Positions 1 to 64,000 of a DNA stretch of 64,000 bases are shown here, piece after piece. Position 1 is the stretch's first letter. Each line of letters starts with the position of its first letter. A model generated the notes under the pieces. That model saw only the letters and a list, made by a program, of their open reading frames with translations. It made no database searches and was not told the origin of the DNA. The position numbers were made by a program, and so were the translations under genes. Source of the stretch: Saccharothrix sp. (GTDB lineage Bacteria > Actinomycetota > Actinomycetes > Mycobacteriales > Pseudonocardiaceae); contig NZ_JAPSLK010000008.1 of assembly GCF_031180885.1 (NCBI RefSeq), positions 62,001-126,000 on the forward strand. The letters run 5' to 3'.

Positions 1-183
1 CGACTCGGCCAGCGGGGTGTCGAAGACCCGGGTCGAACCGAAGCGGGCCTCCAGGCCGTCGGTCACCCGGAACACGCCGCCCAGCGCGCCGACGTCCTCG
101 CCGAACACGAGCACGGTCGGGTCCTCGGCCAGCGCGTCGGCCAGCGCCCGGTTGAGCGCACCGGCCATCGAGACGGCGGTCAT
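1..183 (-). CDS. bkdB: Branched-chain 2-oxo acid dehydrogenase E1 beta subunit, N-terminal part
   Basis: Only the first 61 codons are in the window; the gene runs off the left edge. The N-terminus starts [18 protein letters not shown] and continues with VLVFGEDVG and [10 protein letters not shown], the usual opening of transketolase-like E1 beta subunits. E1 beta pairs with E1 alpha to decarboxylate branched-chain 2-oxo acids with thiamine diphosphate, giving acyl-CoA starters for branched fatty acids. The ATG overlaps the TGA of the upstream E1 alpha gene (ATGA), so the two are translationally coupled. The substrate class (branched 2-oxo acid rather than pyruvate) is inferred from the neighbouring Lrp regulator and is not proven. 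Confidence 0.88.
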
Positions 184-1241
184 GCCAGTTCCTCCGCCAG
201 GATCGCGGCCTGCTCGCGCAGGTGTCGGGTGGGGGTCGCGTAGACGTGCTCGAACAACGACATCGGGTCGTGCTCGTGGTCGGTGTTCAGCGCGGCGCGG
301 ACGCCGGCGGCGAACTCCTCGGCCTCGGCGGCGACGGCGGCGCGGCGCTCGGGGGTCAGCAGGCCGCGCGCGGTCAGGTACGCCTCGACGCGGTCCACCG
401 GGTCGCGGTCCAGCCACGCGGCGACCTCGTCGGAGGTGCGGTAGCGGGTGGCGTCGTCGGCGTTGGTGTGGGCCTCGATGCGGTAGGTGATGGCCTCGAT
501 CAGGGTCGGGCCACCGGCTTCGACGGCTTCCTTGACCACGGCGTACACGGCCGCGGCGTCGTTGCCGTCGACCAGCACGGACGGCACGCCGTAGCCGATG
601 CCCTTGTGCGCCAACGACGGGGCGGCGTTCTGCTTGGACATGGGCACGCTGATCGCGTAGCCGTTGTTCTGCACCAGGAACACGACGGGAGCCTTCCAGA
701 CCCCGGCGAAGTTCAGCGCCTCGTGGGTGTCGCCCTCGCTGGTGGCGCCGTCGCCGACGAGGACGAGCGCGGCGGTGTCCTCGCCCTTGAGGCGGGCGGC
801 GTGCGCGAAGCCGACGGCGTGGAGGGTGTTGGTGGCCAGCGGGGTGCACTGCGGGCCCACGCGGTGCTCGTACGGGTCGTAGCCCAGGTGCCAGCCGCCC
901 TGGAGCAGGGTCAGGGTCTCGGCGGGGTCCACTCCCCTGGTCACCAGGGCGACGCAGTCGCGGTAGGTGGGGAACAGCCAGTCCTGCTCGCGCAGCGCCA
1001 GCACCGACCCGACCTCGCACGCCTCCTGCCCGCGCGACGACGGGTAGACGGCGAGGCGGCCCTGCTTGGTCAGCGCGGTGGCCTGGGTGTCGAAGCGGCG
1101 GCCGACGACCATGCGGCGGTGCAGTTCGAGCAGGACGTCGTCGTCGGGCATCGCCAGCGGCGAGTCCTCGACCGGCGAGCCGTCCTTGCGCAGCAGCGAC
1201 AGCGGTTCCGCTGTGGGCAGCAGTTCCCTCGTGGGGACCAT
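180..1241 (-). CDS. bkdA: Branched-chain 2-oxo acid dehydrogenase E1 alpha subunit
   Basis: 353 residues, the normal size for a bacterial E1 alpha. The thiamine-diphosphate motif is present: [18 protein letters not shown] starting near residue 160 and ending in the NN of [11 protein letters not shown]. Early residues [10 protein letters not shown] and the FPTYRD segment are also typical. With E1 beta it forms the decarboxylating component of the BCKDH complex. It is the first gene of a minus-strand bkd operon, coupled to E1 beta by an ATGA overlap, and is transcribed divergently from the Lrp-type regulator. Pyruvate dehydrogenase E1 alpha is the main alternative. Confidence 0.87.
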
Positions 1242-1360
1242 GGGCTCCTCCGACCCTCATGTGACGAGTGGGGGCATGGTCCGCGTCACACCGGCCAAAG
1301 TTCCAGCTTTGGGCCGCACATCTGGACGAACGGTCGCGCAGCCGGGTTACAGTGCGCCAC
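1242..1360. promoter_or_regulatory. Divergent promoter region between bkd genes and Lrp regulator
   Basis: 119 bases separate the divergent starts of E1 alpha (1241) and the Lrp-type gene (1361). No coding potential is seen. In many actinomycetes the divergent Lrp protein controls the bkd genes, so this is the expected operator region, but I could not define a specific binding site by eye. Confidence 0.4.
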
Positions 1361-1837
1361 ATGACGCCCAGGCCTGGACATTCGGCACCGCTCGACGCCA
1401 CCGACCGCCGCATCGTGGAGGCGCTGCGGGCGGACGGCCGGCTGTCGATGCGGGCGCTGGCGGAGAAGCTGCACATCTCGCGGGCGAGCGCGTACTCGCG
1501 GGTGGAGCGGCTGCACCGGGACGGGGTGATCACCGGGTACACGGCGGTGGTGGACCCGGAGCGGTACGGGTTCGGGATCTCGGCGTACGTGTACCTGAAG
1601 ATCAGCCAGCACTCGTGGAAGGCGGTGCGGCAGCGGGTGCTGGAGATCCCCGAGGTGTGGCACGGGGCGCTGGTGTCCGGGGACTACGACCTGGTGTTGC
1701 TGGTCCGGGCGCCGGACGCGCACAGCCTGCGGGACCTGGTGCTGTCGCGGTTGCAGACCATGCCGGACGTGACGTCGAGCCACACGGTGCTCATCCTCGA
1801 CGAGCTGCCGACCGACGGCCACCAGCCCAAGCTCTAG
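1361..1837 (+). CDS. Lrp/AsnC family transcriptional regulator
   Basis: 158 residues starting [20 protein letters not shown]. Residues about 14-60 form the AsnC-type helix-turn-helix ([20 protein letters not shown]), followed by the RAM ligand-binding domain with [14 protein letters not shown] and [13 protein letters not shown] chose the ATG at 1361 because earlier in-frame codons would add a tail with no similarity to the family. It is divergent from bkdA-bkdB and probably responds to branched-chain amino acids or their keto acids to control that operon (inference from family and position). Confidence 0.9.
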
Positions 1838-1968
1838 AAGGGCCAGGTGGCGGCGCGGCCGGCTTCCAGGAGGCTGATCGCGTGGAACGAGTGGTCGCTG
1901 AGCCCGCCGAACGTGTGGCGGTGACGGGTGCCCGAAGTGCCGCGCGAGCGTGCCGCGCGCTCGGGGAG
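1834..1968 (-). pseudogene. Possible 3' remnant of a lost enzyme gene
   Basis: On the minus strand the frame ending at the TAG at 1836-1834 reads about 28 codons ending in [19 protein letters not shown], with nearly every third base G or C, as in real genes here. Upstream of about 1930 the frame loses sense and there is no start. It shares its stop position with the end of the Lrp gene in tail-to-tail arrangement. I read it as the leftover end of a deleted neighbour. The parent family is not recognised. Confidence 0.3.
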
Positions 1969-1988
1969 GTCACAACTGGTTTCCCCAG

Positions 1989-2672
1989 CTACCAACCAAA
2001 ATTTTGCGTCCAGTACGTGCCATATGAACCGCCGCGGGCCATGCCGACGCCGAGGGTCTTCAGCTTGCAGTTGAGGATGTTGGCGCGGTGGCCCGGGGAC
2101 TCCATCCAGCCCTTCACGACGGCTTCGGGCGTGCGCTGGCCGGCGGCGATGTTCTCCGCGCCCGGCGCCGGGTAGCCGGTGGCCTTGATGCGGTCGGCGA
2201 AGGTGCGGCCGTCCTTGGAGGTGTGGCTGAAGTAGTTCTGGGCGGCCATGTCCGCGCTGTGGCTTCGGGCGGCCTTGTCGAGGCGTTCGTCGACGCCCAG
2301 GGCGGGGCAGCCGTTGGCGGCGCGTTCGGCGTTGGTCAGGTTGAACACCTTGGCCTCGGCCGGTTCCACCTCGGTCTTGGTGGGCGAGGCCGGGGGTGTG
2401 GGCTGCTGCGGCGGGACCTCGGTGGTGGTCGCGGGCGGCTCGGGTGGGGTGGTGGTGGTGGTGGTTTCGGTGGTCGTCGTCGTGGTGGTGGGGGTGGTGG
2501 ACGACGACGAGGGTGAGGGTGACGTGGCCGGGGTGCCGGTCTGGGACGTCGTGCGGACCGTCGTGGTGGCCGTGGCGGTCACCATGCCGATCTCCTCGGG
2601 GTCGTCGCAACCCGCCAGCGCCAAGCCGGCCAGCGCCACGACAACGGGCAGTGCACGTTTCGAGCGGAACAC
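1989..2672 (-). CDS. CAP (SCP/PR1) domain lipoprotein with Thr/Pro-rich linker
   Basis: 227 residues from a GTG start at 2672, preceded by GAGG at 8 bases. The start gives MFRSKRALPVVVALAGLALAGC, a lipoprotein signal with lipobox LAGC, so the protein is predicted to be anchored outside the membrane. A long Thr/Ser/Pro linker (residues about 40-100) leads to a CAP domain: FNLTNAERAANGCPAL, HSADMAAQNYFSHTS, ENIAAGQRTPEAVVKGWM and SPGHRANILN carry the usual His/Glu/His signature. CAP-domain proteins are common in actinomycetes; their biochemical role is mostly unknown. An in-frame start at 2855 exists but would hide the signal peptide inside the protein. Confidence 0.85.
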   Translation of the reverse strand: MFRSKRALPVVVALAGLALAGCDDPEEIGMVTATATTTVRTTSQTGTPATSPSPSSSSTTPTTTTTTTETTTTTTPPEPPATTTEVPPQQPTPPASPTKTEVEPAEAKVFNLTNAERAANGCPALGVDERLDKAARSHSADMAAQNYFSHTSKDGRTFADRIKATGYPAPGAENIAAGQRTPEAVVKGWMESPGHRANILNCKLKTLGVGMARGGSYGTYWTQNFGW

Positions 2673-2915
2673 GCGGAAAACCTCATCTGCATTCGACGGC
2701 TTTTCGGGTGCGGCGACCGCACGAGCGCCTTTTCGCAGGGTAGGCACTGCGGTCGCCGCACCGAACGCGGATTGGGGCCACCGGGCAAGGGGGAGAGCGC
2801 TGCGGCCGACCTCAATTCCGGAAATGACCTTGCCAACCATTTCCCGGAATGTCAACCAGCGATTTATTTAAGGAACATTTAAAGGTGCCATCAGGTGCGC
2901 CAAAGAAAGCGCCGG

Positions 2916-4199
2916 CTAGCCTTGGTGCTCCGGCAGCCGGGTCAGCCGCAACTGCACCCGGGTGCCCCCGAGCGGGCCGCGGTCCACGACCAGCGAGCCC
3001 CCGGTGGACTCGGCCGCGCGGCGGGCGATGTCGAGTCCGAGACCGGTGGAGCCGGCGCTGCTGCTTCCACGGCGCAGCGCCGTCTCCAGGTCCGCGATCC
3101 CCGGCCCCGCGTCCTCGATGACGATCACCACCTGCTCGGGCCGGTGGAACAGCGCCACCACGAACCCGGTGCCCTCCGGCGTGTGCCGGAAGATGTTGCC
3201 CAGCACCACGTCCATCGCCGCGGCCAGGTCGCTGCGGGTCAGCGGCACGAACGCGCGCCGCTCGGTGCCGCGCAGGTTCCACAGCCGGTTCTGGTCGTCG
3301 GCCAGCGCCGACCAGAACACCAGCCGGTCGTGCACGACCTGCGCCGCGTCGCACCGCCCGCCGTCGGGGTCGGCCAACTCCTTGCGGGCGGCCCGGATCA
3401 GCTCGTTGACCTCCCGCTCCAGCGCGTGCACGGCCTGGCGGACCCGGTTCGCGGACGGGTCGGTGCCCAGCGTCTCGGAGTCCAGGCGCAGCGCGGTCAA
3501 CGGGGTGCGCAGCCGGTGCGACAGGTCGGCCAGGATCTCCCGCTCGTTGGCCACCAACTGGCCGATCCGGTCGGCCATCCGGTTGAACGCGCCGCCCGCC
3601 TCGGCCAGCTCCGGCGGACCGCTCGGCGTCACGCGCGCGGTCAGGTCGCCCTGCTCCATCCGCCGCGCCCCGTCCGCCAGCGCCTGCGACGCCCGCACCA
3701 CCCGCGCCCCCAACCGGTCCGCGACCAGCACCGACGCCAGCACCAGCGACACCGCCACCCCGGACAGCGCGAGCCACGCCGACGTGACGCCCCGGGACAA
3801 CTCGGCCGACGGCACGAACGCCTCCACCACCGCGACCCGGGCCTCCCCCAGCACCACGGGTTGCAGGTGGACCCACCCCTCGGGCACCGGCGCGCTGAAC
3901 GCCAACCCCTTCTCCCGCGCCTCCCGCAACTGGTCCCCGGTCGCCTTGACCTCGCCCACCACCTGACCGCCGGGCAGGTGCACCGCGACCCGCCCGGAGA
4001 TCGACGCCAGCGCCTGCTGCACCGTCGCCGGGTCCTGGGTGATCACCAGCACCGGCGTCAGCGCCCCCGCCTGCCGCTCCGCGTCGGTCACCGCCCGGTC
4101 CTCGGCCAGCTGCCGCACCACCAGGGCCAGCGGGATCAGGAACGCCAGCGCCACCATCGACGTGACGGCCAGCGACACCAGGGCGAGCGAGCGACGCAC
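2916..4199 (-). CDS. Sensor histidine kinase of a two-component system
   Basis: 427 residues with GTG start. One membrane segment near the N-terminus (VSLAVTSMVALAFLIPLALV), an extracytoplasmic sensor of about 100 residues, a second membrane segment (LSGVAVSLVLASVLVADRLG), then HAMP. The phospho-acceptor box is ILADLSHRLRTPLTALRL (near residue 225) and the ATPase domain has LGNIFRHTPEGT, IEDAGPGI and GSTGLGLDIARR. It autophosphorylates on His and passes the phosphate to the upstream regulator; only one base separates the regulator's stop from this GTG. The signal is unknown. Confidence 0.9.
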   Translation of the reverse strand: MRRSLALVSLAVTSMVALAFLIPLALVVRQLAEDRAVTDAERQAGALTPVLVITQDPATVQQALASISGRVAVHLPGGQVVGEVKATGDQLREAREKGLAFSAPVPEGWVHLQPVVLGEARVAVVEAFVPSAELSRGVTSAWLALSGVAVSLVLASVLVADRLGARVVRASQALADGARRMEQGDLTARVTPSGPPELAEAGGAFNRMADRIGQLVANEREILADLSHRLRTPLTALRLDSETLGTDPSANRVRQAVHALEREVNELIRAARKELADPDGGRCDAAQVVHDRLVFWSALADDQNRLWNLRGTERRAFVPLTRSDLAAAMDVVLGNIFRHTPEGTGFVVALFHRPEQVVIVIEDAGPGIADLETALRRGSSSAGSTGLGLDIARRAAESTGGSLVVDRGPLGGTRVQLRLTRLPEHQG

Positions 4200-4200
4200 G

Positions 4201-4881
4201 TCACTGCGCCGCGGTCAGCTTGAACCCGACACCGCGCACGGTGTGCAGGTAGCGCGGCTGCGCGGCCCGCTCCCCCAGCTTGCGGCGCAGCCACGACAGG
4301 TGCACGTCCAGGGTCTGGTCGTCGTGCCGGCCGGGCAGGTTCCACAGGTTCGCCAGCAGCTCCGCCCGCGGCACGACCTTGCCCTCCCGAGCCGCCAGGT
4401 AGGCCAGCAGGTCGAACTCCTTGCGCGTCAGGTTCAGCTCCCGCCCACCCAGCCGCGCCTCGCGGCGGTCCAGGTCGATGGTCAACTGCCCGATCCGGAT
4501 CGGCTCCGGCCGGTCCTCCTTGCGCGCCCGGCGCAGCACCGCCGACAACCGCGCCGCCAGGTGCTCGCTGGAGAACGGCTTGACCAGGTAGTCGTCCGCG
4601 CCCGCGTTGAGCAGCCGCACGATCTCGGCCTCGTCGTCACGGGCGGTCGCCACGATCACCGGCACGTCGCACACCCCGCGCATCATCCGCAACGCGTCCG
4701 CGCCGTCCATGTCCGGCAACCCCAGGTCCAGCACGACGAGGTCGAACGTGGCACCCGCGACCTCCCGCAACGCCTCCAGCGCCGTGCCCACCGGCAGCAC
4801 CGCGTGCCCCAGCCCGGTCAACGCGCGCGACACCGCCGACCGCACCACCGGGTCGTCCTCGACGAGCAGCACCGAGACCAT
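4201..4881 (-). CDS. OmpR/PhoB-type response regulator
   Basis: 226 residues from the ATG at 4881 (MVSVLLVEDDPVVRSAVSRA). The receiver has the acidic pair in VEDD, the phosphorylated Asp in DLVVLDLGLPDMDG and the conserved Lys in DDYLVKPFSSEHL. Residues about 125-226 are a winged-helix DNA-binding domain (GGRELNLTRKEFDLLAYLA, DVHLSWLRRKLG). It is first in a two-gene minus-strand operon with the histidine kinase. Longer upstream reading frames are open only because of GC content. Targets are unknown. Confidence 0.92.
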   Translation of the reverse strand: MVSVLLVEDDPVVRSAVSRALTGLGHAVLPVGTALEALREVAGATFDLVVLDLGLPDMDGADALRMMRGVCDVPVIVATARDDEAEIVRLLNAGADDYLVKPFSSEHLAARLSAVLRRARKEDRPEPIRIGQLTIDLDRREARLGGRELNLTRKEFDLLAYLAAREGKVVPRAELLANLWNLPGRHDDQTLDVHLSWLRRKLGERAAQPRYLHTVRGVGFKLTAAQ

Positions 4882-5050
4882 GGCGGGCACCGTAACGCCC
4901 CTGGTCGCGACCGCCGGGAATACCCCGCGGATCAGCGGCCCAGTTGACGTATTCGGCACCACGAAGTGCCTGGTCCTTCCCCGCGTGCGCGGACCGGCGT
5001 ACAGGTCAGGGGCACTGCTTTTCGCACACCGCACCACCGAGAGGGCCGTG

Positions 5051-6358
5051 ATGACCGTTCTCGCTGCCGCGCCGCCGTCCCCGATCGGCGCGCACCAGAT
5101 GCTCGTGTTCCTGCTCCAACTGGCCGTGCTGCTGGGCGCGGCGTTGGCGCTGGGCAAGCTCGCGGCCCGGTTCGGCTTACCCCAGGTGGTCGGCGAGCTG
5201 ACGGCCGGCGTCCTGCTCGGCCCGTCGCTGCTGGCCCACGTCCTGCCCGGCCTGTCCGGCTGGCTGTTCCCGCCGGTGGACACCCAGATCCACCTGCTCG
5301 ACGCGGTGGGACAGCTGGGTGTGCTGCTGCTGGTCGGGTTCACCGGGATGCACATCGACATGCCGATGGTCCGCAGGCGCGGCCGCACGGCGCTGTGGGT
5401 GTCGCTGGGCGGGTTGCTCATCCCGCTGGCGCTGGGGGTCGCGGTCGGGTTCGCCCTGCCCGCCTCCCTGCTGTCCGGCGGCAACGAGACCCTGGTGTTC
5501 GCGTTGTTCCTCGGCGTCGCGATGTGCGTGTCCGCCATCCCGGTCATCGCCAAGACCCTGGTGGAGCTGAACCTGTTGCACCGCAACATCGGCCAGCTCA
5601 CCATCAGCGCCGCCGCCGTGGACGACATCGTCGGCTGGTCGCTGCTGTCGGTGGTGTCCGCGATGGCCACCACCGGGCTGCGCTTCGGCCACGTCGCCCT
5701 GACCATCGGCAGCCTCGTCGCCGCCCTGCTGGTCGCGGTCCTCATCGGACGCCCGGCGGTCAAGACCGCGCTGACCCTGGCGAACCGGTCCAACGACGCC
5801 GGACCGACCGTCGCCGCCGTGGTGCTGCTGCTGGTCGCCTGCGCCGCCGGCACCCACGCGCTGGGCCTCGAACCGATCCTGGGCACGTTCCTGTGCGGCA
5901 TCCTGCTCGGCACCTCAGGCTTGTTGGGCCGCCGCAAGCTCGCGCCGCTGCGCACCATCACCATGGCCGTGCTGGCGCCGATCTTCTTCGCCACCGCGGG
6001 CCTGCGCATGGACCTCAGCCTGCTCGGCCAGTGGCCCGTGCTGGCCTCGGCGCTGGTGGTGCTGGCCATCGCGATCGGCGGCAAGTTCCTGGGGGCCTAC
6101 CTGGGCGCGCGGCTGTCCAAGCTGACCCACTGGGAGGGTTTGGCGCTGGGGGCGGGGTTGAACGCGCGGGGCGTCATCGAGGTGATCGTGGCGATGGTCG
6201 GCCTGCGGGTCGGGGTGTTGACGACCGCCGGGTACACGATCGTCGTGCTGGTCGCGGTCGTGACTTCGTTGATGGCGCCGCCGATGCTGCGGTACGCGGT
6301 GAAGCACATCGAGACCACCGACGAGGAACGCCGGCGGGAGCAGACCTTCGCCGGCTGA
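5051..6358 (+). CDS. CPA2/Kef-type cation:proton antiporter
   Basis: 435 residues, mostly membrane helices (about 12-13). The start ATG at 5051 follows GAGGG at 5041 and precedes an export-ready first helix (MLVFLLQLAVLLGAALALGK). Family features include RFGLPQVVGELTAGVLLGPS near the N-terminus and AAAVDDIVGWSLL (the DD pair of the ion-binding site). It should exchange Na+ or K+ for protons across the cytoplasmic membrane. No TrkA-N domain follows, so it is a short form. It is divergent from the two-component system, which might control it, but this is not shown. Confidence 0.87.
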   Translation: MTVLAAAPPSPIGAHQMLVFLLQLAVLLGAALALGKLAARFGLPQVVGELTAGVLLGPSLLAHVLPGLSGWLFPPVDTQIHLLDAVGQLGVLLLVGFTGMHIDMPMVRRRGRTALWVSLGGLLIPLALGVAVGFALPASLLSGGNETLVFALFLGVAMCVSAIPVIAKTLVELNLLHRNIGQLTISAAAVDDIVGWSLLSVVSAMATTGLRFGHVALTIGSLVAALLVAVLIGRPAVKTALTLANRSNDAGPTVAAVVLLLVACAAGTHALGLEPILGTFLCGILLGTSGLLGRRKLAPLRTITMAVLAPIFFATAGLRMDLSLLGQWPVLASALVVLAIAIGGKFLGAYLGARLSKLTHWEGLALGAGLNARGVIEVIVAMVGLRVGVLTTAGYTIVVLVAVVTSLMAPPMLRYAVKHIETTDEERRREQTFAG

Positions 6359-6360
6359 GG

Positions 6361-7158
6361 TCACCGGACGCGGTGCAGGACCTCCGTGCGCAGGTCGTGG
6401 GCCGCGGTGGTGGCCGGGTCGTCCAGGTAGCGCTCGAAGACCGGCCCGGTCGGGTGGTGGCGGTGCTCGTGCAGCCAGCGGACCAGACCGTGGTAGGCGA
6501 TGGGCAGCGCGTCGAGCGGACCCTCGTGGACGACCCGGGCGAACCGGCCACCCGGCCACGGCTCGACGCGCAGCCCACCCAACGGTCCGGCGGGAGGGTG
6601 GTCGACCTCCAGCCGGACCCGGACGGTGAAGCTGTCGACGAGCTTGAGCGGGTACTCGCCCACGACCGGCGCCCCGGTGTCCGCGCCCGCCCGCCCGGCC
6701 AGGTCGAGGAGCCGATCCACCAGCGCCGCCGCGTCGTGGCCGATCGTGTCGGCGTGCGCCGGGCCGGACAGCACCAGGGTCACGCGGTCGGGGCGCTCGG
6801 TGATGTCGGGCCGCACGTCCGGCAGGCGCGGGGCGTCCCGGAGCGCGTCGAGCAGGGCCAGGGCGCGTTCGGCCTGCGCCATCCGGCGGCGCAGGCGGAC
6901 GCGTTCGGCGGCCAGGACCTCGTGCAGCGGGGTACCGCCCACCAGGTGCTCTTTGATGCGGTTCAACGGGGTTCCGAGATCGCGCAGGGTCGTCACGCAC
7001 AGCACGTCGCCGAGCTGGTCCCACCGGTAGTAGCGGTAGTTCGTGGCGGGGTCGACCCGGGCGGGCACCACCACGCCGAGCGCGTGGTAGTGCCGCAGGG
7101 CCTTGACCGTGACGCGCGCGGCCTCGGCGAACACGCCGATCGGCACGAGGTCAGACAT
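6361..7158 (-). CDS. MerR family regulator with GyrI-like effector domain
   Basis: 265 residues. The N-terminal winged helix (PIGVFAEAARVTVKALRHYH, then YRYYRWDQL) and the long linker helix are typical of MerR; residues about 120-265 resemble the GyrI-like drug-binding domain found in BmrR/TipA-type multidrug sensors (LVDSFTVRVRLEV, RFARVVHEGPLDALP). The ATG overlaps the TGA of the upstream VOC gene by 8 bases, so both come from one transcript. It probably represses or activates its own operon through the dyad at 7575-7589. Confidence 0.85.
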   Translation of the reverse strand: MSDLVPIGVFAEAARVTVKALRHYHALGVVVPARVDPATNYRYYRWDQLGDVLCVTTLRDLGTPLNRIKEHLVGGTPLHEVLAAERVRLRRRMAQAERALALLDALRDAPRLPDVRPDITERPDRVTLVLSGPAHADTIGHDAAALVDRLLDLAGRAGADTGAPVVGEYPLKLVDSFTVRVRLEVDHPPAGPLGGLRVEPWPGGRFARVVHEGPLDALPIAYHGLVRWLHEHRHHPTGPVFERYLDDPATTAAHDLRTEVLHRVR

Positions 7159-7558
7159 AGGAGTCCGCGTGCTCGGCGTCCGGCGGGATCGGCTTGATCA
7201 CGTCCACCATCGTGCCGCTCGGGTCGAGCGTGATGAAGTGCCGCTGCCCCCAGGGCTCGTCACGCAGGTCCAGCAGCATGGTCAAACCGGCGGCCACCGC
7301 GTTCTTGTGGACGGTGTCGACGTCGTCGACCTCGATGGCGATCAGGGTGCCAGCAGGCCGGTTGCGGTGGCCTTCGGGGACGCTGCCGTGGTCGCGCTGG
7401 ACGACGCCGATCTGGGGGTGCGGCGGTGTTGGCGCCTGGAGCTGCACGTACCAGTCGTTCTCGAAGACCGTGGTCATGCCGAACAGCAATGCGTAGAAGT
7501 CGCGGGTGGCCGCGATGTCGTCGGAGCAGATCGTCGGGAAGATGCCGGTGATCATCAT
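7151..7558 (-). CDS. VOC (glyoxalase/bleomycin-resistance) family protein
   Basis: 135 residues. It opens ITGIFPTICSDDIAATRDFY and shows paired beta-alpha-beta-beta-beta units with IAIEVDDVDTVHKNAVAAGL and ends near FITLDPSGTMVDVIKP. Such proteins bind metals or sequester small toxic molecules; the precise substrate cannot be read from sequence. It is the first gene of an operon with the MerR regulator, which suggests inducible detoxification or drug sensing. The start coincides with the predicted transcription start of the MerR-type promoter, so the message may be leaderless. Confidence 0.85.
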   Translation of the reverse strand: MMITGIFPTICSDDIAATRDFYALLFGMTTVFENDWYVQLQAPTPPHPQIGVVQRDHGSVPEGHRNRPAGTLIAIEVDDVDTVHKNAVAAGLTMLLDLRDEPWGQRHFITLDPSGTMVDVIKPIPPDAEHADSYV

Positions 7559-7564
7559 GGCGGG

Positions 7565-7595
7565 AGCGTGGAGTCTCCCCTCGGGGGAGGGTCAA
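7565..7595 (-). promoter_or_regulatory. MerR-type promoter with dyad operator in a long spacer
   Basis: On the minus strand there is a -35-like TTGACC (7595-7590), a 19-base spacer holding the dyad CTCCCC-CGA-GGGGAG (7589-7575), then CACGCT (7570-7565) at the -10 place. MerR regulators act at promoters whose spacer is stretched to 19-20 bases with the operator inside it, which is the arrangement here. Initiation about seven bases on would fall at 7558, the A of the VOC start codon. Confidence 0.6.
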
Positions 7596-7614
7596 CCCGC
7601 CGGCTGCCGGCAGG

Positions 7615-8136
7615 ATGGCGCGCGTGATCCGGGGCCTCCAGTACTTCGCGGCGTGGACGGCGTCCACGGCCGTCGCGGTCGCCCTGTCCTGGCTGGGCAT
7701 CCGGTTCGTGTTGGACGCGGGCGTCCCCGAACGGCCCCGCCTGGTCGCCGGCCCCACCCAGCAGTCCAGCGCGGTGCCCACCACCACGACGACGATTACC
7801 ACCACGGTCACGACCACAACCACCGTCGTCACCACCACTCCCCCGACGACCACCACCACCGTCCCGCCGCTACCGCCGGAGAACGGGACGTGGAGCGAGC
7901 AGAACGGCGAATCCGTCTACCTGCGCAGCTTCCGGCTCCAGGGCGGCGTCGCGGCGATCCGCTTCTCCGCGTCCGAGATCGAACCCATCTCCGCCACCCC
8001 GCGCCAGGGCTTCGCCGCCAGCGTCGAACAGCCCGCCGACGCGGTCGTGGTGGAGTTCGTCAGCGCCGGGCACCGGTCGCGGCTGGAAGCGACGTGGATC
8101 AACGGGCCGCAGTGGCGCATCGTCGAATCCGGCTGA
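7615..8136 (+). CDS. Membrane-anchored protein with Thr-rich linker, unknown function
   Basis: 173 residues. An N-terminal membrane segment (YFAAWTASTAVAVALSWLGI) is followed by a Thr-rich stretch at about residues 50-82 and a C-terminal soluble domain of about 85 residues with SVYLRSFRLQGGVAAIRFSA and VVVEFVSAGHRSRLEATW. The tail is predicted to lie outside the membrane. The family is not recognised; similar small actinomycete proteins are called hypothetical. The gene is divergent from the VOC/MerR operon and its promoter overlaps or abuts the MerR operator. Confidence 0.75.
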   Translation: MARVIRGLQYFAAWTASTAVAVALSWLGIRFVLDAGVPERPRLVAGPTQQSSAVPTTTTTITTTVTTTTTVVTTTPPTTTTTVPPLPPENGTWSEQNGESVYLRSFRLQGGVAAIRFSASEIEPISATPRQGFAASVEQPADAVVVEFVSAGHRSRLEATWINGPQWRIVESG

Positions 8137-8222
8137 GGGTCAGCCGGCCAACGCCACGCGACACCCAGCAAAGCCCGTCTTAGCACCATGTCCGCCCCCA
8201 CTCTTCCGGAGCACAACCGCCC

Positions 8223-8948
8223 GTGAAGTGGTTCGATCACGTCATGACGCATGCCGGCGAAGCCCACCACGACGACCTGTCCGGACGGCTCAACTGGCTG
8301 CGCGCCGGCGTTCTGGGCGCCAACGACGGCATCGTGTCCACGGCCGGTCTCGTGGTCGGCGTGGCCGGTGCGACCACCGACCGCACCACCGTCCTGGCGG
8401 CGGGGGTTGCGGGTCTGGTGGCGGGTGCGCTGTCCATGGCGGGCGGCGAGTACGTCTCCGTCAGCACCCAACGCGACACCGAACGCGCCGCGTTGCGGTT
8501 GGAGGCGCACGAGCTGCGTGAGATGCCGGAGGAGGAGGAACAGGAACTCGCCGACATCTACGAGGAGAAGGGGCTGTCCCCGGAACTCGCGGCCCAGGTG
8601 GCTCGGGAGCTGACGGAGCAGGACGCGTTGCGGGCGCATGCCGAGGCGGAGTTGCAGATCGATCCGGACAACTTGACGAGCCCGTGGCAGGCGGCGTGGG
8701 CGTCGCTGGCGTCGTTCGCGGTGGGGGCGCTGATCCCGCTGGTGGCGATCGTGCTGCCGCCGTTGTCGTGGCGGGTGTGGACGTGCGCGGTGGCGGTGAT
8801 CGTGGGGTTGGTGCTGACGGGGATGATCAGTGCGCGGTTGGGCGGTAGTCCGGTGTGGCGGGCGGTGCGGCGGAACGTGGTGGTCGGGTCGTTGACGATG
8901 CTGGTGACCTACTACGTCGGCCTGCTCTTCGGCGTGACCGTCGGCTGA
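8223..8948 (+). CDS. VIT1/CCC1 family iron or manganese transporter
   Basis: 241 residues with GTG start; an in-frame ATG at 8244 is also possible. Five predicted helices. The first contains GVLGANDGIVSTAGLVVGVAG and the second LSMAGGEYVSVSTQ, both diagnostic of the VIT/CCC1 family; the cytoplasmic Glu-rich metal-binding stretch ELREMPEEEEQELADIYEEK follows. The family moves Fe2+ or Mn2+ across membranes by proton exchange. It stands alone, and the direction of transport in bacteria is mostly efflux or storage. Confidence 0.9.
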   Translation: MKWFDHVMTHAGEAHHDDLSGRLNWLRAGVLGANDGIVSTAGLVVGVAGATTDRTTVLAAGVAGLVAGALSMAGGEYVSVSTQRDTERAALRLEAHELREMPEEEEQELADIYEEKGLSPELAAQVARELTEQDALRAHAEAELQIDPDNLTSPWQAAWASLASFAVGALIPLVAIVLPPLSWRVWTCAVAVIVGLVLTGMISARLGGSPVWRAVRRNVVVGSLTMLVTYYVGLLFGVTVG

Positions 8949-9152
8949 GCGGTTTTGTCGGGGGCCGGCCCCTGCCTGGGCGTTCCGTCAGCCGCCGGCC
9001 CCGCGATGTGACGGCCGTCACGCGCCGTGCCCACCGTCCGTCGACCCACGAAAAAAGTTGTCCCTCGGAGGTGTGAAGACCGCACGAAACGGGTAACCGC
9101 CCCGGGCTTGACGCCGTTGGGAGCGTCAAGACCAAGAGCGGAGGTGCCAGCC

Positions 9153-9371
9153 GTGACTCATCCCTCGACCATGCTCCTCGTGCCGCGCAGCGCGAAGGCC
9201 GAACGGCGGCTCTGGGTGTTGCTCGCACTGCTCTTCATCCTGGTGGCGGGAGTGAACGGGGTGATCGCGCTGACCGAGGCGCAGGTGTGGCAGGGCGCGC
9301 TGGCGGGGGTGTCGATCCTCGCGGCCGCCGGCTGCGGGAGAGTCGCCCAGCGCGTCCCGAGCACGTTTTAG
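9153..9371 (+). CDS. Small membrane protein
   Basis: 72 residues from a GTG at 9153 with GGAGG eight bases upstream. Two membrane helices are predicted (LWVLLALLFILVAGVNGVIA and WQGALAGVSILAAAGCG), with basic residues at both ends. No family was recognised. It lies 400 bases upstream of gltB and has no clear functional link with it. Confidence 0.65.
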   Translation: MTHPSTMLLVPRSAKAERRLWVLLALLFILVAGVNGVIALTEAQVWQGALAGVSILAAAGCGRVAQRVPSTF

Positions 9372-9773
9372 TACACACTGAAGGAATCAAGTGGAATAAA
9401 TTACTGGTCCGACCGGGCGTAACCTGTTGGTAGGAATGATGTCAACTAGGGGTGGGATTCACCACGACGCCCTGTCGGACTAGAGCCATAACCGCGAATT
9501 CACACTATCGTCACAAGACCCCGGCAACCCCGGTGCACCGCCCCGCGTGACCAACCGGCCCGATCAGGCCGCGCGGACACGCGCACAAGGAAGTGCAGTT
9601 TCCCGCACAACGGAGTGCGGCCCCACGCCCCCATCTCCCCCGGCGTGGACCCCCAAGCCAGCAGTCCTGCGAGGCCGAGCCGCCGCGCGTCGACGAAGCG
9701 CGCGAAGTGCAGCCCGGCCATGTCTGTTTGCCCGAAAACAGCCAAGACAGGCGATGCCACGGGAGGGCCCGTT
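9372..9773. other. gltB leader, no gene seen
   Basis: 402 bases between the small membrane protein and gltB, with a locally AT-richer part (9380-9450). A GlnR-like spacing is visible at 9419-9446: GTAAC, six bases, GTAGG, six bases, GTCAA. The middle half-site is weak. The gltB GTG at 9774 is preceded by GGGAGGG at 9761-9767. I see no small gene here. Confidence 0.4.
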
Positions 9774-12700
9774 GTGACCCACCACCACCAGCCGAAGCAA
9801 GGTCTTTACGACCCGCAGTTCGAGCACGACGCCTGCGGTGTCGCGTTCGTCGCCGACCTCGCCGGTCGGAGAAACCACGCGATCGTCGCCCAGGCGCTGG
9901 TCGCGTTGCGCAACCTGGAGCACCGGGGCGCGCGGGGCGCGGAGCCGGAGACCGGCGACGGCGCGGGCATCCTGATCCAGGTGCCCGACGCGTTCTTCCG
10001 CGAGGTCGTCGACTTCGACCTGCCCGAACCGGGCGCCTACGCGGTCGGCACCGCCTTCCTGCCGCACGAGGACGACGACGTCCGCAAGCAGATCGAGCAG
10101 ATCGCCGAGGAAGAGGGCGCGACCGTCCTGGGGTGGCGCGACCTGCCGGTGGACACCGACCACGTCGGCCCCACCGCCAAGACCACCATGCCGCGCTTCC
10201 GCCAGCTGTTCATCGGCGGCGAAGAGGGCATGGAGCTGGAGCGCCTGGCGTTCGTCGTGCGCAAGCGCGCCGAGCACGCCACCGGCGTCTACTTCCCGAG
10301 CCTGTCCGGCCGGACCGTCGTCTACAAGGGCATGCTGACCGAGCCGCAGGTCGAGAAGTTCTTCCCCGACCTGACCGACGAGCGGGTCACCAGCTCGATC
10401 GGCCTGGTGCACTCCCGGTTCTCCACCAACACGTTCCCGTCGTGGCCGCTGGCCCACCCGTACCGGTACGTGGCGCACAACGGCGAGATCAACACGCTGC
10501 GCGGCAACCGCAACTGGATGGACGCGCGCGAGTCCGTGCTCGCCACCGACCTCATCCCGGGCGACCTGGAGCGGATCTTCCCGGTCATCACCCGCGACGC
10601 CAGCGACTCGGCGACCTTCGACGAGGTCCTGGAACTGCTGCACCTGGGCGGCCGGTCGCTGCCGCACGCCGTCCTGATGATGATCCCCGAGGCGTGGGAG
10701 AACCACGCCGAGATGGACCCGCAGCGGCGCGCGTTCTACGAGTTCCACTCCACCCTCATGGAACCGTGGGACGGCCCGGCGCTGGTGGCGTTCACCGACG
10801 GCACGCTCATCGGCGCGGTCCTGGACCGCAACGGCCTGCGCCCCGCCCGCTACTGGGTCACCGAGGACGGCCTGGTCGTGCTGGGCTCCGAGGCGGGCGT
10901 GCTCGACCTCGACCCGACCACCATCGTCCGCAAGGGCCGCCTCGAACCCGGCCGGATGTTCCTCGTCGACACCGCCCAGGGGCGGATCATCGACGACGAG
11001 GAGATCAAGGGCGAGCTGGCCGCCGAGCACCCGTACCAGGAGTGGGTGTCCGACGGCATCCTGCACCTGGCCGACCTGCCCGCGCGAGAGCGCGAAGTGC
11101 CGACGCACGCGTCCCTCGTGCGCCGTCAGCAGGTCTTCGGCTACACCGACGAAGAACTCACGCTGCTGCTGCGGCCGATGGCCAAGTCCGGCGCGGAGCC
11201 GATCGGCTCGATGGGCAACGACGCCCCGTTCGCGCCGCTGTCCGACCGGCCCCGGCAGCTGTTCGACTACTTCACCCAGCTTTTCGCGCAGGTCACCAAC
11301 CCGCCGCTGGACGCGATCCGCGAGGAGCTGGTCACCTCGCTGCACGCGACCCTGGGCGCGGAACCCAACCTGCTGCAGGCCGACGCGTCCTCCTGCCGCC
11401 GGATCTCGCTGCCGTTCCCGGTGCTGGACAACGACGAACTCGCCAAGCTGGTGCACGTCGACGACGACGGCACGCTGCCCGAGTTCCGCACCTACACCGT
11501 GCGCGGCACCTACGACGTCAAGGGCGGCGGCGACGCGCTGGTCGGCCGGCTCGCGGAGATCAAGGTCGAGGTGTCGGCGGCGATCCGGGAGGGCGCGCGG
11601 CTGGTCGTGCTGTCCGACCGCGGGGTCGACGAGGACCACGCGCCGATCCCGTCGCTGCTGCTGACCGGCGCGGTGCACCACCACCTGGTGCGGGAGAAGA
11701 CCCGGACCCAGGTGGACCTGATCGTGGAGTCCGGCGACGCCCGCGAGGTGCACCACATCGCGCTGCTCATCGGCTACGGCGCCAAGGCGGTCAACCCGTA
11801 CCTGGCGATGGCGTCGGTCGAGGAGATGGCCGACCTCGACCCGAAGACCGCCACCCGCAACCTGATCAAGGCGCTGGGCAAGGGCGTGCGCAAGACGATG
11901 TCCAAGATGGGCGTCTCGACCGTCGCCTCCTACACCGGCGCGCAGATCTTCGAGGCCATCGGCCTGGGCGCGGAGGTCATCGACTCCTGCTTCACCGGCA
12001 CCACCTCGCGCCTGGGCGGCATCGGGTTCGACGTGATCGCCGAGGAGGTCGCGCGCCGGCACCGGCTCGCGTTCCCGCCCGACGGCGTCCGCGCCCACCA
12101 CCGGGAGCTGGAGGTCGGCGGCGAGTACCAGTGGCGCCGCGAGGGCGAGGCGCACCTGTTCAACCCGCAGACCGTGTTCAAGCTCCAGCACTCCACGAAG
12201 ACCGGTCGCTACGACATCTTCAAGGAGTACACGAAGGCCGTGGACGACCAGTCCAAGCGGCTGATGACGCTGCGCGGCCTGTTCGAGTTCAAGGACGGCG
12301 TGCGCCCGCCGGTGCCGATCGACGAGGTCGAGCCGGTGTCGTCGATCGTGAAGCGGTTCGCCACCGGCGCGATCTCCTACGGCTCGATCTCCCAGGAGAT
12401 GCACGAGACCCTGGCCATCGCGATGAACCGGTTGGGCGCCAAGTCCAACACCGGCGAGGGCGGCGAGGACCCGGAGCGGCTCTACGACCCGATCCGCCGT
12501 TCGGCGATCAAGCAGGTGGCCTCCGGCCGGTTCGGCGTGACCAGCGAGTACCTGGTCAACGCCGAGGACATCCAGATCAAGATGGCGCAGGGCGCGAAGC
12601 CCGGCGAGGGCGGCCAGCTGCCCGGCGCGAAGGTGTACCCGTGGATCGCCCGCACGCGGCACTCCACGCCCGGCGTCGGCCTGATCTCGCCGCCGCCGCA

Positions 12701-14252
12701 CCACGACATCTACTCGATCGAGGACCTCGCCCAGCTCATCCACGACCTGAAGAACGCCAACCCGGCGGCCCGCATCCACGTGAAGCTGGTGTCCGAGGTC
12801 GGCGTGGGCACGGTCGCGGCGGGCGTGTCCAAGGCGCACGCGGACGTCGTGCTGATCTCCGGCCACGACGGCGGCACGGGCGCGTCCCCGCTGTCGTCGA
12901 TCAAGCACGCCGGTGGTCCGTGGGAGCTGGGGCTGGCCGAGACGCAGCAGACGCTGCTGGCCAACCGGTTGCGCGACCGGATCGTGGTGCAGACCGACGG
13001 CCAGCTCAAGACCGGCCGGGACGTCGTCATCGCGGCCCTGCTGGGCGCGGAGGAGTTCGGTTTCGCCACCGCTCCCCTGGTCGTGTCGGGATGCATCATG
13101 ATGCGGGTCTGCCACCTCGACACGTGTCCGGTGGGCGTGGCCACGCAGAACCCGGCACTGCGCGCGAAGTTCGCGGGCAAGGCCGAGTACGTGGTGAACT
13201 TCTTCGAGTTCGTGGCCCAGGAAGTGCGCGAGTTGTTGGCGCAGCTGGGTTTCCGGTCGCTGGAAGAGGCCGTGGGCCACGCCGAGCTGCTGGACACCCG
13301 CAAGGCCGTCGACCACTGGAAGGCCGCCGGGCTCGACCTGTCGCCGATCTTCCACGTGCCCGAGCTGCCGGAAGGCGCCCCGCGGCACCAGGTGGTGGAG
13401 CAGGACCACGGGCTGGAGAAGGCGTTGGACAACACGCTGATCCAGCTCGCCGAGGGCGCGATCGCCTCCGGTGACCGGGTGCGGCTGGAACTGCCGGTGC
13501 GCAACGTCAACCGCACCGTCGGCACCATGCTCGGCTCGGAGGTGACCAAGCGGTGGGGCGGCGAAGGTCTGCCCGACGACACCATCGACGTGACCTTCAC
13601 CGGCACCGCCGGCCAGTCGTTCGGCGCGTTCCTGCCGCGCGGCATCACGTTGCGGCTCATCGGCGACGCCAACGACTACGTCGCCAAGGGCCTGTCCGGC
13701 GGGCGGATCACGGTGCGGCCGGTGGCCGACGCCCAGTTCACCGCCGAGCAGCACATCATCGCGGGCAACGTCATCGGCTACGGCGCGACCGGCGGCGAGA
13801 TCTTCCTGCGCGGCAAGGTCGGCGAGCGGTTCTGCGTGCGCAACTCCGGCGCGCTGGCCGTCGTCGAGGGCGTGGGCGACCACGGCTGCGAGTACATGAC
13901 CGGCGGCCGGGTGGTCGTGCTCGGGCCGACCGGGCGCAACTTCGCGGCCGGCATGTCCGGCGGTGTCGCCTACGTGCTGGACGCGCGCGAGCAGCGGGTC
14001 AACCAGGAGATGGTGGACCTGGACCCGCTGGACGACGCCGACCGCGACTTCCTGCGGACGGTCGTGGAGAAGCACTACGCGGAGACCGATTCCGCGGTGG
14101 CGCGCGGGCTGCTGGCGGACTGGGACCTCGCGGTCGACCGGTTCACCAAGGTCATGCCCAAGGACTACAAGCGGGTGCTGGCCGCGCGGGCGCGGGCCGA
14201 GCAGGAGGGCCGCGACGTGAACGAGGCGATCATGGAGGCCGCACATGGCTGA
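9774..14252 (+). CDS. gltB: Glutamate synthase large subunit
   Basis: 1492 residues, the usual size of GltB. The GTG start leaves a short propeptide before the catalytic Cys in [11 protein letters not shown], the N-terminal nucleophile of the class II glutamine amidotransferase domain (residues about 12-420). The central and FMN-binding synthase domains follow ([40 protein letters not shown]), with the 3Fe-4S cluster cysteines in [15 protein letters not shown]. The C-terminal GXGXG beta-helix has the repeated GG-I/V-V patterns. It makes two glutamates from glutamine and 2-oxoglutarate, taking electrons from GltD. Its stop overlaps the gltD start by 8 bases. Confidence 0.97.
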
Positions 14253-15687
14253 CCCGCGCGGTTTTCTGACCACCGAGCGCGAGACCCCGCGCAGCCGGCC
14301 GGTGTTCCTGCGGCTGCGCGACTGGCGCGAGGTGTACGAGGAGTTCGAGCGGCCCAAGCTGGAGAAGCAGGCCGGGCGGTGCATGGACTGCGGCATCGCG
14401 TTCTGCCACCAGGGCTGCCCGCTGGGCAACCTGATCCCCGAGTGGAACAGCCTGGTGTGGCAGCAGGACTGGCGTGACGCGATCGAGAGGTTGCACGCCA
14501 CCAACAACTTCCCGGAGTTCACCGGGACGTTGTGCCCCGCCCCGTGCGAGGCCGCTTGCGTGGTCGGGATCAACGGCGATCCCGTCACGATCAAGCGGGT
14601 CGAGATCTCGATCGTCGACCGCGCCTTCGACGAGGGGTGGGTCACGCCCCAGGAGCCCCGGACCCGCACCGGTTTCAAGGTGGCCGTGGTGGGTTCGGGG
14701 CCGGCGGGCCTGGCGGCGGCGCAGCAGCTGACCCGCGTGGGCCACGACGTGGTGGTGCTGGAGCGGGCGGACGCCATCGGCGGGCTGCTGCGGTACGGCA
14801 TCCCCGAGTTCAAGATGGAGAAGTGGCGGCTGGACCGCCGGCTGGACCAGATGCGGGCCGAGGGCACGGAGTTCCGGACCAACGTGAACGTCGGCGTGGA
14901 CGTCACGGTGGAGGAGCTGCGGGCAGGCTACGACGCGGTGGTGCTGGCCGGTGGCGCGACGGCGTGGCGGGACCTGCCGGTGCCCGGCCGCGAGCTGTCC
15001 GGGGTCCACCAGGCGATGGAGTACCTGCCGTGGGCCAACCGGGTGGCGCGCGGCGAACTGCCGGACTCGCCGATCTCGGCGGCGGGCAAGCACGTCGTGG
15101 TCATCGGCGGCGGCGACACCGGCGCGGACTGCGTCGGCACCGCCCACCGCCAGGGCGCGGCGTCGGTGACCCAGCTGGAGATCATGCCGCGGCCGGCGGA
15201 GACCCGGACCGACGCGCACCCGTGGCCGACCTACCCGATGCTGTACCGGGTGACCTCCGCGCACGAGGAGGGCGGCGAGCGGCTGTACTCGGTGTCCACG
15301 GTCGAGTTCCTGGGCGACGCCGACGGCGCCGTGCGGGCGTTGAAACTGGTCGAGGTGGACTCGAAGTTCCAGCCGGTGCCCGGCACCGAGCGGGAGCTGC
15401 CGGCGCAGTTGGTGACGCTCGCGATGGGCTTCCTCGGGCCGGAGAAAACCGGGCTGCTGGAGCAGTTGGGCGTCGAGCTGGACGCGCGCGGCAACGTGGT
15501 GCGCGACGAGCAGTTCAAGACGTCCGTGGACGGGGTGTTCGTCGCCGGCGACATGGGCCGCGGCCAGTCGCTGATCGTGTGGGCCATCGCGGAGGGCCGC
15601 TCGGCCGCCGCGGGCGTGGACGCGTTCCTCACCGGCCGGCAGGTCCTGCCGCGCCCGATCGAGCCGACCGACCGGCCGATCGCGTGA
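14245..15687 (+). CDS. gltD: Glutamate synthase small subunit
   Basis: 480 residues. N-terminal cysteines [14 protein letters not shown] and [10 protein letters not shown] bind two 4Fe-4S clusters. A FAD Rossmann fold starts at [15 protein letters not shown] and an NADPH fold at [14 protein letters not shown], with the closing [17 protein letters not shown] motif. GltD takes electrons from NADPH and feeds them to the FMN of GltB. It is the second gene of the gltBD operon and is followed by a strong hairpin at 15694-15731. Confidence 0.97.
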
Positions 15688-15693
15688 GCCGGT

Positions 15694-15731
15694 CCCGCGG
15701 TGGTCGGACAACGGAGTCCGGCCACCGCGGG
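15694..15731 (+). terminator. Hairpin terminator after gltD
   Basis: Arms 15694-15709 (CCCGCGGTGGTCGGAC) and 15716-15731 pair over 16 positions with a single G-U wobble; the loop is AACGGA. It begins seven bases after the gltD stop. There is no U-tract, as is common in actinomycetes. Confidence 0.8.
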
Positions 15732-15741
15732 GCCACCACGC

Positions 15742-15936
15742 TCAGCGGGTTTCCGCCACCGTCACCCCGGTCAGCAGGGCTGCCGCCGCGGCCAGCACGC
15801 CGATGTCCCCGAACCGCCGCTTCCGCTCCGGAGCGCTGGTCGCCGCCTCGGCGATGGCGGCCACGGTGGCGTCGTCGGGCTCGCGGTCCCAGTCGCGCCC
15901 GAGGGCGCGCAGTTCGTCCTCCAGCCGCTCAGCCAC
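15742..15936 (-). CDS. Small protein with C-terminal membrane segment, next to decayed sigma gene
   Basis: 64 residues. The N-terminal half is acidic and helical (MAERLEDELRALGRDWD); the C-terminal half carries one membrane helix (IGVLAAAAALLTGVTVA). It overlaps the end of the sigma-factor remnant by 8 bases and looks like a co-transcribed partner, perhaps a shortened anti-sigma-like membrane protein. With its partner broken, it may itself be on the way out. The function is unknown. Confidence 0.5.
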   Translation of the reverse strand: MAERLEDELRALGRDWDREPDDATVAAIAEAATSAPERKRRFGDIGVLAAAAALLTGVTVAETR

Positions 15937-16271
15937 GGTCGTCCCCGCCTTCCAACTGCGCCCGCAGCCGCTTGAGCGCCCGGGCGGCCCGCGACTTCAC
16001 CGTGCCCTTCGGCCACGCCGGCACCAGGGCGGTTTCCTCCTCCGACAGGTCCAGCACGTACCGGCAGCCCAGGACCTGCCGGTCCTTGTCGGATAATCGC
16101 CACAGCGCCGCCCACAGCGCTCCCTTGCGCTCGTCGGCCAGGACGAGGTCCTCGGGTTCCTCGGGCATGGGCGGCCGAGTGGTGGGCGCGCACCAGGTCC
16201 GCGAACGCCGTCGGATCGCCGTCCCGGGCGCGGATCACCAGCCGTGCCTCGTCCGTGGCGGTTGCCGTCAT
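15929..16271 (-). pseudogene. Decayed ECF sigma factor
   Basis: From the ATG at 16271 the frame reads a normal ECF start (MTATATDEARLVIRARDGDP, then AFADLVRAHH). It then shifts: the rest of the domain (EDLVLADERKGALWAALWRL, DKDRQVLGCRYVLDLSEEET, KGTVKSRAARALKRLRAQL, a sigma-4 helix-turn-helix) is in another frame down to 15929. Almost all of sigma region 2, which binds core polymerase and the -10 element, is missing. Both an internal deletion and a frameshift have occurred, so the product should be inactive. Confidence 0.75.
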
Positions 16272-16308
16272 GCCCCCTCTACACCGCACAGGGGTCGAAG
16301 GTTCCACA

Positions 16309-17100
16309 TCAGCCCACGGGGGCCAGCTCGATGTCGGCCACGCGCAGCGGCCGCCCCACGAACTCCCGCCCCGACCACTGCGCGTCCGAGCCGGTCCAGG
16401 ACACCGAGCCGCAGGTCATCGTCACTGTGGTCCGCCCAGGCTCAGGCGTGCCCGGGAAGGCGAACGTCTTGCGAATCGTCCCGCCGCCCGGGACATCGAG
16501 GAAGAACGGCTCCCGCAGCACGTCGAACAACCCGTCGAGCCGAAACTCCGCCTGTCCCGCGATGAGCCGGCACGAGTCGACCACACTGACCTTGGCCGCG
16601 ATGGCGCTCCGGTTGACGGCCGTGAACGTGACCTTGGTGAAGTTGTCGGTGACCTCGACCTTCTCCACCTTGGCCACCAACGGCCCCAGCGTCCCTTCCA
16701 CCGGCGCCCCCAGCCGCTGTGCCCGCACGGTTTCGTCGCTGGTGATCCGATCAATGGTCCACGACAGCACGTAAGCCGTCCCACCACCCACCACAAGCAG
16801 CACAAACGCCGCCGCCGCAAACGGCCCCATGGTCGCCCCCCGCGCCCGGCGACGCTCAGGCAGTTCCCGCAACAGGTCGATGATCAACGGCACCGCCCCC
16901 AACGCCACCGCGAGCCCTGCGGTCAGCAGCGGGGTCATCGACGGCAGGAGGAGCTTGACCACGCCCCCCACCACCAGCGCGATCCCCACGAACAACACGG
17001 CGCGCCCCAGCGTCAGGAACCTCTTCCGCCGCCGCGGCGCAGGCCCCGTCCGCCGCACCGCCGCCCGCCGCTGGTCCCGCCGATCCTGCGAAGTGCCCAC
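16309..17100 (-). CDS. Integral membrane protein with C-terminal extracytoplasmic domain
   Basis: About 263 residues if translation starts at the GTG at 17100 (preceded by a G-rich stretch); an in-frame start at 17163 would add 21 residues. After a basic N-terminus come membrane segments AVLFVGIALVVGGVVKLLL, LLTAGLAVALGAVPLIIDLL and PFAAAAFVLLVVGGGTAYVL. Residues about 125-263 form a beta-rich outer domain (VEKVEVTDNFTKVTFTAVN, CRLIAGQAEFRL, GRTTVTMTC) similar in style to DUF4352 lipoprotein folds. No enzyme signature is seen. It is not obviously co-transcribed with its neighbours. Confidence 0.7.
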   Translation of the reverse strand: MGTSQDRRDQRRAAVRRTGPAPRRRKRFLTLGRAVLFVGIALVVGGVVKLLLPSMTPLLTAGLAVALGAVPLIIDLLRELPERRRARGATMGPFAAAAFVLLVVGGGTAYVLSWTIDRITSDETVRAQRLGAPVEGTLGPLVAKVEKVEVTDNFTKVTFTAVNRSAIAAKVSVVDSCRLIAGQAEFRLDGLFDVLREPFFLDVPGGGTIRKTFAFPGTPEPGRTTVTMTCGSVSWTGSDAQWSGREFVGRPLRVADIELAPVG

Positions 17101-17163
17101 CCGCACCCCCACCCCGATGTCGAACGTCCACAGCAGACACCAGCGTGCGCTTCGATCATGCAA

Positions 17164-17486
17164 TCGGCCTCCCGACGTGCGGAGAAACCACTCGGAAGGG
17201 GGTCAGCCGCCCCGCCACCTTCCGCCCGCCACCTTCCGCCCGCCACCTTCCGCCCCGCCGCATGCCCCCGCCGCATGCCGCACCTGCCCACCCGCCACCC
17301 GCCGGCCCGCCGCCCGCACCGCCCAGCCGGCCGCCCGCCGCACCTGCCCAGCCCCCCGCGCACCAGCCCGCCACCCGCGCCCGCCCGGCCGGCCACTCGC
17401 CGCCCGCCGGCTCGTCCCACCCGCCGGCTCTGCTCGCGGCGATGACCCACCCAGGCCGTTCCACCCGCTGTGGAAGAATCTCGATC
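17164..17486. repeat. C-rich low-complexity spacer with short tandem repeats
   Basis: Between two genes there is a C-rich stretch with three copies of the 14-mer CGCCACCTTCCGCC (17213-17254), two further near-copies of CCGCATGCC, and repeated CCGCCGCACCTGCCCA (near 17275 and 17335). The + strand reads Pro/Ala/Arg-rich in every frame, without a ribosome site. I see no gene. The repeats look like slippage products. Confidence 0.6.
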
Positions 17487-18078
17487 ATGACGGGCGGACA
17501 GACCGGGCGGTGGATCGACGTCAGTCGCCTGCCCCAAGACGTCGTGGCCGTGATCGAGGCCCTGGCCCCCCGGCGAGGACCTGCTGGTCAAGCGGGACGG
17601 CCGGCCCATCGCCACCATCACCGGCTCGATCGACCCCGTCGACACCGGCACCCCGGTCGAGTCGGCCGCCTACGACGACGTGACCGTCGTGGCGACCGCG
17701 ATGAAGCTGTCCCCGTCCGCCCGCGCATCGCTGTCCGACCAACTGGGCCCCGACTACATCGTGCTGGACATGAACTCGGCCCCGGAGAGCGCCGAAGTCC
17801 TGCTGATCCCGCCGGTCAGCCCGCAGCTGATCGGGATCATGCGCGGCAAGTTCCCCAAGGCCCGGGTGGTCATCGCCGAGGTCGAGGACCGGGAACTCGG
17901 CATCACCTACCAGGGCCCGCTCGGCCGCCTGATCAACGCCGGCGCCGACGTCTACGTGCCACCCAGCACCATCCCGCGCCTGGCCCAGCAGCTCGACCGG
18001 GCCGTCACGCAGCTGAACCAGCTCACCGGCGACACCCCGGCGACACCACTGGTGATCGAGGCCGGCCCCTTGGAGTAG
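17487..18078 (+). pseudogene. Unknown conserved-looking gene broken by a +1 shift in a C6 run
   Basis: The frame from the ATG at 17487 reads WIDVSRLPQDVVAVIEALAP, then derails. Dropping one C from the C6 run at 17566-17571 continues it as GEDLLVKRDGRPIATITGSI through to LIEAGPLE-like sequence ending at 18078, giving about 196 residues. The opening resembles the antitoxin-like start of Phd/YefM proteins (valid only as a resemblance); the rest is not recognised. A sequencing slip in the homopolymer or a recent real mutation both fit. If the latter, an internal GTG at 17680 would make only the last 132 residues. Confidence 0.7.
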
Positions 18079-18082
18079 CAGA

Positions 18083-18733
18083 TCAGCGGTCCGCCGCGTA
18101 CCGGATGCCGCCCAGCAACAGGGACCGGAAGTCCGGGTCGGCGTAGATCTCCACCGTGTGACCACTGCCGGTGTAGAACGACCGCCCCTCCCCCACCGTC
18201 TTGCACCAGGTGTGCGGGTGATCAGGTCCCATCATGCCACCGGAATACGTCGATTCGTCCACTGTGGACAGAACGCGGACCGCGTCCCGGGGATTGGTGC
18301 GGTAGTCGTACCACTCGTCGGTGATGTCCCAGGTCGGACCCAGGTGGGCGGTGGCCGGGTGGGCGTGGTCGGTCACGCGGACGGTGGCCGGCTGGACCTC
18401 CGGGTGCGAGGCGAAGTACGCGCCCACGACCTCGCCGTAGAACGGCCAGTCGTACTCGGTGTCGGCCGCCGAGTGCACACCGACGAAACCGCCACCGCCC
18501 CGGATGTACGACTCGAAAGCGTCCTTCTGCGCGCCGTCCAGCACTTCGCCCGTCGTGTTGAGGAACACCACCGCGTCGTACCGCGCGAGGCTGTCGACCG
18601 TGAAGCGGGCCGAGTCCTCGGTGGCCGTGACCGAGAAGCCGTTGGCCGCCCCCAGCGCTTGGACGGCCTCGATGCCGGCCGGGATGGAGTCGTGCCGGTA
18701 GCCGGTGGTCTTGGAGAACACCAGCACATCCAT
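18083..18733 (-). CDS. ThuA-like domain protein
   Basis: 216 residues with ATG at 18733 and a GGAGGAG ribosome site six bases upstream. It opens MDVLVFSKTTGYRHDSIPAG and contains YDAVVFLNTTGEVLD, YIRGGGGFVGVHSAADTEYD and HPATAHLG, all characteristic of the ThuA family, which adopts a class I glutamine-amidotransferase-like fold and is linked to disaccharide (trehalose) use or sugar oxidation. No sugar transport genes are adjacent. The final GGIRYAADR is complete. It follows the expansin gene in the same direction. Confidence 0.88.
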   Translation of the reverse strand: MDVLVFSKTTGYRHDSIPAGIEAVQALGAANGFSVTATEDSARFTVDSLARYDAVVFLNTTGEVLDGAQKDAFESYIRGGGGFVGVHSAADTEYDWPFYGEVVGAYFASHPEVQPATVRVTDHAHPATAHLGPTWDITDEWYDYRTNPRDAVRVLSTVDESTYSGGMMGPDHPHTWCKTVGEGRSFYTGSGHTVEIYADPDFRSLLLGGIRYAADR

Positions 18734-18750
18734 GTCGTTCTCCTCCACGG

Positions 18751-19611
18751 TCAGTGTTGGTCGAACTGCACGTTCGTGCGCTGCACGACGTCCGGTTTGA
18801 CCGCCAACGGGGCGATTTCCAGGCGCTGGCCGTAGATGTCGGTGACCGCGACCCCACCGCCACAACCGGCGCCGTCCTCGGACAGGAAGTAGTTGTATTC
18901 GGTGCGCGACAACGACTTCCAGCCGCTGGAGGTGCGAACCTCCAGCCGCGCCACCGGGTTGCGGTGGTCGATCACCTGGATCCCGCACCACCACTGGCTC
19001 GACCCGGTCTTGTAGCGCAGCGCAATCTTCGAGGAGAGCACGGGACTCACCAACTCCCAGGTGATCGGGATCTCGCCCCGGTTCGGCTCCGCCAGCATCG
19101 CGAACGCCTCAGCGCTCAGGTCGAGTTGCCCCACCCGGCACGGCTGCGGGCACAGGTTGGTGATCCGCACCGTGATGCTGGTGCCGTTGGCCGCCCGGAC
19201 CAGGACGTACGCACCGCAGGCGTTGCTGTTGTCGTAGTCCGCCCAGTTCATCGCGGCGGTCAACGGGTCGGGGCTCGGGTCGTACAGGCACGCGCCGCCG
19301 CCGTCCGAGTCGTAGAACGTCGCCACGCCCTCGCGCGTCACCCCCGGCTTGATCCGCCCGGCGAGCGCGGCCTCAGCCGGCGGCGCGACCGACGAGGACA
19401 CCGTCGTGGTCGTGGTCGTCGTGGTAGTGGTCTGCGTCGTCGTGCTCGAAGGCGTCTCCGTGGCCGAACCGACCTGCGTGGCCGAGCCGACCTGTGCGGC
19501 AGCCACGGCACGCCCCGTCTCCCCCGCCCGGCCCGGCAACACGACCACCACCGCACCCACCGCGACCAGCAACCCGGCCACCACCGAGGCAACCACCCAC
19601 CGCTTGGGCAC
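18751..19611 (-). CDS. Secreted bacterial expansin (EXLX-type)
   Basis: 286 residues from a GTG at 19611 (GGAG seven bases upstream); a start at 19623 is also open. A signal anchor (VVASVVAGLLVAVGAVVVVL) and a Thr-rich linker precede a double-psi beta-barrel with GVATFYDSDGGGACLYDP, NACGAYVLVRAANG, ITNLCPQPCRVGQLDLSAEAF, the last holding the conserved acidic residue. A second, CBM63-like beta-sandwich has the paired tryptophans in GSSQWWCGIQV and a conserved YNYF. Expansins loosen cellulose networks without hydrolysis. It is divergent from a secreted PL8 lyase, fitting a polymer-degrading pair. Confidence 0.87.
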   Translation of the reverse strand: MPKRWVVASVVAGLLVAVGAVVVVLPGRAGETGRAVAAAQVGSATQVGSATETPSSTTTQTTTTTTTTTTVSSSVAPPAEAALAGRIKPGVTREGVATFYDSDGGGACLYDPSPDPLTAAMNWADYDNSNACGAYVLVRAANGTSITVRITNLCPQPCRVGQLDLSAEAFAMLAEPNRGEIPITWELVSPVLSSKIALRYKTGSSQWWCGIQVIDHRNPVARLEVRTSSGWKSLSRTEYNYFLSEDGAGCGGGVAVTDIYGQRLEIAPLAVKPDVVQRTNVQFDQH

Positions 19612-19794
19612 CAGGCACTCCACTTCAGCCGATCCGGAGGCGACAGTCCGGCATGTTAGCGCTCACAGCAGCTCCGGCACACGCTGCCGATCCCGCTGTT
19701 CGGGAATGTTCATTTCCCGCCCAATCCTTTCAACCACGCCACCACACCGTCCAAACTTCCGTTGCCCTGACCCACGATCCACCAGGAGCACGCG

Positions 19795-22242
19795 ATGCGG
19801 TCCTTCCCCCAGAACGCCGAGACAGCCCCCGACTCACGTTTCCGGTGGTCCCGCAGGTGGTTCCTGGCGGCCAGTGGCACCGCCGCCGCGACGTCGTTGC
19901 TGCTCACCCCGCGGGCCGGCGCGGCAACCGGGTTCGAACACCTGCGCAAGAGGTGGCGCGACCTGATTCTGGGCACCGGTTTCGACGCCGCCGCGGAACC
20001 GTTCGCGACTCAACTCACCGCTCTCGGCACCACAGCCGCGCAATTGCGCACCACGATGAACCCATCCACCGGTTCACTGTGGCTCGACGCGGTGTTCGCC
20101 GACCCGGAACCCGACCTCGACACCGAGTCCTACCGCTTCTCCTCGGCCATCCAGACCAGCTACGGCCGACTGCTCACCATGGCCACCGCGTACGCGCAAC
20201 CAGGCACGGGTCTCACCGGGGACACCGGGCTGCGCAACGACATCCTGACCGGCTTGGAGCACATGTACCGGCAGGTCTACAACGAGCGGCAGGCCCGCTA
20301 CGGCAACTGGTACAACTGGCAGATCGGCGGTCCGCAGGCCCTGCTGGACGTGTGCGTCCTGCTGTACGACCACATCCCGGCCGACCGCCGAACCAGCTAC
20401 CTGGCGGCGGTGGACCACTTCGTGCCCGACTCGGCGGTGGCGAACTACACCGGCACCAGCACCGGGGCCAACCGGGTCGACCTGTGCCGGGTGCTGGCCC
20501 TGCGCGGCGTGGTGGGCGATGACGCGGCGAAGCTGTCGCTGGCGCGCGATGCCCTGTCCCCGGTGTTCCCCTATGTGTCGCGTGGGGATGGCCTGTACCG
20601 GGACGGGTCGTTCGTGCAGCACCGGAACGTGGCGTACAGCGGGTCGTACGGCTCGGTGTTCCTCGGCGGGTTGGGGTTGTTGTTCGCGTTGCTGGCCGAC
20701 TCGCCCTGGCAGGTCACCGACCCGAACCGGCAGATCGTGCTGGACTCGGTCGAACGGGCGTGGGCGCCGTGGCTGTTCAACGGTCTCATCGCCGACGCGG
20801 TGTGCGGCCGGGCGATCAGCCGGGGCGCTCCGGGTGCCGACGGCGAGGACGACCACTCGCGCGGCCACGCCGTCATCGCGTCCATCGCCCTGATGGCCCA
20901 GGGTGCGAGCGCCGCCGAGCGGTCCCGTTGGCAGCAGTTGGTCAAGGGCTGGATCGACCGCGACCACTACCGCCCGATCCTCACCGACCCGCTGCTCCGC
21001 GTCCCCGCACTGGCCCGCCTCAAGACCATCTGGGACGACGACTCGATCACTCCGGCCGCCGAACCCGTCGGCCACCGGCTGTTCGCCGCGATGGACCGCG
21101 CCGTGCACCGCAGGCCGGGCTGGGCGGCGACGCTGAGCATGGCGTCACGGCGGATCGCGCACTACGAGTACGGCAACCAGGAGAACGCCCGCGGGTGGCA
21201 CACCGGGTCGGGGATGCTCCAGTGGTGGCGGGCCGAGGTCGACAACGGCCAGTACTCCGACGACTTCTGGCCGACCGTCGACCCGTACCGGCTGCCCGGG
21301 ACCACCGTGTCCACCAAGCGGTTGGCCGACGGCGAGGGCGGCAACTGGGGTCAGCCGGCGCCGGCCGCGGACTGGGTCGGCGGCGTCACCGACGACACGT
21401 TCGCCGTTGTGGGGCAACACCTTCGCGGCATTTCCAGCACGCTCAGCGCTCGCAAGTCGTGGTTCTTCACCGACGAGGCCGTGATCTGCCTGGGCGCCGG
21501 CATCACCGCCCAGGACGGCACGACGGTCGAAACCGTCATCGACAACCGCAACCTGGGCGCCACCGGCACCGCACCGCTCACCGTGAACGGCAGCCGCAAA
21601 CCCACCGCTTTCCCGTATTCCGCAAGCCTGACCGGCGTCCGCTGGGCCCACCTGACCGACCACGGCGGCTACCTGTTCCCCGACACCACGACCGTCCACT
21701 CCACCCGCGAAACCCGCACCGGCCGCTGGCGCGACATCAACGCCAACGGCTCCGAAGCCGAAATCACCCGCCGCTATCAAACCCTGCACCTGAACCACGG
21801 CACCAACCCCGTCGACGCCGGCTACCAATACGTCCTGCTCCCCGGCGCCACCATGGCCCGCACCGCGACCCTGTCCGCCACCGCCTCCCGCTGGCTCCGA
21901 ATCCTGTCCAACACCGCAGACGCCCAAGCAGTCTCCCTACCCCACTTGGGTCTCACCGCAGTGAACTTCTGGGCCGCCGGCTCAGTCGCCCCGTTCCACG
22001 CCGGCGCCCCCTGCTCAGTCCTGCTCCACATCCGCCCCGACCACACCGCGACACTGTGCGTCTCCGACCCAACCCGCACCCTGCGCTCCCTGCACCTCAC
22101 CTACAGCCGCCCGGTCGCCGCCGTGCTGTCCCAACCGGCCACCGTCACCGCCACCCGCACCGGTGCGGGCTTGGAGGTCGAGTTCGGCGACCTGACCGGC
22201 ACCATCGGCACCACCCAACGCCTCGAACTCCTCCTCGCCTAA
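19795..22242 (+). CDS. Secreted polysaccharide lyase family 8 (hyaluronate/xanthan lyase type)
   Basis: 815 residues with a twin-arginine signal (SRRWFLAASGTAAATSLLL), so it is exported folded. The alpha/alpha toroid carries NWYNWQIGGPQALLDVC and RDGSFVQHRNVAYSGSYGSV, which contain the Asn, His and Tyr of the family's lyase centre; the C-terminal half is the PL8 beta-sandwich (FFTDEAVICLGAGIT, TTVETVIDNRNL). PL8 enzymes cut uronic-acid polymers such as hyaluronan, chondroitin or xanthan by beta-elimination; substrate cannot be chosen here. Divergent from the expansin. Confidence 0.92.
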   Translation: MRSFPQNAETAPDSRFRWSRRWFLAASGTAAATSLLLTPRAGAATGFEHLRKRWRDLILGTGFDAAAEPFATQLTALGTTAAQLRTTMNPSTGSLWLDAVFADPEPDLDTESYRFSSAIQTSYGRLLTMATAYAQPGTGLTGDTGLRNDILTGLEHMYRQVYNERQARYGNWYNWQIGGPQALLDVCVLLYDHIPADRRTSYLAAVDHFVPDSAVANYTGTSTGANRVDLCRVLALRGVVGDDAAKLSLARDALSPVFPYVSRGDGLYRDGSFVQHRNVAYSGSYGSVFLGGLGLLFALLADSPWQVTDPNRQIVLDSVERAWAPWLFNGLIADAVCGRAISRGAPGADGEDDHSRGHAVIASIALMAQGASAAERSRWQQLVKGWIDRDHYRPILTDPLLRVPALARLKTIWDDDSITPAAEPVGHRLFAAMDRAVHRRPGWAATLSMASRRIAHYEYGNQENARGWHTGSGMLQWWRAEVDNGQYSDDFWPTVDPYRLPGTTVSTKRLADGEGGNWGQPAPAADWVGGVTDDTFAVVGQHLRGISSTLSARKSWFFTDEAVICLGAGITAQDGTTVETVIDNRNLGATGTAPLTVNGSRKPTAFPYSASLTGVRWAHLTDHGGYLFPDTTTVHSTRETRTGRWRDINANGSEAEITRRYQTLHLNHGTNPVDAGYQYVLLPGATMARTATLSATASRWLRILSNTADAQAVSLPHLGLTAVNFWAAGSVAPFHAGAPCSVLLHIRPDHTATLCVSDPTRTLRSLHLTYSRPVAAVLSQPATVTATRTGAGLEVEFGDLTGTIGTTQRLELLLA

Positions 22243-22280
22243 CCCGCGCCGGAACCCCGGACGACCGGCATCCTGAACAG

Positions 22281-23552
22281 ATGCCACACTCCCTCCCGCT
22301 GGAGGGCGTCCTGTCCACCAGCGAAGCCGACCTGGTGTGGGCGGCCCAGGACTTCGGCCGGGTCGTCCACCACCGTCCGCTGGCCGTCCTGCACGCCGCC
22401 TCACGACACGACGTCGCCGCCGTCCAACGCTTCGCCCAGACCCACGACCTCACGGTCGTCCCCCGCGCCCAAGGTCACTCCACGCACGGTCAAGCCCAGG
22501 CACCCGGCGGGATCGTGCTCAACCTCAACCACCTCGACACCGTCCACCACGTCTCCCCCGATCGGATGGTGGTCGACGCCGGGGCCACGTGGAGCAAGGT
22601 CGTCACCGCCGCGCTCGCCCACGGCGCCACTCCCCCGGTCCTCACCGACTACCTGGAACTCTCGGTCGGCGGCACGCTGTCCGTCGGCGGACTCGGCGGT
22701 GCCAGCCACCGCCGCGGCGCCCAGACCGACAACGTCCTGGAACTGGACGTCATCACCCCGGACGGCACCCTCCGCACCTGCTCGCCGGCCCTCCACCCCG
22801 ACCTCTTCGACGCCGTCCGCGCCGGATACGGCCGGCACGGCGTCATCGTCCAAGCCGCCCTCCGCCTGGTCCCCGCCCCGACCCACGCCCGCACCTACCG
22901 ACTGCGCTACCGGCACCTGCCCGACCTCCTGGCCGCCCAGCGCCGGCTGGTGACCGACCAGCGCTTCGACTACCTGGAGGGCCAGGCCAAACTCGAGGAC
23001 GACGGCACCTGGACCCACCTCCTGGAGGCCGCCCACTTCTTCACCCCTCCGGCCCAGCCGGACGACACGCGGCTACTCGCCGGACTCCCGACCGCCGAGC
23101 CCGAGATCACCGACACCACGTACTGGGACTTCGCCAACCGCCTCGCCGACGACGTGGCCCTCCTCCGCCGGATCGGCCCGTGGCAACACCCCCACCCGTG
23201 GAACAACCTCCTGCTACCGGACAACGCCGTCGAAGAGGTCGTCACCACGGCATTGTCCGAAGTGGACCGCGAAGGCCTCGGCGACAGCGGCCTGGTCCTC
23301 CTCTACCCCATCCCCCGCGACCGACTCCGCACGCCGCAACTCCACGTGCCCAGCACACCGATCATCTTCCTACTAGCCGTACTCCGCACCGCCCCACCAG
23401 ACTCACCTGCCACCCTCGGCCGGATGCTCGAACACAACCAGCGAACCCAGGACCTGGCCATCACGTCGGGCGGAACCATCTACCTCCGCTCGGTGGACGG
23501 GACTGGCGGCGGCAACGGGACGCCGGTCGCGGATCGTGCCGGCGATCGCTGA
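22281..23552 (+). CDS. FAD-binding oxidoreductase, cytokinin-dehydrogenase-like, shortened C-terminus
   Basis: 423 residues. The PCMH-type FAD domain is clear (HDLTVVPRAQGHSTHGQAQA with the GHS where FAD is covalently held in relatives, DRMVVDAGATWSKV, SVGGTLSVGGLGGASHRRG). The C-terminal half matches cytokinin-binding oxidases (YLEGQAKLEDDG, HPWNNLLLPDNAVEEVV, LLYPIPRDRL). The family end, a W-HFG region and YDP-ILNPGQ-IF, is missing; after GGTIYLRSV the chain ends in a low-complexity tail. It may be truncated or frameshifted. Expected reaction: oxidation of cytokinins or of a sugar/alcohol. Confidence 0.8.
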   Translation: MPHSLPLEGVLSTSEADLVWAAQDFGRVVHHRPLAVLHAASRHDVAAVQRFAQTHDLTVVPRAQGHSTHGQAQAPGGIVLNLNHLDTVHHVSPDRMVVDAGATWSKVVTAALAHGATPPVLTDYLELSVGGTLSVGGLGGASHRRGAQTDNVLELDVITPDGTLRTCSPALHPDLFDAVRAGYGRHGVIVQAALRLVPAPTHARTYRLRYRHLPDLLAAQRRLVTDQRFDYLEGQAKLEDDGTWTHLLEAAHFFTPPAQPDDTRLLAGLPTAEPEITDTTYWDFANRLADDVALLRRIGPWQHPHPWNNLLLPDNAVEEVVTTALSEVDREGLGDSGLVLLYPIPRDRLRTPQLHVPSTPIIFLLAVLRTAPPDSPATLGRMLEHNQRTQDLAITSGGTIYLRSVDGTGGGNGTPVADRAGDR

Positions 23553-23683
23553 CCGGCTCCGTCATGGCGTCACTCGCCCGCGCCGGGAAGTCGACCTCGT
23601 CGAGGCGGGCGCGGCCTCCGGCCCCCGTCTCCATTGTCCCACGGGCCACCGACACAACCGTGCGATGAGGGCTGCTGAGGCGG

Positions 23684-23884
23684 TCAGACGCCGCCGTCGC
23701 CGAGCGTGACCACCCGGAACACCTCGTCGAGGTCGGCGTACTGGGTCGGCGCGATGTCCCGCAGGGCCTGCACGGCCGTCGGGTCGCCCTTGCGGATGGC
23801 CGCGTCGACCAGGTCGTTCTTGCTCGCCGGGAACGCGACCTCCGCCAGCGCCTCGCGCAGCGCGTCCCGAGTCGTCGCGGCCAT
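23684..23884 (-). CDS. DUF2795 family small protein
   Basis: 66 residues from ATG at 23884 with GGAGGG upstream. The pattern ALREALAEVAFPASKNDLVD followed by AIRKGDPTAVQALRDI and YADLDEVFRVV is that of DUF2795, a small helical domain common in actinomycetes and often encoded near stress genes. Function is unknown. It sits alone, opposite to the following membrane-protein/SDR pair. Confidence 0.8.
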   Translation of the reverse strand: MAATTRDALREALAEVAFPASKNDLVDAAIRKGDPTAVQALRDIAPTQYADLDEVFRVVTLGDGGV

Positions 23885-24039
23885 CGTCCCTCCAGTGGTT
23901 GGCACACCGAACCGTCGTACTGCGCAGCGGTACCCGCGTACCCCCGCCCGAAACCCATCGCCACCCGATGGTGTGAAGGTCGTCCGCGGTCCCCGGCGGT
24001 GCCGCGTTTCGTCGGACCTGCGTCGGGCACCCGACCACG

Positions 24040-24519
24040 GTGACGCACTCGATCCTGCGTGGTGCGGCGGCGGGCGCGGCCGGGACCACGGCGTTGAACG
24101 CGGTGACGTTCCTCGACATGCTCGTGCGCGGGCGACCGGCGAGCCGCACGCCCGAGGACAGCGTCCGCCGCATGTCCCGCAAAGCCGGGGTGGACATCCC
24201 CGGCACCCCGCGCCAACGGAAAGCCCGCGTGTCCGGGCTCGGGTCGCTGCTGGGCGCGGTGACCGGCGTGTCCGTCGGTGCCGCGTACGGGGCGCTGCGC
24301 GGGCTGGGTTGGCGTCCCGGTGCCCTGACCGCGACGTTGGCCACGACGGTCGGCGCGATGGCCGCGGCCGGGGTGCCCATGTCGGCGCTGGGCGTGTCGG
24401 ACCCGCGCTCGTGGAGCGTGGGCGACTGGCTCAGCGACGTCCTGCCGCACCTGGCCTACGGCGTGGTCACCGTCGCCACCTACGCCGCCACCGACCACGG
24501 AGGACCACACGATGCCTGA
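24040..24519 (+). CDS. Small integral membrane protein coupled to SDR
   Basis: 159 residues, GTG start. Membrane-like segments are ILRGAAAGAAGTTALNAVTF, GSLLGAVTGVSVGAAYGALRG, ATLATTVGAMAAAGVPMSAL and LPHLAYGVVTVATYAA, with a cytoplasmic loop rich in Arg (SRTPEDSVRRMSRKAGVDIP). The family is not named here but resembles proteins annotated as conserved hypothetical membrane proteins. The stop overlaps the SDR start by 8 bases, so the two are translated together. Confidence 0.75.
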   Translation: MTHSILRGAAAGAAGTTALNAVTFLDMLVRGRPASRTPEDSVRRMSRKAGVDIPGTPRQRKARVSGLGSLLGAVTGVSVGAAYGALRGLGWRPGALTATLATTVGAMAAAGVPMSALGVSDPRSWSVGDWLSDVLPHLAYGVVTVATYAATDHGGPHDA

Positions 24520-25369
24520 CCCCGAAAGCCGGCCCCCGCAGCACCAGGAACCGCCCGGCACCACCGCGGCCATGCGCCCGCAACCCCGGGACTCCATGGC
24601 GGACTACGTCGGCCGTGGCCTGCTCGACGGCCGAAAAGCGCTGGTCACCGGCGGTGACTCCGGGATCGGGCGGGCCGTGGCGATCGCGTTCGCCAAGGAA
24701 GGCGCCGACGTCGCCATCGCCTACCTCAGCGAACACGCCGACGCCGAGCACACCGCCCGCGAGGTCCGCGCGGCGGGCCGGGACTGCGTCACGCTGCCCG
24801 GCGACCTCGCGGACGGCGCCCACTGCCGGGGCGTGGTCGACCAGACCGTCGGCCAGTTCGGCGGCCTGGACCTGCTGGTCAACAACGTGGCCACGCAGAA
24901 CCCGCTCGACTCCCCCGACGAGCTGACCGAAGAGCAGTGGCTGCGCACCTTCGAGGTCAACATGCACAGCTACTTCCGCGTCACCGCCGCCGCCCTGCCG
25001 CACCTGCGCGAAGGCAGCGCGATCATCAACACCTCCTCGGTGAACGGGTTGCGCGGCAACAAGTCCCTCATCGACTACTCCGCCACCAAGGGCGCGATCA
25101 TCGCCTGGACCTACTCGATGGCCCAAGCCCTGGCCGACCGGGGCGTCCGCGTCAACTGCGTGGCACCGGGGCCGGTGTGGACGCCGCTGATCCCCTCCAC
25201 CTTCGACCCCGAGCACGTGGAGAAGTTCGGCACCAACGTCCCCCTCGGCCGCCCCGCGCACCCCGACGAACTCGCGCCCACCTACGTCTTCCTGGCCGCC
25301 AACCAACTCTCCTCCTACTACACCGGCGAGGTCATCGCCGCCCTCGGCGGCGAAACCCTGCCCGGCTAG
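24512..25369 (+). CDS. SDR family oxidoreductase (general stress protein 39-like)
   Basis: 285 residues. A 45-residue extension with [20 protein letters not shown] precedes the Rossmann fold: [18 protein letters not shown] (cofactor Gly motif), NNVATQ, catalytic Ser in INTSSVNG and [14 protein letters not shown] (Tyr-x3-Lys). The extended N-terminus is typical of the YhdF/YghA/GSP39 group, whose substrates are poorly known. It ends in the common [14 protein letters not shown]. Coupled to the membrane protein upstream. Confidence 0.9.
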
Positions 25370-25544
25370 GCCAGGAGCCGTCAGGACCCACCGCGGCCGG
25401 CTCGCCGTCGATCTCGATCCGGCCCGCCGGCGCGCTGCCAACGGCTCGGCTCGACCCACCGAAGCGTCCCAGCCCCCGAATCCGAACCCGCCGATCTGGT
25501 CACCCCGGTGCGCGGGTTGCCCGGGGGCGCTAGTTTTGGCGTTC

Positions 25545-27242
25545 ATGAGCGACTCCCCGGACATCAAGCCGCGCAGCCGCGACGTCACCGACGGACTGGA
25601 GCGCACCGCCGCGCGCGGGATGTTGCGGGCCGTGGGCATGGGGGACGAGGACTGGGCCAAGCCGCAGATCGGTGTCGCCTCGTCGTGGAACGAGATCACG
25701 CCGTGCAACCTGTCGTTGGACCGGCTGGCCAAGGCGAGCAAGGACGGTGTGCACGCGGCGGGCGGGTACCCGTTGGAGTTCGGCACGATCTCCGTGTCCG
25801 ACGGCATCTCGATGGGTCACGAGGGCATGCACTTCTCGCTGGTGTCGCGGGAGGTGATCGCGGACAGCGTGGAGACCGTCATGCAGGCCGAGCGGCTGGA
25901 CGGCTCGGTGCTGCTGGCCGGCTGCGACAAGTCCCTGCCCGGCATGCTGATGGCGGCGGCCCGGCTCGACCTGGCCAGCGTGTTCCTCTACGCGGGCTCG
26001 ATCCTGCCCGGCCGGGTCACGCTGTCGGACGGCAGCGAGCGCGAGGTGACGATCATCGACGCGTTCGAGGCGGTCGGCGCGTGCGCGCGGGGGCTGATGA
26101 GCCAGGCCGACGTGGACCTGATCGAACGCGCGATCTGCCCCGGTGAGGGCGCCTGCGGCGGCATGTACACGGCGAACACGATGGCCAGCGCGGCCGAGGC
26201 GCTGGGGATGTCGCTGCCCGGCAGCGCCGCCCCGCCCGCCACGGACCGCCGGCGGGACACGTTCGCCCGGCGCTCGGGCCAGGCCGTGGTGGAGATGCTG
26301 CGGTCGGGCCTCACGGCCCGGCAGATCATGACCCGTGAGGCGTTCGAGAACGCGATCGCCGTGGTGATGGCGTTCGGCGGGTCGACCAACGCGGTGCTGC
26401 ACCTGCTCGCCATCGCGCACGAGGCCGAGGTGGAACTCTCGCTCGACGACTTCGCCCGCATCGGCGCCCGCGTCCCGCACCTGGCCGACGTCAAGCCGTT
26501 CGGGCGGCACGTGATGACCGACGTGGACCGCATCGGCGGCGTGCCCGTGGTGATGAAGGCCCTGCTGGACGCGGGCCTGCTCCACGGCGACTGCCTGACG
26601 GTCACCGGCCGGACGGTGGCCGAGAACCTGGCCGACATCGCCCCACCCGACCCGGACGGCCGCGTGCTGCGCGCCCTCTCCTCGCCGATCCACCGCACCG
26701 GCGGCATCACGATCCTGCGCGGATCCCTGGCCCCCGAGGGCGCGGTGGTCAAGTCCGCGGGCTTCGACACGGAGGTGATCACCGGCACCGCCCGGGTGTT
26801 CGACCGGGAGCGCGCCGCGATGGACGCCCTGGAGAACGGCACCATCAAGGCCGGTGACGCCGTGGTGATCAGGTACGAGGGCCCCAAGGGCGGCCCCGGC
26901 ATGCGCGAGATGCTCGCCATCACCGCCGCGATCAAGGGCGCGGGCCTGGGCAAGGACGTCCTGCTGATCACCGACGGCCGCTTCTCCGGCGGCACCACGG
27001 GGCTGTGCGTGGGGCACGTGGCCCCGGAGGCGGCGGACGGCGGGCCGATCGCGTTCGTCCGCGACGGCGACCCCATCACCCTCGACGTCGCGACCGGCAC
27101 GCTGGACGTCGGGGTCGACGCCGCCGAACTGGCCGCCCGCCGAGAGGGCTGGGAGCCGCTCCCGGCCCGGTACACGCGCGGTGTCCTGGCGAAGTACTCG
27201 CGCCTGGTCGGCTCGGCCAGCGGAGGCGCGGTCTGCGGCTGA
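25545..27242 (+). CDS. ilvD: Dihydroxy-acid dehydratase
   Basis: 565 residues, the normal length. Iron-sulphur cluster cysteines are in [19 protein letters not shown] and [14 protein letters not shown]; the C-terminal barrel has [17 protein letters not shown] and [15 protein letters not shown]. It dehydrates 2,3-dihydroxy-isovalerate and -methylvalerate to keto acids in valine and isoleucine synthesis. The ATG at 25545 was chosen over a TTG three codons upstream. It stands alone rather than with ilvBNC, which is usual in actinomycetes. Its keto-acid products also feed the BCKDH complex encoded at the left end. Confidence 0.96.
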
Positions 27243-27499
27243 ACCCCGAGCCTCTAGTGTGCGAGTCCCGGTGCGGCACGCACCTCTGGCCAACCGGTAG
27301 TTCGACCGTCACCCAGAGAATCCACCAGGTCTGCACGGAGACATCGGGTGCGCCAAGGCGATGACACCGCGACCCGCCGCGTCGAACTTCGCGCCGCCGT
27401 CCACCGCCCAGCTACCTGCTGCGCCGCAACACCCGTTCACCCAGACCGACGTCCCGCACCGCTTGGCCGCACCCGGTGGACCGCGTCGCGCGGTTCAGC

Positions 27500-28444
27500 T
27501 CAGCCGTGCTCCAGGGCTTCCCGGTCCCTGATCCGCGTCGCCGCCACACCCAGTTCCCTGGCCAGGCCCCGGGCCACGTCCCGCAGGTGCCGGCTGGGCC
27601 CGCGCCGCTCGACGTCGAAGAACTCGACCACCGCGACCAGCTCACCGTTGGCCCGCACCGGCAGGGCGAAGCACGACAACGCCTGGTCCCCCAGCAGGAC
27701 CGTCGTGGTCGTCGGCTCGTCGGCCGGCTCGCCCCGGCGCACGCCGCCCGACGCGGTGGCGCCCCGCCAGGCTCCCGGACCCGACGCGCGCCAGACCCGC
27801 TCCACCGCCTCGCGCAGTGCCGCGCAACGGCTCTCGTCCAGGCAGTGCCACAGGTCGGTGGACACGAGGGTGTCGTCCCCGGGCCCGGCCGGGACGGCGA
27901 TGTGACCGATGGGCCAGCCGTCGTGCTCGCACACGGCGGTGACGCACGCGCGCAGTGCCATGCGCAGGTCGGAGGCGTGGCGGGCCACCGACGCCACCCA
28001 GTTGTGCACCTCCACCGCGTGGGCGGAGCGCAGGTCCTCGAACCGCCGCTCGACCTGCAGGGCCACCGCCGCGAGCGCCCGGACGTCGGCGGGGAGGAAC
28101 TCGCGGTAGCCGGTGTCGGCGACGAGCAGCACGCACACGCTCCGACCGTCGTCGAACCGGATCGGGACCCCGACGAAGCCGCGGACCCCGCGGCCGTCCG
28201 CGCCGCGGGGCCGGTTGAGCACGACCGGTTCGCCGGCCTCGGCCGTCTCCCGGCACATCTCGCGCAACTCACGCTCCAGGTGCCGTGCGTCCCCGTCCCC
28301 GCCCAGCAACGACAGCCGGCCCGGCCCGGTGGCGAACAGACCGGCCAGCGGCGCCCGGCACGCGGCGGCGGCGATCGGCAGCACGTCCGCGCACAGGTGC
28401 TCCGATGGGTCCCGCCACGGGGGCGGGCTCGTCGTGGTGCTCAT
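27500..28444 (-). CDS. Two-GAF-domain protein
   Basis: 314 residues. Residues about 15-150 and 165-300 each look like a GAF fold: CAPLAGLF-type start, GFVGVPIRFDDGRSVCVLLV in the first, SCFALPVRANGELVAVVEFF in the second, joined by a long helix (LRSAHAVEVHNWVASVARHA). There is no kinase, cyclase or DNA-binding domain. It starts by an ATGA overlap with a tiny HisKA-like gene, so the two could be the sensor and phospho-acceptor pieces of a split kinase. Ligand unknown. Confidence 0.75.
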   Translation of the reverse strand: MSTTTSPPPWRDPSEHLCADVLPIAAAACRAPLAGLFATGPGRLSLLGGDGDARHLERELREMCRETAEAGEPVVLNRPRGADGRGVRGFVGVPIRFDDGRSVCVLLVADTGYREFLPADVRALAAVALQVERRFEDLRSAHAVEVHNWVASVARHASDLRMALRACVTAVCEHDGWPIGHIAVPAGPGDDTLVSTDLWHCLDESRCAALREAVERVWRASGPGAWRGATASGGVRRGEPADEPTTTTVLLGDQALSCFALPVRANGELVAVVEFFDVERRGPSRHLRDVARGLARELGVAATRIRDREALEHG

Positions 28445-28674
28445 CGCGCCACCGCCGACGGTTCCCTCGGCCGTGCCGCGGGGAACAGCAGCGACTCCTC
28501 GATCAGCCGCCACAGCCGCACCGCGTCGCGGTGCACGACCTTCAGCACCACGGACTGGCGCCGGGCCGGCGACCCGCGGGCGTCCAGCAGCACCCCCGCG
28601 TAACCGACCACGCTGGTCATCGGGGTCACAGCCTCGTGCCACGCCTCCCGGGAGGGGTCCGTCCCGAGGCTCAT
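28441..28674 (-). CDS. HisKA-only miniature protein
   Basis: 77 residues. The core EAWHEAVTPMTSVVGYAGVLL lines up with the dimerisation and phospho-acceptor helix of histidine kinases (SHELRTPLTSIVGYLELL in typical members), keeping His-Glu and the Thr-Pro turn; the second helix is VVHRDAVRLWRLIEESLLF. No ATPase domain follows: the gene ends with TGA overlapping the ATG of the GAF protein. It could act as a phosphotransfer or dimerisation module, or be a relic. Upstream is a plausible GGGAGGAG ribosome site. Confidence 0.65.
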   Translation of the reverse strand: MSLGTDPSREAWHEAVTPMTSVVGYAGVLLDARGSPARRQSVVLKVVHRDAVRLWRLIEESLLFPAARPREPSAVAR

Positions 28675-29216
28675 CTCCGCCGCTCCTCCCGGTCCGCCGC
28701 CGGTGTGGGTCGTGTCAACCGCCGTCGCCGCCCAGCACGACGCGACCCGGTGGTGGCGCGTGATGAAGTGGTGGCGGAGCGGGGTCGGGACGTCCTTCTC
28801 CGATTACCGGTGCTGTGGCCAAACGGCACCCCCTACGACGTCTCGCGGGCGGGATCGTGGCGACCTCCGGCGAACGTCGCCCACGGGCCGATGGTCGCAT
28901 CGAACACGCCCGGGAAGCGCCGCCCGTGGTCCGATTTGGCCATGACCGGACGATGACCGCGCGGGAAGGCGATCCCGGTCGAACCGACAGCGGTCCACAG
29001 TGGACATCACACGATCGATGACGCCCGTTGGCCGCCTCGGCGCCAGGCAGCCGGCTCCCCACGAGCCGCAACCCTCGTGAGGTACAACCATGTCCGCCGG
29101 CACGCGGCAGTCCGACCCGGCGCACGGCCCGCGACCGTCCTCACCGGGGTGCGCCTTCCCCATTTTTTGCTACACGCCTTGGCTCCCCGCGCAGCCGCCG
29201 ACCACCATCGGTGGCC
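28675..29216. other. Intergenic region with a small palindrome
   Basis: About 540 bases between divergent genes. A perfect dyad GTCCAC-A-GTGGAC lies at 28993-29005 and could be an operator for either side. Reading frames here are GC-driven and lack ribosome sites. I see no gene. Confidence 0.4.
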
Positions 29217-30074
29217 GTGACGAAGCCCGGGAGCAAATCCACCCCCACCGGACGCCACGACGGGGGGCGGCCGACCTCCCCGCGCTGGACAGGCGCCCCG
29301 GAGGCGCCCAACGTCGCCAGGGTCCGCGACTACTGGCTGGGCGGTTCCCACCACGGCCCCCGTGACCGCAAGCTCGCCGAGCAGTTCACGGTCTGCGCAC
29401 CGCACCTGCCCTACCTGGTCCGGACCCAGCGGGCGTTCCTGGCCCGCGCGGTGCGCTACCTCGTCGAAGCGGGGATACGCCAGTTCCTCGACCTCGGTTC
29501 CGGTCTGCCGACGATGGGCAACGTCCACCAGGTCGCGCAACGGCTCGACAGGTCCGCCCGCGTGGTGTACGTCGACATCGACCCCGTGGTGGCCGCGGAA
29601 TCGGCGTTGCTGCTCGACGGGCTGGACAACACCGCCTACCTGTGCGCCGACCTCACCGAACCCGACGCGGTGCTCCAGGCCCCGGAAGTCCGCCGGCTGC
29701 TCGACCCGGACGAGCCGACCGCGGTGTTCCTGATCGACGTCCTGCACATGGTGCCCGACGCGCTCCAGCCCGCGGAGACGATCTCGACCTACGTGAACGC
29801 CTTCGGTCCCGGCAGCCACGTCGCCATCTCGCACATCTGCCGGGACGAGGGCCTGCTCGCCGCGGTGACGATGTTCCAGCAACTGTTCGGCATCCCGGTA
29901 CCGGAGTTCACCTTCCGCTACCCCATGGACGTCGTGGACCTCCTGGCCGGTCTCGACATCGTCGAACCCGGCGTGGTCCCGATCCCCTTCTGGCGGCCCA
30001 ACCGCGCGCCCGAGGAGGACCAGAACCCGGAGAACTTCCGCACCTGCGTGGCTGTGGCGCGCCGCGAGGCGTGA
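29217..30074 (+). CDS. S-adenosylmethionine-dependent methyltransferase, DUF574 type
   Basis: 285 residues if started at the GTG at 29217 (29211 is an equal alternative; longer starts would add a Pro/Arg-rich leader). The family signature APNVARVRDYWLGGSHHGPR opens the domain, followed by QFLDLGSGLPTMGNVHQVAQ (SAM site), VVYVDIDPVVAAESALL and AVFLIDVLHMVPD. This family is abundant in actinomycetes, often next to regulatory genes, and its substrates are unknown. It converges on the UbiA gene with only 10 bases between the stops. Confidence 0.88.
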   Translation: MTKPGSKSTPTGRHDGGRPTSPRWTGAPEAPNVARVRDYWLGGSHHGPRDRKLAEQFTVCAPHLPYLVRTQRAFLARAVRYLVEAGIRQFLDLGSGLPTMGNVHQVAQRLDRSARVVYVDIDPVVAAESALLLDGLDNTAYLCADLTEPDAVLQAPEVRRLLDPDEPTAVFLIDVLHMVPDALQPAETISTYVNAFGPGSHVAISHICRDEGLLAAVTMFQQLFGIPVPEFTFRYPMDVVDLLAGLDIVEPGVVPIPFWRPNRAPEEDQNPENFRTCVAVARREA

Positions 30075-30084
30075 TGACCGGGGA

Positions 30085-31011
30085 TCAGGCGACGAGCGGG
30101 ACCGCCGCCAACGCGACGTTCGCCAGCACCGCACGCACCATGTTGCCGGGTCTTCGCAACCCGGTCGGCATCATCGACCACAACCGCGGCCCGGAGGACC
30201 GGAGGAGGACCTGGTCGACGAGGACCAAGCCGCAGACCGCGGCGGCCACCAGCGCGGGCACCGCGCCCAGCCCGGCCCACACCCCGGCCACCACCAGCAC
30301 GGCGCCGAGCGCGTTCGCCCACACGGCCGCGCCGACCGTCCACGAGGTGCCGCGCAGGACCGCCGGCGTGATGATCCCCGTGACGCGGTCGGCGCCCACG
30401 TCCGGCACCGACCACCACAACGCGCGGCTCACGGCCTGGGCGGCGAACCCCGCGGCGACCACCAGCGCCCAGCCGGCCACCTCGGGCACCGCCGCGTGGT
30501 GGGTCATGAGGAACGGCAAGGCCCCCAGTTGGACGCCCAGGGCGATCTGGCCGACCAAGCCCCGTCTCTTGAGGCGCAAGGGTTCGAGGTTGTACGCGAC
30601 CTGGCCTGCGACGAGCAGCGCGGCGATGAGCACCAGCAGCGGTTTTCCGGTGGACACCGCCGCCCACGCCGCCAAGCCCAGGCACCCCGCGATCTCGACC
30701 GCGGCCCACCGCGACAGGCGTCTCCTGCCCAGCCGTCGGGCCGCGTGGGCGATGTGGCGCTTGTCGCCGCCGGCCGCGTCGGTGTCGACGTCGGCCCCGG
30801 AGTTGAGCAGGTTGCCCGCGACGATCCCGAGCAGGTTCGCGACCACCACGAGCACCAGGGACCCGTCCGGGCCGGATCGCGGGTCCAGGGCCGCGTAGCC
30901 CGCCCCCCAGGTCGCGTAGCACACATATTGCAGCAGCAACGGGTTTTCGAGCCGATGGCAGCGCAGCAGGTCGGACCAGCCCCACGCCGCGTGGCCGGTC
31001 AGGGGTGACAT
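30085..31011 (-). CDS. UbiA-type membrane prenyltransferase
   Basis: 308 residues, about nine membrane helices. The two metal-binding motifs are NLLNSGADVDTDAAGGDKR (first Asp-rich, with the usual N/D-x3-D spacing) and WSVPDVGADRVTGI (second). The family moves a polyprenyl group onto an aromatic or other acceptor; a subgroup cyclises terpenes. The ATG overlaps the P450 gene's end by 13 bases, so the two work in one transcript. The acceptor is unknown; a prenylated and then oxidised small molecule is the simplest inference. Confidence 0.85.
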   Translation of the reverse strand: MSPLTGHAAWGWSDLLRCHRLENPLLLQYVCYATWGAGYAALDPRSGPDGSLVLVVVANLLGIVAGNLLNSGADVDTDAAGGDKRHIAHAARRLGRRRLSRWAAVEIAGCLGLAAWAAVSTGKPLLVLIAALLVAGQVAYNLEPLRLKRRGLVGQIALGVQLGALPFLMTHHAAVPEVAGWALVVAAGFAAQAVSRALWWSVPDVGADRVTGIITPAVLRGTSWTVGAAVWANALGAVLVVAGVWAGLGAVPALVAAAVCGLVLVDQVLLRSSGPRLWSMMPTGLRRPGNMVRAVLANVALAAVPLVA

Positions 31012-32228
31012 GCGGTCACCACCACCCTGAGCCCGTGCCCGGGCGCGCTCGTGTGCCCGCGCACGGAGGCCGCGGCCTCCGACACGTCGAGAAAGCGCAG
31101 GCGCGTGCGGCGCAGGACGGCGACGACGACCATCCGCAACTCCAGGGTCGCCAACTCGGCGCCCAGGCAGCGGCGCAGGCCGCCGCCGAACGGGAAGTAG
31201 CGGTCGCCGGGGATCGTGGTGCGGTGGAACCGCCCCGCGTCGAACCGCAGCGGGTCGGGGAACTGGCGCGGGTCGCGGTGCGCCAGGTGGATCGCGGGCG
31301 TCAGCACCGTGCCCGGCGTCACCCGCACGCCCAGGAACTCGTCCTCGTCGACCACCACCCGGTTGCCCGCCCACAGCGCGGGCGGGTTGAGCCGCAGCGC
31401 TTCGTGGACCACGGCGTCCAGCAGTGGCACCGCCTCCGCGTCCGCGCCGTCGTCCGCCGCCGCCTCCGCCTCGGCCCGGACCTCCGCCAGGAGAGCGGGA
31501 TCGCGGTGCAGGTGGTACAGGACCCACGCCGCGGCCGAAGCCGTCGTCTCGTACCCGGCGAACAACAACGTGACCAGGTTGTCGCGCAGTTCCCGCTCGT
31601 CGCGCGCGACCTCCCGCAGCAGCGTCGCCAGCGCGGTGGAGCCCGTTCCCCCCGCCGCGGACGCCGCTTTCACCAGCTTCTCGTCCAGCCACGGGTCGCT
31701 GCGCGTCCGCCTGCCGCGCGACCGGCGGCGCACCAGGTTCCGCCAGCCGGAGACCAGTTCCCGGTGGATCCACGAGTCGAAGCGCGTGGCCAACGCCTCG
31801 TCGCCGGTTCCCAGCACCACCCGCACCATCACCCGCAGGGAGATCCTCCGCATCCACTGCGTCAGCGCGACGACCGACCCCACCACCAGCTCGTCCACCG
31901 CGGCCTGGACGACGCCGTCGATCGTGTCCCGGTAGCCGTCCAGTCGGGTGCCCCGCAGCACCGGCAAGAGCCCCCTGCGGTACGCCGCGTGGCGGGGGCC
32001 GTCGGCCCACACCAGGGACCGGCCGCCGAGGACCGCCGCCAGCGTGCGGCTGCCCGGGTGCGCGAAGCGCGCGTCACCGCGGAAGATCCACCGGATCGCC
32101 GCCGGGTCGCTCACCAGCAGGCGCCGGTGGGGGGTGGAACGCAGTTCCAGCACACCCGGCGAGCGGGCCGCGTGCCGGTCCAGGAAGGCCAGGGGACGCG
32201 CGGCGAGGTGGAGTTCGCGGAGGTTCAC
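30999..32228 (-). CDS. Cytochrome P450
   Basis: 409 residues. The heme-binding loop is FPFGGGLRRCLGAELA with the axial Cys; the I-helix oxygen site is LLFAGYETTASAAAW, and the K-helix ExxR is in VVHEALRLNPPA. It resembles class I bacterial P450s that use external ferredoxins; none is encoded nearby. It is the first gene of the P450-UbiA operon. The likely role is hydroxylation of a prenylated or terpenoid product (inference). Confidence 0.92.
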   Translation of the reverse strand: MNLRELHLAARPLAFLDRHAARSPGVLELRSTPHRRLLVSDPAAIRWIFRGDARFAHPGSRTLAAVLGGRSLVWADGPRHAAYRRGLLPVLRGTRLDGYRDTIDGVVQAAVDELVVGSVVALTQWMRRISLRVMVRVVLGTGDEALATRFDSWIHRELVSGWRNLVRRRSRGRRTRSDPWLDEKLVKAASAAGGTGSTALATLLREVARDERELRDNLVTLLFAGYETTASAAAWVLYHLHRDPALLAEVRAEAEAAADDGADAEAVPLLDAVVHEALRLNPPALWAGNRVVVDEDEFLGVRVTPGTVLTPAIHLAHRDPRQFPDPLRFDAGRFHRTTIPGDRYFPFGGGLRRCLGAELATLELRMVVVAVLRRTRLRFLDVSEAAASVRGHTSAPGHGLRVVVTACHP

Positions 32229-32650
32229 CGCGGCCCTCCCCCGAGGCCGCGAGCGGCCGGGAGAACACCGGTGGGGTCAGCGGTGCCGAACCGGACCCGG
32301 TCCGCGCCGCGGTGAAAACCCCCTTTGCCCGATCGGCGCGGGACAAAATCGGCAACGGCCGTGGTTAATCCTTCGTCCAAGTCGCACACGCAAACCTCCA
32401 CAGCGACCTACCCGCCCCGGTGAAAAACGTGACACCATCAGGCGACGAGGTGCGAACCGGCACTGCGAAGGTAGGGTGCGGGTGAGCCGGGGGGCAAGAG
32501 CCTTACCCTTTTGGCGCACAGCGTGGACCCGGATGCCGGAATGGATCGCACGCGGAGTGTCGGGCTGATTCCGAGTGATCGGAAGTGCCCGGGCGGCGGA
32601 GCGGTGATTTCCACTCCGGCCGGAGCCGCACGAGTTCGCGGACATGGCAA

Positions 32651-32684
32651 AACTCCCCCGGCCGCCGCTGCGACCGGGGGAGTT
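32651..32684 (-). terminator. Hairpin followed by TTTT on the minus strand
   Basis: Perfect 11-bp arms: 32651-32661 (AACTCCCCCGG) and 32674-32684, loop of 12 bases. On the minus strand the 3' arm ends in GAGTTTTGCC, so a short U-run follows, making it a classical intrinsic terminator for leftward transcripts and a second stop after 32910-32946. Confidence 0.7.
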
Positions 32685-32909
32685 CCACCGCCATCACCGA
32701 CCGTTCCGGGAGGACTCCAGGAACCCCCGAATTCGCCACACCGCGCCCCCCGAAGAAGCGCGGCCGACACCGACCGGCCACGTGGCGGTCGGCGGTGATG
32801 AACGTCATCGCCACCCAGCCGGAGCGGGCGGGGTCGAGTCGACCACCGCGCCCGGAAGGGCGGATTCGACCTCGGTCACCCGCTTGCCGCGCGTGAGGGG
32901 TCGAAGGGT

Positions 32910-32946
32910 CGGGTGGCACCCCGTCGGACCAGCGGGGTGCCACCCG
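32910..32946 (-). terminator. Hairpin terminator after secreted D/V-rich gene
   Basis: Perfect 14-bp arms 32910-32923 and 32933-32946 (CGGGTGGCACCCCG on the + strand), loop TCGGACCAG. It starts 16 bases past the stop at 32962. Confidence 0.8.
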
Positions 32947-32961
32947 GGTCACCCGGTGGGG

Positions 32962-33552
32962 TCAGGGGCAGAGGTTCGCGCCCACCACCCCCAGCGCCAG
33001 GACGTCGAGGTCGACCGCCGCACCGAGGCCGACCACGACACCGGCGTCCAGGCCCGCGATCGCGAGCACGTCGAGGTCGGTGCCGTCGACGTCGGCCGAG
33101 GTGTCGTCGGCGCACACCGAGTCCACGTCGGCGGCGCAGTCCAGCGCGGAGATCCCGAGGCCCGCCACGGCGGTCAGCGCGGCGTCGACGTCGACGTCCA
33201 CCGCCAGTGCGACAGCCGCGTCCAGGTCCACACCGGCGACGACCACACCGCCCAGCGCACCCGCTCCCTCATGGGTCGAGGTGGCCGTGGTGTGCGTGTC
33301 CTGCGTGTCCTGCGACTCCAGCACGTCCGGCGTCTCCTGCACGTCCGGCGTGTCGGTGTCCTGCGAGTCGACCGCCGTGCCGGCGTCGGAAGCCGAGGTA
33401 CCGGCCTCGGGTGCCGCGGACGCCTCCTGCGGCGTGGGCGCGGCGGACGCGCTGTCCACCGCCTGCGCGTTCGCTACACCGAACCCGTTGGCGAGTACCG
33501 CGAGCCCCGTCGCGGCGGCCACCACGAGCCCGTTGACAAACTTGCGCTGCAT
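32962..33552 (-). CDS. Secreted Asp/Val-rich protein of unknown function
   Basis: 196 residues with AGGA ahead of the ATG at 33552. A Sec signal peptide is clear (FVNGLVVAAATGLAVLANGF, cut after VANAQA). Residues about 30-95 are Ser/Thr/Asp-rich and disordered, with repeated Gln-Asp-Thr pieces (SQDTDTPDVQETPD, ESQDTQDTH). The rest alternates Val/Ala with Asp (VAGVDLDAAVALAVDVDVDA, VDLDVLALGVVG) and has three Cys (LDCAADVDSVCADD, ANLCP). No family was recognised. The repeated Asp-Val pattern could make a beta-rich, calcium-binding surface; that is speculation. Confidence 0.75.
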   Translation of the reverse strand: MQRKFVNGLVVAAATGLAVLANGFGVANAQAVDSASAAPTPQEASAAPEAGTSASDAGTAVDSQDTDTPDVQETPDVLESQDTQDTHTTATSTHEGAGALGGVVVAGVDLDAAVALAVDVDVDAALTAVAGLGISALDCAADVDSVCADDTSADVDGTDLDVLAIAGLDAGVVVGLGAAVDLDVLALGVVGANLCP

Positions 33553-34270
33553 TCTTGTCCTATACCTTCCGTTCGGTGAGTCACCGCGAACAGCCCACGC
33601 TCGAACCGCGCTCGACAGGCCGTAGCACCCATGCGGAGATTGCCGGCGCGCACACCCTCAATGGTTTCGAGCCCCGTGAACTCCCCGCTGAATTGAACGC
33701 TGGTGCCGGGCCGAACGCTAACCAGGACAACTCCGCGCGGACAACGAGAGTCGTCAACTTTGGGGAGCCCGAGCCGGTTTCAACCGATCAGTGGGCGATG
33801 TTTTCCGATCGCGCGTCGAACCCGTTCGAGCGAATAGCCCGACAACAGCCGGGAACGCCTTGACAGCGAACAGCGGGGCGGGGCAGAGTGCCGCGCAACA
33901 CAAGACCACGCGGGAAAGCGGGACGGTTTGCGCATGGGCCGTCCCGCGTCCCTTGGGGCCGGCGGCCGATCCGGCGTCGTCGCGCCGACATGCGATCGGC
34001 CGCCGGGAGCGGGGCGTGGGGGGGCCCGCGGCGCGGGGGCGCGCCCCCCCCCCCCCCCCCCCGGGGCCGGGGGGGCGCCCCCCGCCCGGGGGGGGGCCGG
34101 GGGCCCGCCCCCGGGCCCCCCCCCCGGCCCGGGGGGGGGCGGGGGGGGGGGCCCGGGGGCGGGGGGGGCCCCCCGGCCCCCCGCCGCACAGCGGGTCGCC
34201 GGGAAAGCTCCCCGGCCGGCGGCGGACGCGGGTCGCGACCACCACGACGGACCTCGTGGGAGGCGGCGGC
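33553..34270. repeat. Intergenic region with a 170-base G/C-only stretch
   Basis: No gene is seen between the secreted protein and the PAS protein. 34018-34187 contains only G and C, with a run of 19 C (34044-34062) and several G runs of 8-11. This is low-complexity DNA; whether it is genuine or an assembly artefact cannot be told from sequence. The left part (33553-33900) is of lower GC and carries the promoter of the secreted protein. Confidence 0.7.
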
Positions 34271-35077
34271 TCAGTCGAACACGCAGATCCCGCCGTGGAC
34301 GACGACGGGCAGCCCGTCCGCTCCGCGCTGGACGTGGCCGACGATGCGCGCCTTGCGGTCGCCGAAGCTGGACGCGATGCCGACCTGGACGTCCATCGGC
34401 GTCCCGCGCCGGAGCAGGTCCCGCCACTCCTCGACGGTGGACAGCACGGACTCGAGCCGCGCCAGCGGGTCGGCCGGGGTGTCGGCGCCCGGCTCGACGC
34501 CGAACAGCCGGTGCAGCCCGGCGGAACCGACGAAGCGCCCGGTGAGCAGGTCCAGCGAGTACACGCCGACCCCGTCGTCCGCGAGCCCGTCGACCGCCGC
34601 CGCCAGGGCCAGCCGGTCCGCCACCGAGCCGGCGTCGCCGTGGGCCGGCGCACGGGTTCCCGCCAACCACCCTGGGAGCCAGGTGCACACGTACACCTCG
34701 CCGACGCGGGTGAGCCGCACCGCGATGGTCGCCGTGCGGCTCAGGTCGGTCAGGACGTCGGGCGCCGCGGCGGCCCGGTAGACCGGCTCTCCGGACTCCG
34801 CCGCCTCGGCGCACAGCCGCGTGAGCGCCGCGACGAGGTCGGCGGGCAGCAGATCGCCCAGCATGGCGCCGGTGAACCCGGCGGTGCGCAGGCCGAGGGC
34901 GTCACCCGCCGCGTCGTTGACGGCGATCACGGTGTAGCCGGGGCGGGCGTGCGGCCCGGTCACCTCGGTCCACACCAACGCGGGTTCCTGCATGAGCGCG
35001 ATGGCATCGCGCGGATCGGACGAGCCGGGGGCCCCGCCGATCGGCACCATTCCGGATTCCCGCCCTGGCAAGGCCAT
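34271..35077 (-). CDS. PAS-domain protein
   Basis: About 268 residues from ATG 35077; starts at 35095 and 35050 are also open. Residues about 20-125 form one PAS domain (VIAVNDAAGDALGL, FTGAMLGDLLPADLVAAL, VYRAAAAPDV) and residues 150-265 a second (LADDGVGVYSLDLLTGRFV, GLHRLFGVEPGAD, LESVLSTVEEWRDLLRRG, PMDVQVGIASSFGDRKARIV). No output domain follows; the gene stops after VVVHGGICVFD, and the G/C-only stretch lies 84 bases downstream. It may have lost a C-terminal output part, or act as a free sensor. Ligand unknown. Confidence 0.7.
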   Translation of the reverse strand: MALPGRESGMVPIGGAPGSSDPRDAIALMQEPALVWTEVTGPHARPGYTVIAVNDAAGDALGLRTAGFTGAMLGDLLPADLVAALTRLCAEAAESGEPVYRAAAAPDVLTDLSRTATIAVRLTRVGEVYVCTWLPGWLAGTRAPAHGDAGSVADRLALAAAVDGLADDGVGVYSLDLLTGRFVGSAGLHRLFGVEPGADTPADPLARLESVLSTVEEWRDLLRRGTPMDVQVGIASSFGDRKARIVGHVQRGADGLPVVVHGGICVFD

Positions 35078-35431
35078 CACTCCGCCTGACGGCACTGGTG
35101 ACGGGCTGCCGGGCGCGTCGACTCTCCGCCGGTGGAGTCCTCGCCATCTCGCCGTTCCACTTGTCCAGACCTCCGCACAATGTTCCAGCCTGAGGCTTCG
35201 AGCGTAGGCCCTCCCGGGTGCTCAGCGCATCGATCGAAGGATATTTCGGACCGAAACGTGTGCCGGCCCAGCCACCTCGCCGCGCGACGACTGCACCCCG
35301 CAACCTCTCGCCCCACGACGCCCGGCGGGTGCGGAAACTTCACCCTCCGATGGATTAAATCTTTCGGGTGTAGAAGGCGACAATCCGTGGCCACTCGCGG
35401 ACGGCCGCGCCGTCCGACCGGCGGCGTACGA
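35078..35431. other. Intergenic region
   Basis: About 350 bases between the PAS gene start and the sigma-factor stop. Locally lower GC at 35225-35375 suggests the PAS promoter. I found no gene or strong hairpin except a short dyad CGGCGTA-TACGCCG at the sigma stop (35423-35440). Confidence 0.35.
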
Positions 35432-36268
35432 CTACGCCGGCGCCACGAGGTCGACGGCGACGGCGCGGGACGAGACACCCGGTCCCCCGCCGCGCGGGTC
35501 CGGAGCGGTCGACGGGCCCGCCGTCAGCGGCACGCCCCGCCTGAGCTGAGCCACGAGGTCCGTCGCCTCGCGAGCCGCCTCGGCGCACCGGCAACAGGTG
35601 GACACGTGCTCCTGGACGCGCCGGCGCGCGGCGCGGCCGAGCCGGCCGCACACCCACGCGGCGAGGTTCTCGGCGGACCCGCGGCAGCGTTCGTCGACAC
35701 CGACTTTGACGTGCATCTGCACGTAGGCGACGCGAAGGGCCTCCCGGGCCCGGTAGGCCAGCGCGGAGACCGCGTTGGGCTGGATGTCCAGCGCCGCCGC
35801 GACTTCGGCGATCGGCCGCTTCTCGATCTCCAACTGCACCAGGACGGTGCGCCACCGCTCGGTGAGGGCGTCGAGCGCTCGTAATGCCAGGTCGGCGTCG
35901 AGCTTCTCGATCACCGGGTCGCCCGGGGCCACCTCCAGCGCCATCTCCGACGCCTGCGCCTGCCGGTCGACCAGGCGGTCCTCGGCGAGCTGCTTGTAGA
36001 AGGTCGTGCGGACCGTGGTGAGCAGGTACGAGCGGAAGGCGTTCGTCGGACCGCCGCCGGACAGGATGCGGTGCAGCACCTTGGTGAACGCTTCGGCCAC
36101 CACGTCGTCGGCGCCCTGCGCGCCACCCAACAACCGGTAAGCCAGGTTGTAGGCCGACGTGTAGTGCATCCGGTACAACTCGCCGAACGCATCGCGGTCG
36201 CCGGATCTGACGGCCCTCACGAGCGAGGCGTCACGACGCCCATCGCGCTCATCGAGGTGATCGGTCAT
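35432..36268 (-). CDS. ECF sigma factor with C-terminal zinc-finger-like tail
   Basis: 278 residues from ATG 36268 (MTDHLDERDGRRDASLVRAV). Sigma region 2 has FGELYRMHYTSAYNLAYRLL and DDVVAEAFTKVLHRIL; region 4 has LTERWRTVLVQLEIEKRPIA and DIQPNAVSALAYRAREALR. After region 4 about 95 extra residues include QEHVSTCCRCAEAA, the His-x3-Cys-x2-Cys pattern of ZAS anti-sigma domains, fused here to the sigma itself. No separate anti-sigma gene is adjacent. Such fused forms are thought to self-regulate; the target genes are unknown, perhaps the sensor genes nearby. Confidence 0.88.
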   Translation of the reverse strand: MTDHLDERDGRRDASLVRAVRSGDRDAFGELYRMHYTSAYNLAYRLLGGAQGADDVVAEAFTKVLHRILSGGGPTNAFRSYLLTTVRTTFYKQLAEDRLVDRQAQASEMALEVAPGDPVIEKLDADLALRALDALTERWRTVLVQLEIEKRPIAEVAAALDIQPNAVSALAYRAREALRVAYVQMHVKVGVDERCRGSAENLAAWVCGRLGRAARRRVQEHVSTCCRCAEAAREATDLVAQLRRGVPLTAGPSTAPDPRGGGPGVSSRAVAVDLVAPA

Positions 36269-36650
36269 CTCATCAGCACCTTGGTCTCTCCCCACGAGCG
36301 GCGTGCCGGCCACCCGGGGGCTCACACCACCCGACGCCGTGCGTTGGACGGCCCTTGATCTCGCGTCACCAGTCGGCCACCGGAATGGCCTGCGCAACAC
36401 TGCGAAGCAATTTCAGGTATACCTTCCCTAATCCGACGCCCGCCACCCGACGAACTGGCTTGGGACGCTACATCGGCGACCTGAGCCGACGCGCCCTCGG
36501 ACACACGGTTTCACACTAATAGTGGAGTCGAATAGCGACAGGTGCGCCGCCCGCCCCGACATAAGGCGCCCGGCGCCATCCGATCGGGCGAATTCGACTC
36601 CAATGATCGACCGCTGGGCTAGACTCTCCGTGCACCAGCGGTATCGCCCA
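36269..36650. other. AT-richer spacer with nested inverted repeats
   Basis: About 380 bases, clearly lower in GC than its surroundings. It holds the sigma-factor promoter side and a nested structure at 36523-36602. No gene with a ribosome site was seen. Confidence 0.4.
36523..36602 (-). terminator. Nested inverted repeat downstream of the 36651 operon
   Basis: Outer arms TGGAGTCGAAT (36523-36533) and its exact complement (36592-36602) are 58 bases apart and enclose the short GC palindrome around GGCGCCCGGCGCC (36565-36577). It lies about 50 bases past the stop of the leftward operon and probably acts as its terminator, though a regulatory cruciform is possible. Confidence 0.45.
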
Positions 36651-37088
36651 TCAGCGATCGACATCGGACGAGCGCCCACCCAATACGAATTCGCCGACGC
36701 AATAGAGAGATGCCGGTCGCAATAGCTTCGGGGCGAGTGGGTGGCCGTGCGGAGGCAGCTCCCGCAATGCGGCTATCGCTTCGCGTATTTCGCCCGTGAA
36801 CTCCCACAGGACCACGGGCCGTCCCCGGCGCACGACGCTGTCCTCCGTGCGCAGCCGCACCACGGTGACCGCCTCCGGCGACCGCAAGGTGATCGTCTCG
36901 GTGACGGGCGGATCCTCCTTCATGCCGTAAAGGCACTCCTCCTCGCCGATGACCGCCGTGATGAACCGCCAGCCGGGGTCCTCGCGGATCAGGTCCGCAA
37001 GGGCGTCCAGACTGGGATAGGCGGCCAGCGCCGCCGCAACGCGGGGGTGTGTCACGCTCCACTTCCCACACTCGACCCGATCCTCCAC
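36651..37088 (-). CDS. Unknown protein, third gene of PTPS-like operon
   Basis: 145 residues from a GTG at 37088; an internal GTG at VTHPRVAAALAAYPSLDALA is an alternative. It is a mixed alpha/beta protein with a conserved-looking centre (REDPGWRFITAVIGEEECLY, ETITLRSPEAVTVVRLRTED, PVVLWEFTGEIREAIAALRE). GC falls towards its 3' end. It follows the PTPS-like gene by 19 bases on the same strand and is probably co-transcribed. The family is not recognised. Confidence 0.6.
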   Translation of the reverse strand: MEDRVECGKWSVTHPRVAAALAAYPSLDALADLIREDPGWRFITAVIGEEECLYGMKEDPPVTETITLRSPEAVTVVRLRTEDSVVRRGRPVVLWEFTGEIREAIAALRELPPHGHPLAPKLLRPASLYCVGEFVLGGRSSDVDR

Positions 37089-37107
37089 CGCGGTCCACGC
37101 GCCCGGG

Positions 37108-37518
37108 TCACCGCCGGCCGGGTCGGACTTCGACCAGCCGGCACCGAGCCCGCCCGCCGCGCACCGCGCTGACGGTGACGCTGTGGAGCACGTCGACCGC
37201 GACGGGGTCCAGGTGCCGCCGGCACCAGTCGACGAGGTGCTCGGTCAGCCTCGCGGGCGTCGGGTCGCCCTTGACGAGGTCGTTGAGGTGGGACCCCTCC
37301 AGCTCGCTGACGACGTAGTTCCGCAGCGGTTGCAGCATGACGGCGTCGGACGGCGCATCCGTCGGCGCCAGCTTCGACACCAGCAACACGACCTCGACCG
37401 ACCACTTGTGCATGTGGACGCCGTGGCACGCGTGCGAAGCCGGCAGACCGGCGATCTCGTGCGTCGCGACGAAGTCGTGCTGTTCCATGATCTCGTAGAC
37501 CATCGTCGCGATCAGCAC
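37108..37518 (-). CDS. 6-pyruvoyl-tetrahydropterin synthase/QueD-like protein
   Basis: 136 residues from GTG 37518, which overlaps the upstream stop (GTGCTGA). The metal site of the PTPS fold is recognisable: His in EQHDFVATHEIAG, then C-x3-H-x-H in HACHGVHMHKW, where the Cys is the usual catalytic residue and the two His bind zinc. The C-terminal half has LEGSHLNDLVKGDPTPARLTEH, equal to the LDH-LN-PT-EN-L pattern of the family. QueD makes carboxy-tetrahydropterin for 7-deazapurines; PTPS makes pyruvoyl-pterin. No other queuosine or folate gene is near, so the true role is open. Confidence 0.72.
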   Translation of the reverse strand: MLIATMVYEIMEQHDFVATHEIAGLPASHACHGVHMHKWSVEVVLLVSKLAPTDAPSDAVMLQPLRNYVVSELEGSHLNDLVKGDPTPARLTEHLVDWCRRHLDPVAVDVLHSVTVSAVRGGRARCRLVEVRPGRR

Positions 37519-37922
37519 GCCTCCAATGCGCGGGCGCGCCTGATGACCGCCGCCACGGTCTCCGGCTGGTACTCGTGCACGGCGACCACCTGCCGAGGCC
37601 GGGGCACGGCCGTGTTCGGCGCGGGTTCGGGGAACGCCGGGGGTGCGGTCTCCGCGAGCAGGTGGCCGCCGCCGAGCCGGTCGAGGTCGAACACCGCGTC
37701 CCGCAACGCGGCGCGCAGCCTGCCGACCTGGAGCGGTGAGAGGTACAGCAGTCCGATCGACGGGCACTCCAGCGTGACGTAGCCGGGGCCGAGCCTGACC
37801 TGCAGGAGCGAGTTGCGCCCCCGCTCGTCGAGGCATCTGGTGGCCGACTTGCTCGAGTCCCGCCGCCACCCCAGGCGCGACAGGACGGACAGCAGCGGAA
37901 CGCCTCGACGATGACGACTCAT
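37512..37922 (-). CDS. Unknown protein, first gene of PTPS-like operon
   Basis: 136 residues, ATG at 37922 with AGGAGG nine bases upstream. A basic start (MSRHRRGVPLLSVLSRLGWR) is followed by LLQVRLGPGYVTLECPSIG, SPLQVGRLRAALRDAVFDLD and a Pro-rich linker before VAVHEYQPETVAAVIRRARA. The centre (flat beta strands, then a helix) resembles small proteins in which a binding surface flanks a regulator, but no family was named. The stop overlaps the next GTG by 7 bases. Confidence 0.6.
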   Translation of the reverse strand: MSRHRRGVPLLSVLSRLGWRRDSSKSATRCLDERGRNSLLQVRLGPGYVTLECPSIGLLYLSPLQVGRLRAALRDAVFDLDRLGGGHLLAETAPPAFPEPAPNTAVPRPRQVVAVHEYQPETVAAVIRRARALEAC

Positions 37923-38011
37923 GCACCAACTCCTCCTTGGGCCAATGCGGGAACGCGCGTGCCGAGCCGGCTCCGGGTCGCCGGCTCGCACCGCATGGGG
38001 CTGGGCAAGGT

Positions 38012-38064
38012 GCACCGGGCCGTGGTAGCGGAACTAGGGGGGACCGGAGACCACGGCCCGGTGC
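38012..38064 (-). terminator. Long hairpin between REC-LuxR gene and PTPS operon
   Basis: Perfect 15-bp arms 38012-38026 (GCACCGGGCCGTGGT) and 38050-38064, loop of 23 bases. It is about 110 bases past the stop of the leftward REC-LuxR gene and 90 bases before the leftward operon start at 37922, so it may be that gene's terminator or a leader structure of the operon. Confidence 0.6.
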
Positions 38065-38172
38065 GCGACGGCAGCCCCCGGATCCCAAGGTCAGGTGGGA
38101 GTGTCCCCGTGGGGGTACCGTCGCCATGTCAGACCGTGCCGCGCCCCCTCCATTACGAGCGCTCCCCCACCA

Positions 38173-38898
38173 TCACCCGGACGGGGCGCGATGGCCCGGG
38201 GTCAGCGAGGCGGCGGCCTCCGCGGGGAGCAGCGAGAACTCGTACGCCTTGGCGACGGCGTGGGCGCGGTCGCGCGCACCCAGCTTGCGCAGGATGTGGG
38301 TGACGTGGCTGCGGACGGTCTCCGCCGAGATCGCCAGGCGCGCCGCGATCTGCACGGCGGTGCGCCCCTCCGCGATCAGCCGCAGGACCTCCAGCTCGCG
38401 CCGCGACAGCGGTCGGCCCGCCTCCTTCACCGGCACACCGGGCACCGCCGCGTTGCGGAACACCGGATCCACGAAACTGCCGGTCTCGACGGTCCGCCGG
38501 ATGGCGACGACCAGCCTGGCCGCGTCGGCCTCCACCGGGACGAGGGCACGTGCACCGTGCAGCCTCGCCCTGGCCGCCGCCTCGGGGGTCCTGCTCTCCG
38601 GCCCCAGCAGGGCCACCACGGTCAGGCGGCGGAACAGGTGGGTCAGCGTCTGGCAGATCCGCCACGACGGATCGCCCGCGGAGCAGATCAGCATGACGTC
38701 CGGGCGTGCCGACTCGCACAGGGCGATCGCGCCGCGCAGACCGTGCACGTGGTCGACCCACTCCAACACGGGATCGGCGGACACCACGCTCTGCACCCCG
38801 CAGGCGAGCAGGGGCAGCGTCCCCACCAGACCGACCCTGACCGTGGATTTGGCCGGGTCGTGCCACGCGCTCGTCGCCGGCTCGGGGATCGGCCTCAC
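38173..38898 (-). CDS. LuxR-type regulator with degenerate receiver domain
   Basis: 241 residues from GTG 38898, five bases after GGGGGAGG. The N-terminal 130 residues keep a receiver fold (VRVGLVGTLPLLACGVQSVV, ARPDVMLICSAGDPSWRICQ, LTVVALLGPESRTPEAAARA) but the phospho-accepting Asp position after PDVMLI is Cys and the acidic pair at the N-terminus is absent. The C-terminus is a full LuxR helix-turn-helix (LSRRELEVLRLIAEGRTAVQ, SAETVRSHVTHILRKLGARD). It should bind DNA without classical phosphorylation. The REC-only protein at 39778 is its close relative. Confidence 0.85.
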   Translation of the reverse strand: MRPIPEPATSAWHDPAKSTVRVGLVGTLPLLACGVQSVVSADPVLEWVDHVHGLRGAIALCESARPDVMLICSAGDPSWRICQTLTHLFRRLTVVALLGPESRTPEAAARARLHGARALVPVEADAARLVVAIRRTVETGSFVDPVFRNAAVPGVPVKEAGRPLSRRELEVLRLIAEGRTAVQIAARLAISAETVRSHVTHILRKLGARDRAHAVAKAYEFSLLPAEAAASLTPGHRAPSG

Positions 38899-38980
38899 CG
38901 CCGCCTCCCCCGCGCCGCGCACCGCGGAAGCCCGCGGTGACCACCCCGTCCGGGCGCCGTCCGGCTGAGCTGGATCCGGG

Positions 38981-39448
38981 TCACCGTCCCGACACGCCCA
39001 GGTTCGCCGACACCGTCACGAGGACGCGGTCGTCCGCGGGCCGGACCGGAACGGACACCTCGACACCGTGCAGCGGCACCGGGGTCGTGGCCGCGGTCGA
39101 CGTGGGCGCCGGGGTGGACGGGGCGGGCGCGGACGGCTGCCCCGCGGCCCGGCCGGCCACCGGCGGCGTGTGCTGGTCGGTGCAGGGCGCACCGACGAGG
39201 GTGCGAGGGCTGCTCGCGCTGCCGGCGGGGTTCGCGTCCGTCTTGGCGGTGAGCCCCGCGACGGCGCCCAGACCGCCGATCGCCTCCGGCGACGCGGGCC
39301 TGCGGTTCCAGTCGAACATCACGGAGCACGCGATCATCGCGACGGGCACGACGGTGAGCGTGGCGAGCGTGTGCCGGGTGCACCGGCGGCACGGCGTTCG
39401 GCCCCGCTTGTTCTCCAGTCGGTGCTTGCCCGTCTTGCGCAGCGACAT
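38981..39448 (-). CDS. Secreted or membrane-anchored Pro/Ala/Thr-rich protein
   Basis: 155 residues, ATG 39448 with GGGAGAAG upstream. A basic N-terminus with CRRCTRH is followed by a membrane helix (LATLTVVPVAMIACSVMF) and a long Pro/Ala/Thr-rich stretch (APAPSTPAPTSTAATT), ending in a short beta-like segment EVSVPVRPADDRVLVTVSAN. No family was recognised. It is divergent from the REC-only gene and co-directional with the REC-LuxR gene. Confidence 0.6.
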   Translation of the reverse strand: MSLRKTGKHRLENKRGRTPCRRCTRHTLATLTVVPVAMIACSVMFDWNRRPASPEAIGGLGAVAGLTAKTDANPAGSASSPRTLVGAPCTDQHTPPVAGRAAGQPSAPAPSTPAPTSTAATTPVPLHGVEVSVPVRPADDRVLVTVSANLGVSGR

Positions 39449-39777
39449 CCTGGCTTCTCCCTAGGGTGGATCAAGACCGCGGTCGCCCGCACCACTTCGC
39501 CGGCACGACCGTTCGACAAAGTCGTCTGACCCGGGAACGGCTTCCGCTTACGCACCGCCGGGGAAGTTCGCCCGACCAGAGGAGTCCGACGTCGTCGGCG
39601 ACCCGGCGCCCGCGCCGTGCCCACCCCCGTCCGGGTGAACTCGGTGTGCTCGCGCGTAAGCGCGCACGTGGTTGCGGATCTTCCGTCAGCGTCGCCGGTC
39701 CGGGCTCACGCCTCGCGACCGGCGTCGGCCGCGCGGGCACGCCGCCCGCGCCGACCCACCACCGGAAGGAACCTCCC
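39449..39777. promoter_or_regulatory. Divergent promoter region inside the receiver island
   Basis: About 330 bases between the starts of the secreted protein (39448, minus) and the REC-only gene (39778, plus). It should carry both promoters. No clear operator dyad was found by eye. Confidence 0.35.
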
Positions 39778-40254
39778 TTGAGTGCTGCGCTACCACCCTC
39801 GTTGCGGGTGTCACTGGTGAGTGCGACCCCCGCGCTGGAGAAGGGCGTCGCCCAGGCCCTGTCCCGGACCACCGACCTGCACTGGGTCGGCGCGGCCCCG
39901 GACGGGAGGTCCGCGGTGGAGTTCTGCCAGTCGGTCCAACCCGATGTCGTGCTGGTCGACTCGGTGGTCGACGTCAAGTGGGACTTGTGCCTGCTGCTCA
40001 CGTCGATGTTCCGCGACCTGGATGTCGTCGCCCTGTTGCGCCGGAGGTCGCTCAACCCGGTGTCGGCCGCGTGGGCTCGACTGCACGGCGCGAAGGGCGT
40101 CCTGGGCGTCGACGCGAAGCCGCACGACCTGCTCACCGCGATCCGCGCGACCGTGTCGGTCGGCCACTACGTGCATCCCGCGCTCGTGGCCGCGTCGCCC
40201 TCGGCGCCGCCACCGACGCCGGCTGCGCCGTCACCGACGCCGTTCCTCCGGTAG
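39778..40254 (+). CDS. Stand-alone receiver-like protein (paralogue of REC-LuxR protein)
   Basis: 158 residues from a TTG at 39778, seven bases after GGAAGGA. It matches the receiver part of the 38173 protein along its length (LRVSLVSATPALEKGVAQAL; QPDVVLVDSVVDVKWDLCLL; LDVVALLRRRSLNPVSAAWA; RLHGAKGVLGVDAKPHDLLT). It keeps Asp at the phospho-acceptor position, which the paralogue has lost, but also lacks the acidic pair. It ends in a Pro/Ala tail with no DNA-binding domain. It could modulate the paralogue by heterodimerisation (inference). Confidence 0.78.
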   Translation: MSAALPPSLRVSLVSATPALEKGVAQALSRTTDLHWVGAAPDGRSAVEFCQSVQPDVVLVDSVVDVKWDLCLLLTSMFRDLDVVALLRRRSLNPVSAAWARLHGAKGVLGVDAKPHDLLTAIRATVSVGHYVHPALVAASPSAPPPTPAAPSPTPFLR

Positions 40255-40260
40255 CCGTGC

Positions 40261-40301
40261 GGCGTCCCGCGCCCCGCCGCGCCGCTCGGAGCCGGGACGC
40301 C
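40261..40301 (+). terminator. Hairpin after receiver-like gene
   Basis: Arms GGCGTCCCG (40261-40269) and CGGGACGCC (40293-40301) are exact complements, with a 23-base loop. It begins six bases after the stop at 40254. Confidence 0.55.
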
Positions 40302-40391
40302 TCGGACGGGCGAGCACGACGAGCGCGACGCCCAGCGCCATCAGCCCCGAAGCCAGGACCGACACCGGCCCGGCGTTCGGCTCGGAAGGTC

Positions 40392-40421
40392 GCGGTGGCC
40401 CCGTGGCACCGGGGCCACCGC
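40392..40421 (-). terminator. Hairpin terminator of the pentapeptide-repeat gene
   Basis: Perfect 12-bp arms 40392-40403 and 40410-40421 (GCGGTGGCCCCG on the + strand), loop TGGCAC. It starts three bases past the leftward stop at 40425 and supports the reality of that small gene. Confidence 0.75.
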
Positions 40422-40424
40422 CCT

Positions 40425-40673
40425 TCACGCGGTACCGGGGCCGACCAACGCGACGCGGTCCGCCACCACGCGGTGCGGCGCGACGCGGTCCGGCGCGACG
40501 CGGTTCGCCACCACGCCGTCCGGCGCGACGCCGTCCGGCGCGGCGGCCACCGCGAACCGGGGCGTGGGGAACTCCGTGGCGGCGCGCACCGGCCCGGGGC
40601 CGACCAGGGGCGCCGCCAGGGCGGGCGCCACCGCCGTCGACCGCACCCCCGTCGTCCGCCGCACCGGTGCCAT
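40425..40673 (-). CDS. Small protein with pentapeptide Val-repeats
   Basis: 82 residues. Start ATG 40673 has a strong GGGAGGAG site and the stop is followed at once by a 12-bp hairpin, which together make this the real frame among several open ones. The N-terminus is Arg/Ala-rich (VRRTTGVRSTAVAPALAAPL); residues about 45-75 are six five-residue units of the type A-P-D-G/R-V (APDGVAPDGV, VANRV, APDRV, APHRV, VADRV), encoded by 15-base DNA repeats at about 40448-40545. No family was recognised. A coiled beta or filament-like structure is possible. Confidence 0.65.
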   Translation of the reverse strand: MAPVRRTTGVRSTAVAPALAAPLVGPGPVRAATEFPTPRFAVAAAPDGVAPDGVVANRVAPDRVAPHRVVADRVALVGPGTA

Positions 40674-40735
40674 GGGCCTCTCCTCCCGCGAGCAGTGGGC
40701 GGGACATCGGTCGACCGAGACGAAAGAACATCGAC

Positions 40736-41254
40736 GTGCTCGAAGTAGCCGAACCAGCCGATTTGACCGGAACGTTCGTGGTGGCGCTCGGCGAACGTCA
40801 GGGAACGCTGTTCGTGATCTTCTACGACACCGCGCGCGATCGGGAGATCCAACTGGACGTCGACTCGGATTGGCAGTTGCGCACCGACGCCGGCGAGGCG
40901 TGCGTCTACCTCCACGGGCCCGGTCAGTGGCGCATCTCGTTCGCCGACCACGACGTGCGGGGCCCGTACCGCCACCGCCACCGGCCCGACCACCACCTGG
41001 AGGTGCTGTCGCTGGTCCGCGGCCTGACCGTCGAGCAGGCGCGGCTCGACAGCGATCTGGCGCTGCGGATCGGTTTCACCGCCGTGGGCGCCGAGCGGAT
41101 CAACCTGACCGTCCACGGGAAGTGCAAGCCGAACACCACCCACGTGCCCTGGCAGCTGACCTGGAACCAGCCCGCGTCCGCGACGAGCACGTTCGGCCGC
41201 GGCGGCCACGCGGACGTCCCGTGGTCCACCGCTCGGCACCGGACCGGTGGATGA
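40736..41254 (+). CDS. Unknown beta-rich protein in receiver island
   Basis: 172 residues from a GTG at 40736 (weak AAAGAA upstream). It reads LTGTFVVALGERQGTLFVIF, EIQLDVDSDWQLRTDAGEAC, LHGPGQWRISFADHDV, then VEQARLDSDLALRIGFTAVG and NLTVHGKCKPNTTHVPWQL. It could be a beta-sandwich binding protein; no family is known to me. The stop lies inside a 19-bp perfect hairpin (41231-41276), which supports the frame. Confidence 0.65.
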   Translation: MLEVAEPADLTGTFVVALGERQGTLFVIFYDTARDREIQLDVDSDWQLRTDAGEACVYLHGPGQWRISFADHDVRGPYRHRHRPDHHLEVLSLVRGLTVEQARLDSDLALRIGFTAVGAERINLTVHGKCKPNTTHVPWQLTWNQPASATSTFGRGGHADVPWSTARHRTGG

Positions 41255-41276
41255 GTTCACCGGTCCGGTGCCGAGC
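41231..41276 (+). terminator. 19-bp perfect hairpin overlapping the stop codon
   Basis: Arms 41231-41249 (GCTCGGCACCGGACCGGTG) and 41258-41276 are exact complements; the loop GATGAGTT contains the TGA of the upstream gene. It can stop both this + strand gene and the converging minus-strand gene ending at 41459. Confidence 0.85.
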
Positions 41277-41458
41277 GCACCGGTTTTCATCGCCGCCCGG
41301 GAGCGGACGCCCGGTCACCCGGTGAGGAATTCCGACGACAAGGGCTCGCGACGGACGACAACGCAATTCGTCGAAAGCCCGGTCGTTACCGCCCGGCTTC
41401 GACTTCGCGGTCGATCGGGCGCGGACCCCGCGCACGGCCGGCGGTCGCCGGCCGGGGT

Positions 41459-42637
41459 TCACCCGGCGACGCGGTGGGCGATTTCCAGGACCCGATCGGC
41501 CACGTCCGCCACCGCCTCGTCCACCGGGATCGAGGGATCGACCACCAGCGTGCCGTCGGCGACGGCCACGGTGCCGTCCGGGGCGCCGACGACCACCACG
41601 ACGTCGGGTGGGCGGACCGCCCGCTCGATCGCCCGGGCCGCGGGTGTTCCCGCGCGAGGCGCCGTCCGCGGGTCGGGCGGCCACCCGTCACTGATCACCA
41701 CGCCGCCCAGCCACCGGTGCGCCGCGACGACCGTGACGTGGCGCCAGACGTGGCGGATCGCGTGGTTCGCGCCGAGCCGGCCACGCCCGCCCGGGGCGAC
41801 CCGGCCCGCGGGGGTGACGGTGCGCCCGGCCGCCCCGGTGAAGCGGGCGGTCCGGGTTCGGCAGCCGTCGGCGACGAGGGTGGCGGCCAGCTCCGCCGCG
41901 ACGCGCGCTCGGTCGTCGGCGTCGATGCCGACGACGGCGACGACGACGCCCCGGGTGTCCAGGTCCAACGGGCCGCGGCGAACAGGCCGCAGCAGCCGGT
42001 CCCCGAGCCCCGGAGGGGCCGGGTCCGCCGACCCGACCATGCCCGCCATGCCCGCCCGCGCCGCCCTGACCAGAGCCCGCCGCGGCTGATTCCAGCCGTC
42101 CAGCACCACCGCGAGGCCGGCGGAGAAGCGTCGGCCCAACTGCACGCGCATCCGCCACAGGAAGTCCTCCCTGGTGCGGATCGGGAGCGCACGCCATGCC
42201 CGTCGCCCCGCCGCCAGGCACCACCGGTCCGGCACCCGCCCTTCGACCAGCGGGCGCACCACCGCGTCGGCGACCGCGGCCTGGCCCGTCAGGGTGGCGG
42301 TGCGGTCGTCGACGGTGACCTCGGCGGCGGGAACGACGAGCACCGGCCCGACCATGAAGTCGCCGGTCGTGACGTCGACCAGGGCGAGGCCCTCGGTGAC
42401 GCGCACGGCCAGCGCCACGTGGCGGCGCCGGTCGAACCGCGTGGCAGAGCCGACCACCGCACCGCCCAGGGCGGCGCGGAGCGCCGCGAGCACCCGCGCC
42501 GGATCGCCGTCGCACCACAGCCTCAGCGCTGTCGCGTCCCCCCGGGTCGCCGGCCCGGCGGAGCCGGGTTCGCCCCATCTGAGCCCCGCCTCGTCGAGCG
42601 CGGCGACCGCCGCCTCGGCCACCCGACAAGTGGTCAT
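41459..42637 (-). CDS. Degenerate nucleotidyltransferase/thymidylate-kinase-like protein
   Basis: About 392 residues from ATG 42637; an in-frame ATG at 42673 is also open. Residues 1-150 resemble the nucleotidyltransferase-like part (ALRLWCDGDPARVLAALRAA, VALAVRVTEGLALVDVTTGD) and residues 230-390 the kinase part (GVVVAVVGIDADDRARVAAE, HRWLGGVVISDGWPPDPRTA, VVVDPSIPVDEAVADVADRV) of composite proteins often seen in polysaccharide loci. The P-loop GxxxxGKS/T is replaced by GIDADDRARV, so ATP binding is doubtful. The match is by pattern only. Confidence 0.55.
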   Translation of the reverse strand: MTTCRVAEAAVAALDEAGLRWGEPGSAGPATRGDATALRLWCDGDPARVLAALRAALGGAVVGSATRFDRRRHVALAVRVTEGLALVDVTTGDFMVGPVLVVPAAEVTVDDRTATLTGQAAVADAVVRPLVEGRVPDRWCLAAGRRAWRALPIRTREDFLWRMRVQLGRRFSAGLAVVLDGWNQPRRALVRAARAGMAGMVGSADPAPPGLGDRLLRPVRRGPLDLDTRGVVVAVVGIDADDRARVAAELAATLVADGCRTRTARFTGAAGRTVTPAGRVAPGGRGRLGANHAIRHVWRHVTVVAAHRWLGGVVISDGWPPDPRTAPRAGTPAARAIERAVRPPDVVVVVGAPDGTVAVADGTLVVDPSIPVDEAVADVADRVLEIAHRVAG

Positions 42638-43157
42638 CCGCGACGAACCGGGACGAGTCGGCCGATCGGTCATGGTGTGGGCATCGGCCGCCCGGCGACC
42701 GCGCTTGATCCCCAAAACACGGGACGGGTGTCCTCGGACCGAACGTGACGACAGCCCCGCCGGCGAATTGCCGCCACCCGCGCGGCGCGCCCACCCCGAA
42801 TGGCGGAAAAACAAGATCCGGTCGAGCGGGCGACAATCACGGGCGGTAGCGGTGACACACTACGCCGCATACCGGACCGCACCCGCGCGCGCGGCCTCAC
42901 CGCCAGCATCGTGCCTGATAGGACCCATGCCCCACAGGTCACGCCACGATGATTGCAGCCAACGGCGCACCTGAACCAAAATGCCTGGTCAATTTTGACC
43001 AATGCATTTGCGGGAGCCGCCCACCCGGTGCCCGGAAGCGGCTGACCTACCGATGGCGCCGCCAATCCTCTGCTAGCCTCCCGGCTGCCTCGAGTCGCAT
43101 TTCTTTCCACAACCCGGCCGAACGATGTCCGACCGGCACGAACGTGGGCAGGTACTC
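42638..43157. other. AT-richer intergenic region with interrupted palindrome
   Basis: About 520 bases, including a clearly AT-richer zone (42900-43010) with the palindrome at 42979-43009. I see no gene; it should hold the promoters of the divergent genes at 42637 and 43158. Confidence 0.4.
42979..43009. promoter_or_regulatory. Interrupted palindrome, possible operator
   Basis: AAATGC-C-TGGTCAA-TT-TTGACCA-AT-GCATTT: inner arms of 7 bp and outer arms of 6 bp, offset by one unpaired base. It is the most AT-rich and most symmetric element in this region and lies about 150 bases before the LAATG-protein start. It may bind a dimeric regulator. Confidence 0.45.
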
Positions 43158-43709
43158 ATGTCAACCACTCGTCCGGATTTCACGTCTGCGCGCGGGGCGA
43201 TCGCGAGCCTGATCACGGCGCTGACCGTCGTACTGCTCGCCTTCGCCTCGGCGGCGGCAGCGCGGCACCCGTTGCGGGAAGGCGCTCTGTCGGCGTCCTC
43301 GGCAGACCTCACCGCGGGGTCCACGACAACGGTCGACGGTGCGGGGTTCGCGCCCGGCACCCCGGTCTCCCTCGACGTCCGCTTCAGGTCCCTCCACCTG
43401 GCGGAGGTCACGGCGAACGGAGCAGGTCGGATCACGGCGACCGTGACGCTCCCGGTGAGCCTGCCCCCGGGCCCGCACGAGCTGCGTGCCACCGGCACGA
43501 CGCCCGACGGCGGCACGCTGGTGCTCAAGACGCGGTTCGACGCGGCAGGCGACGGCGGTGCCGCGAGCCCCGCCGAACCGCTCGCCGCGACGGGTGCCGG
43601 GGTGGGGTGGATCGCGGTGCTCGGCGCCGGACTCGTGATCGCCGGTGTGGTGGTGGTCCCGGCGGTGGTGAAGCGTCAGGACGTCGCACGACGTCGTAGC
43701 CGTGACTAG
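43158..43709 (+). CDS. Cell-surface protein with LAATG sorting signal
   Basis: 183 residues from ATG 43158 (43125 also in frame). A signal peptide (SLITALTVVLLAFASAAAA) precedes a beta-sandwich-like domain (ADLTAGSTTTVDGAGFAPGT, GRITATVTLPVSLPPGPHEL). The C-terminus is LAATG, a hydrophobic helix (VGWIAVLGAGLVIAGVVVVP) and a basic tail (VKRQDVARRRSRD), which is the sorting signal used by class E sortases of actinomycetes (LAxTG). It should be linked to the cell wall. No class E sortase is in this window. Confidence 0.75.
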   Translation: MSTTRPDFTSARGAIASLITALTVVLLAFASAAAARHPLREGALSASSADLTAGSTTTVDGAGFAPGTPVSLDVRFRSLHLAEVTANGAGRITATVTLPVSLPPGPHELRATGTTPDGGTLVLKTRFDAAGDGGAASPAEPLAATGAGVGWIAVLGAGLVIAGVVVVPAVVKRQDVARRRSRD

Positions 43710-43886
43710 GCGACCCGCCTCGCCGACCGGGGCGTGCCGGCCCGCGCACGCGTCCGCCGCACGACCACGACGGCGGCCTGGCACCGCCCGTGCCGCCCAC
43801 GCGCCCTCCCGCCACCGGTCACCACACCCGGACCCGCACCATCCCCCGGCCCGACGGCCCGACCCCGCTATCGCAGAGGTGTTCCA

Positions 43887-45005
43887 GTGCGAGTGCTCAT
43901 GTTCAACCGGAAGTTCATCGACCACCCGGCAGCCGGTGGCGCCGAGGTCTACACCCGCGAGGTGACACGGCGCTGGGCAGCGGCCGGCCACGACGTCACG
44001 CTGTTCTGCTCGGCGCTCGGCGGCACCCCCGACGACCGGGTGGTCGACGGTGTCCGCGTGGTGCGCAGGGGTGGGCGGTTCGGCGTCTACCGGGAGGCGC
44101 GCCGGTTCTACCGCACCGAGGGCGTGGGCCGGTACGACCTGGTGGTCGACGGCGCGAACCCCCGTCCCTTCGGCTGCGCGGCGTGGGTGAAGGACGCCCG
44201 GGTCGTCGCGTTGTTCCACCAGGTGCGCCGGGAGATCTGGTTCCACGAGCTGCCGCTGCCCGTCGCGCTGCTCGGCCGGTACGTGCTGGAACCCCGGTGG
44301 TTGCGCCGGTACCAGGACGTGCCGGCGCTCACCGTGTCCCCGTCGAGCAGGGATTCCCTGTACGAGTACGGGTTGCGCAACGTCGTGGTGGTGCCGGTGG
44401 GACGCGACCGCGTCCCGCGTCCGGAGGTGCCGCGTGAACGGCTGCCCACCATCGTGTTCCTGGGCAGGCTCACCTGGAGCAAGCGGCCCGACCACGCCCT
44501 GGCCGCGGTCGAGACGTTGGCCAGGCAAGGGTTCTACGCCCAACTGTGGTACATCGGCGACGGCCCGCTGCGCCACGACCTGGAGAAGGCGGCCGACGAC
44601 TGCGGTCTGCCGGTCCGCTTCTACGGCAGGGTGACCGACGGCATGCGCGACCTGCTGCTGGCACGGGCGCACGCGTTGGTCGTGACCTCGGTGCGCGAGG
44701 GGTGGGGCCTGGTCGTCGACGAGGCCGCCGCGATGGGCACGCCGACGGTCGCCTACGACTGCCCCGGCCTGCGGGACTCGGTGCCCGCGGCGGGCGGTGT
44801 CCTGGTCGACCCGCATCCGGCGGCCCTGGCCACGGGCCTGGCGAGGGTGCTGCCCGGCTGGGTCGCCGAGCCCAGCTCGCACGGGTGGCTCGGCGGCGCC
44901 GCAGACTGGGACGCGGTGGCCGACGCGGTGCTCGCCGCGGCGATCTTCCACACCACTCCCGCGACCGGGTACGTCGACTCCCCCGTGCGCGAGGCCGATT
45001 CCTGA
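43887..45005 (+). CDS. GT4-type glycosyltransferase
   Basis: 372 residues from GTG 43887, with AGAGGTG upstream, giving MRVLMFNRKFIDHPAAGGAE. The donor-binding half has TIVFLGRLTWSKRPDHALAA, LWYIGDGPLRHDLEKAADDC and EGWGLVVDEAAAMGTPTVAY, the last being the E-x7-E motif of the GT-B fold retaining family 4. It transfers a sugar from a nucleotide donor to an unknown acceptor. A 14-bp hairpin follows directly. Its neighbour is a diterpene cyclase, so terpenoid glycosylation is an option, but not shown. Confidence 0.88.
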   Translation: MRVLMFNRKFIDHPAAGGAEVYTREVTRRWAAAGHDVTLFCSALGGTPDDRVVDGVRVVRRGGRFGVYREARRFYRTEGVGRYDLVVDGANPRPFGCAAWVKDARVVALFHQVRREIWFHELPLPVALLGRYVLEPRWLRRYQDVPALTVSPSSRDSLYEYGLRNVVVVPVGRDRVPRPEVPRERLPTIVFLGRLTWSKRPDHALAAVETLARQGFYAQLWYIGDGPLRHDLEKAADDCGLPVRFYGRVTDGMRDLLLARAHALVVTSVREGWGLVVDEAAAMGTPTVAYDCPGLRDSVPAAGGVLVDPHPAALATGLARVLPGWVAEPSSHGWLGGAADWDAVADAVLAAAIFHTTPATGYVDSPVREADS

Positions 45006-45668
45006 CGGCCACCCCGGGTGGGGACCGTTGTGGTCCCCACCCGGGACGACGAGCGCACACCCCACCGGTGCCCGGCCGGGCTGTCGCTGAGCGAGCCGGA
45101 GGCGGGCGCGATCCGCCTCGCCGCCACCGCGCACGCCGCATCCGTGCCGGCACCGGTCCGGTCGCCGCCGGATCGGGTTCGCGCACCTGACCACGTCGGG
45201 CGAACCGGCGCGGACGGCCTGTGGCGAGGAGGTTCTCCAGACCTGCGCCGCCGAGCCGGCAACCGGGCCGGACGCGCAACCGCAGGCGCACCCGGGCTTC
45301 GCCCGGATCGTGCCGGACACCCAGCGGCTCCGGCATTTCCTCCACCCCGACGGCGACCTGGTCACCTACCGCGACAGCGTGTGGAGCCGCCGCGCCGCCT
45401 CCCGGTCGCGTCACGGGGCGGGATGCGTCGAGCATTTCACACCCCGCCGGCAAAGAGGCGGCCGGACGGCACAGCAAGTGACGCCCGACACCGCAACGAG
45501 GTGTCCGCCGAGCAGACCGTCGCCGTGCGCCCGCGCGCCGGAGACGGCCGAAGACCGGTATGCGACGGGCACGACACTGTGGTTGGGTACTCGATCGTCG
45601 CGTGGACGATCGTTGCGTGCACGACTGCCGACTGGAGGGGCAGCGGCGCCCTCTGTCCGGAGGAGGCG
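45006..45668. other. Intergenic region with terminator and a coding-like fragment
   Basis: After the hairpin (45013-45045) no complete gene is seen. At about 45170-45430 a + strand frame reads IGFAHLTTSGEPARTACGEE, then RIVPDTQRLRHFLHPDGDLV and TYRDSVWSRRAA with gene-like third positions, but it lacks any start codon and runs into poor sequence. It may be a gene remnant. The family is not known. Confidence 0.35.
45013..45045 (+). terminator. Hairpin terminator after glycosyltransferase
   Basis: Perfect 14-bp arms 45013-45026 (CCCGGGTGGGGACC) and 45032-45045, loop GTTGT, eight bases past the stop. Confidence 0.85.
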
Positions 45669-47195
45669 ATGTTGAGGAGTCCCGACGAACTTGCCGCCCG
45701 CACGATGTCTCACCTCATGAACGGTGTCGCCCAGGACGACTGGGGACGCATCAGCCCCTCGGTCTACGAGACCGCCCGCGTGCACCAGTGGGCTCCGCAC
45801 CTGCCCGACGACGCGGTGCGCGCCGACTGGCTGCTGTCCCGTCAAGGACCCGACGGGCTGTGGGGCGAAGGCCCGTTGCCCTACCGGACGCTGCCCAGCC
45901 TGAGCGTGGTCGCGGCGTTCCTCGACCGGCTGGTCCACCACCGCGACACCCTGACCCCCGACACCGCCCTTCGGCTCACCCGGGCGGTCGACCGCGGACT
46001 GGCCGCCCTGGCGGCACTGCCCGGCGACGGCCCGCACCCCGACACCGCCGCCATCGAACTGCTCGTGCCGCTGCTCATGGCGTCGATCAACCGGATGCTG
46101 GGCACCACCGGCCGCCCAACCGGTCCTCGACTCGGCGTGATCCACGGGCTGCGCGCCGACGCCGCCGGGCACATCGCCCGCAGGATCGCGGACATGCCCA
46201 GCCTGCGCACCAAGTTCCACCACTGCTTCGAAGTGCTCGCCCCGCTGTGCCCACCGCGACTCCTGCCGGCCCCCTCAGGACTGCTGGGCGGTTCCCCGGC
46301 GGCGACCGCGGCCTGGCTGGCCACCACGCCCGCCGACGCCGACCGCGACGCGGCGGCCGAGGCACTGCGCGCCGTGAGCCGCCACTACCGCGGCCGGTTC
46401 CCGGAGACGGCGCCGTTGGCGGCGTTCGAACGGCTGTGGGTGCTGGCCGCCCTGCACCACGCCGGCCTGCTGACCGGCGCGAGGGACGTCGCGCGCAAGT
46501 GGTTGGCCGCGCTGGTCGAGCCCTGCGGCGTCCGCGGCGCGCCCGGCCTTGACCCGGACGCCGACGACACCGCCATCGCGGTGCACCTGGCCGTCGAACT
46601 CGGCGGGCACCACGGCCCCGACCTGCTGGCCCCGTTCCACACCGGCGACAACTACTCCTGCTACGTCGACGAGGACACCGCCTCGGTCACCACCAACGCG
46701 CACGTCCTCATCGCCCTGACCACCTGCCTGCCCCGGCACCCGGAGCAAGCCGACAACGCCACCCGCCTCGCCCGCTGGCTGGTGGAGCGGCAGCACCCCG
46801 AAGGTTGGTGGACCGACAAGTGGCACGCCTCCCCGCTGTACGCGACCAGTCGCGTCACCAGGGCCCTGGCCCGCTCCGCCGACCCCGTGGCCGTCGCCGC
46901 GGTGCGCCGCGCCGCCGCGTGGGCCACGTCCGCCCAACAGCCCGACGGGTCCTGGGGTGTCTGGGGTCCCACCGCCGAAGAAACCGCGTACGGGGCGCAG
47001 ATCCTCTTGAACGCCCGACAACCCCGAGCCGAGGCGCTCGACCGCGCGAACTCCTACCTGCTCGACCGCACGGGCGACGGGGCGCACGACCACCCACCCC
47101 GCTGGCACGACAAGACGCTGTACGCGCCGGCGGCTGTCATCGTGGCCGAACTGACCGCCACCGCGCACCTCCTCGCGGCCAGGCACCGTGGTTGA
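45669..47195 (+). CDS. Class II diterpene cyclase (copalyl-diphosphate-synthase-like)
   Basis: 508 residues, the size of bacterial two-domain class II cyclases. The catalytic DxDD acid is in GLDPDADDTAIAVHLAVEL (residues about 295-310). Flanking features match: DDWGRISPSVYETARVHQW at the start, the QxxDGxW repeats GPDGLWGEGP and QQPDGSWGVWGPTAEETAYG, and EGWWTDKWHASPLYATSRV. These enzymes protonate geranylgeranyl diphosphate to make bicyclic copalyl-type diphosphates in the cytoplasm. No class I partner or GGPP synthase is in the window. AGGAGG lies close to the ATG at 45669. Confidence 0.85.
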   Translation: MLRSPDELAARTMSHLMNGVAQDDWGRISPSVYETARVHQWAPHLPDDAVRADWLLSRQGPDGLWGEGPLPYRTLPSLSVVAAFLDRLVHHRDTLTPDTALRLTRAVDRGLAALAALPGDGPHPDTAAIELLVPLLMASINRMLGTTGRPTGPRLGVIHGLRADAAGHIARRIADMPSLRTKFHHCFEVLAPLCPPRLLPAPSGLLGGSPAATAAWLATTPADADRDAAAEALRAVSRHYRGRFPETAPLAAFERLWVLAALHHAGLLTGARDVARKWLAALVEPCGVRGAPGLDPDADDTAIAVHLAVELGGHHGPDLLAPFHTGDNYSCYVDEDTASVTTNAHVLIALTTCLPRHPEQADNATRLARWLVERQHPEGWWTDKWHASPLYATSRVTRALARSADPVAVAAVRRAAAWATSAQQPDGSWGVWGPTAEETAYGAQILLNARQPRAEALDRANSYLLDRTGDGAHDHPPRWHDKTLYAPAAVIVAELTATAHLLAARHRG

Positions 47196-47250
47196 CGCAC
47201 CGCACACCGCCGGACCGGCCGTCTCGCCCGTCGCCATGGTCGGCTCCCCG

Positions 47251-47610
47251 TCACGCTCGACGATGCGCGGCCTCGAACGCCGCGACGATGCCCGGTGCGA
47301 TACGGCCGCGAGTGCCCACGACCAATCCGTTGCGCCAAGCCCACTCCCTGATCTCCTGGAACCGGGCCCGTTTCCCACTGCCCCGGGCAGACCGGCGGAT
47401 TCGGCTCGGCTCGTCCCAGTCGACCAGTTTGCCGACCCTTCGCGCGTGCATGATGAAAGTCGACAGGCGCTCACGGAGCTCGGCCGCGTTCTCCGGGCAC
47501 AGATCGATCTCGTAATGCACGCCGTCGAGGCCGAAACTGACGGTTTGACCATCCGCGGCGGGCCTGCCGTCGAGGTCGTCGACCAGTTGGACGTACAGCT
47601 TCCGTGCCAT
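47251..47610 (-). CDS. lsr2: Lsr2 family nucleoid-associated protein
   Basis: 119 residues from ATG 47610, an in-frame start at 47664 being less likely. The N-terminal dimerisation domain is typical (ARKLYVQLVDDLDGRPAADG, VSFGLDGVHYEIDLCPENAA, LRERLSTFIMHARRVG). The C-terminus has IREWAWRNGLVVGTRGRIAP, where the RGR loop enters the minor groove of AT-rich DNA. Lsr2 silences horizontally acquired genes. As most actinomycetes have several copies, this may be an accessory paralogue controlling the secreted-protein region around it. It is shorter in its linker than the housekeeping Lsr2 type I remember. Confidence 0.9.
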   Translation of the reverse strand: MARKLYVQLVDDLDGRPAADGQTVSFGLDGVHYEIDLCPENAAELRERLSTFIMHARRVGKLVDWDEPSRIRRSARGSGKRARFQEIREWAWRNGLVVGTRGRIAPGIVAAFEAAHRRA

Positions 47611-48017
47611 TGGCGGCGGACCCTCTCGACCTCTGTCCGGATGCAACCTGGCCGAGGCTAGCAATAACGCCGCCCCGAACGGCAGTTCCAGTCCCCAATA
47701 TTGACCACGCCGACGACATCGGGGAAAAACACCGACCGCAATCGTCGTACCCGAAACACATGAATGCGGGTGGACCGTCGGCCCGACGACCGGGGTGAGC
47801 TGCCACCCGCCGACGTGGCCCTTGTCCGGGGCTCCGGTGCCCGGCGCGTTGCCGGTGAGGCCGGTGACGGTCAGCGGTCGACCGGCCGGCGCAGACCCAC
47901 CGCACGGGACACCGGCAGTCCTTTGTGGACTGCCGGTGCGAGGTCGTCACGACCCGGGAAGAGCTCCGGGCCCGGTGTTCGATCGCCCGTGGCGAAGAAC
48001 GAGCCGGGACGCCGGGA
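47611..48017. other. Intergenic region with SSI terminator
   Basis: About 400 bases with an AT-richer part at 47660-47770, likely the Lsr2 promoter. The hairpin at 47910-47938 belongs to the leftward SSI gene. I see no gene. Confidence 0.4.
47910..47938 (-). terminator. Hairpin terminator after SSI gene
   Basis: Perfect 12-bp arms CACCGGCAGTCC (47910-47921) and 47927-47938, loop TTTGT, about 80 bases past the SSI stop. Confidence 0.7.
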
Positions 48018-48416
48018 TCAGAACTGGAAGACCACGCCGGTGTGCGCCAGCATCGAGCAGTTGTTGACGTAGGTCTCCTTGAACCTGACCGGCTTGCCAC
48101 GCCACGTGCCCACCGCCGCGGCGGTGACAGGGGCGTACTCCATCGTGCAGATCACGTCGCGCGGGTCTTGCGCCAGGCGCCCTCCCCGCTCATTCAACTC
48201 TTGGCACGCCTTGACCTTCTGGGGATGGCTCCCTCGTGGCGGATGGCACTTCAACACCGCTGAACGGTCTCGTCCCGCGGTGGTGCCGCCGCCCGAGCGG
48301 CTGACGGTGAGTTTGAGCTCGGACCGGTCCGGCGGTGGCGCCACGGCCGCGCCGGGAGTCGCGAACAGGACCGAGAGGACCGCCCCGGCGAAGGTGGCGG
48401 TGAAGAGCTTGAGCAC
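48018..48416 (-). CDS. Subtilisin-inhibitor-like (SSI) secreted protein
   Basis: 132 residues with a signal peptide (FTATFAGAVLSVLFATPGAA). The SSI pattern is complete: SELKLTVSRSG, AVLKCHPPRGSHPQKVKACQ, ICTMEYAPVTAAAVGTWRGK and the end NNCSMLAHTGVVFQF, with four Cys for two disulfides. The reactive loop around CTMEYAP has Met-Glu near the scissile bond, which would favour subtilisin- or glutamyl-type proteases. SSI proteins guard mycelium against secreted proteases. It is transcribed leftward and ends in a hairpin. Confidence 0.85.
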   Translation of the reverse strand: MLKLFTATFAGAVLSVLFATPGAAVAPPPDRSELKLTVSRSGGGTTAGRDRSAVLKCHPPRGSHPQKVKACQELNERGGRLAQDPRDVICTMEYAPVTAAAVGTWRGKPVRFKETYVNNCSMLAHTGVVFQF

Positions 48417-48506
48417 GTCTTCCCACTCCTATCATCCACAAAGGACTGACCGGCCGGCTCGGCCGACAGCGACCCACGCCGTTCCGGTTCGGCACTGCGC
48501 GCGGTG

Positions 48507-49043
48507 TCACCGGATCGAGCCCGGTGCCGCTTCCGCGGCGTGCACCTGGAATTGCCGCCAGAGCTGGTTGGCGCCGCCCCGGCAGTCCCACATGCCGACC
48601 CGCGCGCCGTTGTGCGGGTTGAACCGCAGCAAGTCGAGGCACTTGTGGTTCATGGAGCTGCGGATCTGCCCACCGTCCCGGTACCACATCTGGTTGGCGC
48701 CGCCCCAGCAGTCCCACATGCCGACCCGCGCGCCGTTGTCCGGGTTGAACCCCAGCACGTCGAGGCACTTGTGGTTCATGAAGCTGCGGATCTGCCCACC
48801 GTCCCAGTACCACGTCTGGTTGGCCCCACCCCAGCAGTCCCACACGCCGACCCGCGCGCCGTTGTCCGGGTTGAACCCCAGCACGTCGAGACACTTGTGG
48901 TTCATGGCGCTGACCACCTCGACCAGCGGGAACCTCTCACGCGACGAGTCGGCCAGTGCCGACGGCACGGACAACGACACAGACGCCGCGGTGGCGACGA
49001 TCGCCGACACCGACATCCGCACAAGTCTTCCCGATGAACGCAT
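48507..49043 (-). CDS. Secreted ricin-type lectin with three near-identical repeats
   Basis: 178 residues from ATG 49043 with AGGGGAG upstream. A signal peptide (SVSAIVATAASVSLSVPSAL) is followed by three beta-trefoil subdomains of 42 residues, each with the pattern KCLDVLGFNPDNGARVGVWD and a QxW-type end (GGANQTWYWDGGQIRS). DNA copies of 126 bp are nearly identical, so the repeats arose recently or are kept alike by conversion. Beta-trefoils of this kind bind galactose-type sugars. There is no catalytic domain, so it is a free lectin. The last copy degenerates into a short tail. Confidence 0.87.
   Translation of the reverse strand: MRSSGRLVRMSVSAIVATAASVSLSVPSALADSSRERFPLVEVVSAMNHKCLDVLGFNPDNGARVGVWDCWGGANQTWYWDGGQIRSFMNHKCLDVLGFNPDNGARVGMWDCWGGANQMWYRDGGQIRSSMNHKCLDLLRFNPHNGARVGMWDCRGGANQLWRQFQVHAAEAAPGSIR
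48591..48935 (-). repeat. Direct repeats of 126 bp inside the lectin gene
   Basis: Two complete and one partial copy of a 126-base unit, which starts on the minus strand at MNHKCLD (codon ATG AAC CAC AAG). The copies differ at few positions (for example Val/Met at residue 21 and Thr/Met/Leu at 31 of the unit). Confidence 0.75.
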
Positions 49044-50035
49044 ACCACTCCCCTTTGACCGATTGCACAACGGAAACAGACGTCCCGCGACAAGTCACGT
49101 CCGATGTGGTGACAATGCCGCCGATCCGCCCCGGGCGAATCACCCGGTGGCGAAGAGCGCACCAGGGCGCACCCCGGTGCCGAAAAAGTCGTGCACCTCC
49201 GCCCGCGCGGCCGGCGCATGTTCGGGATGTGCGAGCCCGGGGACCTCACCTCTCAACCAGGAGCCCCTCGACGCTGGACGTACCAGCGGACCACGGTCGA
49301 CGTGGCCGCGTACGGAGTCTGCCGCCCGCAAGGCAGTTGGACAATGCCCTGGAAGAGCCGGGGTTGCCATTTCGCCCGAAACGGTGAACAGCGGGCCGGG
49401 AAAATCACGACCACCGGACGATCGGCACACCAATCGCCCACCCTGACGGCCGATTCCGCGCACGGAAGCGCTATCAACAACATTGACTAGCACAATCTTG
49501 TGACGGCCACCGCCGTGCGGCCCGCGTCGCCGCCGAGAAGTCGTCCCCCGCGCCTCATCGCTTGGCGGCGCCACCGGACGCACACCGGGACCGTCGGCGC
49601 ACCACGACCCTTCCCTGACCAGGCGCGACCCGTCGCGGCCCGCGGAGCGCACGGGCAGCGGTCACCCGGCGTCGCGGCCACGACGGCGGCACGGGCCGGG
49701 TCGTGCGCCCCGTCGGGCACCCCCATCCCCATTTTTTGGGGGTTTGCCGTCCACACTTCGCGACCGACTGTTTTCCGACGGGTGGTTCCGGCCACGCTTT
49801 TTAGCCACCGGGCCGTTGAACCGAATAGCTGTCACGCACCGTGGCGCGGCACTCGAACGAGTGCTCTTGCTGTCGTGTTCGCCACAACTGGTGCAGAGTG
49901 TGGTTCGGGGTCCGACGCGTTTCCGATGAGTTACGGCAAGCCTCGCGTCGCCCCCGAACAACCCCATGCGACTGTTCGCATGATTGTGGAACATCGGACA
50001 ATCGACTCGATACACACAGAGAGAGCGAGCCATCA
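49044..50035. other. Nearly 1 kb without a convincing gene
   Basis: Several short frames are open but none has both gene-like third positions and a ribosome site. GC falls at 49680-50030. A small hairpin CCCCA-TTTTT-TGGGG is at 49727-49741. The right part should contain the promoter of the RhiA-like gene. Confidence 0.45.
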
Positions 50036-50752
50036 ATGGCCGGCACGCAATACACGCTCCGCGTGGTCAACGACTCGACCAACCTCACGGACATGTGTGT
50101 GTACCAGCAAGACCCCAACATCGGCGCACCGAACGTCATGTCCCTCGCGTGGTTCACCAAGCCCGCATACCCGACCACGACCGTGGTGTTCCGATGGACC
50201 ATCGACTACTCGTTCATCTGGTCCGAGACCGGACAGCTGAAGCCGGGTGTCTTCTTCGACGCCTCGCAGATCTGGCCGGCGGACCCGAGCATCATCGGCG
50301 TGGCGAGCGAGCGCAAGGCCGGTAACCAGATCGGGTTCTCCCACCCCTCGGAAGGCGCGTACACGTTCACGTCGACGCCCACGGCCAACGCCCAGCGCGG
50401 CACGCTCTACATCGACGAAAACGCGACCATCCCGCTGAAGGAGGCATCGGTCGGCATCGGCATGTCCGGTTCCGGCACGTTCGCCACCCAGGCGCAGCCG
50501 AACATCCACCTCAGCTTCACCCCCCACCCGACGTACTGGCTGACGGCGGGCACCTACCAGCAGGGCGAGGTTTTGGACGTCCAATCCATCACCAACCCGG
50601 TGGAGATCCACTTCCCGCCGAACGTCTACTCGATGACCGCGACCCTTCACGAGGACAACTCATGGACGGTGGACCAGACGAGCAAGTCCAGCGCGCTGAA
50701 GTACAAGCAGGTGATCGACGCCGGTCGCCGGCGCCTCGCGACGACGCGGTAG
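50036..50752 (+). CDS. RhiA-like protein
   Basis: 238 residues from ATG 50036 (MAGTQYTLRVVNDSTNLTDM). The segments MCVYQQDPNIGAPNVMSLAW, FRWTIDYSFIWSETGQLKPG, FFDASQIWPADPSIIGVASE and EASVGIGMSGSGTFATQAQP resemble my memory of the rhizosphere-expressed RhiA protein of Rhizobium leguminosarum. RhiA's function is unknown, but it is made at high level near plant roots under quorum control. No signal peptide is present. The 83-residue gene follows 27 bases later, and a very strong hairpin closes the pair. Confidence 0.65.
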   Translation: MAGTQYTLRVVNDSTNLTDMCVYQQDPNIGAPNVMSLAWFTKPAYPTTTVVFRWTIDYSFIWSETGQLKPGVFFDASQIWPADPSIIGVASERKAGNQIGFSHPSEGAYTFTSTPTANAQRGTLYIDENATIPLKEASVGIGMSGSGTFATQAQPNIHLSFTPHPTYWLTAGTYQQGEVLDVQSITNPVEIHFPPNVYSMTATLHEDNSWTVDQTSKSSALKYKQVIDAGRRRLATTR

Positions 50753-50779
50753 CGGCTCGCCGCGGAAAGGACGTCGACG

Positions 50780-51031
50780 ATGACGAGTCCCGAAGGCCGG
50801 TACACGGATGTGAACGTGGTGCCGATCCAGGGCGGCCGGGGATCCCTGATCGGCGGTACCGGAACGATGTCGTCCTTCTTCATGTTCTCCGCCGGTGAGT
50901 TCACGGTGGGCGATCAACCGGAGGTCGGCGAGTACTACAACATCTCCGGCGTGCACAACGGACAGCGCTACGGGTTCCCCCGGTGGAAGTGCACGCACTC
51001 GGGCGGAACGAGCGACTTCTCCGAGGGCTGA
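50780..51031 (+). CDS. Small protein co-transcribed with RhiA-like gene
   Basis: 83 residues, ATG 50780 preceded by AAAGGA. It is Gly- and aromatic-rich (RGSLIGGTGTMSSFFMFSAG, EYYNISGVHNGQRYGFPRWK) with one Cys. No signal peptide or membrane helix is seen. It probably works with the RhiA-like product, as the two share a transcript ending at the 22-bp hairpin. The family is not recognised. Confidence 0.7.
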   Translation: MTSPEGRYTDVNVVPIQGGRGSLIGGTGTMSSFFMFSAGEFTVGDQPEVGEYYNISGVHNGQRYGFPRWKCTHSGGTSDFSEG

Positions 51032-51349
51032 CCGGCGAGCTGGAGGTCGGCGACAACCGGGCGCACGGCCGTCGCCCGGTTGTCGCCGACCTCCGGTCGC
51101 CTCCCCCCGCAGCCGATGCGGCCCGCCGTCAGCCCGCCCCCGGCGGCGTGAAGCCCAGCACCTTGTGCAGGTACAGGGCCGACAGGAACACCCGCGAGGC
51201 CCCCGGTGACGAACCCCCGCGGACCCGCGAAGCCGCCCCCGCCGACGCTGCGGCGGCCCAGGACCGCCACCGGCACCAGCGGGCCGCGCGACACGCTTCC
51301 CCCCACTCAGAACGTGAGCAGCAGCAGGGCTGCCACCGCCGGCGAACGG
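51032..51349. other. Intergenic region with a large hairpin
   Basis: 318 bases between convergent genes. The 22-bp hairpin (51042-51094) takes the first part. On the minus strand the rest (51129-51240) reads VFLSALYLHKVLGFTPPGAG at one point, which might be a gene remnant, but there is no start or conserved context. Confidence 0.4.
51042..51094. terminator. 22-bp perfect hairpin, bidirectional terminator
   Basis: Arms 51042-51063 and 51073-51094 are exact complements over 22 bp (begins GGAGGTCGGCGACAACCG); loop CACGGCCGT. It starts 10 bases after the stop at 51031 and faces the convergent sortase gene, so it may terminate both sides. Confidence 0.88.
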
Positions 51350-52027
51350 CTACGCCACTCTGCCGTCGCGGTGCCGGCTGCCCGTCATCTCCGCATAGAC
51401 CACGATGTTGTCCCGATAGCCTCCCGCTTCCCGGTCGAATCGCCCACCGCAGGTGACGAGCCGCAGCTCGGGGCTCTCGACATGGCCGTACACCGCTTGC
51501 GTGGGGAAACGGTCCTTCGGGTGCTGCTCGACCCGCCGGACCGTGAACGACGCGGCCCAGCCGTCCGCCCGTTCCACCACCACCTGATCGCCGGGCCTCA
51601 CCTTGCGCAGATCGTAGAACTTGCCTTTCCGGCCCTGCCAATCGAGGTGTGCCGCGAGCAGGGCGGGCCCGCTCTCTCCCGGAGTCGGCGAGTTGGTGTA
51701 CCAGCCAACGGTTTCGGCATCGGTCGGGACTTCCAGGGTGCGGTCGGCGCGCAGCCCCAGATCGGTGATGCCGGCGGCGTCGACGCCGATCGCCGGGATG
51801 GTCAGCCTCGTCGGGCGAGATGCGCCGAGCACCACCTTCCGCGGTGGGTTCCGCGGTGCGTTCGGCGTGGGCGCGAAGACCGTTCCGGCCGGGTCGGCTG
51901 GGTGGCCGGGGTCGGCCTGGTGGACGGTGTCGGTGTCCGTCAGAACCGCCAGGCACAGCACCGCCGCCATCCCCACCAGTACACGGGCTGCTGCCCGGCG
52001 GGCATGGCGGCGCGAGCGGTAGCGCAT
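51350..52027 (-). CDS. Class F-type sortase
   Basis: 225 residues from ATG 52027. After an Arg-rich N-terminus and a signal anchor (VLVGMAAVLCLAVLTD) comes the sortase barrel: RLTIPAIGVDAAGITDLGLR, ALLAAHLDWQGRKGKF (catalytic His), ELRLVTCGGRFDREAGGYRD (Cys and Arg). The TLVTC-type end LVTCGG and short length fit class F (or E) sortases of actinomycetes, which join proteins to the wall or process them. The start lies four bases after the excalibur gene stop, so the excalibur protein is its probable substrate. Confidence 0.87.
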   Translation of the reverse strand: MRYRSRRHARRAAARVLVGMAAVLCLAVLTDTDTVHQADPGHPADPAGTVFAPTPNAPRNPPRKVVLGASRPTRLTIPAIGVDAAGITDLGLRADRTLEVPTDAETVGWYTNSPTPGESGPALLAAHLDWQGRKGKFYDLRKVRPGDQVVVERADGWAASFTVRRVEQHPKDRFPTQAVYGHVESPELRLVTCGGRFDREAGGYRDNIVVYAEMTGSRHRDGRVA

Positions 52028-52031
52028 GGCG

Positions 52032-52433
52032 CTAGCTGGTCCTACGTGCACGCCGGGCCGCGACAGCAGCCGCTGCGGCACCGAACCCGGCCAGCCCGAG
52101 GAAGAGCGGCAGGGTACCCGAGTCGTCATCGGTCGGGACGTCGACGGTGGAGCCGTCACCTGTGTCGATCCAGCCAACGGGCGGCTCGTGGACATGGGTG
52201 TGATTGGGTGTCGGGACATGACTGGGTGCCGGAAGGTGCTCGCAAGCGATGCCGTCGTTGTCCGCGTCGAGCCCGTGGAGGTCGCGCGGGGCGGACTCGA
52301 AGAACCGCTGCGCCTCGGCTTGGTTGCTGAAGCTCTCGCAGTCGCGATCGCCGAGCGCGTTGGCAACTCCGACGATGGGCAGTGTCGCACTTGCCGCGAG
52401 AACAGCGGCGCCGGCCAACCTCGACAGCAGCAT
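52032..52433 (-). CDS. Secreted excalibur-domain protein with C-terminal membrane tail
   Basis: 133 residues from ATG 52433 (AGAGGA nine bases upstream). A signal peptide (LAGAAVLAASATLPIVGVAN) leads to an excalibur domain, DRDCESFSNQAEAQRFFESA and HGLDADNDGIACEHLP, with the D-x-D-x-D-G-x-x-C-E calcium loop. A linker rich in Pro/His and Asp (TGDGSTVDVPTDDDSG) precedes a hydrophobic helix and basic tail (LPLFLGLAGFGAAAAAVAAR), as in sortase substrates, although no clear LPxTG is seen. It is directly followed by the sortase gene. Confidence 0.85.
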   Translation of the reverse strand: MLLSRLAGAAVLAASATLPIVGVANALGDRDCESFSNQAEAQRFFESAPRDLHGLDADNDGIACEHLPAPSHVPTPNHTHVHEPPVGWIDTGDGSTVDVPTDDDSGTLPLFLGLAGFGAAAAAVAARRARRTS

Positions 52434-52914
52434 GGTGCACATTCCTCTCATGCGGGACGAAAGAACGTCTTTCGTGGTGAAACGGCTACGTCTGGCAGCC
52501 GCAAGATCTCCCGGTGACCCGATGCAGGGTCGGCGACTTCCATGACGGCCGCGCCACCTGATGTCCCCTGGCCGCTCACCTGTTCCTGGCCGGCGACGCC
52601 GAATCATCGAGGGTGGCCCGCACCGCGTCGGGGCGGGCGATGGCCGAGACCGTAGGCGCCGCCAGACTCACCTCACCTCACCTCACCTGATCGGGTTCGC
52701 CGGCTGGAGTCGGCTCGTACCCGTCGTGGGCGGGTGGCGCCACGAACCGGCGGCGCCGGCGGCGCAGGTCGACAGGAATTTCTCCGAACCGAGAACCCCG
52801 TGCGGCTGCTTCCCTCATCGCCACCATGACCGAGCCCGGCCCAGGTTCGACACGAGTACCGACCGATCGGCCCAGTGGAGCCGAGGTGCCGTGAGGTGGC
52901 GGGTGTCGCGGAAC
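52434..52914. other. Intergenic region with CTCAC tandem repeat
   Basis: About 480 bases. A run of 4.5 copies of CTCAC is at 52666-52688. The excalibur/sortase promoter should be near 52450-52560. I see no gene. Confidence 0.4.
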
Positions 52915-53256
52915 TCAGCCGCACACCGAGGCGACACAGACCTGGACGTCGCCCACGCTGATGTTGATGGCGGGGTTGAAGGACTGGTACGTCACCACGA
53001 CGACGTTCTTGATGACCGCCGCGTCGACCCCGGCGTTGTTGAGGTTGTTCTTGAGGACGACGATCTCCTGATGAATCAGAGACCGCTTGCCGGTGATCTT
53101 CACAACGACTTTGTCAATGATGTCGTTGCAGGACACGACGTTGTTGACACCGTTTGAGCAACTGTACTTGCCGGCCGCCGCCGCCACTGCGCCGCTTCCG
53201 GTGGTCAGGGCTGCCACCAGGCCGAGCGTGGCGACAAAAGGCGTGAACCTCTTCAT
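52915..53256 (-). CDS. Small secreted protein with four cysteines
   Basis: 113 residues. A signal peptide (FTPFVATLGLVAALTTGSGA) precedes a compact domain with AAGKYSCSNGVNNVVSCNDI near the start and VGDVQVCVASVCG at the end, so two disulfides are likely. The middle (IHQEIVVLKNNLNNAGVDAA) has unusually many Asn and Ile for this genome, and GC is lower than average, which may mark recent gain. No family was recognised. Confidence 0.7.
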   Translation of the reverse strand: MKRFTPFVATLGLVAALTTGSGAVAAAAGKYSCSNGVNNVVSCNDIIDKVVVKITGKRSLIHQEIVVLKNNLNNAGVDAAVIKNVVVVTYQSFNPAINISVGDVQVCVASVCG

Positions 53257-54092
53257 GGAACACCCGTCCTATCGTTTGACTGCACTTGACCGACATCGCC
53301 GGACGGCGACGCTTGCCGCACTTTTATGGGGCATGTCCGACGTGTATTTAACAGCAGCGGCGGTCGGCGCGTAAGGTTCACCGACCCGGACGAGCACCAA
53401 ACCGCTCGTCCAGAGGACGACCATCCCCAAATATGGGTACCCATTCTTCGGGTCACTCAGGCGCGCAATCAGCTACCAGGGACGATGTCGTGTCCCCCGA
53501 AAGCTCCTGTGTTGGTGACGGACTGCAAGGAAGGGAAAGCCGGGTGGGACGTTCGTGATCCAGCGCGCCCGGTCCCCGAACAGGCGACCACTGGAAGCAG
53601 AAGGTCCGCGAGGCCATCCGTTCCGGGGCGCTGGTGTTCCCCGCACGCTCCCCGTGCAGGCGCGGGGCAGGCCGAGGTCGTACATGGACGAGGAACTCGA
53701 CATCGCCGTCACCTCGGCGCCGGCCGAACGCCCAGCGACCTCGACCACGCTGACCTGTCCGGCGACAAGTGCGCACTGCGGGCTCATGGTCATCGGCGCG
53801 ACGATCGGTAGCGCGTGTTCCGCGGTCGGTGGTCTCGGCGTCGGCCCCGCCTTCCGGCGGTACCCCTGCGTCGCGCGCGGCGACGACCGTCCTCGGATCA
53901 TGTCGGCCTTCGCGTGGTGTTCGGTCGCCAGCGGTGTTCGCCGCGGACGACCGGCGTGGCCGTGGGATCGGTCGTCTACGCGGCTCTCTCGGGCGCGTCG
54001 TGGGGGTTGCCGCGACGACGTCTCAGGGCACGGACGGCGAGCACGGTTCGGCAACGGCATCCGGGCACCTGGAGTTCCTTCTTCCCATCGGG
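53257..54092. other. Long region without a firm gene
   Basis: About 840 bases between a secreted-protein start and the flippase stop. The AT-richer part at 53257-53480 carries the promoter for the leftward secreted gene. A + strand segment at 53684-53830 looks like a lantipeptide-type precursor (see findings) but has no stop in frame. The rest shows no gene-like signal. Confidence 0.4.
53684..53835 (+). pseudogene. Possible lanthipeptide-like precursor remnant
   Basis: ATG 53684, six bases after GAGG, opens a frame reading MDEELDIAVTSAPAERPATS, then TLTCPATSAHCGLM and TIGSACSAVGG. The ELDI start followed by a Ser/Thr/Cys-rich segment recalls FxLD-type lanthipeptide precursors. There is no stop for a long way, no modification enzyme nearby, and the frame may be chance. 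Kept as a weak call. Confidence 0.2.
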
Positions 54093-55397
54093 TCACTTGG
54101 CGGCTTCGCCGGAACAACCGGGCCGTCGACTCGGGGACTCGACCTGCCGCAGCACTCGGCGGCGCAAGAGGATCCAGGATGCGAACGACAGTCCTGTGTA
54201 GAGGAACACCGTCCCGACCGCCACGCCGGTGGCGCCGGCCAGGTTCGCCGACAGCAGGTGACACCCCACCGAGGCGACGCAACTCACCAGGCCGAACGCG
54301 CCGGCGGCCTTGGTCCACCCGCCGCCGAGCAGGCCGAGACTGGCGACTTCGTACGGCGCGAAGCACAGTTCAGCGACGGCGAGGATCAGCAGCAGGTCCC
54401 GCGCGGCGGCGAACTCCGGGCCGAAGACCGGCACGATCCACAACCACCCCGCCAGCACGACGACGAGGTTGGCAGCAGCCGTCACCAGCACGGACAGCAG
54501 CAACCACGGGGCCATTTGGCCACGTCTGTTCCGCAGCCTGACATCGCGCATGAACAGCTGCCCCATCGCATGCGGGAACAGGCGGGGTATCTCGGCCAGG
54601 CTCGCCGCGAGCGCGAACACACCGACCGCGGCGGCGTCGACCGTGGCGCCCAGGACGTACCGGTCCGCGCGCAGGGCGATGGCCATGCCCAGGCCGAACC
54701 CGAGGGTCGGCAGGCCGGTGACGGCAAGCGCGCGGATTTCGTGGAACCGGGGCCGCGACAGGGACAGCAGCGTCGCCGCCCGGCACTTGGGGGCCAGGAA
54801 GATCCAGGTGACGAGCACACCGGCACCCTGGGCACCGAGCAGCGCCGCCCCGGTGGGCCACGCCACCGCGGCGGCGAGGAGTCCGGCCAGCCCGCCTGCC
54901 GTCATGACGGCCCCGAAGCCGGCCGCGCGCCGGAAGCCGCCGTCGGCGTACCAACCGTCGATGGTCTGGAAGTTGACGACCTGCGCCGCGGTGAACACGC
55001 CGACCGCGGCGAGGAAGCCGAAATCGGCGAGCGCGGGATCGACGACCGTCGCGGAGATCGCGGACACCGCCGCCGCGGCCACCGCCGCGAGGCAGGCGGC
55101 ACCGATCGTCCACCAGCTGTACGCGGACACGAGCCGGTGCCTGCCGGCGCCGGTGGCGGCCGGCAGGAGCAGTCGGAACGCCATCCTGGCACCGAAGCCG
55201 GCGACCAGCGCGACGACCGCCGCGATCGTCGTCCCCAGCACCATCACGCCTCGCTGCGCCGCTCCGAGGACGCACGTGGCCACCATCGCGGCGGCGGCGT
55301 TGGACACGAGTCGGAGCACGCCGGCGCCGGTCAGGTAGCCGATGTTGACCCGCCACCGGGAGCCCCCGACGTCCGGCAACCCGTTTGGTGCGGTCAT
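54093..55397 (-). CDS. Wzx-type polysaccharide flippase
   Basis: 434 residues with about 12-14 membrane helices, e.g. VSNAAAAMVATCVLGAAQRG, GVFTAAQVVNFQTIDGWYAD and IRALAVTGLPTLGFGLGMAI, plus RADRYVLGATVDAAAVGVFA, a pattern typical of MATE/Wzx-like export proteins. ATG 55397 is taken; a longer open frame upstream lacks the family start. It should move lipid-linked repeat units across the membrane for the operon's glycan. It is the last gene seen in the leftward glycan operon. Confidence 0.82.
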   Translation of the reverse strand: MTAPNGLPDVGGSRWRVNIGYLTGAGVLRLVSNAAAAMVATCVLGAAQRGVMVLGTTIAAVVALVAGFGARMAFRLLLPAATGAGRHRLVSAYSWWTIGAACLAAVAAAAVSAISATVVDPALADFGFLAAVGVFTAAQVVNFQTIDGWYADGGFRRAAGFGAVMTAGGLAGLLAAAVAWPTGAALLGAQGAGVLVTWIFLAPKCRAATLLSLSRPRFHEIRALAVTGLPTLGFGLGMAIALRADRYVLGATVDAAAVGVFALAASLAEIPRLFPHAMGQLFMRDVRLRNRRGQMAPWLLLSVLVTAAANLVVVLAGWLWIVPVFGPEFAAARDLLLILAVAELCFAPYEVASLGLLGGGWTKAAGAFGLVSCVASVGCHLLSANLAGATGVAVGTVFLYTGLSFASWILLRRRVLRQVESPSRRPGCSGEAAK

Positions 55398-55673
55398 CGG
55401 GTTCCCGCGCCGGAAACGCCGCCTGACGAACGCCGCGACGCCCACGCTCCCACATCCCTGATCCCTGTTCGTTGCCCGCGCATCCGGGGGACCACCGCGC
55501 TGGTGGCGACGCTCAGCCATCCGGCCCACCACAACCGCCGGACATCGACCGCCCGGGCCGGTCCGATCGTCGAACCGCCGCGACCTGACGATGACCCGGC
55601 GCAACGCGAGACCCGCCACGTCGGGCGCGGCCATCCGACCGAGGTGGCTCGGCCTCCGGTGTGACACCAACCG

Positions 55674-57083
55674 TCATCCGCTGTCCCCCGGGCCCGCGTC
55701 GCACCCGGCCGCCGACACCGAACCGCCCGTCCGGACACGGCCTGGCGAGGAACTGCCGACGCCCTGGACGCGAGTGCGGCAACGTTCACGCCGCTCGGAC
55801 AGATTCCAGGTTCGGCGGGCGATCACCCGATCTCCATCTTCCCTTGACCTGTCGTGCTTGTCGGTGGACACCTCGCCGTAGGCGGCAGTGAACCGATCCG
55901 AATCCGGCGGAGACCCCGAGGTGCGCGAACTCGACAGCAGATGACAGACGGCGAAGAACGCCGCCCCATAAGCGATCACCTTCATGAGTTGGAGACTGTC
56001 CCCGCGCAACGAGTACATGAGCGTCGCCACGAACAGCACGTTGAGGTAGGTCCACCAGTCGGAACGATCCGACCGGTTGACGATGAACCGGTGCACGAGT
56101 GTGATCAGGAAGAACACCACCGGGATCGCGGGCAGCCCGAAGTTGAGGTACGCCTCCCCGGTGAGCGAAAAGCCGTAACCCCCGCCCGATCCGGGCGCGT
56201 GCAGGCTGACCAGCCACTCGCCGAGGGACGGCGCGCTCTTCACGCTCAGCCAACTCGGCAGGACACCGAGCAGGTTGTCGAGATAGGTCGCACCACTGTA
56301 ATACGGCACGTAATGTGGCACGATATTCATGACGAAGGTGTCGACAAATGTGATGGACCCCTGGTTGAGCGCTTGTTCCATGCTGACGTCCTGGGACTGG
56401 CGAGCTGCCGCCAGAAAAGAGGCCAGGACGAAGAACCCCACGCCGGCGAGCACGATCCGCGTCGATCCGGCGCGGTTCTTCAGCAATTGGGCCTGAATCA
56501 GCAGGCTGAAGAAGATGAAGATGAAATCGCGCTCAGCCGTCGCCAGGCAGTACGCGAGGTACAGCCCGGCGTTCACCCAGTAGACGTTACGTGTCAGCCG
56601 GGTCCTCTTGGCGATGAAGTACATCGACAGGGCGAAAGCCTCCAGCAACAGGTAGCCCCCGTGCCACGGGCCCGCCAGCGCCAGCCGCTCCAACTTGTCG
56701 AGGTCGATCATGTCCGGGCCCTTGCTGACCACGACGAAGAGGGCGTACACGGCCAGGCCCGCCAACACCACGGGCAGCAGTTCGTACGCCTTCGCGGGCC
56801 GCGCGAGCCGCGCCTTGTCGAACGTCCGTCGTTGCGGCGCGACCAGGTCCCCGATCGCCATCGCGACGAGGGCGAGCGCGAACCCGGTCGACGCTCTCGG
56901 GATCTGCTCCGTCACGATTCCCTCGTACACGGAGGTGCCCACGACGAGGTTGATCAACGGGCCGAACGAGAAGAACACGAAGACGGCGGCGACGCTCACC
57001 AGGACGTTCCGCGTCCCGCCTCGCAGGTAGAGGCGGACAAGGACGGCCAGCGAAATGGCGAGGTTGATCAACACGACCGTCAT
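55674..57083 (-). CDS. Wzy/EpsG-like polysaccharide polymerase
   Basis: 469 residues from ATG 57083 (MTVVLINLAISLAVLVRLYL). About ten membrane helices with a large outer loop (YYSGATYLDNLLGVLPSWLS, GGGYGFSLTGEAYLNFGLPA) and short conserved pieces (ATAERDFIFIFFSLLIQAQL). This is the usual form of O-antigen/EPS polymerases, which have little sequence conservation. The last 80 residues are charged and unstructured. It lies between the acetyltransferase and the flippase, fitting a Wzx/Wzy-dependent pathway. Confidence 0.75.
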   Translation of the reverse strand: MTVVLINLAISLAVLVRLYLRGGTRNVLVSVAAVFVFFSFGPLINLVVGTSVYEGIVTEQIPRASTGFALALVAMAIGDLVAPQRRTFDKARLARPAKAYELLPVVLAGLAVYALFVVVSKGPDMIDLDKLERLALAGPWHGGYLLLEAFALSMYFIAKRTRLTRNVYWVNAGLYLAYCLATAERDFIFIFFSLLIQAQLLKNRAGSTRIVLAGVGFFVLASFLAAARQSQDVSMEQALNQGSITFVDTFVMNIVPHYVPYYSGATYLDNLLGVLPSWLSVKSAPSLGEWLVSLHAPGSGGGYGFSLTGEAYLNFGLPAIPVVFFLITLVHRFIVNRSDRSDWWTYLNVLFVATLMYSLRGDSLQLMKVIAYGAAFFAVCHLLSSSRTSGSPPDSDRFTAAYGEVSTDKHDRSREDGDRVIARRTWNLSERRERCRTRVQGVGSSSPGRVRTGGSVSAAGCDAGPGDSG

Positions 57084-57234
57084 GCCTTGTGTGGTCAACC
57101 GAACCTCTTGTACCCGTCCGTGGCCTCAACGGCAGAGGCGCATACCGACATGTGGTTACTCCGTGATCGTTCCTGCGATGAGGTGCGCATTGCGACGTGG
57201 TGGTCGATTCGGGGTGGAGCAGGGCCTGGCCGCG

Positions 57235-57861
57235 CTAGCGGACGCGGGCGGCCAGCGGCGCGGCGGGTGAGCCGATCACGACCACCTCGCCCGGCACATC
57301 GCGAGTCACCACGGCCCCCGCACCCACCACGGCGCCCACGCCGACCGTGCGGCCTTGCAGTACGACGGCACCGGAACCCACTACGGCACCTTCCGCCAGG
57401 GTGACGTTCCCGGCGACGTTGGCACCGGGCATGACCGTCACGTGGTCCGCGAGCGTGGTGTCGTGCCCCACCGTCGCGTTGTAGTGCACCTGGCAGTGGG
57501 AGCCGATGGTGACGCCGCTCGACACCATCACGTTGGCCTGGACGATCGCGCCCGGACCGATGGTGGTCTCCGGGCAGACCACCGCTCGGGGGTGGACGAG
57601 ATTGGTCGGCCGCAACCCGCGCGCGTCCAGCAGTCGCGAGAGCCGCACCCGCGCCGTGGGGGAGGCGATCGCCACGACGTACGCCGCGCCGGACACCGCG
57701 TCGCCCGGCCTGCGCACGTCGTGGCCGCGCACGACCTGCCCCGCGGCGGAATCGTCGAGGAACGCGATGACCTCGCGACCGAGTGCCATGCAGATGTCCA
57801 GCGCTTCGCGGCCCGCACCACCCGCACCGACGACGTAGACAGCTGCCCCTTTATGCGCCAT
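57235..57861 (-). CDS. NeuD/PglD-type sugar O/N-acetyltransferase
   Basis: 208 residues from ATG 57861. Residues 1-75 form a small Rossmann-like domain (AVYVVGAGGAGREALDICMA) that binds the sugar nucleotide; the rest is a left-handed beta-helix with hexapeptide repeats (TTIGPGAIVQANVMVSSGVT, SHCQVHYNATVGHDTTLADH with the catalytic His, GAVVGAGAVVTRDVPGEVVV). Relatives acetylate UDP-4-amino sugars (PglD) or sialic acids (NeuD). Next to a DegT aminotransferase and a priming transferase, a bacillosamine-like sugar is plausible. Confidence 0.88.
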   Translation of the reverse strand: MAHKGAAVYVVGAGGAGREALDICMALGREVIAFLDDSAAGQVVRGHDVRRPGDAVSGAAYVVAIASPTARVRLSRLLDARGLRPTNLVHPRAVVCPETTIGPGAIVQANVMVSSGVTIGSHCQVHYNATVGHDTTLADHVTVMPGANVAGNVTLAEGAVVGSGAVVLQGRTVGVGAVVGAGAVVTRDVPGEVVVIGSPAAPLAARVR

Positions 57862-57871
57862 GCGACTCCGT

Positions 57872-58504
57872 TCAAGGTTGGGGAGGGATCGGGAAGCCGG
57901 GGTTGGTTCCGCCCGCACCGACGATGCCGCGCGGCCGGACGAGGTGGCCGATGGTGCGCAGGACGATGCGGAGATCGACTCGCCAGCTCCGGTTCTCGAT
58001 GTACCACAGGTCGAGTTCGATGCGCTCGGGCCAGCTCAGCGCGTTGCGGCCGCACACCTGGGCCCAACCGGTGAGGCCGGGGCGCACCACGAGGCGTCCC
58101 CTTTGGCGGGGGCTGTAGTGGCGCACCTGCTCGGGCAGGGTCGGCCTTGGGCCGATGATGCTCATCTCGCCGCGCAGGACGTTCACCAGCTGGGGCAGTT
58201 CGTCCAGGCTCATGCGGCGCAGCGCGCTCCCCAGCCGGGTCTCGCGTTGGCAGTCGGGCTGGCCGGGTCGGTCCGGTTCGCGCATGGTGCGGAACTTGAG
58301 GATGGTGAACTCCTTCCCGTGCAGCCCGCAGCGGCGTTGGCGGAACAGCACTGGCGAGCCGAGCCGCCAACGGACCAGCCCGGCGACCACGGCGATCACC
58401 GGCGCGAGAGCCACCAGGAAGGCCACCGCGAGCACGATGTCGAGTGCCCGTCGGACGCGATCACGGGAGATGTCGGTCCCCCGGGAACGGGAAGGACCGG
58501 TCAT
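57872..58504 (-). CDS. Priming sugar transferase (undecaprenyl-phosphate glycosyl-1-phosphate transferase)
   Basis: 210 residues, one N-terminal membrane helix (ALDIVLAVAFLVALAPVIAV). The catalytic part has FRQRRCGLHGKEFTILKFRT, RRMSLDELPQLVNVLRGEMS, IIGPRPTLPEQV and RPGLTGWAQVCGRN, all typical of the PglC/WbaP family. It moves sugar-1-phosphate from a nucleotide onto undecaprenyl phosphate to start the repeat unit. ATG overlaps the aminotransferase stop (ATGA), and the acetyltransferase follows 10 bases later. Being short, it is of the monotopic PglC type. Confidence 0.93.
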   Translation of the reverse strand: MTGPSRSRGTDISRDRVRRALDIVLAVAFLVALAPVIAVVAGLVRWRLGSPVLFRQRRCGLHGKEFTILKFRTMREPDRPGQPDCQRETRLGSALRRMSLDELPQLVNVLRGEMSIIGPRPTLPEQVRHYSPRQRGRLVVRPGLTGWAQVCGRNALSWPERIELDLWYIENRSWRVDLRIVLRTIGHLVRPRGIVGAGGTNPGFPIPPQP

Positions 58505-59706
58505 GCCGTCGCCTCCCCCAGCACCTTGGTCAGCGCGGTCGCCGTGTCGACCATGTCCGCGGATCCGAGCGTCGGGTGGACGAGCAACTCCAGTGATGTC
58601 CGCCCGAGCCGTGCCGCCACGGGTAGCTTGCTCGGTGTTCCGGGTACGGCGTCGAAAGCGCGTTCGCGGTAGATCTCGGTGCACCCGCCTTGCCGGCAGG
58701 GGACGCCTTCCGCGCGGACGGCGTCGACGACCCGGTCCCTGGTCCACCCGGCGGCGAGGCGTTCGATGCGCAGGCGCACAGGGAACCTGTAGTAGGCGTG
58801 CTCGACACCCGCGGGTGGCTCGGTGAGCTCGACCGCGGGTTGGCCGCGCAACACCTCCCGCAACACCGCCGCGTTGGCTCGGCGTTGTCCCACCCAGCCG
58901 TCGAGCTTGCGCAGGTGGTTGCGTCCGATCGCGGCCTGCAGCTCGGTCATGCGGGCGTTCGTGCCGAACTTCTCGTGCAGCCAGCGGAACCCGGACGCGT
59001 GGTCGATCCGGTGGACGGCCGACCAGCTCTTGCCGTGGTCCTTCAACTCCCAGCACCGGCGCCACAGCTCGTCGTCCGACGTCGTGACCGCCCCTCCTTC
59101 ACCGGCCGTGGTGAGGATCTTGTCCTGGCAGAACGACCAAGAGGCGATGTCGCCGAGGCTGCCCACCGGACGTCCCCGGTGGACGGCTCCGTGCGCCTGG
59201 GCGCAGTCCTCCACGACCCGCAGGTCGTGGTGTCGAGCGAGTTCGAGGACGGGATCGACGTCGGCCGGGTGCCCGGCCAGGTGTACCACGACGATCGCGG
59301 CGGCGCGGTCGGTGATCGCCGCCTCGACGGTGTCCGCGGTGAGGCACCCGCTGACGGGGTCCACGTCCACGACGACGGGGCGCGCTCCGCATGAGACGAC
59401 GGCGGAGGCGGTCGCGATGAAGGTGGCGGCGGGGACGATCACGTCGTCGCCGCGGCCGACCCCGATGGCCCGCAGCGCCAGTTCGAGTGCCACGGTGCCG
59501 TTGGACAGGGCGACGGCGTGGCGGGTCCCCACGGCGGCGGCGAGCTCGGCTTCGAAAGCTCTGCCGTGGTCGCCGGTCCAGTAGTTGACCCGGCCCGAGG
59601 CCAGCACCGCCCGTGCGGTGTCGAGGTCGTCCTCGTCGAAGTACGGCCACGGTGGCACGGGCGCGGTCCGCACCGGCGTCCCGCCGTCGATGGCGAGCCG
59701 GCTCAT
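58501..59706 (-). CDS. DegT/DnrJ/EryC1 family PLP-dependent sugar aminotransferase
   Basis: 401 residues. PLP-binding features: ALSNGTVALELALRAIGVGR, ATFIATASAVVSCGARPVVV, VVEDCAQAHGAVHRGR, then the catalytic Lys in SWSFCQDKILTTAGEGG. The C-terminal segment has KFGTNARMTELQAAIGRNHL. It adds an amino group to a keto-sugar nucleotide, most likely the 4-keto sugar used by the acetyltransferase and priming transferase next to it. No dehydratase that makes such a keto sugar is in the window. Coupled by ATGA overlaps on both sides. Confidence 0.93.
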   Translation of the reverse strand: MSRLAIDGGTPVRTAPVPPWPYFDEDDLDTARAVLASGRVNYWTGDHGRAFEAELAAAVGTRHAVALSNGTVALELALRAIGVGRGDDVIVPAATFIATASAVVSCGARPVVVDVDPVSGCLTADTVEAAITDRAAAIVVVHLAGHPADVDPVLELARHHDLRVVEDCAQAHGAVHRGRPVGSLGDIASWSFCQDKILTTAGEGGAVTTSDDELWRRCWELKDHGKSWSAVHRIDHASGFRWLHEKFGTNARMTELQAAIGRNHLRKLDGWVGQRRANAAVLREVLRGQPAVELTEPPAGVEHAYYRFPVRLRIERLAAGWTRDRVVDAVRAEGVPCRQGGCTEIYRERAFDAVPGTPSKLPVAARLGRTSLELLVHPTLGSADMVDTATALTKVLGEATA

Positions 59707-60827
59707 CGGAGACCTCCATGCGGTTGGCGTGCGGTCCACACAGTCCTCCACCACTGGTCGTCCGAGGAGATCGCGAACGGGGAGAAGCGGACGCCCTCAC
59801 TGATCAGCGCGCGCTCGCAGTCCGGCGTCTCCGCCAAGGCCAGCGCGCTGTACGCCCACACCAGCGGTCCGGCCTCCAGCGGCAGCACGGTGATCCCGCA
59901 CAACTGCGTCGCGAGTTCGCGCAACCCTGGCAGGTCGGACGCGAGCACGGGCACGCCCGCGGCCAGGGCTTCCAGGACGACGTTGGGCAGCCCCTCCCGG
60001 CGCGACGGCAGCAACAGCACATCGGTCGCCGCGAGCACGTCCTCCACCCGATCGGTGTGGCCGATCAGGTGCACCGACCTGTCCGACGCGACCGTCGGCG
60101 AGACCGCCTCCAGGTCGGCTGTGCCACCGGGTCCGACGAAGGTCAGACCGACGTCGGGGTGCAGCCGTCGCGCCTCGGCGTGCACCTCCAGCAGGAACGC
60201 GCGGTTCTTCTCCGGCGAAGCGCGTCCGACGTGGGTCATCATCACCGGACCGCCGTCCGCGCCCCGGGACGTCCGGCACACTGAGGCGAACCGGTCGACG
60301 TCGACCTTGTTCGGCACCACGCTGAACCGGGCGTCGCCCTCGGGCGGTGCGGCGAAGGCCAGTGCCGCTCGGGTGACACCGAACACACTGGTGGCCGCCC
60401 GGCGCAACAACGCGCGCAGTACAGCGCGCCGTGCGCGGCACGCCATGGTGTCGGGGCGTCCATCGCCTTCGCTTCTCATTTGGGCTATCCGCACGTCGAC
60501 ACCGGCGAACGCCGCGACGGTGAGCACGAGACCGCTCACGAGACTCACATGCGACTCGACCACGTCCGGCCTCAGCGCGCGCAGCAGACGCCACAACCGG
60601 AAAGGGAACGTCCACTTAGGACTCAACGGGCACCGGTGGATCCGCGCCCCCGCCGCTTCGAACTGCGTGGCGAGCAGACCTTCGCGCTCCCCGAGGGTCA
60701 CGAAAGTCAGGCGGGCCTGGTCGGGCGGAATGGTGCGGCACTGCCTCAGCGCGATCGTCTCGACGCCACCGCGATCGAGTGTGCCGAGGACGTGGACCAC
60801 CTCGACCGGAGTGGCGCCGTCGCTCAC
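59703..60827 (-). CDS. GT4-type glycosyltransferase
   Basis: 374 residues from GTG 60827, with GGGGAGGG upstream. It opens VEVVHVLGTLDRGGVETIAL and carries the GT-B acceptor half, then VMMTHVGRASPEKNRAFLLE, VGLTFVGPGGTADLEAVSPT and REGLPNVVLEALAAGVPVLA with the E-x7-E motif. It elongates the lipid-linked oligosaccharide. Overlaps the aminotransferase start and the fused glycosyltransferase stop, so it is translated as part of the chain. Donor and linkage unknown. Confidence 0.9.
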   Translation of the reverse strand: MSDGATPVEVVHVLGTLDRGGVETIALRQCRTIPPDQARLTFVTLGEREGLLATQFEAAGARIHRCPLSPKWTFPFRLWRLLRALRPDVVESHVSLVSGLVLTVAAFAGVDVRIAQMRSEGDGRPDTMACRARRAVLRALLRRAATSVFGVTRAALAFAAPPEGDARFSVVPNKVDVDRFASVCRTSRGADGGPVMMTHVGRASPEKNRAFLLEVHAEARRLHPDVGLTFVGPGGTADLEAVSPTVASDRSVHLIGHTDRVEDVLAATDVLLLPSRREGLPNVVLEALAAGVPVLASDLPGLRELATQLCGITVLPLEAGPLVWAYSALALAETPDCERALISEGVRFSPFAISSDDQWWRTVWTARQPHGGLR

Positions 60828-63250
60828 GTGGCCCTCCCCTGTCGTGCTCCGCGCACCTGCGCGAGCCACGCCGAGAACTGCTCGTCCAGCAGCGACGACT
60901 CGAAGGTGCGGGCGAGATCGAGGTTGCGGCGCGACTGGCATTCCCACGCCTGCGCATCGGTCAGCAGCCACCGCATGACCCGGGCCAGCGCCTCGTGGTC
61001 GTCGGCGTCCACGAGGCAACGGGGGTCGAGCAGTTCCGGGATCCCGCCCACCCTCGTCCCCACGGCGGGCAGCGCACGGGCCATCGCCTCGACCAGCGCC
61101 CGGGGCAGCCCTTCGGTGCGGGACGGCATCACGAACAGGTTCGCGGCGTCCAGCAACTCGATGACGGACCGCCGGTCGTGGACCGTGCCGGTGAAACGCA
61201 CGCGCTCGGCCAAGCCGAGCGACGACGCGAGGTCGACCAGTTCGCCGTGTTGCCTGCCTCCGCCCACCACGACCGCCCGCACGTCGAGCCCTTCGCCCGT
61301 CAGCCGGTGCAGCGCTCGGAGAAGCACATCGTGCCCCTTGTAGTGCTGTTCATGGCTGCCCACGGCGATGACGTCGAACGACGACGGCGACCACACGCGG
61401 GGGGACTCGACGAGCGACTCGGACCTGATGACGACGCCGGCCAGTCCGATCGTCCGCGCCCCCGCAGCGGCGGGATAGCGCTGCTGCAACGTGGTTTGGG
61501 TGACGTACCGCACCGCCGACGCGCCGCGCACGACCCACCGCATCTGCGCCCGTGCCGACCGCGCCGCGGCCCGGCCCGCCCGCCCGAGCGTCCCCGAGGC
61601 CAGCACGTCGTACGGGTCGCCGACCACCTCGACCGCATAGCTGCGGCGCAGCGCCATGCACACCAGCGCGGCGACGGACCCGATCGCACCGGGCATCCGC
61701 AGGACGACCACTTCCGCATCGGCGACCTCGCGGGTCACGGCGGGCACCAACCGCGGCAGCGCGCGCACGAACCCGGCGGCGCCGCGGTAGTCCGGCAACG
61801 GCCGCACCGTGGTCCCGTTCCCTTCCACCGGGCACCCCGCGCCGCCGGGTTCGCCGCCCGCCCGGGCGACGATCCGCAACCGGTCACCGCCTGCGGTGTA
61901 CCTCGCCCAAGCCTCGCGCCCGCTGACGAACTCACTGGCCGCCCACCGCCCGTCGCGGCCGCGCCCGAACCGCGCGTCGAGGAACAGGCTGACGCGTCGA
62001 CCACCTGCCTCACCACCTGTGGCGGAACGCCGGACAGCCACACCCGCGGCGTCCTCGATGACGTCAGCGACCGCGACCGCCGCGCGTGCGCTGTCGAAGC
62101 GGCGAAGCACGTGTTCGCGCACGTGGTCACCGCGATCGCGCAACCTGCCGGCCGCGTGCTCGGTGTACGCGTCGTCCAGAGCGGCGGCCAGGGCATCGGG
62201 GTCGTCCGGCGGCACGATCCAGCACGACCGGGTGTCGACGGCTTCCGGCAGCGCCCCGACATCGCTGACCACGCTGGGGAGGCCCATCGCGCCGGCCTCC
62301 AGTGCGGCGCCGTGGTTGTCCGACAACGATGGTGACACGCTGAGGTCCGCGGCGGCGTAGTACGGCCGCACGTCCTCGACGGTGCCCAGCCACGTCACGG
62401 AATCGTCGCCGTCGACCCGGAACCGCGCGATCAGTTCCCGGCGGTGTCGTTCGCCCGCTTCGTCGAACCCGCCGCCGACGAGCAACAGGTGGCTGTTCGG
62501 GTGGGTCGCGCGGAACCGCTGCCACGCCTTCAGGAGCACGTCGTGGCCCTTGATGCCGCGCCCCGCGTGGAGGACCCTCTTGGGCGCGTACACCAAGGCG
62601 ACCATGATCACCACGAAGTCGTAGGCGCCGGCATCGATCGCCGCGCGCACCGTGGTGCGATCGGTGCCGCTCATCGGCCGGAACTGCCTGGTGTCGACAC
62701 CGTAGGGGATCACCGGCGTCTGCTCGGCCGCGCGGCCGAGTTCCCGGTAACGCCGGCCGGTGAACTCGCTGCCGCTGATCGTGACGGTGTCCAGGCGCAC
62801 CAGGAGCCGTTCGACGGCCCGGATGACCCCGGACTCCATGTGGAGGGGGCCCGCGACCATGTGCACGCGCGCCGCGCTCAGCCCCGTGGAGGCGAGGCGG
62901 GCCGCCAGCGCGGACGCGTAGAGGTGGTAGTGCACCACGTCCGGCGCCAGCTCACGGAGCCGGCGGCGCAGCTCCACGAGGCCGGTGAGGGTGCGGATCG
63001 AGGGTCGGAAGCGGAAGTCGAAAGGGCTGTCCACCACGGGCACACCGCGCCGGGTGAACTCGGTGCGCAGTCGGCCGTCACCCGGCGGCAGCACCGCCAC
63101 GACCCGATGTCCGCGCGCGGTCAGCGCATCGACGTGCGGGATCGTCCACATGGCTCCCTGGTTGGTCTTGAGCACGAGGACGACCCGCAATTGTCGCGTA
63201 CCGGCGGACGCGGGCACACCGCGTGCGGTCGCTTGGCGCGAACGGGTCAC
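60824..63250 (-). CDS. Tandem-fused GT4 glycosyltransferase
   Basis: 808 residues in one frame from GTG 63250 (GGAG upstream), about twice the normal size. Residues about 20-400 are a GT-B enzyme (LKTNQGAMWTIPHVDALTAR, KGHDVLLKAWQRFRATHPNS, LLVGGGFDEAG, NHGAALEAGAMGLPSVVSDV); residues about 415-805 are a second, with YKGHDVLLRALHRLTGEGLD, VVVGGGRQHGELVDLASSLG and EGLPRALVEAMARALPAVGT. No stop lies between. An internal GTG at 62041 could give a free second half. Each half should add one sugar. Overlaps the dehydrogenase stop by GTGA. Confidence 0.85.
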   Translation of the reverse strand: MTRSRQATARGVPASAGTRQLRVVLVLKTNQGAMWTIPHVDALTARGHRVVAVLPPGDGRLRTEFTRRGVPVVDSPFDFRFRPSIRTLTGLVELRRRLRELAPDVVHYHLYASALAARLASTGLSAARVHMVAGPLHMESGVIRAVERLLVRLDTVTISGSEFTGRRYRELGRAAEQTPVIPYGVDTRQFRPMSGTDRTTVRAAIDAGAYDFVVIMVALVYAPKRVLHAGRGIKGHDVLLKAWQRFRATHPNSHLLLVGGGFDEAGERHRRELIARFRVDGDDSVTWLGTVEDVRPYYAAADLSVSPSLSDNHGAALEAGAMGLPSVVSDVGALPEAVDTRSCWIVPPDDPDALAAALDDAYTEHAAGRLRDRGDHVREHVLRRFDSARAAVAVADVIEDAAGVAVRRSATGGEAGGRRVSLFLDARFGRGRDGRWAASEFVSGREAWARYTAGGDRLRIVARAGGEPGGAGCPVEGNGTTVRPLPDYRGAAGFVRALPRLVPAVTREVADAEVVVLRMPGAIGSVAALVCMALRRSYAVEVVGDPYDVLASGTLGRAGRAAARSARAQMRWVVRGASAVRYVTQTTLQQRYPAAAGARTIGLAGVVIRSESLVESPRVWSPSSFDVIAVGSHEQHYKGHDVLLRALHRLTGEGLDVRAVVVGGGRQHGELVDLASSLGLAERVRFTGTVHDRRSVIELLDAANLFVMPSRTEGLPRALVEAMARALPAVGTRVGGIPELLDPRCLVDADDHEALARVMRWLLTDAQAWECQSRRNLDLARTFESSLLDEQFSAWLAQVRGARQGRAT

Positions 63251-64000
63251 AGGTACTCCACCTGCGCGCCGGTGAGGCGGTGACGGGTGTCGATCACGCA
63301 GTCGGCGACCCGTTCGACGAGGGCGTAGTCGACGTCCTCGTGGTCGGCGAGCACCACGACCACGTCGGCGTGCCGCAAGCCGTCCGCGGACAGCGTGACG
63401 AGCTTCACCTCCGGCGGGCACCGGTGCGGTTCGACGTGCGAGTCGACGACCTCGACCTCGGCCCCTTGTTCCTGGAGGAGCTGGACGACGCGGATCGCGG
63501 GTGATCCGCGCATGTCCCCCGTGTTCGCCTTGTAGGCGATGCCGAGGAGCAAGATCCTGCTGCCGCGCAGCGACCTGTGGCGCCGGGTGAGCGCTCGGGA
63601 GACGCGCTTGACCACGTAGTCCGGCATGTGGTCGTTGATGTCGTTGGCCAGCGCCACGAAGCGGAATTCCCGGTGCAGGTGCCGGCGGATCTGCCAGGAC
63701 AGGTACACGGGGTCCACCGGCAGGCAGTGGCCGCCCACGCCGGGACCCGGTGTGAAGCGCATGTACCCGAACGGCTTGGTCGCCGCGGCGTCGATGGCTT
63801 CCCACACGTCGACGCCGAGCTCGTTGGCGAACACCGCGATCTCGTTGACCAGCGCGATGTTGACGTGCCGGAAGGTGTTCTCCAGCAGCTTGGCGAGTTC
63901 GGCCTCCTTGGGCGCGCACACCGGCACCGTCTTGTCGACCAGCCGCGAGTACAGCGCGTCGACCGCGATCAGCGAGGACTCGTTGATCCCGGAGACCAGC
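63247..64000 (-). CDS. UDP-sugar dehydrogenase (WecC/WbpA/Ugd family), C-terminal part
   Basis: About 250 residues; the N-terminal part lies beyond the right edge. The catalytic Cys is in GPGVGGHCLPVDPVYLSW, preceded by the central helix region KEAELAKLLENTFRHVNIAL and followed by the C-terminal domain (SRILLLGIAYKANTGDMRGS, VEVVDSHVEPHRC). The protein oxidises UDP-hexose or UDP-HexNAc at C6 with NAD, yielding a uronic acid donor. The pattern is closest to UDP-N-acetylglucosamine or -mannosamine dehydrogenases, but substrate cannot be fixed. It is the most upstream gene seen of the glycan operon. Confidence 0.9.
   Translation of the reverse strand, partial: LVSGINESSLIAVDALYSRLVDKTVPVCAPKEAELAKLLENTFRHVNIALVNEIAVFANELGVDVWEAIDAAATKPFGYMRFTPGPGVGGHCLPVDPVYLSWQIRRHLHREFRFVALANDINDHMPDYVVKRVSRALTRRHRSLRGSRILLLGIAYKANTGDMRGSPAIRVVQLLQEQGAEVEVVDSHVEPHRCPPEVKLVTLSADGLRHADVVVVLADHEDVDYALVERVADCVIDTRHRLTGAQVEYL

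Follow-up and report, generated by a model that had tools for sequence, protein, structure and literature searches.

Genes of the S/A locus

The window, by which we mean the whole 64-kb stretch of DNA analysed here, contains two related genes on opposite strands. Gene A (38173–38922, minus strand, 249 aa) encodes a LuxR/NarL-type regulator composed of a pseudo-receiver and a GerE helix-turn-helix (HTH), and gene S (39778–40254, plus strand, 158 aa) encodes a free-standing pseudo-receiver that begins with a TTG codon. Genes were called with a simple custom caller rather than a standard annotator. The preliminary description had placed the LuxR gene at 38173–38898; translation could just as well begin in frame at 38898, and the longer form up to 38922 was used throughout. 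The N-terminus of S lines up with the starts of its six orthologues. The alternative GTG start at 39808, favoured by the simple gene caller, would trim the first strand of the protein. BLASTP aligned S with A without gaps over 127 residues, 55 of which are identical (43%, E 3e-24). This bears out the previously claimed alignment of about 125 residues, and the shared pieces RLHGA and VVALL both fall within it. When the 9.46-Mb genome was searched for paralogues of S, A came first with an E value of 1.5e-25 and the runner-up reached 3.8e-11. The likeness of S and A is thus far above general receiver similarity.

Profile searches recognised the DNA-binding half of A (Pfam GerE, E 3.7e-19) and did not match the PF00072 receiver in A even at E 1. 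For S nothing confident was returned: its top Pfam match, Response_reg, scored 15.5 bits, under the cut-off of 30.2, and NCBIfam matches to NarL-type regulators were weak and far under their cut-offs. By Pfam and by an HTH-motif pattern, S has no DNA-binding domain. Among the relatives described below, which carry a second LuxR copy called B, the GerE HTH was detected in 11/11 A/B rows scanned, out of 13 known, and Response_reg was matched at E 0.1 by two of the seven S and four of the 11 A/B rows. The preliminary description had proposed structure prediction as a check. AlphaFold2, run on two-row alignments, modelled S as a receiver fold (mean pLDDT 81.1) and A as a receiver plus an HTH (mean pLDDT 72.8), and the best solved relatives of these models in Foldseek include DesR, RcsB, NarL and LiaR. 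For full-length A both domains were matched in a differing arrangement, with an rmsd of 7–18 over both. S and A are therefore both predicted to adopt NarL-type receiver folds.

We searched 249 genomes of the bacterial family. Besides the window's own, six genomes, all from a single second genus, contained S-like genes, and these are 50–53% identical to S. Within the two genera their occurrence is sporadic, at 1/25 and 6/24 genomes (E 1e-18). A profile built on all seven S sequences, which separates S rows (E 1e-68 or below) from A and B (E 1e-31 or below) and from the next match (1e-26), yielded no further S lineage in samples of 397 order and 394 class genomes that overlap the family's, with the best 10–15 candidates per genome scored. 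In a further scan of genome contigs the sole match was to Pseudomonas over 29 residues, which we attribute to chance. Genes of the A/B type, scored with a profile built from 11 of the 13 known sequences, reached 367–420 bits in those same seven of the 249 genomes only, and the best other regulator reached 225 bits. The earlier proposal had been made to depend on the two genes occurring together, and a search for the pair in other actinomycetes had been suggested. When the best 11–15 candidates of each genome were considered, seven of the 249 family genomes had both S-type and A/B-type genes, and the remaining 242 had neither type; therefore, in this sample there is no A/B without S and no S without A. 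The divergent S/A pair was found in all six genomes of the second genus.

Gene order is also conserved. In 7/7 genomes S is divergent to a row of genes consisting of a small gene, A, a gene for a short protein, a PTPS-like gene, a homologue of 36651–37088 and an ECF sigma factor gene. In the window the small gene (38981–39448, minus strand) lies 5′ of A on the same strand; its 155-aa product has no Pfam match, one hydrophobic stretch and a Pro/Ala/Thr-rich composition (by eye). A small gene stands at the same position before A in 6/6 relatives, with no sequence similarity detected to the one in the window. The short protein 3′ of A (37512–37922, minus strand) has a homologue after A in five of the six relatives, being missed by the gene caller in G170, and after B in two. 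Next come the PTPS/QueD-like protein (37108–37518, minus strand; Pfam PTPS E 1.8e-8, above cut-off), a conserved protein of unassigned family (36651–37088, minus strand) and the ECF-type sigma factor (35432–36268, minus strand; NCBIfam sigma70-ECF above cut-off, Pfam Sigma70_r2 and r4_2). Strong PTPS-like matches (E 2e-44 or better) are confined to precisely these seven of the 249 genomes; the others gave three weak matches. At its C-terminus the sigma factor is extended by a stretch whose His/Cys pattern (by eye) resembles a built-in zinc-binding segment of the anti-sigma type.

A protein with a weak PAS match (34271–35050, minus strand; PAS_4 E 0.001, under the Pfam cut-off) follows, and its homologue in the relatives belongs to the B-ECF module. 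In all six relatives B has an ECF factor gene of its own after it, and the window is without B. Five relatives have about 16–27 kb between their two LuxR-ECF modules; in G170 the modules are on two different contigs. Beyond S, a protein without a Pfam match at E 0.01 (40778–41254, plus strand) has homologues, 39–42% identical, near S in five of the six relatives. Between these two genes, just 3′ of S, we observed a tandem array (40449–40542) of 6.3 copies of a 15-bp unit, with a higher-order unit of 45 bp (91% matches). The relatives have a very large protein gene convergent to S, for which no homologue was called in the window. It encodes 1,812–1,875 aa in five (L040:7366–12957, L043:7841–13459, L045:7787–13225, L048:493–6120 and L049:5076–10565) and 798 aa as called in L041; the one protein scanned contains DUF11/DUF7927 domains.

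A set of polysaccharide genes (54093–63927, minus strand) encodes a Wzy-like polymerase, a sugar transferase, a hexapeptide transferase, a DegT aminotransferase and glycosyltransferases. Several of them recur in the relatives' locus, where the Wzy-like polymerase has no match. The stretches from G007, G140, G156 and G238 hold a sugar transferase, a DegT aminotransferase, a hexapeptide transferase and glycosyltransferases homologous to those at 54–64 kb of the window; of these, the G193 stretch has glycosyltransferases only, and the contigs fetched for G170 show none of them. The G140 locus additionally encodes a Wzz/GNVR-type chain-length protein and a low-molecular-weight phosphatase. These polysaccharide genes, which lie in one gene region with S and A, probably build a surface sugar coat.

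Ancestry, active site and constraint

To place S among its relatives, we built a maximum-likelihood tree of 47 receiver domains that included 23 HTH-bearing relatives, hand-picked from those fetched. S (100/99), A (97/84) and B (97/92) each formed a clade, as did A + B (99/92) and S + A + B (99/94), all inside an HTH-bearing regulator family that, with A/B included, is matched in 109/249 genomes at E 1e-45. The rooted tree makes S the sister of A + B, with a root that is not beyond doubt, being set by four canonical receiver rows whose long branches were flagged by the program. The preliminary description had spoken of a duplicated receiver. On this tree S is instead an old sister lineage of A + B without the HTH, and not a recent copy of A.

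Scored by pattern, the HTH motif was absent at nine S loci and present at all 63 others (72 matches from 73 loci, among which some places were counted twice and a few are ordinary response regulators). Downstream of S no HTH remnant was found in 7/7 genomes, the two matches obtained being at chance level (E 1.8 and 4.9). Because S is one clade within a family whose other examined members have the HTH, a single old loss is the simplest explanation. Most simply, then, the HTH would have been lost once on the S branch, before the copies of the two genera parted.

We compared the phosphorylation sites with those of four canonical receivers from the same genome, all of which carry D, D, D, T and K at the five positions. 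In S of the window the acid pair reads Ser-Ala, the acceptor is Asp61 and Val replaces Lys; A of the window has Gly-Thr, Cys and Val, respectively. The free copy is thus the one of the two that keeps the acceptor Asp, as had been claimed. That neither protein has the acidic pocket is correct for the two genes of the window and holds only in part for the family, in which one pocket acid is retained as Asp in 6/7 A and as Glu in 6/6 B proteins. The second acid, the Lys and the aligned Thr/Ser, the last read from a column that is possibly shifted by one, are absent in 7/7 S, 7/7 A and 6/6 B. The first pocket acid is Ser in all seven S proteins, and the Lys is replaced by Val or Leu. The acceptor Asp is kept in 7/7 S and lacking in 7/7 A and 6/6 B, where Thr, Ser or Cys takes its place (13/13). 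Decay would have taken opposite courses in the two proteins: gone from S are the HTH and the pocket acid, and from A/B the acceptor Asp. In the 23 HTH-bearing relatives the first pocket position and the acceptor are both Asp; none has the second acid, and all have Arg in place of Lys.

The retained Asp, present in every S protein, raises the question of whether S is a working single-domain response regulator phosphorylated at this residue. We consider this highly improbable and rejected it. The acid pair and the Lys are lost in 7/7 S proteins and no Ser/Thr stands at the aligned T position, in that possibly shifted column, so that the DD/D/T/K set of a canonical single-domain response regulator is incomplete. 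Since the Asp is also kept in 23/23 HTH-bearing relatives, all without the Lys, it is most simply an ancestral leftover. In addition, none of the 41 matches in the genome to HisKA_3, the one kinase family searched, lies on the contig of the window (C96). By this search A is an orphan regulator without an adjoining histidine kinase.

We calculated dN/dS by the Nei–Gojobori method, in which dS is probably underestimated at this G+C content. Among the five closest relatives the ratios were 0.30–0.43 for S and 0.12–0.26 for A; pairs with G193 gave 0.37–0.53 and 0.26–0.32, and the window-to-relative pairs, which are the least reliable, gave 0.50–0.68 and 0.43–0.57. By these values S is under purifying selection, and S and A are both constrained, S the less so; its constraint is moderate, because S evolves faster than A. 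That faster evolution, together with the missing HTH, is what would be expected if S were a functionless, decaying remnant of a LuxR-type gene. Such decay is nevertheless very unlikely and was likewise rejected, as S is open in 7/7 genomes of two genera, its dN/dS is below 1 in 21/21 pairs, it has its own conserved motif upstream and 53 of 159 columns are invariant among the seven proteins. Since the same pair adjoins in a second genus, S is probably a working partner or brake and not a broken gene.

The divergent control region and its twin motif

The preliminary description had S and the LuxR gene flanking a divergent promoter. The units on opposite strands do diverge, but the small gene at 38981–39448 intervenes between A and the divergent region, and the divergent promoters must therefore lie within 39449–39777. 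In this interval we identified two opposed copies of a conserved motif. One, GGYGAACT-N12-CGTAAGCG (39544–39573, minus strand), faces the small gene and A, and the other, GGYGAACT-N13-CGTAAGCG (39633–39663, plus strand), faces S. Two opposed copies are present in the S/A divergent region of 7/7 genomes (the window and loci L040, L041, L043, L045, L048 and L049). S and A are therefore probably co-controlled. The two copies are separated by 4 bp in each of the six relatives versus 59 bp in the window; as the pair is kept despite this difference in a region that otherwise aligns poorly, the motif appears to be under constraint.

The strict motif occurs twice in the 64-kb window and was absent from 100 shuffles. 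In the relatives the pattern GAAC-N12..15-CGTAA was found nine times in 12 loci (207 kb), each time in the divergent region. Together with the window this pattern covers 11 of the 14 motif copies, and the other three are more degenerate (the S-facing copies of G007 and G156 and the A-facing copy of G193). A weight matrix was constructed from 13 sites, with the S-facing sites of G007 and G156, which are off the strict pattern, taken from the alignment. The building sites scored 21–33 and the fourteenth copy, which was held out, scored 25.2; the next best site in all loci reached 20.0 and is intragenic, and the best of five window shuffles reached 16.0. Genome-wide, the strict motif gave four exact matches versus two in the control, one of those outside the window (on C51) falling inside a called 630-aa gene and the fourth being on C43, and a looser pattern gave 21 matches in the six relatives versus 14 in the control, with nine of the 21 at the S/A locus. 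Matches outside this locus are thus at chance level. The twin motif does not occur before the polysaccharide genes, and no comparable site precedes the other genes of the loci.

The twin motif has a loose likeness to promoters of ECF type, which have the form GAAC...CGTA with a gap of 16–17. The gap between AAC and CGTA in the twin motif is 13–14, shorter than in those promoters, and with no comparable site elsewhere in the loci we discarded a regulon governed by a sigma factor. The motif may instead serve as a promoter found in this region only, which the local ECF factor might use, or A may bind it as an operator.

A possible pairing of S with A

S and A are a real, conserved pair that has not decayed; its control region is defined and its output plausible. 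We would put at roughly one in two the probability that S acts on A by pairing with it and so restrains or retunes it. In the mechanism we propose, the two would be regulators that have long formed a pair and that control a locus for surface polysaccharide. A would bind DNA through its LuxR-type HTH, and its receiver half, without the usual phosphate uptake, would be a pairing or sensing module; S would be this module minus the HTH. Both would be produced together from the single divergent control region with its two opposed motif copies. Using the receiver fold, S would then pair with A (possibly also with B where the other genus has it) and would limit or retarget the DNA binding of A as a stoichiometric, phosphorylation-independent brake or modulator. 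We infer co-expression, S–A pairing, inhibition and control of the polysaccharide genes by S and A; against the last of these stands the absence of the motif before the polysaccharide genes.

If S pairs with A, its residues at an interface might resemble those of A. Over the columns at which A and B differ, we counted those where S shares the residue of A rather than that of B. In alpha4-beta5-alpha5 the ratio was 6:2 versus 5:8 elsewhere, which is not significant (Fisher p 0.18), and for alpha4 alone it was 3:1 versus 8:9 (p 0.59). We therefore dropped an A-like interface signature as evidence. The raw S–A identity of 61% in alpha4 is only suggestive. Helix alpha1 is a common dimer face of the NarL family; S and A have little of it in common, at 31% identity versus 77% between A and B, which speaks against their pairing.

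S could equally serve a partner other than A, such as the PAS-like protein, the sigma factor of ECF type, the product of the small gene 5′ of A or some unlinked protein; it would then be an adaptor or sensor tied to A by shared transcription only. The locus does encode an ECF sigma factor, a PAS-like protein and a conserved small protein, the interface test was negative, and FrzS is a pseudo-receiver that binds an unrelated protein (PMC12632262). On the other side, S is of the same family as the receiver of A and is divergent to the A unit in 7/7 genomes, and A/B is never found without S among the 249 genomes (best 11–15 candidates per genome). We regard another partner as possible, though rather doubtful.

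For the pairing of S with A, precedents come from HTH-less homologues of DNA-binding regulators. PMC11655674 describes TrlR, CerN and FleT as acting on TraR, CerM and FleQ, respectively, and quotes 31% identity between CerN and CerM. As in TrlR/TraR and in CerN/CerM, where CerN diverged anciently, an HTH-less homologue stands in one circuit with a DNA-binding one (PMC11655674). S resembles TrlR and CerN in being an HTH-less homologue of a linked HTH regulator. It differs in lacking an autoinducer-binding domain: the module shared in TrlR/TraR and CerN/CerM binds acyl-homoserine lactones, whereas S and A share a degenerate receiver with a predicted receiver fold. FleT and FleQ belong to a protein family different from that of S and A. 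The likeness here is that the HTH-less homologue modulates the DNA-binding one via hetero-oligomers (PMC11655674). By these analogies, titration or capping of A by S would fit and has precedents.

FleT, which alters the affinity of FleQ for its sites (PMC11655674), also raises the reading in which S assists A and does not antagonise it, whether as a positive co-regulator or as a subunit that confers specificity, similar to FleT or RcsA. The strong co-conservation of S with an intact A would agree with this, as would the pairing of BldM with WhiI, which activates (PMC4125116). Against it, S is without a DNA-binding domain, unlike WhiI or RcsA, and the HTH-less LuxR-type proteins TrlR and CerN antagonise their partners (PMC11655674). 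We hold positive co-regulation to be unlikely.

Other comparisons concern the response-regulator family itself. BldM and WhiI each carry an HTH, which S lacks. They share with S and A the character of orphan, atypical response regulators; according to PMC4125116 they heterodimerise and are thought to act independently of phosphorylation, the pocket being degenerate in WhiI and conserved in BldM. The same text gives RcsA/RcsB as a LuxR-HTH regulator with an auxiliary partner on exopolysaccharide or capsule genes (PMC4125116). The S/A pair likewise combines a LuxR-HTH regulator with an auxiliary partner, and it differs in that the auxiliary RcsA possesses an HTH, while RcsB is phosphorylated in the typical manner. 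FrzS and other bacterial pseudo-receivers (PsR) have, like S and A, the receiver fold minus the catalytic set. A 2025 review (PMC12632262) regards their switching as a mystery, and the terms "single-domain", "stand-alone", "paralog" and "titrat" are all absent from its main text. Among the titles and opening lines of abstracts listed from one open-access library, none described a free-standing pseudo-receiver coupled to a paralogue that bears an HTH.

Our fuller reading is that a dedicated, ancient HTH-less pseudo-receiver sets the activity of its LuxR-type sister by stoichiometric, phosphorylation-free pairing, both being made together from twin opposed promoters, and thereby gates a surface-polysaccharide locus. 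This we put forward tentatively. Id proteins and plant microproteins are comparison models for the HTH-less S, and we suggest, with equal caution, that S may be their bacterial counterpart on a receiver fold. A conserved pair with one bare pseudo-receiver is a clean natural test in which a pairing role is separable from DNA binding, with a defined control region and a measurable likely output, the surface polysaccharide. If S blocks A, the strategy of HTH-less paralogues would be extended from quorum sensing to the response-regulator family.

The wider group of HTH-bearing pseudo-receiver regulators in the bacterial family, in which Arg replaces the Lys, also shows an altered DSxLDP loop. No S/A-type locus was seen by eye around three of these relatives (L108, L109 and L110; 12–13 kb each). 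Two of the regulators (L108:5879–6583 and L110:6377–7009) lie just upstream of a gene of 612–616 aa, which is presumably acyl-CoA-dehydrogenase-like.
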